A DNA stretch of 28,538 nt from a virus. This document shows positions 1 to 28,538 of the stretch, one piece after another. The stretch's first letter is position 1; each line of letters starts with the position of its first letter. The DNA lies in the IMG/VR virus record IMGVR_UViG_3300021962_000495, positions 1 to 28,538 of that record, one strand, 5' to 3'. A program made the translations under genes and the position numbers. A model generated the notes under the pieces. The model ran no database searches. It had not been told where the DNA came from and worked only from the letters and a program-made list of their open reading frames with translations.

Positions 1-303
1 GTTTCTTGCCTTACGCTTAGCAAAATCCATGTAAGATTCGCCTGGTTTCAGTCTTTTACTGTAATCAGGTTTTGTTTGTGCCGAGGTTGATTGTCCTCTA
101 TCTTCACGCGCTCTCATCTGTGGACCTTTACCAGGAAGTTTTTTGTCCTTCTCTGGATCTGGATGCCAAAAGTCTCCCTCTGACATATAATCTAAAGTTT
201 CTTCTTTCATTTTCTTTTTACGTCCCTGACAATGAGCACGCTGACTAAAACCTTTTGGGTTGTCACAATCAATAGATTTTTTATATTTTTCGGACCAACC
301 CAT
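1..303 (-). CDS. Small hypothetical phage protein with Cys/His motif (3'-truncated by window edge)
   Basis: An open frame starts at the ATG at 303-301 and runs without a stop through the window's left edge, giving at least 101 residues. The N-terminus begins MGWSEKYKKSIDCDNPKGFS and continues QRAHCQGRKKK, so it carries a Cys-x2-NPKGFS-x3-HC pattern followed by a basic patch. The remainder is very hydrophilic, rich in Lys, Arg, Glu, Asp and Pro, with no membrane segment. The start is 12 bases after the gp16 stop, and no good Shine-Dalgarno sequence precedes it. From memory, short proteins with a DC.NPKGFSQ.AHC.GRKK motif occur in marine T4-like phages, but I know of no assigned function. The Cys/His spacing could bind a metal, which is inference only. 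Its place between gp16 and the expected gp17 suggests late expression, possibly with packaging or virion proteins. It is probably a separate small gene rather than the start of gp17. Confidence 0.8.
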   Translation of the reverse strand, partial: MGWSEKYKKSIDCDNPKGFSQRAHCQGRKKKMKEETLDYMSEGDFWHPDPEKDKKLPGKGPQMRAREDRGQSTSAQTKPDYSKRLKPGESYMDFAKRKARN

Positions 304-315
304 TAGAGGAAAAGA

Positions 316-735
316 TTATTCTTTATTATTTAGAAAACCTTGCTTGAGTAACTTTTGAAGTTCTGATGTTGAACCAACAAACAAGGCATTATTTGTGACG
401 TTATTTGTTGTTTTCTTGGTATCTTCTTCAACGTCTTTGAGTTTTTTCTGCAAATCAATCAACTTATCTGTTGTATCCGCAACGCTTTTAATCAACTGTC
501 CAGCAACTTCATATGCTCTTGGACTGCCACCTTCACCGGCAAGTTCCATGATACCATTGATTGCTTCTTGCCCCTTTTCAATCAATGAATACAAATTAGC
601 ACGAGTATACTCATAATCTTTCTCAATATCATTTTTTGTCTTATCGGCAGATTTTAGTTGAGATGTTTTTTCTACCTCAACAATCTCACTCTCAATATCG
701 AGAGCTTCATTAATTTTTTCATAATTATCGGACAT
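316..735 (-). CDS. 16: Terminase small subunit (gp16-like DNA packaging protein)
   Basis: This 139-residue protein is called the small terminase, which forms the oligomer that recognises concatemeric phage DNA and regulates the gp17 ATPase/nuclease during head filling. T4 gp16 is about 164 residues, so this copy is slightly short. The central part (about residues 40-100) is predicted helical and coiled-coil forming: DYEYTRANLYSLIEKGQEAI, then MELAGEGGSPRAYEVAGQLI, then a Lys/Asp/Leu-rich helix. This matches the oligomerisation core I recall for T4 gp16 (DYEYvRdNLY..ie.G.eAl...lelA....PRAyEVvgQL). The N-terminus is acidic and the C-terminus (TNNALFVGSTSELQKLLKQG) resembles the family's tail. 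It lies 5 bases after gp15, the T4 order 13-14-15-16-17. No separate promoter is seen, so it is probably co-transcribed with the neck genes. Confidence 0.92.
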   Translation of the reverse strand: MSDNYEKINEALDIESEIVEVEKTSQLKSADKTKNDIEKDYEYTRANLYSLIEKGQEAINGIMELAGEGGSPRAYEVAGQLIKSVADTTDKLIDLQKKLKDVEEDTKKTTNNVTNNALFVGSTSELQKLLKQGFLNNKE

Positions 736-740
736 AGTAT

Positions 741-1541
741 TTAAATATCAGTTTGTTGTGTTGGACTATACTCTTTAGAATCTGAGAAGAATTCCCAACT
801 TTCGGTAAATCCAAAATTATCTTCTGGATCTGCATTGAGAGGATCTGGTTGAACGGTGTATCTTACCTCACGTTTAGCCGTTTGTGTATTTGTATCAGTA
901 TACATGTCAACCTGAACCTTACGAATAAGTCCATCGGTAGATTCGGCAACAGGACCGAACATGTAAGTCTTTGCCGTAAATCTTAAAGTATAAATTAAAG
1001 CTCTTCTGGTAGAGAAATCTCCCTCATAATCATCCTGCATATCTATACTATCCATAACAACTGGAACGTCTCTCTTTTCTCCGATAGAGTCAATCAAGTC
1101 AACAGTTAGATTAAATGATGGTTGAAAAAATGGTAATATTTGCTCTACTATCTGCAGAGCATCATCATTTAATTTTGCATAAATGCTTAACTCAAATCCA
1201 ATGTTATAGGGAACTGGCATGTAAACTTTTTTAATGTTGCCAGAGGTATCACTTGCCTTAAAGGTTTGTGTAACGCTTGTTTTTCTAGTAGAATCATATT
1301 GTATGCTAGTCATTTCAAATGACATTCTTGGCAAAGTAATAGCGATAGGTTTCTTTAAGTCCTCTTGCTGTTGTATCTTTGCTAAGAATTTTTGAGCAGG
1401 TCCATAAGACAACCCAACCTTAGTTTGATCCGCGACAGTGCCATCTTTATTCAAATGTCTGACATAAATGTCGTTAAATAAAGTTCCAAAACTTATGATT
1501 GTTTTGCGTATAATTTCGTGATAAAAATAAGTTCCTAGCAT
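741..1541 (-). CDS. 15: Tail sheath stabiliser / tail completion protein (gp15-like)
   Basis: A 266-residue protein close in length to T4 gp15 (about 272). gp15 forms the ring that caps the tail tube and sheath and joins the finished tail to the neck (gp13/gp14). The N-terminus MLGTYFYHEIIRKTIISFGT is the characteristic opening, followed by LFNDIYVRH. The middle contains PRMSFEMTSIQYDSTRK and VPYNIGFELSIYAKLNDDAL, typical of the family's beta-rich core. The C-terminal third (FGPVAESTDGLIRKVQVDMY) is a further conserved segment, and the last 30 residues are acidic and probably flexible. The start overlaps the gp14 stop in a TAATG junction, so translation is probably coupled. No insertion of the kind seen in gp14 is present. 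Confidence 0.94.
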   Translation of the reverse strand: MLGTYFYHEIIRKTIISFGTLFNDIYVRHLNKDGTVADQTKVGLSYGPAQKFLAKIQQQEDLKKPIAITLPRMSFEMTSIQYDSTRKTSVTQTFKASDTSGNIKKVYMPVPYNIGFELSIYAKLNDDALQIVEQILPFFQPSFNLTVDLIDSIGEKRDVPVVMDSIDMQDDYEGDFSTRRALIYTLRFTAKTYMFGPVAESTDGLIRKVQVDMYTDTNTQTAKREVRYTVQPDPLNADPEDNFGFTESWEFFSDSKEYSPTQQTDI

Positions 1542-2983
1542 TAATAGTCTCCAAACGGATTAGACTCGGTGAAATCTAATATAGAGTCTGCTTCTGTTTC
1601 GATTTCTTCATTGATGTCATAAGATTCCTCATGACTATTGTCATCATATGATTTAAGTATATAGGATGCCGAAGAATCTGCCCCAACGATAGACTCTCCG
1701 GCAGAGAATCTTCCACTATTAATCGCAACATAAAGTTCATATGGAGGATTAGATGCGCTAATATCATCTCTAATTCTAAATCCTCTAACAACGGCAGTTG
1801 TTCCGGAAAGAGAACCAGTTACTGTTTCGTTATAAACGAAGGTTCCAATTCCCGTAGAAGATACTGTCGATATTGATACAGTTGGAGTTTCGGTATAACC
1901 GAATCCAGCATTAGTCATTTGCAGAGCACTTACAGTTCCATTTGTACTATTAATTACCGCTACAGCAGTTGCAGTAAATCCAATTGAAGGACCGACATCA
2001 TCGGTAATGGTAACTGTCGGTGGAATATAGTATCCACTTCCAGCATTAGTAATAGTAAGAAGTCTAATACCATCATCTACAATAACTGCTGTAGCAGCTG
2101 CTCCAGTTCCACCACCACCAGATATTGTTACTGACGGTGGATTTGTAGCAGTATATCCAGAACCAGCATTAGTAATTCTAATCGACTCAACAGAATAGAC
2201 ACCACCAATGGATGTTGTAATAGCCACAGCGGTAGCAGTTATTCCGCCACCAACAACAGGATTTGCAATCGTTACAGTTGGAATCGAAACATAATCATAA
2301 CCATCATTATTGAGTACAATTCTTCCAACCATACCATCACCACCAAGTGTGGCAGTAGCAGTGGCATTTGTAGAACTATTATCCAGTGTCAGTGTTGTAA
2401 TATATCCTTCATCCTCAACAACTCTATCTATTTCATCGACAGAAGTATCAATATCCTCATTTTCATATTCAAAGAGTTCACAGAGAAGTTCATAAACATA
2501 TGTCTTGCCAAGTTGATAGAATGGCTTTTCCGCTTCGACTCTTTTTATTTCAAACAATCTTTGTCCTAGTGGAAAATAAATTAAATCACCCTCTCTAGGT
2601 CTTGTGGTTAAATCAATCTCATAGTCATCAATGCTTCCATCAGAAATTCCTGTTTGTACTCCTTCCAAGAATGGTGTGATAAAATCTTGAAAACGTTCTT
2701 GGGATATGATTAGATTAATTTCATTTTTTAATCTAAGTCCAAACTTAGTCATCAAATCACTACCAGGAGCATATCCTTCATAGTTGTCTAGATACGCTTC
2801 AATAATAAAATTGTCATCAAATTTTGATGTCTCTACTTCTCTGAGTATATCATCTGTTCTTATAAATTTTCTGGGAATATAGTAAACATCAATCCCATAA
2901 ATTTTCAACTGCTCATTGATTAAGTCCTGTATTAAGTACTGCTCCCTAGCAGAACCTTGTAGGAAAAATGGATTTAGTGCCAT
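1541..2983 (-). CDS. 14: Neck protein gp14, enlarged by an internal repeat insertion
   Basis: gp14 is the head-completion/neck protein that works with gp13 to close the packaged head and attach the tail. Residues 1-195 are the conserved gp14 core: MALNPFFLQGSAREQYLIQD, then IYGIDVYYIPRKFIRTDDIL, EAYLDNYEGYAPGSDLMTKF, and TRPREGDLIYFPLGQRLFEI. The last 30 residues (EIETEADSILDFTESNPFGD) are also family-like. T4 gp14 is about 256 residues, whereas this one is 480. The excess lies between the core and the tail. Residues about 205-374 hold four GsGYt-type repeats (period 41-46 residues) and residues about 380-447 hold an SGA/GE-type module. The frame is unbroken, so this is a real in-frame insertion and not an assembly artefact visible here. 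It starts 5 bases after gp13 and ends in a TAATG overlap with gp15. Confidence 0.94.
   Translation of the reverse strand: MALNPFFLQGSAREQYLIQDLINEQLKIYGIDVYYIPRKFIRTDDILREVETSKFDDNFIIEAYLDNYEGYAPGSDLMTKFGLRLKNEINLIISQERFQDFITPFLEGVQTGISDGSIDDYEIDLTTRPREGDLIYFPLGQRLFEIKRVEAEKPFYQLGKTYVYELLCELFEYENEDIDTSVDEIDRVVEDEGYITTLTLDNSSTNATATATLGGDGMVGRIVLNNDGYDYVSIPTVTIANPVVGGGITATAVAITTSIGGVYSVESIRITNAGSGYTATNPPSVTISGGGGTGAAATAVIVDDGIRLLTITNAGSGYYIPPTVTITDDVGPSIGFTATAVAVINSTNGTVSALQMTNAGFGYTETPTVSISTVSSTGIGTFVYNETVTGSLSGTTAVVRGFRIRDDISASNPPYELYVAINSGRFSAGESIVGADSSASYILKSYDDNSHEESYDINEEIETEADSILDFTESNPFGDY
1862..2371 (-). repeat. Four-copy protein repeat (GsGYt..PtVtI module) inside gp14
   Basis: This stretch encodes gp14 residues about 205-374. 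The repeat unit reads approximately A.ATAV....G.v..i.iTNAGSGYt..PPtVtI. Anchor motifs are NNDGYDY (residue 225), TNAGSGYTAT (271), TNAGSGYYIP (312) and TNAGFGYTET (357). At the DNA level the plus-strand string ccagcattagt occurs at 1905-1915, 2040-2050 and 2163-2173. The copies are therefore similar in nucleotides as well as amino acids, which points to fairly recent duplication or recombination. The pattern predicts short beta strands with Gly-rich turns. Confidence 0.85.
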
Positions 2984-2988
2984 AATAA

Positions 2989-3828
2989 TTATCCAATAAA
3001 GTCCATAGGAGGCAATTCATATTCCATACTCATTCTCTGCTTAATATCCTCCAGTTCTCTTTCAGCATCTTCATAAATTTGCCTTCCATTTAATTCAATA
3101 CCGCCAGGAAGTTTGACACCATTGAATTTAATGAGATTTTGTCCCCATTGTCTCTTAATAAGTGCGGTTAAGTACTTCTTCAAGAAACTATCATTGTATA
3201 TTTTAGAAAAATCTGTAGGGTCTAATGCTCTATGGCAATCGATTACAAAGAAAGTATCTGCAGATTGAGCACCCCAATCAATATCCAAATAAAGTCTGTT
3301 TTGTCTCTTATTAAATCTTATTTGCTTGTCCGTAGTAAGAAGGAAGTCAATATCCTCAAGATATGACTTAACCATCGCATACTGCAAAAGTTCTACAGAG
3401 TTAAAATAATATAAGTCATTCAAAAACAACTGATATTTGATACTGAACATTCCACCAGAAATGGAACTAGTATCAAATTTAAATATTCTCTCAATACCAA
3501 TTACAGAATCTGGAACTTGAATATAGTTTGATGTTTCATAATAATTAAATGTTGTCGCCGCGCCAACTATTGTAGAGGTTCCTGTCGTCGTAACAATTCC
3601 TACACCATCAGTCCCTTTCGCTTTACCTCTATCAATATCACTTTGGGAAACTTTGTACTTTAAATACATTCTTTCAACGCCGTCATAATGACGTTCGTTG
3701 AAATATTGAATGGCATCATCTACCAAATCATCTATTTGCTCATCATCTACGTTAATCTCTAAGACAGGTGCTCCTAATCTTCTTAGACAATAATCGATTA
3801 ATCCTTGTCTTGTACTTGGCTTAGCCAT
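2989..3828 (-). CDS. 13: Neck protein (gp13-like head completion protein)
   Basis: A 279-residue protein (T4 gp13 is about 309). gp13 and gp14 form the neck that closes the DNA-filled head and provides the tail attachment surface. The diagnostic N-terminus is RQGLIDYCLRRLGAPVLEIN, then VDDEQIDDLVDDAIQYFNER and HYDGVERMYLKYKV. Further family-like stretches are VPDSVIGIERIF and YYFNSVELLQYAMVKSYLED, a segment ending LTALIKRQWGQNLIKF, then GVKLPGGIELNGRQIYEDAE. A short Gly/Thr-rich loop (residues about 75-95) precedes the conserved VPDSVIG segment. The ATG overlaps the preceding stop as TAATG, so it is probably coupled to the fibre-like gene upstream. gp14 follows after 5 bases. Confidence 0.94.
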   Translation of the reverse strand: MAKPSTRQGLIDYCLRRLGAPVLEINVDDEQIDDLVDDAIQYFNERHYDGVERMYLKYKVSQSDIDRGKAKGTDGVGIVTTTGTSTIVGAATTFNYYETSNYIQVPDSVIGIERIFKFDTSSISGGMFSIKYQLFLNDLYYFNSVELLQYAMVKSYLEDIDFLLTTDKQIRFNKRQNRLYLDIDWGAQSADTFFVIDCHRALDPTDFSKIYNDSFLKKYLTALIKRQWGQNLIKFNGVKLPGGIELNGRQIYEDAERELEDIKQRMSMEYELPPMDFIG

Positions 3829-4781
3829 TAGAATGTTCCTCCATCAATAGTGTCCGTCCATATAGGAGTACCTATTCCTGCCGATAGTTGTGTTGTTAAT
3901 ATATAGTTACTTGTGCTTACTGCACTTTCTGTGCTGGCAGCGCTAACTAACTTTCCATTGTTATTGAAATATGCTACTCCGTTAGGTCCATCATAATCAT
4001 CAGAATCATAGAATAAACCTTCAGTAACACTTAAAAATCCAACAATACGTGTATCACCAGTAAGTGATACGTCACCAGTAAATGTTGATACGCCAGAAAC
4101 AAATAAATCGGTAGTTGTTACAAGACCAGAAAATCTTGCATTTCTCCATCTCTTTCCTTCAATACCTAAGTCATATTGATTATCATCATTTGGATTTAAA
4201 TCCGATATAAATTCACCACCAATATTGATATCATCACTAGTGGAATCTCCAAGATTAATGGTTCCTCCTCTAAAGGTTGCAACACCAATAAAGTTTGAAG
4301 AACCGGCAACTTCAAAGTTTCCACCTACAAATAAACTGCCACCAGTAGTAGTAATTCCTCCTCTAGATGCCAGAGTGGTTGCACCGCCAACATTTAAACC
4401 ATTTAATATATCAACAGCGGCATTGATATCAACGTCTGATGCAAAGGTTGCAATACCTACAACACTTACACCAGCACCAACATTTAAATATTGCCCAATT
4501 CCAACACCGCCATTAACAACAAGTGCTCCATTTGTAGGAAGACTTGATCTTGTGTTATTGGTAAAATATGCAATGCCTTCAATTGTGGTCGATGCAGAAT
4601 CGATCACACTCGTCATTATAAAAGCGGACGATCCCGAATCCCAAACGAGAATCATCCCATCTTCGGTTTTTAAAGTCGAATTTAAATCCGAAGCATCAAT
4701 AATTCTAGTGGCAACAGTTGCGGAACTTGATAGTACGCGAACTGTATTTTGAGATCCAACCCTAGCTTTTATGGTTGCCAT
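3828..4781 (-). CDS. Tail-fibre-like virion structural protein
   Basis: A 317-residue Ser/Thr/Gly/Asn-rich protein with no membrane segment. The N-terminus (MATIKARVGSQNTVRVLSSS) is short and probably the attachment part. It is followed by fibre-type beta repeats such as GVGIGQYLNVGAGVSVVGIA, GGSLFVGGNFEVAGSSNFIG and FVSGVSTFTGDVSLTGDTRI. Residues about 185-215 hold the module DSTSDDINIGGEFISDLNPN followed by DDNQYDLGIEGKRWRNARFS. That module is familiar from tail fibres of marine T4-like phages, where it recurs. The likely role is a short fibre, or a fibre connector near the baseplate or neck. T4 has gp12 and wac in this stretch, but I see no specific similarity to either. TAATG overlaps join it to both neighbours, so it is probably translated together with the 112-residue protein and gp13. 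Confidence 0.75.
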   Translation of the reverse strand: MATIKARVGSQNTVRVLSSSATVATRIIDASDLNSTLKTEDGMILVWDSGSSAFIMTSVIDSASTTIEGIAYFTNNTRSSLPTNGALVVNGGVGIGQYLNVGAGVSVVGIATFASDVDINAAVDILNGLNVGGATTLASRGGITTTGGSLFVGGNFEVAGSSNFIGVATFRGGTINLGDSTSDDINIGGEFISDLNPNDDNQYDLGIEGKRWRNARFSGLVTTTDLFVSGVSTFTGDVSLTGDTRIVGFLSVTEGLFYDSDDYDGPNGVAYFNNNGKLVSAASTESAVSTSNYILTTQLSAGIGTPIWTDTIDGGTF

Positions 4782-5119
4782 TACCTAGTTACTCCCGCTC
4801 TTATTAGAGCAGCACCCTCTATAGGTTTACTAACGGCTCCACCACTACTAGTCAGTTTAACGTCATAAACATATCTTCCGGGTTTTAAGTCTGTAGTTTC
4901 CGTAGACGCTAAAGATATTTGAACTTTTCCCCTTGCCGCATCCGTGATGGAGGAAGCAAAAGAAACTGAGGTAGAACTGGTGTATGTTTTTCTGAGTTGG
5001 GATTCAACACTGTATCCACTCAAATCAAGAAGAGTTGCTGTTGCAGTATCTTCTAATTGAAATGTAGTATTAAAATCAAAACCCTGCTCAATTACGATAT
5101 TTGATACAAATATTGCCAT
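4781..5119 (-). CDS. Small virion protein, probable BppU-N/Ig-like beta-sandwich
   Basis: A 112-residue protein predicted to be almost entirely beta strands. It opens VIEQGFDFNTTFQLEDTATA, followed by LLDLSGYSVESQLRKTY, and closes with LKPGRYVYDVKLTSSGGAV and then KPIEGAALIRAGVTR. The pattern 'q-G-dF....l......pldLtGy.v..q.r' then 'l.pG.Y.YDv.l....g....li.G...v' is that of the N-terminal domain of phage upper-baseplate proteins (BppU-N, DUF2479-like) and of stand-alone proteins in cyanophages. The role is probably a small adaptor on a fibre or the baseplate, which is inference. It is the first gene after a perfect late promoter box at 5148-5155 and overlaps the next gene by TAATG. No Shine-Dalgarno sequence is well placed. 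An AGGAA lies about 20 bases upstream, at the predicted start of the transcript. Confidence 0.72.
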   Translation of the reverse strand: MAIFVSNIVIEQGFDFNTTFQLEDTATATLLDLSGYSVESQLRKTYTSSTSVSFASSITDAARGKVQISLASTETTDLKPGRYVYDVKLTSSGGAVSKPIEGAALIRAGVTR

Positions 5120-5147
5120 TATTCAGATGAGCACGTATTCCTTTAGA

Positions 5148-5155
5148 TATTTATA
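5148..5155 (-). promoter_or_regulatory. T4-type late promoter box
   Basis: The minus strand reads TATAAATA, an exact match to the T4 late promoter -10 element used with the gp55 late sigma factor and sliding-clamp activation. It lies in the 52-base gap between the 67-residue gene and the 112-residue gene, 28 bases upstream of the latter's ATG. With T4 spacing, transcription would start near 5142. It would drive the 112-residue gene, the fibre-like gene and the neck block. The downstream bases ATCTAAA are identical to those at the 14053-14060 promoter. Confidence 0.75.
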
Positions 5156-5171
5156 TTTGATTCACTCCACA

Positions 5172-5375
5172 TCATTTATTTAAAAATTCTTTCAATAGTG
5201 ATTTGATTTCTTCAATGTCCTTTTTCATCTCATCAAGTTCTTTTCTTTCATTATCCTTTCTTTCAAGTTTTTTTACATAGTTATTGTAGGCAACTGTGTC
5301 GCAGTTTACAATTGCCCCCGTTTTTTCATCTCTATAAAGATGTGGATGATCTTTTACTTTTATGAACTTACTCAT
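5172..5375 (-). CDS. Small hypothetical protein with C-terminal coiled coil
   Basis: A 67-residue protein. Residues 1-30 read KFIKVKDHPHLYRDEKTGAI followed by VNCDTVAYNNYV, which looks like a small folded head. Residues about 34-66 are a highly charged helix (ERKDNERKELDEMKKDIEEI then KSLLKEFLNK) with heptad-like hydrophobic spacing, likely a coiled coil. I recall similar short 'HPhLyRD..tGAIvN.D...Y..Y' proteins near the structural genes of cyanophages, but I know of no assigned function. The start codon overlaps the stop of the DUF4815 gene as ATGA, which supports coupled expression and a role connected with that protein. An assembly factor or minor virion component is possible (inference). 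A late promoter follows directly downstream, so it ends its transcription unit. Confidence 0.72.
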   Translation of the reverse strand: MSKFIKVKDHPHLYRDEKTGAIVNCDTVAYNNYVKKLERKDNERKELDEMKKDIEEIKSLLKEFLNK

Positions 5376-8300
5376 TTCAATGCAATAGTTCTGAGATCTC
5401 TGATTCTTGGAGGATACGCCTGATTGGTTCCAGCCATCACAACTTTAATTCTATATCCAGTAAAATCTCCCAGATTATTTGCAGTAAATTCATACTCTAA
5501 GAACTGATTATCTTCACTTGCAGGAACTCTCACATCAGGTCTTCCACTATTATTTGCAGAATCCACAACAATAAAATCACCATCTCCAGTAGAAGTTAAA
5601 TTATCATAACCTGGGAATAATTCAAACTCCTGCTCAACAGCGGCAGAGTCATCTCTAATCAAACTATAAAGAACTCTTATATCAGCAGACTGATGCCTAT
5701 ATGCCGTTAACAGAACTTTAAGCGAAGATGCTGGTTGTGCAAGATTAACTACATTTGAAACGTAAGTAGCAGTGTGAGTATCATTTAAGAATGATTTGAC
5801 TGAAGAATCAGTTGCATAGTTAGTTACAGGATTATTCAGATTATTGCAGGAGAACTCTACAGTAGAATCATCCAAATAAATGATTGGAGAAAGATTTTCA
5901 TCCTCAGTGTTCAATGTTAATGCTGCGGTGAAAGATCTTCTTCCAGCAACATTATTGAATACTGGTTGATTTAATTCATTAACTCTGGAGCAAACAATTC
6001 TTGCAGAACTCAAAGAATTTACTTCATTTAATGTTACTATGTCTACAGTATTAAGACGTTCGAAAGAAGTCTCAGAGCCATCAATACTAGTTCCAGTTGT
6101 AGATCTAACAACAGCACTCACTGAGGTGAGTTTTCCAGGAGCATTGACATCAAATCTAGGATTAATCTCATTATATAAGATGTTTTCAGATGCTTTTATC
6201 TTGTCACCACCGCCAACTAAATCACTCTTAAATGAGAGTTCGGGACCGTTGGAGTTATCTGCACTTCTATCCAATCCGTATGTGGAACTTCTATCAATTT
6301 CAATGTAATAGCGATTAGCTTCAATATCTGTATCTGAAATATCGTGCGTAATACCATTAATTCTTCTCAATGATATTCCAGCAAACTCATATTTCATAAC
6401 AACAGTATTTGCACTATGATATTGAGTTATAGTATTGCCATAACCTCTAGAGTTAATTGTCAATTGATTGGATGCTGCGGCAGTGTATTCAATAATCTCA
6501 TCACCGATTTTCACATAACCTTTATTTGTCGCACTAACAGCAAGTCCTTCAAAAGTTGTAAAGTTTGACGAATCTGCAACTTGAATAGTTGTTGTTTCTG
6601 TAGACAACAACTGTGAAGATAACGTTGTTGGTGCAACGTCAGATTCAATTCCATTGAGAGTCAGTTTGTTATTGTTTGCATACATACCATGATTAAAATG
6701 ATCTACGCGCAAGTAATTGCCAGATTGTGCTCCAGTTCCTTCAGATGTTCTGTCGGTGATAGTAGTTGATGCTGCACCAACAATAGTAGAATCAGTATTG
6801 TAGTAACTCAGTCCAGCTCCAACTTGGAAAGATTTACCAGAACCTTTTTCGCCTTGAACGTTAGTCAGATATAATGTATCGACTCCTCCAATTGCTGTAA
6901 TGGTAAGAAGAGAATCTCTTCCAGTAAAACTTCCATCAGAATTGTCGATGGAAACTACATCACCAACAGCATAACCATTACCTCTACTTGTTATTGTAGT
7001 TCCTGAGATAGCACCACTAGTGGTTGTAAAATCAAGTCTTAAACCAGAACCGCTACCAACAACAGTTGTAGTGGGAACGTCAGATTGATTAGTATAGTTT
7101 GCACCACCATCAGTAATTGATAGTGTTGTTACAGAACTTCCGAGTGAAACAATATTACCATATCCACCGGTGCCATTATTACCAGCGATTCTTCTACCAA
7201 CAGTTAAGATGTTGAGTAAAGGATCTCCAGAAGTAATAGTGGTAATTCCAAGGGTTAAAGATTTTGGAGTTGCTGTAAGTGCATTATCTTCAAGTGTCTG
7301 TATATAACCATTACTTTCATCAAGTGGTGGATTGCCAAAATATGCAATACCACTGGTGGATGCAAATTTTGCCTTATAAAGTTTGAATTTGAGATCTAAG
7401 TCTTGAGCAGGTGTCCAAGTAGAACCATTCTGTGACTTGAACAAGCTTCCCATTGCAAATTGCTTAGAATAAATAACCGATTCGGCATTAGGAAGAGACT
7501 GAGTATTTGCAGTCTTTTCACCCATTTTAGCAATCCAAACTTCGTACTCATCAGTTGTTGGTGCAAGAAGAACTACAGCATACTCTCTACCAGGTGCAAG
7601 GAAGATTGGATAATCAAAGGTAACTGTAGTGGCAATCTCACCCGTTGTCGATGTTGTAATATCAGAGGGAATCAGAGTTTTTGGTTCCCCAACAATATTA
7701 AGTGTTGGAACTCCCAGTTCAACTGTTCTTATCTGAATTTCTACAGGTTCGTTACCACTAGGTTTGTTTGCAAAATACAAATCAAGTTTTGTCAAATATG
7801 CACCATTATCATCATCATTTTGTCCGTTCAAATCTGGAGCATCGATATCTTTGCCGACGACAAATGATTGTGCCAGAGGATCATATCTAACAGCAACTCT
7901 TTCTCTTATAGTCTGTCTAACTTGGAATGTTCCATTTGCAGTATAAGATGTATTTGCTGAAGAAATCAGTTTACTTCCAGGAAGTGGTTTCTGATTACTG
8001 CTGCTATTACTTAATGTATATGTCTTTTTACCTGTAAGAATTCTAGGATCTGGTGCTGGGAAAGTGTTTGGATCTCTAATGAAGAATGATCCTAACAAGT
8101 CGCCATAATTATCAGTAATCAGTCTAATGTCTTTTACATATGCAACCGCACCACTAGTTTGTCCTACTAATTTTACACCCTTCAAAATGTACCCAAAGAA
8201 TGAACCTTGTGCTTCTTGCGATAAAGATGCTAAGTCTACATTCAGTACCTTTGAGGACTGACTATAGGCAGATGGAACATTCTCACTCTTCACATATGGA

Positions 8301-11300
8301 TTTATATTGTAAGTTTTTGATGGAGAATTAAATGTACCTTCTTTATGATTTGATGATGCAAGTCTAAACTGAATAATTCTTTCATCATTAAAGTACCCTC
8401 TCACAGTTTCACCTGCAGAAAATACCCCACTAGATCCATAGTTTTCTAAGGTGGTGTCATTTGCAATCTCAATGAGTTTTGGTACAAAGTCAACATTACT
8501 ATGATTATCTAAAAACTGGTAGTGAGTTGAAAGTGGTTTTAGATTTCTTGCAAAAACTGAAACGTTTCTTGAGCGAATATATTTTTCGGCAGATGAAGAT
8601 ACGATAACATCTCTTGTTCTTGTATCTACTCTCGTCAATCGTCCGTGTCCTACGGTTCCACCATCGATGGATCTGGATGGCAGTCTGACAGTTCTTGTCC
8701 AAACATCGGACGATGGCGACAATTTAACCGTTCCATTATATTCTATTACATGGAAAGGATTGACATTTTCAACTCTGGTTGCAAGAGGTTGTTCAATCCA
8801 ACCGACAGAATCATATTTCAAAGTAATCGCTTTACCAGTCTTCTGAACATTAGCATCCAGTAAACTAAAGTTTGAATCTAAATCCAAACTATCTTCTGCT
8901 ATTTCTGTAGCAGGAAGAGGTCTCAATTGAAGTGAATTTGAAAAAATGCGTGGTCTTAACTCACCACTGATAACATCTGCTGTTGTTAAATCATTGTCTA
9001 AAAGTGTTTTGTCATTGAAGTCATCGACAAAGAATCCAGACTTAAATCTATTATTGCCATCAGCGTCTTCAATTCGAAGAGACTCTGTGTTTACTTCCAA
9101 TAGACTCAGAGAGGTAACTCTTTCAAGATTTTCTATTCTATCTTCAAGAGTTCCAATGTCTCTCATTGTATATCTTCTATTGTCAAATAATGTAATAGAA
9201 GCATTGCTGACATCATAAAGATATGGTGGAAGGTTAATGGTTGCCAATTCCATCAAATCAGTATCATTAACGACAGGTTCTTTTGGTCTTCTGGCAGAAA
9301 TTCCTCTACTCAGTATGAAATTGCCAAACTTATCGAGATATAACTTATCAATTCTTGGTAGATAAAAATCATATCCAACCAAAGAACTTTCACCTGGTTT
9401 CAATGTATATTTTGGTTCTGTTCCAAAGTTTCTAGAATCAAAATCAAAAGGAGACTTATCAGTTACAGTAAACTGTTGTACTCTTGGTCTAAAATCGAGA
9501 GTATCTGAAGCTCTAACCTTATTGACACCGATTGATGGAATGTCATTATCAAACCTATCGGCATCATAACTTAATACCGTAAATACATCACCATCATCAG
9601 AAGATGGTACAGTATAATGATCGAATACAACTAATAGTCTTCTGGATGGTTCTAAGTTGTTGTTTCTAACAAGTCTTGAGTAGTCATAATATTCATCTTT
9701 CTGTGCCTTATCCAGTACAAAACTATTTGTAATATTTTTATATTTTCCTAAGGTGATTGATTGAACAGATGATGTAATGTTAGATTCTTCAAAGACTACA
9801 TTTTCACCAACAGAGAATCTCAGTCTGTTCAAATAAACAATTCCCAAATTGTTTGATGGTACTGATGGAGAAGTTGAGGAGTTTAAGACTACTCTAGCAA
9901 TTGCCCCACTTGTCGATCCAACGATAGTTTCTCCAACAATCGCATCTGAATCAATATTTGATACTGATGAAAACTCAACTCTATCTAATACAGGATCAGC
10001 ACTATCAGTCGATTCATATACTGCAAGAACATTCGCTACGTCTGGATAGTTCAATGATATTTCTTTATCTTGAACTCTTAATCCATAATAATCATTAAAA
10101 GTCAGTCCATCAGAAACTGATGTGCTTGTTGCAGATCCCGACTGAGCATACTTGGAAAGATTTACAATTCTAATAGAACTTCTAGTGTATTCTTTAATCT
10201 TACTTCTAATACCATTTTTCTTAAGAGTGGTATTAACAACAACGCTACTTTCTGAAGTTTCTAAACCACTAATAGTTACAGTGTTGGTGGCAGAATCCAA
10301 TACAAATGAATCGGAAGTTACTGTTCCGATTCCACCACCAGTGTAGTGAATGGAATATCTTTCTTGATCGAAGGTTTCAAAGAATGCACTAGTAATTCCA
10401 GTGATAGCAGATAAATCAAATGTTAACTGCCCTGCACCATCGGTTGTTTCTCCAGTGATTTGTCTTGATATTGATAATTGAGAATCTGTGAAATTAACAG
10501 ATGAGATATTTCCTTCTGGAAGTTTTGCATAAAGGTATGCATTCTCATTATTTTTTAATTCTGGAACACCTAACTCTGCCTTGAACTTTCCACTTCCAAC
10601 GGTTCCAACAAAAACACCACTAACTGAAGCTGGGTTAGTAACTGTTAAAGAAGAAAGATCTGAAGATACTGCTGTTACTCTATTAAAGGTTTCATCACCA
10701 CTTCCATTCTGATATCTAACAATATCACCAACATTTACTCCAGAAAATAGTTTTCCTGGACTCGTAACTGTACTTCCACTAATATTAACTTCACTAATAC
10801 CATTTCCAAATTTTCTTCTTGCTAAAACTGTATCTGCAGAAAATGCTGGGAATCCTCCACCGGATGTTGCAGAAATGGATTTAATGTCTCTAATACCATT
10901 TGCAGTAAATTCAGTTACTGTCAATGAAGAATCAATTCCGTTAATAATGATTTGTTCATTAGAAACAAAAGTTCCAGAAGTTTGACTTAAATTTAAAGTG
11001 CTTCCAGATCCTGCCGCAACAGCATAACCACTAGCGCCACTACTCTTCCCTTGAATGAAGGATGATTTTGGAACTTCAGAAGAAGTGACGCTTCTATTAA
11101 ATGTTAAAGACGTGTATGTCTGAATATCGTAAAGATACAAATCCCACTGACTTGATGCATCTTCGTAAGCAGCATCCGTTAGATTAAAAGTATAGACTCT
11201 TGCAGATCCAATTCCGGATGGTGTATCGCCACTGAATTGATTGTTAAGAGTTATAATACCATTTTCTTGAAGTGCTCCAGAAACATTATTAACTCTCAGC

Positions 11301-12490
11301 AAATGTCCCATTTCAAAGGGAATATTTGAATTTGATACAGTCTCAGTAGCTCTTGGTTTTGAAACATCGAGAACTTGTGTTGATTGATTTTCAACATCAT
11401 AACCAGCAACGTATGCTTTTCCTGGAGATATTTGGATGCACATCAAATCATTCGATGGCTCATTACCACTATCAGTAGTTTCGTCGCTCAAATATAAACC
11501 ATCATTTCCAAGTCTATTATTTAAAGAATCAACAATTTTAATATCAAATGGTTCTACCGAATAATGTCCAGATTCTTCATAGGTTCTTTCTGCAATATAA
11601 TCTCTGATTACATTGTATACCGTTTTGTCCTGTACCTTTTTAATCTTTCCTGCATCAACTCTAAGCAGTTCAATAAAATCGGTATCGTTAAAATCTGTAA
11701 GTGGTTTTTTAGTTAATTTTAAAGATAACTTGAATCTATCAGCACCTGGTGCTGCATAGTTTGTAAAACCCTTTGCATTATCATACAGCGAATCATCATC
11801 TTTTGCATTAACAAGTCTTTCTTCTACTTTTAAACCTACTCTATACGATGGAGTATTGGTATAATAGTCTAAGATGAGAGTCTGCTTTGAAACATTAGCA
11901 AAGATTCCCCTGACAAAATATACACCCTCATCGATAGATACTGACGATCCTGTCGATGTCGCACCTTCAGAAATCAATGATGCAAACTCTGTGCCAGCAT
12001 TGATAGTTGTATTGCCATAAGTTACATTTTCGTTAGCGAATAATGCTTCTCCATCCTGGAATGTTTCTGTAGCGTAATCATTACCAGAATCGGAATATTT
12101 GACGTAAATTGTTAACTCATCTACAGAACTACTATCAGATGTAAGGGCAACATACTGTATTGATGCCGAAACTCCTGATAACTGTCCTGTGACTTTCTTA
12201 CCAATAAAACTTTTAATATAAAGTGAAACATCTACACCTAAACTGGTAGAATTTAGTTTTACTGCTGAAAATTGATTGTCAAAAGTAAGAGCTCCTGGCA
12301 GAACCATAGAGCCTTCTTTGAAAATATTTTTTCCAAAGAACTCAACTTGATTTTGGAATATTGATTGAAGAGTTGTTAATTCTCTAGCCTGAACTGGATA
12401 TCCTGGTTTAAACAGAACTTTATAAAAATCTTTATTGCGATCAAAATCGTCGTAATATGGGCTGATATTTAAATCTGTTTTTTGTGCCAT
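5372..12490 (-). CDS. Giant DUF4815-type baseplate/tail-fibre structural protein (2372 aa)
   Basis: A 2372-residue virion protein. The N-terminus is the DUF4815 type: MAQKTDLNISPYYDDFDRNK, then KVLFKPGYPVQARELTTLQS and FGKNIFKEGSMVLPGA, continuing to about residue 400 with VYFVRGIFANVSKQTLILDY and ISPGKAYVAGYDVENQSTQV. A short coiled coil, MRDIGTLEDRIENLERVTSL, lies near residues 1105-1130. A conserved central part near 1530-1700 has DPLAQSFVVGKDID, AYLTKLDLYFANKPSGNEPV and KQFAMGSLFKSQNGSTW. GsGYt-type repeats lie at about 1780-1900 and an IGDEIIEYT...RG module at about 1960-2030. The C-terminal 110 residues (AYRHQSADIRVLYSLIRDDS, ELFPGYDNL, FTGYRIKVVMAGTNQAYPPR) match a C-terminus I recall from many marine phage proteins. 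It occupies the place of T4 genes 9-12/wac, so it is probably the baseplate-to-fibre component. It starts 6 bases after gp8. Confidence 0.88.
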   Translation of the reverse strand: MAQKTDLNISPYYDDFDRNKDFYKVLFKPGYPVQARELTTLQSIFQNQVEFFGKNIFKEGSMVLPGALTFDNQFSAVKLNSTSLGVDVSLYIKSFIGKKVTGQLSGVSASIQYVALTSDSSSVDELTIYVKYSDSGNDYATETFQDGEALFANENVTYGNTTINAGTEFASLISEGATSTGSSVSIDEGVYFVRGIFANVSKQTLILDYYTNTPSYRVGLKVEERLVNAKDDDSLYDNAKGFTNYAAPGADRFKLSLKLTKKPLTDFNDTDFIELLRVDAGKIKKVQDKTVYNVIRDYIAERTYEESGHYSVEPFDIKIVDSLNNRLGNDGLYLSDETTDSGNEPSNDLMCIQISPGKAYVAGYDVENQSTQVLDVSKPRATETVSNSNIPFEMGHLLRVNNVSGALQENGIITLNNQFSGDTPSGIGSARVYTFNLTDAAYEDASSQWDLYLYDIQTYTSLTFNRSVTSSEVPKSSFIQGKSSGASGYAVAAGSGSTLNLSQTSGTFVSNEQIIINGIDSSLTVTEFTANGIRDIKSISATSGGGFPAFSADTVLARRKFGNGISEVNISGSTVTSPGKLFSGVNVGDIVRYQNGSGDETFNRVTAVSSDLSSLTVTNPASVSGVFVGTVGSGKFKAELGVPELKNNENAYLYAKLPEGNISSVNFTDSQLSISRQITGETTDGAGQLTFDLSAITGITSAFFETFDQERYSIHYTGGGIGTVTSDSFVLDSATNTVTISGLETSESSVVVNTTLKKNGIRSKIKEYTRSSIRIVNLSKYAQSGSATSTSVSDGLTFNDYYGLRVQDKEISLNYPDVANVLAVYESTDSADPVLDRVEFSSVSNIDSDAIVGETIVGSTSGAIARVVLNSSTSPSVPSNNLGIVYLNRLRFSVGENVVFEESNITSSVQSITLGKYKNITNSFVLDKAQKDEYYDYSRLVRNNNLEPSRRLLVVFDHYTVPSSDDGDVFTVLSYDADRFDNDIPSIGVNKVRASDTLDFRPRVQQFTVTDKSPFDFDSRNFGTEPKYTLKPGESSLVGYDFYLPRIDKLYLDKFGNFILSRGISARRPKEPVVNDTDLMELATINLPPYLYDVSNASITLFDNRRYTMRDIGTLEDRIENLERVTSLSLLEVNTESLRIEDADGNNRFKSGFFVDDFNDKTLLDNDLTTADVISGELRPRIFSNSLQLRPLPATEIAEDSLDLDSNFSLLDANVQKTGKAITLKYDSVGWIEQPLATRVENVNPFHVIEYNGTVKLSPSSDVWTRTVRLPSRSIDGGTVGHGRLTRVDTRTRDVIVSSSAEKYIRSRNVSVFARNLKPLSTHYQFLDNHSNVDFVPKLIEIANDTTLENYGSSGVFSAGETVRGYFNDERIIQFRLASSNHKEGTFNSPSKTYNINPYVKSENVPSAYSQSSKVLNVDLASLSQEAQGSFFGYILKGVKLVGQTSGAVAYVKDIRLITDNYGDLLGSFFIRDPNTFPAPDPRILTGKKTYTLSNSSSNQKPLPGSKLISSANTSYTANGTFQVRQTIRERVAVRYDPLAQSFVVGKDIDAPDLNGQNDDDNGAYLTKLDLYFANKPSGNEPVEIQIRTVELGVPTLNIVGEPKTLIPSDITTSTTGEIATTVTFDYPIFLAPGREYAVVLLAPTTDEYEVWIAKMGEKTANTQSLPNAESVIYSKQFAMGSLFKSQNGSTWTPAQDLDLKFKLYKAKFASTSGIAYFGNPPLDESNGYIQTLEDNALTATPKSLTLGITTITSGDPLLNILTVGRRIAGNNGTGGYGNIVSLGSSVTTLSITDGGANYTNQSDVPTTTVVGSGSGLRLDFTTTSGAISGTTITSRGNGYAVGDVVSIDNSDGSFTGRDSLLTITAIGGVDTLYLTNVQGEKGSGKSFQVGAGLSYYNTDSTIVGAASTTITDRTSEGTGAQSGNYLRVDHFNHGMYANNNKLTLNGIESDVAPTTLSSQLLSTETTTIQVADSSNFTTFEGLAVSATNKGYVKIGDEIIEYTAAASNQLTINSRGYGNTITQYHSANTVVMKYEFAGISLRRINGITHDISDTDIEANRYYIEIDRSSTYGLDRSADNSNGPELSFKSDLVGGGDKIKASENILYNEINPRFDVNAPGKLTSVSAVVRSTTGTSIDGSETSFERLNTVDIVTLNEVNSLSSARIVCSRVNELNQPVFNNVAGRRSFTAALTLNTEDENLSPIIYLDDSTVEFSCNNLNNPVTNYATDSSVKSFLNDTHTATYVSNVVNLAQPASSLKVLLTAYRHQSADIRVLYSLIRDDSAAVEQEFELFPGYDNLTSTGDGDFIVVDSANNSGRPDVRVPASEDNQFLEYEFTANNLGDFTGYRIKVVMAGTNQAYPPRIRDLRTIALK

Positions 12491-12496
12491 CTTTTT

Positions 12497-14035
12497 TTAG
12501 AATTCCAGAATGATTTTAACGTCTTCTTTTTGTCGAATGTTCCTTTCAATCAAGGGTCTATTGTTAATGTAAATAACATCGCCCGTCTTTTTATTTATCT
12601 CTGGATTGGCAAGTCCGCTTGAGAATGTAACCCCAAGATTAATTTGCTTATTATCTACCAAAACAGAACTATCACTGAAACTTGTATTGATGGAAGCCGA
12701 TCCACCAGCATCAAAACTGATGTTGTTGCTGCCAGAGAAACTTAGAACTTTTGAGACAGTTCCAACATCGTTAGCATCAGTTTGATCTACATCATTACTA
12801 AAATACAAAGATCTGTCTTGATAATATTTTAAAACTTTAGTATCAGAATCATATGATACTACATATCCCTGTGCAGTTCCGCCAGTCACTGATTGTGTTA
12901 TCCTGTCGCCAATAGTTGGAGTTCCTGTATAAGAATCTGCTAATTTAACTGCATATAACGAAGAGAATGTATTTTCAGTAAATACAGTCGTTGATGAAAA
13001 CTGTTGTGGATTCTTCAACAGTCCGATTTGACAAAACTTGGTGTCAATGGGGAAATCTTTGGTTGAATCATCAAACCTAGCATAAATCAATACTTTATCA
13101 GTTCCAAGTTCAGTATAAACATCATATCCATGTCCTCTGGATGGTGGAATGATGGGAATCAATTTTGCTGGGTTAGAAATAGTTCCTGTTCTTTTTAAAT
13201 CTACGATTCCATAAGTATATCCTTTTCCACCAGATACAATAGATGTTCCTGTAATAGTTCCACTACTATCAACGGTGATTGAAACTTCGCCACCAGAACC
13301 ATCTCCTAAGATGTCATAGGTTCCTGCACTATATCCTGTTCCGCCATCTTCAATATAAACTTTTTTAATTTGATTATCGTTTACTTCAGAATCTCCACCT
13401 TCTCTAATCGTCTGAATATCGGTGTTTGTTGAAGTTGCCCAATCATTAGGAACAACGACATACTCTGTAGAGTCAAATTTAATAATATCAGATGGAGATA
13501 CAGAGAACAAATACTTCCAAATATACCCATCACCACTAGAACCAGCAGATGATGGATCTACGTCAGTAAATGTTGGTTCATCTAGTGATCTTCCACCTGT
13601 TGGATTTGTTCCAGAAGAACCATTATCAATACAAATATAAACTCTATAATCACTATTAACTACGTAATAGTTTGCATCATAAAGTCTGGAGGTTTTGGAG
13701 ATTGGCGTTTGATTTAAAATACTATAATCATGTCTATACATATCATAGGCAGTATTGGATGTCCAATCAACTTTTCTTATAACTCTTCTAATATTTGCAC
13801 TAGTAATTTTTTTACCAAACAGAGAAGCATCTCTGTACTGAGAAATATATTGAAAGTTATCAATGGGGTTTGGTGTATTCGTATCCCAATTGGTAGTTCT
13901 ACCAAATCCAGGATTTGGAGAAGATGGGTTAGCAAATCCTAAGAAAGCATAATATGAATTATTAGTATCCGATACAGAATCTATAAAGTTACCAGCATTC
14001 AGTATTCTAAATTGATCTGTTACGACGGCTGCCAT
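12497..14035 (-). CDS. 8: Baseplate wedge subunit gp8-like, enlarged
   Basis: A 512-residue protein called gp8, a wedge component that binds gp7 and gp6 in T4. The N-terminal part has DQFRILNAGNFIDSVSDTNN, YYAFLGFANPSSPNPGFGRT and NIRRVIRKVDWTSNTAYDMY. It continues with YYVVNSDYRVYICIDNGSSG, DGYIWKYLFSVSPSDII and TEYVVVPNDW. T4 gp8 as I recall it has the parallel segments ITFGRSEPW, VIPRRDWG, VYRCLDV, GDGYVWEYLFEIPP and NEYIVVPWPEE. The C-terminus GDVIYINNRPLIERNIRQKE then DVKIILEF parallels T4's GEMIYMENRPPI...Q.EEINILFTF. T4 gp8 is 334 residues. The extra length includes GsGYt-type repeats at about residues 228-282 and a TIGDRITQSVTGGTAQGYVV module near 365-410. It is preceded by a perfect late promoter with a predicted leader of only about 12 bases and no Shine-Dalgarno. 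Confidence 0.9.
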   Translation of the reverse strand: MAAVVTDQFRILNAGNFIDSVSDTNNSYYAFLGFANPSSPNPGFGRTTNWDTNTPNPIDNFQYISQYRDASLFGKKITSANIRRVIRKVDWTSNTAYDMYRHDYSILNQTPISKTSRLYDANYYVVNSDYRVYICIDNGSSGTNPTGGRSLDEPTFTDVDPSSAGSSGDGYIWKYLFSVSPSDIIKFDSTEYVVVPNDWATSTNTDIQTIREGGDSEVNDNQIKKVYIEDGGTGYSAGTYDILGDGSGGEVSITVDSSGTITGTSIVSGGKGYTYGIVDLKRTGTISNPAKLIPIIPPSRGHGYDVYTELGTDKVLIYARFDDSTKDFPIDTKFCQIGLLKNPQQFSSTTVFTENTFSSLYAVKLADSYTGTPTIGDRITQSVTGGTAQGYVVSYDSDTKVLKYYQDRSLYFSNDVDQTDANDVGTVSKVLSFSGSNNISFDAGGSASINTSFSDSSVLVDNKQINLGVTFSSGLANPEINKKTGDVIYINNRPLIERNIRQKEDVKIILEF

Positions 14036-14052
14036 ATTGATAGTTTTTTAGA

Positions 14053-14060
14053 TATTTATA
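14053..14060 (-). promoter_or_regulatory. T4-type late promoter box
   Basis: Minus-strand TATAAATA, identical to the T4 late consensus, lies 17 bases upstream of the gp8 ATG and overlaps the last codons and stop of the giant gp7-like gene (stop at 14058-14056). With T4 spacing the transcript would start near 14047, leaving a leader of about 12 bases, AAAACTATCAAT, which has no Shine-Dalgarno sequence. A 14-base string, TATAAATATCTAAA, is shared exactly with the promoter at 5148-5155. Confidence 0.75.
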
Positions 14061-17000
14061 AGATAATTTTAGGAAGGGCTCCAGTATTTCTTATGCTGAC
14101 ATTTCTTCTTTGGATAGTTGGGTATGTAGAAAGACCTGCAACAACGTTGCCAGTAACACCAATTGATATTGGATTTGACGATCTTGTTAGTCCTCCACTA
14201 ATATTGGATAATCTGCCCCAGGAATATTTTCCAACAGGATTTGTTATACTACCAAATGTTTGAAGTCCAACTACCGAAGAATTAGAATCTACATTACATG
14301 TAATAATTCCAATAGTTCCAGAACTGCTCCAGGATACAATCTTATAAACATTATCTAAGAAGGTTGTTCCAATACCAACAATAGCGGCATCAGAATTATC
14401 AATTGATGTAACACCAGTACCAATTCTTGTGTCAAACACATAAACTGGATATCCAGTAGAAAGTCCCGTAAAGGAGGATGCATTAATAGTGAATTGGAGT
14501 GCTAATGGATTAGAACCAGTTCCAAAAGAGGTTGTAATGCCAGTTACAATTCCTGAGAAACCATCGACATTGACAAAATTGGATATGAGTTCAACAGAGT
14601 CTGTGGATACTGTTGAAATTCCATTAACAACAAGAGCTGCAAAATTTGTTGGTGGAGAAGAGGCTCCTTTATCACTTTCATAGTCAAATATTTCTGCATT
14701 ATCAACAAATATTTCATCGGATGTAGTTGAAAATCCACTGATAATTCTTGCTGTTGGGAAAACCAGAGATTCTATAGAATCTCTAGATTTATAAACATTT
14801 TCGCCATTTATTTTTTTATCTGTCTTCTGTTTTATCCATGCCAATGGTTTTACATTAGTTTCATCTATTCCAGGTCCACTGTAAGAATCGGTTTCAAACT
14901 TGTCAGAATAAGTTAAGTCAAAGATAGTTCTCTCATCTTGCGTTACTGTTCCGTTAATAGCATTATTTTTGAATACCTGAACATTATCGCCAACTTTCAA
15001 TGACTGATTGATTCCAGTAACCAAAGTACTATCACTTCCAGAAATTCCCCTATAGAAGAAGATTGCAATATTATCTTCAGATTTAGGTGCTGAAGTAAAT
15101 ATGAATGATGTACCGCCAGTAAACCTATAGGAAACGCCAGGTTCTTGAAGAATGCCATTAACAAAAATTAGAAGAAGATTTTCTAATTTTTGATTTGGTG
15201 AAAGTGATGTTGAAGGTTCAAAACTTAAGAGTTCACCATTGTAGAAAAGTGGGAATCTAACTCTTATTCCGTCCTGATAATTCCTTACAGAATCAATATA
15301 ATCCAATTGTCCAAATTCCCATGCTGCAAAGTTATCAGAATATGTGTCAAGAATGGTTATTTCAAAATCTGATAATGGTGCAGCCAGAGATTTATCAGTA
15401 ACAAGTCCAACAGGTTTAATAACGTCACCTCTTCTGAACGAATATCCATTCCGAGCAATCTTAAATTCGGTGACTTCAAAGAAGGTAGAACCAATACCCG
15501 AAGTGGATGGTCCAACTTTAACGTCTAATAGGAGTCCAATACCAGTCTCAGTTGTTGCACCAATTCCCAGTCTAGAAACACCGGTAACTGGAAGATTTTC
15601 GTATGAAGGATCTGAGACGAATATTTCTGGATTTGTGTATCCAGTTCCACCAGAACCAACACTAAATGTTAAAGTTCCTCCAACACCAATGGTTGCAGAA
15701 ATTGATGCCACATCACCAATGTGCCCATTTTCAAAAACACTAATTCCAATGGAAACCAGTCCATTATATCCAGAACCATTGAAGTCAGTTGTTCCAAGTC
15801 CTACAGATACAATTGAACCTCCAGCACCAACTACAGCAGTCACAGATGCTCCTACAAGAGGTGCAAATCCAGATCCTGGTGTCGAACCAAGGGAAACAAT
15901 AATTCCACCTCTTGGAGTCTCATTTTGATTTATATCAAATTCTGAAACAACATATTCTAAAGGATCAACATCTGGTTTTGTAAGTCCTGAGAATACTATT
16001 GTAGTAATGCCAGCAACAGTATTTTCGTTAATCTCATAATTATTGTTTCTGTTATTGTCTGTAGATGGTGTTTGGAAAATATTATTTACAAATACAATTC
16101 CACTTCCACCAGTTGAACCAAGTCCAGTAGTATTTGCTCCACCCACCAATAGTGTGAATGTCCTACCAATGCCAGTGAATTCATCAGAAATATCATCATA
16201 AATTTGATTTCCAGTATAATCACTTCTCAAGAATACTCTTCCGTTAAAATCGGAGGTTTCATAATCCAAGTTTAAGTCAGTCTTGTCAATTTGAGGATTT
16301 CCTCTTGGAGCATCTGTAAAGTAAATTTTATTTTCTACAATATTAAATGCTCCTTTATGAACTCTAACTGTTGTGGAATCGGTATGTGAGGTTGCAGATG
16401 TTCCAACAAAACCTCTCTTAACTAAGACAAGGTTTTCTGTCCCAACATTAGTAATAGGTCCAACATTGGTTGTTCCCAGTCCAACGTTAGTAACTTCCAT
16501 ATACTCATTGTCTATCTTTAATATATCTTTTGGAGATATTGAAGATATTCCACTTAAAGTAAATGTTGTCGATGTTGTGCTAATTTGTCCACCATTTCCA
16601 GACAATTGGTGTGTTATTTTTGTGGCAGCGATTGGATATTGAACCAAATTATCAATGGATATGATTGATTTGGAATTTCTCTTCGCCATAGCAAATCTAT
16701 GAGCGTTTCCTTCGCCAAATGTTACAAATGTCACTCCAATTCCATTCTGAGCATCGGTTTTACTAATGCCTACTTTAAATGTATCATTAGTTAGTTTAAT
16801 TGCATATACTGTTTGTGGAAGTTCATCAGTAGCACTATACTTCATGGCACTAGTACCAATGCCAACAAATGTTGAATTTGGAGTATAAATTAATTCCTCA
16901 CCAGTTCTAAAGAAGTGATTCTTAATTGAGAATATACCAGTTGTTGCAGCTAAGGAAACTGAATTTGGATTAAACACCTTAGCGAAAATTGGTGTTCCAT

Positions 17001-20000
17001 TTGTTGTCAACTCAAAATCAAATTTATTAATTCTGTCACCATTTATAGAATTGTAGAATTTTTCATCAACCTCTTCATCAATTTTTCCATAAACTAAATC
17101 ATTTGGTTCATTGGCAATGTCAATTGTAGTATAAAATGATTTACTGAAAACAGAGATATCAATGGCTCCAGTTTGATTGCTATCGGGATAAAATTTCAAC
17201 AATAAATTGTCTCCATCAAAATCACCACCAAATGTTCCTACACCAGAAGCGGTGTCAAATTCATCTAATGTTGACACTGAAAGGAACGGTAACTGATGAG
17301 TATAAACATCAGTATTATCATGAATGGTTAAAACTTGATGAAGCGCTTTTGTAGATCCTACACTTACTTCGACAAAAGACTTCGAAGCATTGAATATATT
17401 TTTATTCAATGAGAGAATAGTTGTAGATGCGGCAGAAACTGTACCATAATGTTTTGCTTCATAAACAACACTTCTTTCATTGCCGGGGATCTGTCCGTCG
17501 GTAATAAATCTAAACGTTCCAACTCCGACTGCAGTGGTTCCAAACCCTACAATGTTAGACTTTATTTGAACCTCATGGGTTGTATCATTGGTATGTGTAA
17601 TGCTTAATACACCACCAGACAGATTGGCACCAAAAGTGCCAATAGCATTTCCAGAGAAACTTGTACTATCTTCACTATCTGCATAGTATTCTGAAAGGAA
17701 ACTATCAGATCCATTATGAGAAACTAACAATTTGACATAGTTTGCATCATTGGTAGTATTATCAATTACATGTGCAGTCAAATATAAAGATTCAAATTTA
17801 CCAGAATCGAGAGTGATAATTGTTGATATTCCAGTTCCAGTGGATTCAATATTTACGGAACCAGTCAAATCCACAAATCCAATTGATGTTGTTCCAACAC
17901 CAGAAACTATACTGTTGAAAGTTTGTTTGATTAGTTTGATATCATAATCTGTGTTGTTAGGATCGTCGGGATTAAATCTCAAATATGTGTCATTAAAGTT
18001 ATCGGTATATAAGTCAAACGTTCCATATTCTTCTCCAGGTGTTTCATTAGTACCACGATTGACTAAAAACTCATTATCTAAAATGAATGATGAAGTATCA
18101 TCGTTAATGATTGTCAAATCATTGAACTGAATTTGAGTATTGTCGCTATTTGTTACTCTAAAAATATAATTCTCATAGTTATTATCTCCTAATTTCACCA
18201 AATTGACATATGGAGTAACATCAGCATCACTATTTGAGAATTGATTACTGATGTCATCTATAGATAAAACATCATTGCTTCTTAACTCAATATAATCAGT
18301 CAGTTTTTTATTTTCCAGTTTTAAGAATTTTGATTTAGAACCAACGACATCAATATCAACAACGTTGTCAAAGTTGTAGATTGTATCAACTCTATTTTCA
18401 TCAATGAAGTATGAATAGAAGTTGGTGTCACTGTATGCTGTCGTAATACCAGCATTTCTTCCATCAGGATCTTTTGTTATTGATGATGTCAATCCAACAT
18501 CGGCAAAATTCTTTAGTCCACTAACATGAACCAAGTTATTGACTATCGATTCTTGCTCTTTCCAAGTTTTAGAACTCTTAATTGTGTAAGAAAGATTTTG
18601 GAAATAATCATTATTTGGTGTAACTTGAAAATCTTCGCTCAATCTTCCAATCTCATCTTCCCATCCCAAATTCTTTGTATTAGAATAATTGATTAAAAAT
18701 TCACCTTTATTTTCATCAATTGTGAAAATAGTAGCTACATTTCCAGATTGTTTTCCAGTTATTATTTCATTTACTGAAAGTTCATATGAACCAGAAACTT
18801 TTAAGATATTCTGATTACTTTCCGAAACAGTCAAGTCCCTCTCAATACCATTACTAATTAACTTTTCACCGACTAAAAATGTGCTTATAGACTGTGTTAT
18901 ATTGAAAGATGGATAAGAATTTTGATTGACAAGTGTTCCTGAAGAATCTTGTATTGTTTTTGCAATTCCTGTATTTGTTCCAAGTCCAGAAATGCTCAAG
19001 ACAACTTGATCATTTACGGTAAGTCCTTTAATATAATTTGTTACCTCTAAGAATCTATAACCATAATCTGAGGAATTAAATCCGCTACCATCAGTACTAT
19101 ATTTTTGAATTCCCTCAACAAAAACCTTATCACCGATTTGGAAAGGTTGTGATGTAAAGCTAGTAATTCCGTTAATAGTTGGCGTTGTTATAATGCATGT
19201 AAAGATTCCGGCAGAGGATGATTGTACTTGCTGAACACTAACACCATTAGTGTTATTGGTTGCAAATAATTCAACCGAATTATTCGGCAATCCCTTTGGT
19301 TGAGTGGTAACATTAACAGACTGAACGGAAGTTCCAGTTAATAAAACCTCAAAAGAACCAGAGTTTATAACATTTCTAGTGTCTGGGTTTACTATCACTA
19401 ATGATGGTGGTGTAGTATATCCTTCTCCAGAACTAATAACATCAATCTTAGAAATTGTATTAGAATCTTTAACTGTTATTAATGGTGATATAAAAGCTTG
19501 AGGTCTTAAAGTAAAATCGCAAGAATACACAAAATTATCAGTTATACTCCTAGATTGATTTAAATTGCCAATAGTATTTGATAGTGGCGATATGATTAAA
19601 TCTTTACCATTAGTTGAATTAGTCGAATTTAATGTAGGTAATTTTTTATAACCATATCCAGAAGATAAAATTTGCAGATTTTTAACAGGTCCTTGAGCTG
19701 TAGTTGATGTTGTACTATATTCTAATGTATCACACTCAGATTGAATATAATTGAGTTTTTCTGGTCTCCCATTTAAAGTAATGGTAAATGAGGTTGTAGC
19801 AATACCACTTACGGAATATGAATTATTATAAAGGCTGCCGACAAATTTTATTTTGGAGTTATTTTTAACATCACCGTCTGGTGTCAGCAATGTGCCATCT
19901 CTTTCTAATGTGTAGAATAATTCTTTCGGAACACTATTATTATATTCTAGCGTTAGAGAGGCATTTGTTGAAATGCCTGCCGTTCCTACACCAGTAATGA

Positions 20001-23000
20001 CAAAATCGGAGGTATTTCCAATAGAAACAAATTCATTGATAAATTCTTTATCATAGAAAAGTTTTAATTCATATCCACTCAATGATGAATCCGTTAGATC
20101 AAATACTATGTTATTATTTTTGATTACATCAATTGATGGATTTATTAAGGATATCGATTGGGAATTGCCTCCTGTACTAGCGATGCTTACAGCGATTGGC
20201 GGTACTGATAGTGAATCTTTATAAGTTTCGCATATTTTGATTTTATTAGAATTTACTCTATAAACATAGAAATAATTTTTATCAAGAATTGGATTATTAG
20301 CATCTTCAAAATAAACTTTATCTCCTGTTTTCAAACCATGGTTACTTAATGTAATGACATTGCTTGTGGTGTTAATTCCGGTGGAATTAAATCCAATAGG
20401 ATTGATGATTAAACTATCGATTTCTGACTTATACAGAACTTGAATATTGGTTGAAGTTCCAATTCCAACAGAAAGATTTGGTTCAATACTTAATTGAATG
20501 ATATCTCCATTTGTCAATCCATGAGAAGTTGACACTGAAACCGTTGCCTGGGATTTTTGAACATCTCCAAATACTTGTGTATGTGAAGATTCAAACAAAT
20601 ATCTATCATTATCATCACCATTTGTGTGGAAAAATACTTCGGAACTGCTGATTTGTGTCTTGATGCCAATCAGGTTTTTATTTTTCTTCACAACATACAA
20701 TGTTGATGGCATTGCAAATGTTGAAGAACCATCGGTTGAAATGCTTATATTGGATCCACTACTTGTAAATACAATTTGTTGATTAGATACAAAAGGATGA
20801 TTTTCTAAGAAAACGCCTTTAGAAACAATATCCCTGGTTACAGTGGTATCACCAAAATTAAATGTTACTGATGTTGATACTCCGGTTATTGTTCCAACAC
20901 CTAAAGATTCTTTAGGATTGAAAAATACTTTTTCATTAACTTTAGAATCGAAATAATCAACTGACTCTGATATTGTAAATGAATCGGGTATAAATGTTAC
21001 ACTCGAACCTTGAGTATGTGATACTCCGGTTAATCCCCTTTCAATTCTAATAATATTTTCATTTCTATGAATTCCCAACACTCTTAATGTTTCTGTTCCA
21101 ATACCAATACTACTTCCAATAGAAATTTGCTCAGGAACTGGAGAAACGTAAATTTCAGTAGTAAATCCTGCTGTAGATGAAGTTACTGTAGATAAACATA
21201 CACCATTAGAATATGATGGAACAGCAATCTGATAGTTTTTATTTAATTTTGAGAGAGTGGTAGTAAATCCAGAAATCGATACATAATCTAAATTGGAGAA
21301 AGTGTGATATGGTAAAATCGATACTTTAATATCTCCATTTTTATTCCAACTGAAAATAGAGTCAAGATTCTCAGTAAAGGTTGTGGTAACGTCAGTAATA
21401 CTTCTACCTTTAATAGCAGAAACACTTACATCTAATCCAGATCCAGATGTATTATCTTCGAAAAATTCTAATTTATCATTTACTTTATAATTGTCTCCAG
21501 AGTTTTGAATTTCTATTGAATTAATATATCCCTCAGATACGGATTCAATTTTTGTCTGCTGCTTAGTTACATCATCAATTTCATTAAAGAAATTATAATC
21601 AGCATTATTATCAGATACTTTGTATGGGAATGTGTTTCTATGCAGAATTGATTGATTAAAATCAAATGATTGATTTAAATCATTATCTTTAAGTAATTTG
21701 GAATAATACTCATTTCCTATAAAGTATGGGAATGATGGAGTTGAGTTGTCTGTTACATTAAGAGTTGCGTGGTAAACATACGTACCATATGGAAATTCTG
21801 ATGTTTTTTCGAATCTTCCATTATACTCATCTAAGTCTCCACTATTACTAAATGTATAATCCTCTATAAAATACCCAGCATCGAATCCAGAAGGTCTATC
21901 TACAACATTCGATGTATTAAGTTCATATCCAGACTCTAGAGTTTTTACGGATGATGACATATCTTCTGGATTTGTATATCCAAAAGGACCATAAATTGGA
22001 TTTCCATCGTATGCCCATCCAATAATACCGGATACATTTCCTTTAATATCTTTAAATGCAGTTCTTAGTCCGCTAAAATATTTTGAAACGGAATATTTTA
22101 AATTATCATCTCCATTCAAAAGAACTTCACCACTATTAAATCTATTGAAGCTATCATTAATAGTAAGAGATCTTACATTTACATCAATAACCGAATTCTT
22201 ACCAGATGAAATTACCTTTACCTTTGTTGAAGTTGCAGAGTATCCAATTCCAGCGCTTATAACTTTAACTTCTAATATTTTACCTGCACCAATTACAGCT
22301 CTAAGTTCAGCACCCGAACCAGAACCACTAGAGTCTTGAACTACTAAATCTGGAACTGAATTATACTCCAATCCACCATATGTAACATTTGCAGAGTTAA
22401 TCGAGCCATTAATTATTACTGGGGTTACTTCTGCTTGTTTTCCATTCTTTATACTGATAATGGGTTTCTTTTCAAAGTTTAGGATTGTCGAGCCATATCC
22501 AGTTCCAGTTTCATACAAGTATGCATCTACCAAACTTCCCTTAACTACTGGCGTTGTAACAAGTTCTTGATACTGTTGAGTTGTGGATCCAATTCCAGTG
22601 TTAACATATGTGATTAATACAGAAATATCTGGATATGCAAAATACTGATATCCAACTCCAGTATCGGTAAATTTAATATAATCACCTCTATTAAAGTTTG
22701 ATGTGAATGTTCCCCCTATACCAGCGTCACACAACCTAAATGCATTATCATCTACCTTCAAGACATAATATTGATTTGATGTGGATATTCCTGTTATTTG
22801 TGTTGTCTCAAAGTCATAGGTTACAAGTTCTCCAGTATTAAATCCATGATCATCAAAATTAACGGTATCTCTAGTGGTTGAAATGCCCGTAGGTTTTACA
22901 ATTAATTTTCTATTTGTGTATCCAGAACCTTCATTTATAACCTTTACATAAGAAACTACATTTTTAGTTTTTGCAGTTGAAAACTTATGAGTTCCATTGG

Positions 23001-25710
23001 AACCAGAAAAGAAACCTACTGGATTTGTCTTTGAGGATTGATCACTCAAAGAATTATATAATGTAACAGTTGAATTATTGTCAACTTGAACAAAATAAGA
23101 TGCGTTATTAACTAACTTATTCGTTGCCCCAATGGAAACTTCAGCATTTCCTTGAGAACTATAAACGATTTCTTCTCCATTAACAAAGTTATGTTCTTCC
23201 AAAAATACGATTTGATTAGTTGATGTGCTTACACCACCACCATCAGTTAAAGCCCTAGAATCAAAAGAAACGGTTCTTACTCTTTTAGCAAGAACTGGTT
23301 TAATTACGGCTCCATTTCCATTTCCACCAGTTACATTGGTGGATACAATTCTATCAACATCATAATTTTGAGAATCTACATATACTTTTTTGAGACTTCC
23401 ACTTACTACTGGTTGAACTTTTGCAGTGCCACTAGATACACTTATAACTGGAGGATTAATTACATCAAAATCTTTTCCGCCATTTAAAACAGTTACTGCT
23501 GAAAGTGGACCGTAGTATATTTTATCCGTCGATTTATAATTATTAATCTCAACACCATTAATCAACATTCCAGTTGATCCAGGAACGGTTTTCTCTCCTG
23601 TTCCTCTCTTAATATTTTTTTGAAGAGGAAACTTTCTTAGAAGTTTTTGTACTCCAATTTTACCTTCTTGTTGAGAATGGAGTGTAAATGTATGTGTTCC
23701 TACACCGGAGTTGGGAATATCAAAAGTTAAATATTGGGCACTACCAATAAATGCTGGTGAAGAGTATAACTTAAATTTTTGTGGGTTTGATTGAATTTGA
23801 ACATAATAGTATCCTGTATTCAATCCCACCAATACATCACCAGTAGGATTGTAATATACCTTATCACCATTAACAAATGGTACTGATGAATTTAATGCAA
23901 TTGTAGAATAAGTACCATCCAAATAGTCTTCAAAATTTGAAGAACTATTTACGGTTATTGTTTTTATAGATGCATTTAAAGTATGTCTATATTCGGTGGT
24001 ATTGATTCCTGTCTTTGATTCTGATGGTAATGAATTTGATGCAATATATGCATATTCATCTCTTTCTGCATAAAGATTCAACACATCAGATAAGATACGA
24101 CTATTCCCAAAACTAATTGGAGTCGAAGAAGAAGAAGCTTTACTAAGTTTTCTTCTTATATCATATTCAGTTCCAGCAGTTAAAGATGGTAAGTTTGCTA
24201 TGACTACACTATTTTGTGGAATATTAATAGATTGGATATAAGGAACTCCACTGGAAGCAATAATATTCTCAGTTCCTCTTTCTAATATTTCTACTTCATC
24301 GCCAATTTTTAAACTGGATTTATCGATGATAGATCCAAGGGTTAAATTAGTATTATCAGAAATTTGATATCTGGTGCTTGTATTGTATATCCATGAATTT
24401 GCAAAAATTTGTTTATATGATTCAGAACCATTTTCTATTTTATCTCCATAGTTTTTAACATAAACAATATCATTTTCATCAACCTTTAAACTATCACTAG
24501 TTTGCACAAGGTCATTAAGTATACCAAAGAATATCATTTCAACTTTCTTTGATGTATCACCATTTTCAAAAGCGAAATAGGTATCTCCAGATCTAACATT
24601 ATCTGTCGGAGATATTGCCGAAGTAATTCCAGTACAACCTAAAAATTGATTGACAGTCTTTCCAGTGTATGAAATACTATTGGTGCCAGATATGATAGTT
24701 CCAGCATTTTTAAATCCAATCGTAGAATCAACGCTAAGAATTGAAGAACCTACAGAAACTGATTCTAATGCTTTTGTATTTGGGGTAATTATAAAGTTAC
24801 CTTGAACAGCAGATTGATTATCATATCCAACGAATAATTCAAGTTGATAATATGTTCTACCTTTTCTTGTAAATATTTCTACAGAAGATATTGAGGCACT
24901 AGTGCTCGGATCTGTACTCTTTACAACTGTTTGTCCAACCAGTTTAAGCGGATCACCAGAAACTGCCTCTGCAACTACGATTTCTCTTCTTACATAATTT
25001 GAAGCAGAGGGTTTAATTAGATATTCTTCTAAGTTAACAACTGTTGGCGTTTCACCAAAAAGAACATTGAACAAGATTCTAATAGAGTCATCAGTGCCTT
25101 TTGACTCATAAAAATCTTTCGCATGTTTGATAAAATTGCCAGCATCAATTTCATCAACAAAGGTAAGATTTTCAAATCCAGGAGTAAAGGTATACTTTAA
25201 CTTTTTATAAAATTCCTTTAAGAATAAGGAACTAAGATTTTGAACAGTTGAGTTTGCTGTATGAGCTGCAGCAGTTGATGTAGAAAATACAAGATTTTCT
25301 TGGTTCAATTCTTGGTGATAGTCGGTTATTCCACTAAATCCACGAATACAACCAGTGAAACTATTTGCGGTTATACCAGTATAAGTAATAATCTCATCAT
25401 CAATTTTAAATAAACCATACTGATTTGGAAATCCTTTGGTGCTGGATACTTGAATAGTAGTGGAAGAATCTGTAATGTCAGACGACAATGTTGTTGAACT
25501 AACGATTGCCTCTGGAGACAGATTATCTAATTTTAAGTACTGATCTAAGTTATCAGTAATATCAATAGGTCCACCTTGATATTCTTGTGAAACATAGTAT
25601 TGCTTTAAAAATTCTACGGCGTTTGGACTCTCGTCCAAAATAAAACTTGGAAGTTGACTTTCAACAATTTGTTGAATTTTTACTTTAGATTCAAATCCAG
25701 TCTGTATCAT
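14056..25710 (-). CDS. Giant modular baseplate wedge protein, gp7-like N-terminus (3884 aa)
   Basis: An uninterrupted 11.65-kb frame encodes 3884 residues, against 1032 for T4 gp7. Residues 1-60 and 155-310 resemble the C-terminal part of T4 gp7 as I recall it. DFYESKGTDDSIRILFNVLF parallels DFYSTKGIEASYKFLFKVLY, and LVGQTVVKSTD parallels LVGQTIYTATG. It lies between gp6 and gp8, where gene 7 is in T4, so it is probably the gp7 counterpart linking the wedge proteins. The rest is modular: IDDEIITYT...RG units (from residue 66), HGF.tGe.V.Y...YYV units (from about 594), GsGYt-type units throughout, and a YHYH-like domain (1228-1335). Three related beta-sandwich-like units span about 2500-2863. 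Two gp10-like VFVNxIxQ units lie near 3190-3245 and 3467-3560. The C-terminus has KYSWGRLSNISGG and ends RRNVSIRNTGALPKIIL. No signal peptide or membrane segment is seen. The start is 1 base after gp6. Confidence 0.93.
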   Translation of the reverse strand: MIQTGFESKVKIQQIVESQLPSFILDESPNAVEFLKQYYVSQEYQGGPIDITDNLDQYLKLDNLSPEAIVSSTTLSSDITDSSTTIQVSSTKGFPNQYGLFKIDDEIITYTGITANSFTGCIRGFSGITDYHQELNQENLVFSTSTAAAHTANSTVQNLSSLFLKEFYKKLKYTFTPGFENLTFVDEIDAGNFIKHAKDFYESKGTDDSIRILFNVLFGETPTVVNLEEYLIKPSASNYVRREIVVAEAVSGDPLKLVGQTVVKSTDPSTSASISSVEIFTRKGRTYYQLELFVGYDNQSAVQGNFIITPNTKALESVSVGSSILSVDSTIGFKNAGTIISGTNSISYTGKTVNQFLGCTGITSAISPTDNVRSGDTYFAFENGDTSKKVEMIFFGILNDLVQTSDSLKVDENDIVYVKNYGDKIENGSESYKQIFANSWIYNTSTRYQISDNTNLTLGSIIDKSSLKIGDEVEILERGTENIIASSGVPYIQSINIPQNSVVIANLPSLTAGTEYDIRRKLSKASSSSTPISFGNSRILSDVLNLYAERDEYAYIASNSLPSESKTGINTTEYRHTLNASIKTITVNSSSNFEDYLDGTYSTIALNSSVPFVNGDKVYYNPTGDVLVGLNTGYYYVQIQSNPQKFKLYSSPAFIGSAQYLTFDIPNSGVGTHTFTLHSQQEGKIGVQKLLRKFPLQKNIKRGTGEKTVPGSTGMLINGVEINNYKSTDKIYYGPLSAVTVLNGGKDFDVINPPVISVSSGTAKVQPVVSGSLKKVYVDSQNYDVDRIVSTNVTGGNGNGAVIKPVLAKRVRTVSFDSRALTDGGGVSTSTNQIVFLEEHNFVNGEEIVYSSQGNAEVSIGATNKLVNNASYFVQVDNNSTVTLYNSLSDQSSKTNPVGFFSGSNGTHKFSTAKTKNVVSYVKVINEGSGYTNRKLIVKPTGISTTRDTVNFDDHGFNTGELVTYDFETTQITGISTSNQYYVLKVDDNAFRLCDAGIGGTFTSNFNRGDYIKFTDTGVGYQYFAYPDISVLITYVNTGIGSTTQQYQELVTTPVVKGSLVDAYLYETGTGYGSTILNFEKKPIISIKNGKQAEVTPVIINGSINSANVTYGGLEYNSVPDLVVQDSSGSGSGAELRAVIGAGKILEVKVISAGIGYSATSTKVKVISSGKNSVIDVNVRSLTINDSFNRFNSGEVLLNGDDNLKYSVSKYFSGLRTAFKDIKGNVSGIIGWAYDGNPIYGPFGYTNPEDMSSSVKTLESGYELNTSNVVDRPSGFDAGYFIEDYTFSNSGDLDEYNGRFEKTSEFPYGTYVYHATLNVTDNSTPSFPYFIGNEYYSKLLKDNDLNQSFDFNQSILHRNTFPYKVSDNNADYNFFNEIDDVTKQQTKIESVSEGYINSIEIQNSGDNYKVNDKLEFFEDNTSGSGLDVSVSAIKGRSITDVTTTFTENLDSIFSWNKNGDIKVSILPYHTFSNLDYVSISGFTTTLSKLNKNYQIAVPSYSNGVCLSTVTSSTAGFTTEIYVSPVPEQISIGSSIGIGTETLRVLGIHRNENIIRIERGLTGVSHTQGSSVTFIPDSFTISESVDYFDSKVNEKVFFNPKESLGVGTITGVSTSVTFNFGDTTVTRDIVSKGVFLENHPFVSNQQIVFTSSGSNISISTDGSSTFAMPSTLYVVKKNKNLIGIKTQISSSEVFFHTNGDDNDRYLFESSHTQVFGDVQKSQATVSVSTSHGLTNGDIIQLSIEPNLSVGIGTSTNIQVLYKSEIDSLIINPIGFNSTGINTTSNVITLSNHGLKTGDKVYFEDANNPILDKNYFYVYRVNSNKIKICETYKDSLSVPPIAVSIASTGGNSQSISLINPSIDVIKNNNIVFDLTDSSLSGYELKLFYDKEFINEFVSIGNTSDFVITGVGTAGISTNASLTLEYNNSVPKELFYTLERDGTLLTPDGDVKNNSKIKFVGSLYNNSYSVSGIATTSFTITLNGRPEKLNYIQSECDTLEYSTTSTTAQGPVKNLQILSSGYGYKKLPTLNSTNSTNGKDLIISPLSNTIGNLNQSRSITDNFVYSCDFTLRPQAFISPLITVKDSNTISKIDVISSGEGYTTPPSLVIVNPDTRNVINSGSFEVLLTGTSVQSVNVTTQPKGLPNNSVELFATNNTNGVSVQQVQSSSAGIFTCIITTPTINGITSFTSQPFQIGDKVFVEGIQKYSTDGSGFNSSDYGYRFLEVTNYIKGLTVNDQVVLSISGLGTNTGIAKTIQDSSGTLVNQNSYPSFNITQSISTFLVGEKLISNGIERDLTVSESNQNILKVSGSYELSVNEIITGKQSGNVATIFTIDENKGEFLINYSNTKNLGWEDEIGRLSEDFQVTPNNDYFQNLSYTIKSSKTWKEQESIVNNLVHVSGLKNFADVGLTSSITKDPDGRNAGITTAYSDTNFYSYFIDENRVDTIYNFDNVVDIDVVGSKSKFLKLENKKLTDYIELRSNDVLSIDDISNQFSNSDADVTPYVNLVKLGDNNYENYIFRVTNSDNTQIQFNDLTIINDDTSSFILDNEFLVNRGTNETPGEEYGTFDLYTDNFNDTYLRFNPDDPNNTDYDIKLIKQTFNSIVSGVGTTSIGFVDLTGSVNIESTGTGISTIITLDSGKFESLYLTAHVIDNTTNDANYVKLLVSHNGSDSFLSEYYADSEDSTSFSGNAIGTFGANLSGGVLSITHTNDTTHEVQIKSNIVGFGTTAVGVGTFRFITDGQIPGNERSVVYEAKHYGTVSAASTTILSLNKNIFNASKSFVEVSVGSTKALHQVLTIHDNTDVYTHQLPFLSVSTLDEFDTASGVGTFGGDFDGDNLLLKFYPDSNQTGAIDISVFSKSFYTTIDIANEPNDLVYGKIDEEVDEKFYNSINGDRINKFDFELTTNGTPIFAKVFNPNSVSLAATTGIFSIKNHFFRTGEELIYTPNSTFVGIGTSAMKYSATDELPQTVYAIKLTNDTFKVGISKTDAQNGIGVTFVTFGEGNAHRFAMAKRNSKSIISIDNLVQYPIAATKITHQLSGNGGQISTTSTTFTLSGISSISPKDILKIDNEYMEVTNVGLGTTNVGPITNVGTENLVLVKRGFVGTSATSHTDSTTVRVHKGAFNIVENKIYFTDAPRGNPQIDKTDLNLDYETSDFNGRVFLRSDYTGNQIYDDISDEFTGIGRTFTLLVGGANTTGLGSTGGSGIVFVNNIFQTPSTDNNRNNNYEINENTVAGITTIVFSGLTKPDVDPLEYVVSEFDINQNETPRGGIIVSLGSTPGSGFAPLVGASVTAVVGAGGSIVSVGLGTTDFNGSGYNGLVSIGISVFENGHIGDVASISATIGVGGTLTFSVGSGGTGYTNPEIFVSDPSYENLPVTGVSRLGIGATTETGIGLLLDVKVGPSTSGIGSTFFEVTEFKIARNGYSFRRGDVIKPVGLVTDKSLAAPLSDFEITILDTYSDNFAAWEFGQLDYIDSVRNYQDGIRVRFPLFYNGELLSFEPSTSLSPNQKLENLLLIFVNGILQEPGVSYRFTGGTSFIFTSAPKSEDNIAIFFYRGISGSDSTLVTGINQSLKVGDNVQVFKNNAINGTVTQDERTIFDLTYSDKFETDSYSGPGIDETNVKPLAWIKQKTDKKINGENVYKSRDSIESLVFPTARIISGFSTTSDEIFVDNAEIFDYESDKGASSPPTNFAALVVNGISTVSTDSVELISNFVNVDGFSGIVTGITTSFGTGSNPLALQFTINASSFTGLSTGYPVYVFDTRIGTGVTSIDNSDAAIVGIGTTFLDNVYKIVSWSSSGTIGIITCNVDSNSSVVGLQTFGSITNPVGKYSWGRLSNISGGLTRSSNPISIGVTGNVVAGLSTYPTIQRRNVSIRNTGALPKIIL
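17119..18213 (-). repeat. Three related beta-sandwich-like modules in the giant protein
   Basis: Residues about 2500-2863 of the giant protein contain three diverged copies of one unit. Copy 1 runs from YVNLVKLGDNNYENY to GTFDLYTDNFNDTYLRFNPD and DYDIKLIKQTF. Copy 2 runs from YVKLLVSHNGSDSFLSEYYA to GTFGANLSGGVLSITHTNDT and HEVQIKSNIV. Copy 3 runs from ALHQVLTIHDNTDVYTHQLP to GTFGGDFDGDNLLLKFYPDS and GAIDISVFSKSF. The shared pattern is a strand with V.L.....n...y....., then GTF......d..L...y.pd......i.....F. Each unit is roughly 90-130 residues including linkers. A beta-sandwich fold is inferred from the strand pattern only. Confidence 0.7.
21706..22029 (-). other. YHYH-like domain within the giant protein
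   Basis: Residues about 1228-1335 hold GWAYDGNPIYGPFGY (1231-1245), DLDEYNGRF (about 1291-1299), YGTYVYHATL (1308-1317) and FPYFIGNEYY (1327-1336). The order DG.PIYGP ... DLDe.NGR ... P.GTY.YH.T ... FPYFIG is that of the YHYH domain family as I recall it. The family's DEC cysteine is Tyr here, and the first His of YHYH is Val (YVYH), so this copy has lost part of the usual signature. The function of the domain is not established. Confidence 0.78.
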
Positions 25711-25711
25711 A

Positions 25712-27688
25712 TTACTGTCTTGCTAGATTCCCGTTAGAATAACTTGATGTGTAGTAATCGCTAATAAATTTTGTTCCAGATATTTCATCACCAGAAGCAA
25801 TCACATCCCTAACCATATTTATTGTGCTTTTTGAAATATTTAAACTTAAATACAAGTCCTTAAGTCCAACAACATCATTTGATTCGGGGAAAGCCTGAAT
25901 CTCTATAATTCCATTAGGTCTTGCTGTAGATGTTATGTTAATTGTTCCTATTTTAATTTCTCCTTTCACATAATCAACTGTTCCTACTTCTTTTGCAACA
26001 ACAACAGGATTTCCATTTTCATCAAGTTTCACTGCAGAAATTATGCCAGTTGTTGCCTTAAGATTTGTTGGTCTGGAAAGAAATACGTTAGCAGCCTCAG
26101 AAGCAGATGTAATGTTTCTTGACCCTATAGCAACATTGGGGGTGTCTATAAGAAAAACGAAAGAGGATTCGCCAGAAATTTTAAATGGCGTTGATTTGAT
26201 GTTAAGTCCCTGTGGATTTACATGAAATTGATTTCCAAAACACAACTCATATTGGGCAAATTGATTTAAAGCAGCCTTTAAATCTCTTCTTATGATAATT
26301 TTAGTGATATTGGAAGTAATTGCATCATCAGTATTGTCAATAACCTTTTGCACTTTACTATACTTAAATCTTCCACCAAATGCATTTAAATCTATAGATT
26401 CAGAATATGCAGTCAGTGAATTGGAAACTTTCGTCTTCAAATCATTAACATTGGATACTCTATTATAGTCGTAATAAACGGAGCTATCCAGTTCAACATA
26501 AAGAATTTTAAGATCTACAATTTTTTGATTAATTCCAGAAACAGAATACTGTTTCAACTTAGATAGGATAAGTGACTTATTAAAATCAGAAACAAAAGTA
26601 CCATTCTTTGGTTTGATGCTGATTTGTACTGTTCCAAATTCTGGTGGATCTAACTCCTCACCACCAACAACAGAAACTGATTCTGTATCTGGATATATTC
26701 TCTTGATAATTGCTTCGTAATCACGTCCTGTAACCGCCCTGTACTGCGACGAATAGAGTCTTGGGGCATAGTACTTGATTGAACTAATTGCCTCAATCTC
26801 AGCGCCATTCTGAGACGCCTGATTAGTTGTTATAGTTACTGTTCCTGGATTTATAACTTGTCCAGCAGCAGACTCTAATGTTCCTGAGAAGGAAAATGAT
26901 GATGCTCCATTACCTTCTTCTCCATCAGTAATAATATAATTGACTGTAATCGTTTCACCATCAGAATTAGTATCGGTTCCAAGTTTCTTACCAATAATGC
27001 CATCACCAAAAATAATCTCATACTTCTCATCTTGAACTTCTTGAATGAGATAGATTCTAGAAGATGATTTTACATCAAAAATGTTTTCTGCCAGTGCATA
27101 TTCAATGCCAAGTCCAGAATCATTTGCCTTCTTGACATAAACATTAATTGTTGATGTGTCGATGAATGAGTTGTTGAGGATAAATCTCTGATCTAACGAA
27201 CCATCATAGGTAAATTGTCTTGTCAGGAACGTTCCTTGATAGACATCAATATTGCTGAAAGATGCGACTCCACCATCGACGTTAGCCGTGATGTCTTCTG
27301 GTATCGCAAACGTATATGTAGTGTCATTAGCGCTTCCTACACACACTATACCCGCCTTCAAGGTGAGTGTGGGAGTGTTTACGCTTGTTGATACAGTAAA
27401 AGATATTTGTGCCTTAGCGGCGCTTCTAGAGCGAGGTACATAACCAATGTTTCTTGCCAGAGAAACGACATTTTCACGAAGAGTTGCCGAGTCCAAGAAG
27501 GACTCATTAACAATCATGTTAGAGTTAAATGCCGTAATATAGGTATTATACGCCAGAGTATCGATTAATACCGAAAAGTTAGATCCTTCAAAGTCAAAGT
27601 CCGAGAACGTGGAGTTAGCACGGAGATAGTCTTTGATAGAAGTTTTTATCTGATCAAAATCTAGGTTTGTATATTTTGTAAAAGGCAT
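25712..27688 (-). CDS. 6: Baseplate wedge subunit gp6
   Basis: A 658-residue protein, essentially the length of T4 gp6 (660). gp6 builds the continuous inner ring of the baseplate by connecting neighbouring wedges, and binds gp25 and gp7. The N-terminus (MPFTKYTNLDFDQIKTSIKD, YLRANSTFSDFDFEGSNFSV, LIDTLAYNTYITAFNSNMIV, NESFLDSATLRENVVSLARN, IGYVPRSRSAAKAQI) is strongly gp6-like. Residues about 305-360 carry the Baseplate-J-type core YSSQYRAVTGRDYEAIIKRI, then YPDTESVSVVGGEELDPPEF. The C-terminal half has the helical and beta segments of the family (LKQYSVSGINQKIVDLKILY). No repeat insertions are visible, unlike gp14 and gp8. It begins 1 base after the gp25 stop, with only a weak GAG-like Shine-Dalgarno, so it is probably read from the gp25 promoter. 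Confidence 0.96.
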   Translation of the reverse strand: MPFTKYTNLDFDQIKTSIKDYLRANSTFSDFDFEGSNFSVLIDTLAYNTYITAFNSNMIVNESFLDSATLRENVVSLARNIGYVPRSRSAAKAQISFTVSTSVNTPTLTLKAGIVCVGSANDTTYTFAIPEDITANVDGGVASFSNIDVYQGTFLTRQFTYDGSLDQRFILNNSFIDTSTINVYVKKANDSGLGIEYALAENIFDVKSSSRIYLIQEVQDEKYEIIFGDGIIGKKLGTDTNSDGETITVNYIITDGEEGNGASSFSFSGTLESAAGQVINPGTVTITTNQASQNGAEIEAISSIKYYAPRLYSSQYRAVTGRDYEAIIKRIYPDTESVSVVGGEELDPPEFGTVQISIKPKNGTFVSDFNKSLILSKLKQYSVSGINQKIVDLKILYVELDSSVYYDYNRVSNVNDLKTKVSNSLTAYSESIDLNAFGGRFKYSKVQKVIDNTDDAITSNITKIIIRRDLKAALNQFAQYELCFGNQFHVNPQGLNIKSTPFKISGESSFVFLIDTPNVAIGSRNITSASEAANVFLSRPTNLKATTGIISAVKLDENGNPVVVAKEVGTVDYVKGEIKIGTINITSTARPNGIIEIQAFPESNDVVGLKDLYLSLNISKSTINMVRDVIASGDEISGTKFISDYYTSSYSNGNLARQ

Positions 27689-27689
27689 T

Positions 27690-28091
27690 TTATCTCGTTG
27701 CCTCTAAGAGGAATGAATATTCTTGTGTTGGAAACTCTTGTCCTACAATGTCAAATATAACAGTCACGTTGAATACGTTGTCGTCTGGTATTGGTTCAAC
27801 TTCAACGATTACATTTTCTACACGAGGTTCAAAGTTATCAATGGCAATTTCAATTTGTCCTTGAATAACCGATGCAGTACCAAAATCTACGAATTCAAAG
27901 AGACTTCTTCTTACGTCAGAACCCAACAGGGAGTTAAAAAACCTCTCTGTTGGGATTGTTTCTACAATATTTCTGACAGATCTACGAATCGCATTCTCAT
28001 TCTTTAAAACTTGCAGATCTTTTGTGATGGGATGAGGCTCAAAAGACAAACTAATGTCCTTAAATGCTCTGGATATCCTCTGGATCGCCAT
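27690..28091 (-). CDS. 25: Baseplate wedge subunit gp25 (GPW/gp25 family)
   Basis: A 133-residue protein, nearly the same length as T4 gp25 (132). Members of this family form the part of the wedge core that contacts the sheath initiator and gp6, and are conserved in contractile injection systems. It shows the family pattern DISLSFEPHPITKDLQVLKN at the N-terminus, AIRRSVRNIVETIPTERFFN in the middle and LFEFVD next. The diagnostic EPR motif is in DNFEPRVENVIVEVEP, and the protein ends in a beta-rich tail. It is the first gene downstream of a perfect late promoter box at 28114-28121 and is followed by gp6 after 1 base, the T4-like 25-6-7-8 order. The predicted leader (about 17 bases) has no clear Shine-Dalgarno. 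Confidence 0.96.
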   Translation of the reverse strand: MAIQRISRAFKDISLSFEPHPITKDLQVLKNENAIRRSVRNIVETIPTERFFNSLLGSDVRRSLFEFVDFGTASVIQGQIEIAIDNFEPRVENVIVEVEPIPDDNVFNVTVIFDIVGQEFPTQEYSFLLEATR

Positions 28092-28113
28092 TAGGTAAAG
28101 AGTTCTGTTGGAT

Positions 28114-28121
28114 TATTTATA
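28114..28121 (-). promoter_or_regulatory. T4-type late promoter box upstream of gp25
   Basis: Minus-strand TATAAATA lies in the 43-base gap between the 79-residue gene and gp25, 22 bases upstream of the gp25 ATG. The wider context is AAATATAAATAATCC. With T4 spacing, transcription would start near 28108. It would serve gp25, gp6 and the giant wedge gene at least. Confidence 0.75.
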
Positions 28122-28134
28122 TTTAATACCCAAA

Positions 28135-28374
28135 TCATCCGTAAATCGGCTCTGTACCGTACTCCCAATCATCATAGTCTTCGTCATTGCGAATTTTTTC
28201 GTGCAATTCTGACTGTTTTGTGAAGTCATGACGTGGTGCATTGTCGTGCATCACCTCTGTAATCACTCTTTTTGGTGGATTATGTTGCATTGAACCATAG
28301 TCAGAGGCGAGTTTAGTGGTTCCCCACATCTCTCTCATGTACTCTTTGTTTCTATCGACAGGTGATTGTCCCAT
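28135..28374 (-). CDS. Small hypothetical protein
   Basis: A 79-residue hydrophilic protein that I do not recognise. It begins MGQSPVDRNKEYMREMWGTT, continues KLASDYGSMQHNPPKRVITE and ends in a very acidic, tyrosine-rich tail, EDYDDWEYGTEPIYG. There is no membrane segment or known motif. The start is well supported: a GGAG Shine-Dalgarno at 28380-28383 sits 5 bases before the ATG, the clearest ribosome binding site in the window. It lies upstream of the gp25 promoter and therefore belongs to a different transcript, possibly one starting at the variant late box at 28432-28439. Its presence next to baseplate genes suggests a late virion or assembly protein, but that is positional inference only. 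Confidence 0.72.
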   Translation of the reverse strand: MGQSPVDRNKEYMREMWGTTKLASDYGSMQHNPPKRVITEVMHDNAPRHDFTKQSELHEKIRNDEDYDDWEYGTEPIYG

Positions 28375-28379
28375 TTTAG

Positions 28380-28400
28380 CTCCTGATTCGTTAAAATCAG
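28380..28400 (-). promoter_or_regulatory. Ribosome binding site with adjacent hairpin
   Basis: On the minus strand a 6-bp inverted repeat, CTGATT-TTAACG-AATCAG (28400-28383), runs directly into the Shine-Dalgarno GGAG (28383-28380) of the 79-residue gene. The final G of the stem is the first G of GGAG, so folding would bring the ribosome site to the base of a hairpin. It is not followed by a T-run, so it is unlikely to be a terminator. Confidence 0.45.
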
Positions 28401-28417
28401 AACTTTTAGAGGGGTTG

Positions 28418-28538
28418 CTATCCCTTATTGGTATTTATTTCGCGTTCTTGAGCGGTTTTCCAGTGATATTCGTCTTCATTTCCCATTCCTAACCGTTCAT
28501 AACCACATTCCACCTGATAATATTGAGTCGAAACCTTA
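28418..28538 (-). CDS. 3' end of an unidentified upstream gene (5'-truncated by window edge)
   Basis: A frame with no stop enters from the right edge (first complete codon at 28537-28535) and ends at a TAG at 28420-28418. It gives 39 residues, from KVSTQYYQVECGYERLGMGN to EDEYHWKTAQEREINTNKG. The segment is hydrophilic with several aromatic residues, which is compatible with the C-terminus of a real phage protein, but 39 codons is too short to be certain. The other two minus-strand frames close quickly. An internal ATG (MGNEDEYHW...) preceded by TAGGA could alternatively start a 22-residue peptide. I cannot name the gene; another baseplate or tail gene is likely from the context. Confidence 0.5.
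   Translation of the reverse strand, partial: KVSTQYYQVECGYERLGMGNEDEYHWKTAQEREINTNKG
28432..28439 (-). promoter_or_regulatory. Possible variant late promoter box
   Basis: Minus-strand AATAAATA, one mismatch from the TATAAATA late consensus, lies 57 bases upstream of the 79-residue gene and within the last codons of the partial gene at the right edge. It is the only late-like element seen for that gene. One-mismatch boxes are common in AT-rich DNA, so this is tentative. Confidence 0.35.

Follow-up and report, generated by a model that had tools for sequence, protein, structure and literature searches.

In phage T4, the neck protein gp14 (PF11649; PDB-codes: 9lu4-9lu7 and 9mkb) has 256 residues and consists of a ring-forming core followed by a C-terminal arm that binds gp15; nothing, neither barrel nor repeats, lies between the core and the end of the arm. 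Residues 178-256 are disordered in the isolated neck and contact gp15 in the virion (PMC12270204). The whiskers and collar that decorate the T4 neck are made of fibritin (Wac), a trimeric coiled coil that is encoded by a separate gene and sits on domain III of gp13. Neck fibres of the Anabaena myophage A-1(L) and decorations of the stopper and terminator of Staphylococcus phage 812 have been seen by cryo-EM, and these too are separate gene products (PMC10966104, PMC12886913). Laminin_G_3 or concanavalin A-like domains occur in host-recognition proteins of marine phages; pelagimyophages have a variable cluster of host-recognition genes that is flanked by the VrlC gene and gp14, and their structural operon contains concanavalin A domains (PMC7029224).

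We analysed a viral DNA stretch of 28,538 nucleotides (IMG/VR record IMGVR_UViG_3300021962_000495, hereafter the window), in which, unlike in these systems, the predicted neck decoration is an insertion in the closure protein gp14 itself. The window gp14 belongs to the T4 neck protein family according to its score against PF11649 (98.4 bits at a cut-off of 25; 6e-28), and it matches PHROG 460, “head closure Hc2”, at 5e-131. Its core has the T4 gp14 fold: phmmer finds 9mkb at 3.9e-22, and VIA-align superimposes model residues 1-181 on 9lu4-9lu7 with Z-scores of 12.8-13.1 (131-144 residues aligned, 33-35% identity). The gene order gp13-gp14-gp15 is conserved as in T4 (Table 1), and full-length gp14 copies with 99% identity to that of the window are present in four other viral contigs.

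Table 1. Features of the gp14 locus in the window; aa, residues of gp14 unless stated otherwise.
Feature	Position	Strand	Basis
gp14 neck / head-closure Hc2 gene	1541..2983	(-)	ORF, 480 aa
gp15 tail terminator / sheath stabiliser, partner of gp14 arm	741..1541	(-)	PF16724 1.3e-91
gp13 neck adaptor (279 aa), without most of T4 fibritin-binding domain III	2989..3828	(-)	PHROG 211 2.7e-48
Conserved gp14 core, aa 1-190	2414..2983	(-)	T4 gp14 match by fold and sequence
GE barrel, first strand, aa 193-203 (strand 193-201)	2375..2407	(-)	AlphaFold2 strands and structural matches
Repeat 1, aa 205-239	2267..2371	(-)	Independent-clade HMM and repeat scan
Repeat 2, aa about 247-287, ITNAGSGYTATNPPSVTI	2123..2245	(-)	Independent-clade HMM and repeat scan
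Repeat 3, aa about 292-326, ITNAGSGYYIPPTVTI	2006..2110	(-)	Independent-clade HMM and repeat scan
Repeat 4, aa about 335-371, MTNAGFGYTETPTVSI	1871..1981	(-)	Independent-clade HMM and repeat scan
SGA/GE beta-barrel module, aa 373-452	1628..1867	(-)	HMM E 1.5e-33 and 9f4a_A0 fold match
Conserved C-terminal segment, aa 453-480, EADSILDFTESNPFGDY	1544..1627	(-)	Kept across relatives

An earlier note on this DNA had proposed that more than 200 inserted residues, with four repeats, separate the gp14 core from its tail. The insertion is real and is absent from T4, phiM12 and PhaxI; the interval given at that time, 1643-2371, corresponds to residues 205-447. A profile HMM built solely from a distant clade recovers all four repeats, placing them at residues 205-239, 249-287, 293-326 and 337-371 (domain E-values from 9e-13 to 4e-11), and gives 102 bits on the window segment, compared to at most 13.0 in 1000 shuffles. 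The identities between repeats 1 and 3 and between repeats 2 and 4 are no higher than those of other repeat pairs, and a pair of repeats as the duplicated unit is therefore not supported. The SGA/GE module is found with an HMM that was built with relatives and the window itself. Matches of the insert among PHROGs are to tail-fibre, baseplate and virion structural proteins. The C-terminal segment corresponds to the T4 arm (178-256), so that the insert is located within the counterpart of the arm with which T4 gp14 grips gp15. At 480 residues the protein is indeed nearly twice as long as T4 gp14, which is unremarkable among cyanophages.

Two other structural genes on the minus strand of the window may be mentioned here. 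Positions 14056-25710, or 41% of the window, encode a protein of 3884 residues that matches PHROG 2885 (“baseplate wedge subunit”), and positions 5372-12490 encode a DUF4815 structural protein of 2372 residues with a GE-type module at its residues 851-909 (E 1.6e-6) and a weak match to the repeats.

In an AlphaFold2 model of gp14 (76-sequence alignment), pLDDT values are mostly 80-96 in the insert and below 50 in the linkers on either side of it (residues 172-191 and 452-460). Modelled alone with 38 sequences, the insert reaches a pLDDT of 89.5 and a pTM of 0.78. Structural matches cover residues 189/193-200 and about 378 to 448-460 and skip the repeats, as deduced not from coordinates but from the small number of aligned residues relative to the stretch they span. 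Since these matches span both sides of the repeats, strand 193-201 would be part of the GE barrel and the repeats would be housed in the first loop of the barrel. The insert is thus predicted to be a discontinuous β-barrel; the SGA/GE module of the earlier note is present, but it encloses the repeats and does not form a separate module downstream of them. The predicted barrel superimposes on residues 765-849 of a chain from the baseplate complex of Klebsiella phage KP1 (9f4a_A0) with a Z-score of 9.8 and an r.m.s.d. of 2.5 over 84 residues at 12% identity; this match stands clear of the next one (Z 5.5), but the possible likeness is one of fold only. Elongation-factor-type barrels match more weakly, with Z-scores of about 5.

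For the repeat domain, Foldseek found nothing under E 0.001 in the PDB, and the VIA matches concern the barrel alone, which is no proof of a new fold; significant matches are seen in viral structure models with related repeats. The insert profile has no meaningful match among PDB sequences and no Pfam Ig-like domain at E-values up to 1. Profile searches of the window gp14 revealed no recognised binding domain, with Laminin_G_2 and Laminin_G_3 found in relatives only, and no Fibritin_C or fibritin PHROG match; its model contains no helical rod and no fibrous or coiled-coil fold.

Where could six such inserts be accommodated? Six copies of 264 residues occupy about 211,000 Å3, compared to 91,000-152,000 Å3 for the neck channel, taking its width of 44 Å from PMC12270204 and an assumed length of 60-100 Å. 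A location within the channel is rejected on this estimate, and because the six inserts exceed the channel volume an outside location is likely. The predicted own fold, the loose linkers, and the fast sequence change and the further domains in relatives described below also make an outward position the best reading; the earlier note had proposed that the insert projects from the neck, and such a lobe may project or lie flat. The partner gp15 has 266 residues in the window and 333-362 residues in L087, L092, L093 and the L259-L338 group, with the extra part near the C-terminal region, by the counterpart of the segment that contacts gp14 in T4. We did not find gp15 length to vary strictly in step with the class of gp14: the gp14 of the L055 type, which carries a laminin G (LamG) domain, pairs with a gp15 of 266 residues.

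The insertion is not unique to the window phage: searches with its gp14 gave 114 phage records with a query coverage of 80% or more, and matches in at least 80 contigs. We found no published description of it in the openly accessible literature. For the survey of relatives that the earlier note had suggested, we used 380 complete gp14 sequences from viral contigs, the window and 16 named phages, with one short fragment dropped for classification, and the presence of the insert turned out to be graded. It is lacking in T4, phiM12 (217 residues) and PhaxI (213 residues). The class counts are not abundances, because the sample was drawn through five chosen queries: the S-RIM44 clade has the GE barrel only (292-296 residues, n=76); the S-RIM8 clade has two repeats, which are housed in another loop (372-487 residues, n=86, including L256-L258); a third class has mostly four repeats ahead of the GE motif (456-658 residues, n=150, including the window); and a fourth combines LamG with six repeats (757-767 residues, n=81). 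Repeat numbers in the 317 repeat-bearing relatives are 2, 4 or 6, and odd counts were never detected; the single form with two repeats before the GE motif, ACG-2014f, probably has degenerate repeats. The four-repeat form is retained throughout a large clade, and the window has this form without LamG or further modules. All cyanophage gp14 examined, among them the PHROG 460 members of P-SSM2, S-SKS1, S-SSM7, S-RIM8 and S-RIM44, contain at least the GE module. As to the question raised earlier, whether all relatives carry the segment as part of the core, the barrel is present in every cyanophage gp14 examined, and T4, phiM12 and PhaxI do without it. The decoration of the closure protein is real, and it is family-wide yet internally plastic.

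Two database records deserve comment. In phage metaG-MbCM1 a giant structural protein of 2409 residues (L419 20957-28186; NC_019443.1 80956-88185) is labelled “gp14 neck protein”, and the likely real gp14 is the 308-residue “head closure Hc2” gene between gp13 and gp15 (95845-96771 of the record). The mislabel probably arose because of the shared repeats, which may thus account for at least one annotation error. The linear record of S-PRM1 (L093 1-6265) begins within the neck cluster, and the gene ahead of gp14 is annotated at 97 residues only.

Relatives of the window carry further nested modules. Laminin_G_3 matches 20 of 20 members (best E-value 7.2e-8), some single members lying slightly below the curated cut-off. 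All 477 residues of the L018 gp14 align with that of L055 at 81% identity, and the only addition in L055 is a stretch of about 280 residues that contains a repeat, LamG and a repeat. The LamG of S-SSM7 is homologous to it (about 28-30% identity) and sits closer to the start of the repeats, so that LamG has been inserted at different slots in two clades (gp14 of S-SSM7, Sf-FS3 and L055-type relatives). These domains share a superfamily with the host-recognition domains of marine phages (PMC7029224), and among phage records the LamG domain was found in gp14 only. Other modules occupy similar gp14 slots in L074, L079 and S-BM1. By analogy with the pelagimyophages, the gp14 modules could be drawn from a neighbouring host-recognition cluster.

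Sequence change in the insert outpaces that in the core by a factor of about two to three. Between the window and L005, L006, L009, L015, L013 and L034, dN is 0.17-0.27 in the insert and 0.06-0.12 in the core at similar dS; the dN/dS ratios in the window clade, 0.17-0.24 and 0.05-0.09, respectively, are rough because dS is near saturation. In a tree of the core alone, made with a quick method and with some long branches, the insert classes track three deep clades with the exception of L256-L258. L256 is 94% identical to S-RIM44 in the core and 93% identical in the tail, yet its insert is nearer to that of S-RIM8 (67%) than to that of S-RIM44 (56%). Exchange of the insert as a cassette in this one lineage is the best reading of these sequence comparisons.

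We consider the insert to be an exposed, modular decoration within the head-closure protein that most likely serves as an auxiliary adhesion surface, and we give this reading a probability of roughly 0.6. In the neck ring of six gp14 subunits, each chain would exit between the core and the gp15-gripping C-terminal segment through a flexible linker and form a β-barrel, one loop of which would bear four β-hairpin repeats, before going back to gp15. Six lobes of barrel and repeats would then encircle the gp14/gp15 junction externally, where they may adhere to the host envelope, to extracellular polysaccharide or to other particles. We favour adhesion as their use because relatives swap the lobe as a cassette and because a LamG/concanavalin-like domain was added in two clades. 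It is the least certain part of the proposal; dN/dS well under 1 and the speed of change fit any exposed or weakly constrained surface, and S-RIM44-type phages get by with the barrel alone.

A doubtful but serious competitor is an external brace, in which barrel and repeats would pack on gp15 and the upper end of the sheath and so reinforce the junction of head and tail, binding nothing outside the virion. Its appeal is that the insert sits in the gp15-binding arm, next to a gp15 with a variable insertion of its own beside the T4 contact segment, and that the barrel, universal in the cyanophage gp14 examined as expected for a structural part, resembles a domain of a baseplate-complex chain; a lobe pressed against gp15 or the sheath would likewise be outside. 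However, close relatives differ widely in repeat number, slot and extra domains, gp15 length does not strictly follow these differences, and a load-bearing part is not expected to outpace the ring core in evolution. Far less probable is selfish or neutral spread, in which GE and GSGY modules would multiply in virion proteins by recombination and gp14 would just tolerate them. Several further families of virion proteins do have matches to related modules, as do, weakly, other proteins of the window, and nested insertions occur at several slots; the low dN/dS, the barrel in all sampled cyanophage gp14 and the four-repeat form kept across a large clade nevertheless make this account very improbable.

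Could the insert stand in for fibritin and form whiskers or a collar, a decoration that the earlier note had considered for a phage with no visible wac gene, and thereby hold or sense the tail fibres? No fibritin gene was found: three fibritin families, which matched T4 as positive control, gave no match in the complete genomes of nine cyanophages, in agreement with PMC2984593. The fibritin-binding segment of gp13 has 29 residues in the window and relatives compared to 50 in T4, i.e. it is about 21 residues shorter, and judged from the alignment most of the domain III docking site is missing. PMC2984593 mentions, as an unpublished observation, a cyanomyovirus with whiskers that came from St Kilda, and we guess from name and North Atlantic origin that it is S-SKS1, which has the insert and no fibritin match. 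On the other hand, phiM12 and PhaxI have the same short gp13 segment and no fibritin match without any insert, so that compensation for missing whiskers is not specifically supported; S-RIM44 manages with a small barrel and no fibritin. Moreover, cyanomyoviruses lack g34, g35 and g37, the fibre genes served by whiskers in T4 (PMC2984593), and no fibre-like fold is predicted. We regard fibritin replacement as unlikely.

Extending the adhesion reading to the whole family, we tentatively suggest that the head-closure protein of the Kyanoviridae may double as a receptor- or glycan-binding platform, whose arm slot takes nested, swappable modules (barrel, even-numbered repeats, LamG) and thereby tunes attachment away from the baseplate. 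The variants with no insert, with the barrel, with 2, 4 or 6 repeats and with LamG offer a ready series for comparing structure and adsorption. If the reading is true, a fast-changing slot of the closure protein that can hold a lectin-type domain would provide a possible attachment surface on a highly conserved part of abundant ocean viruses.
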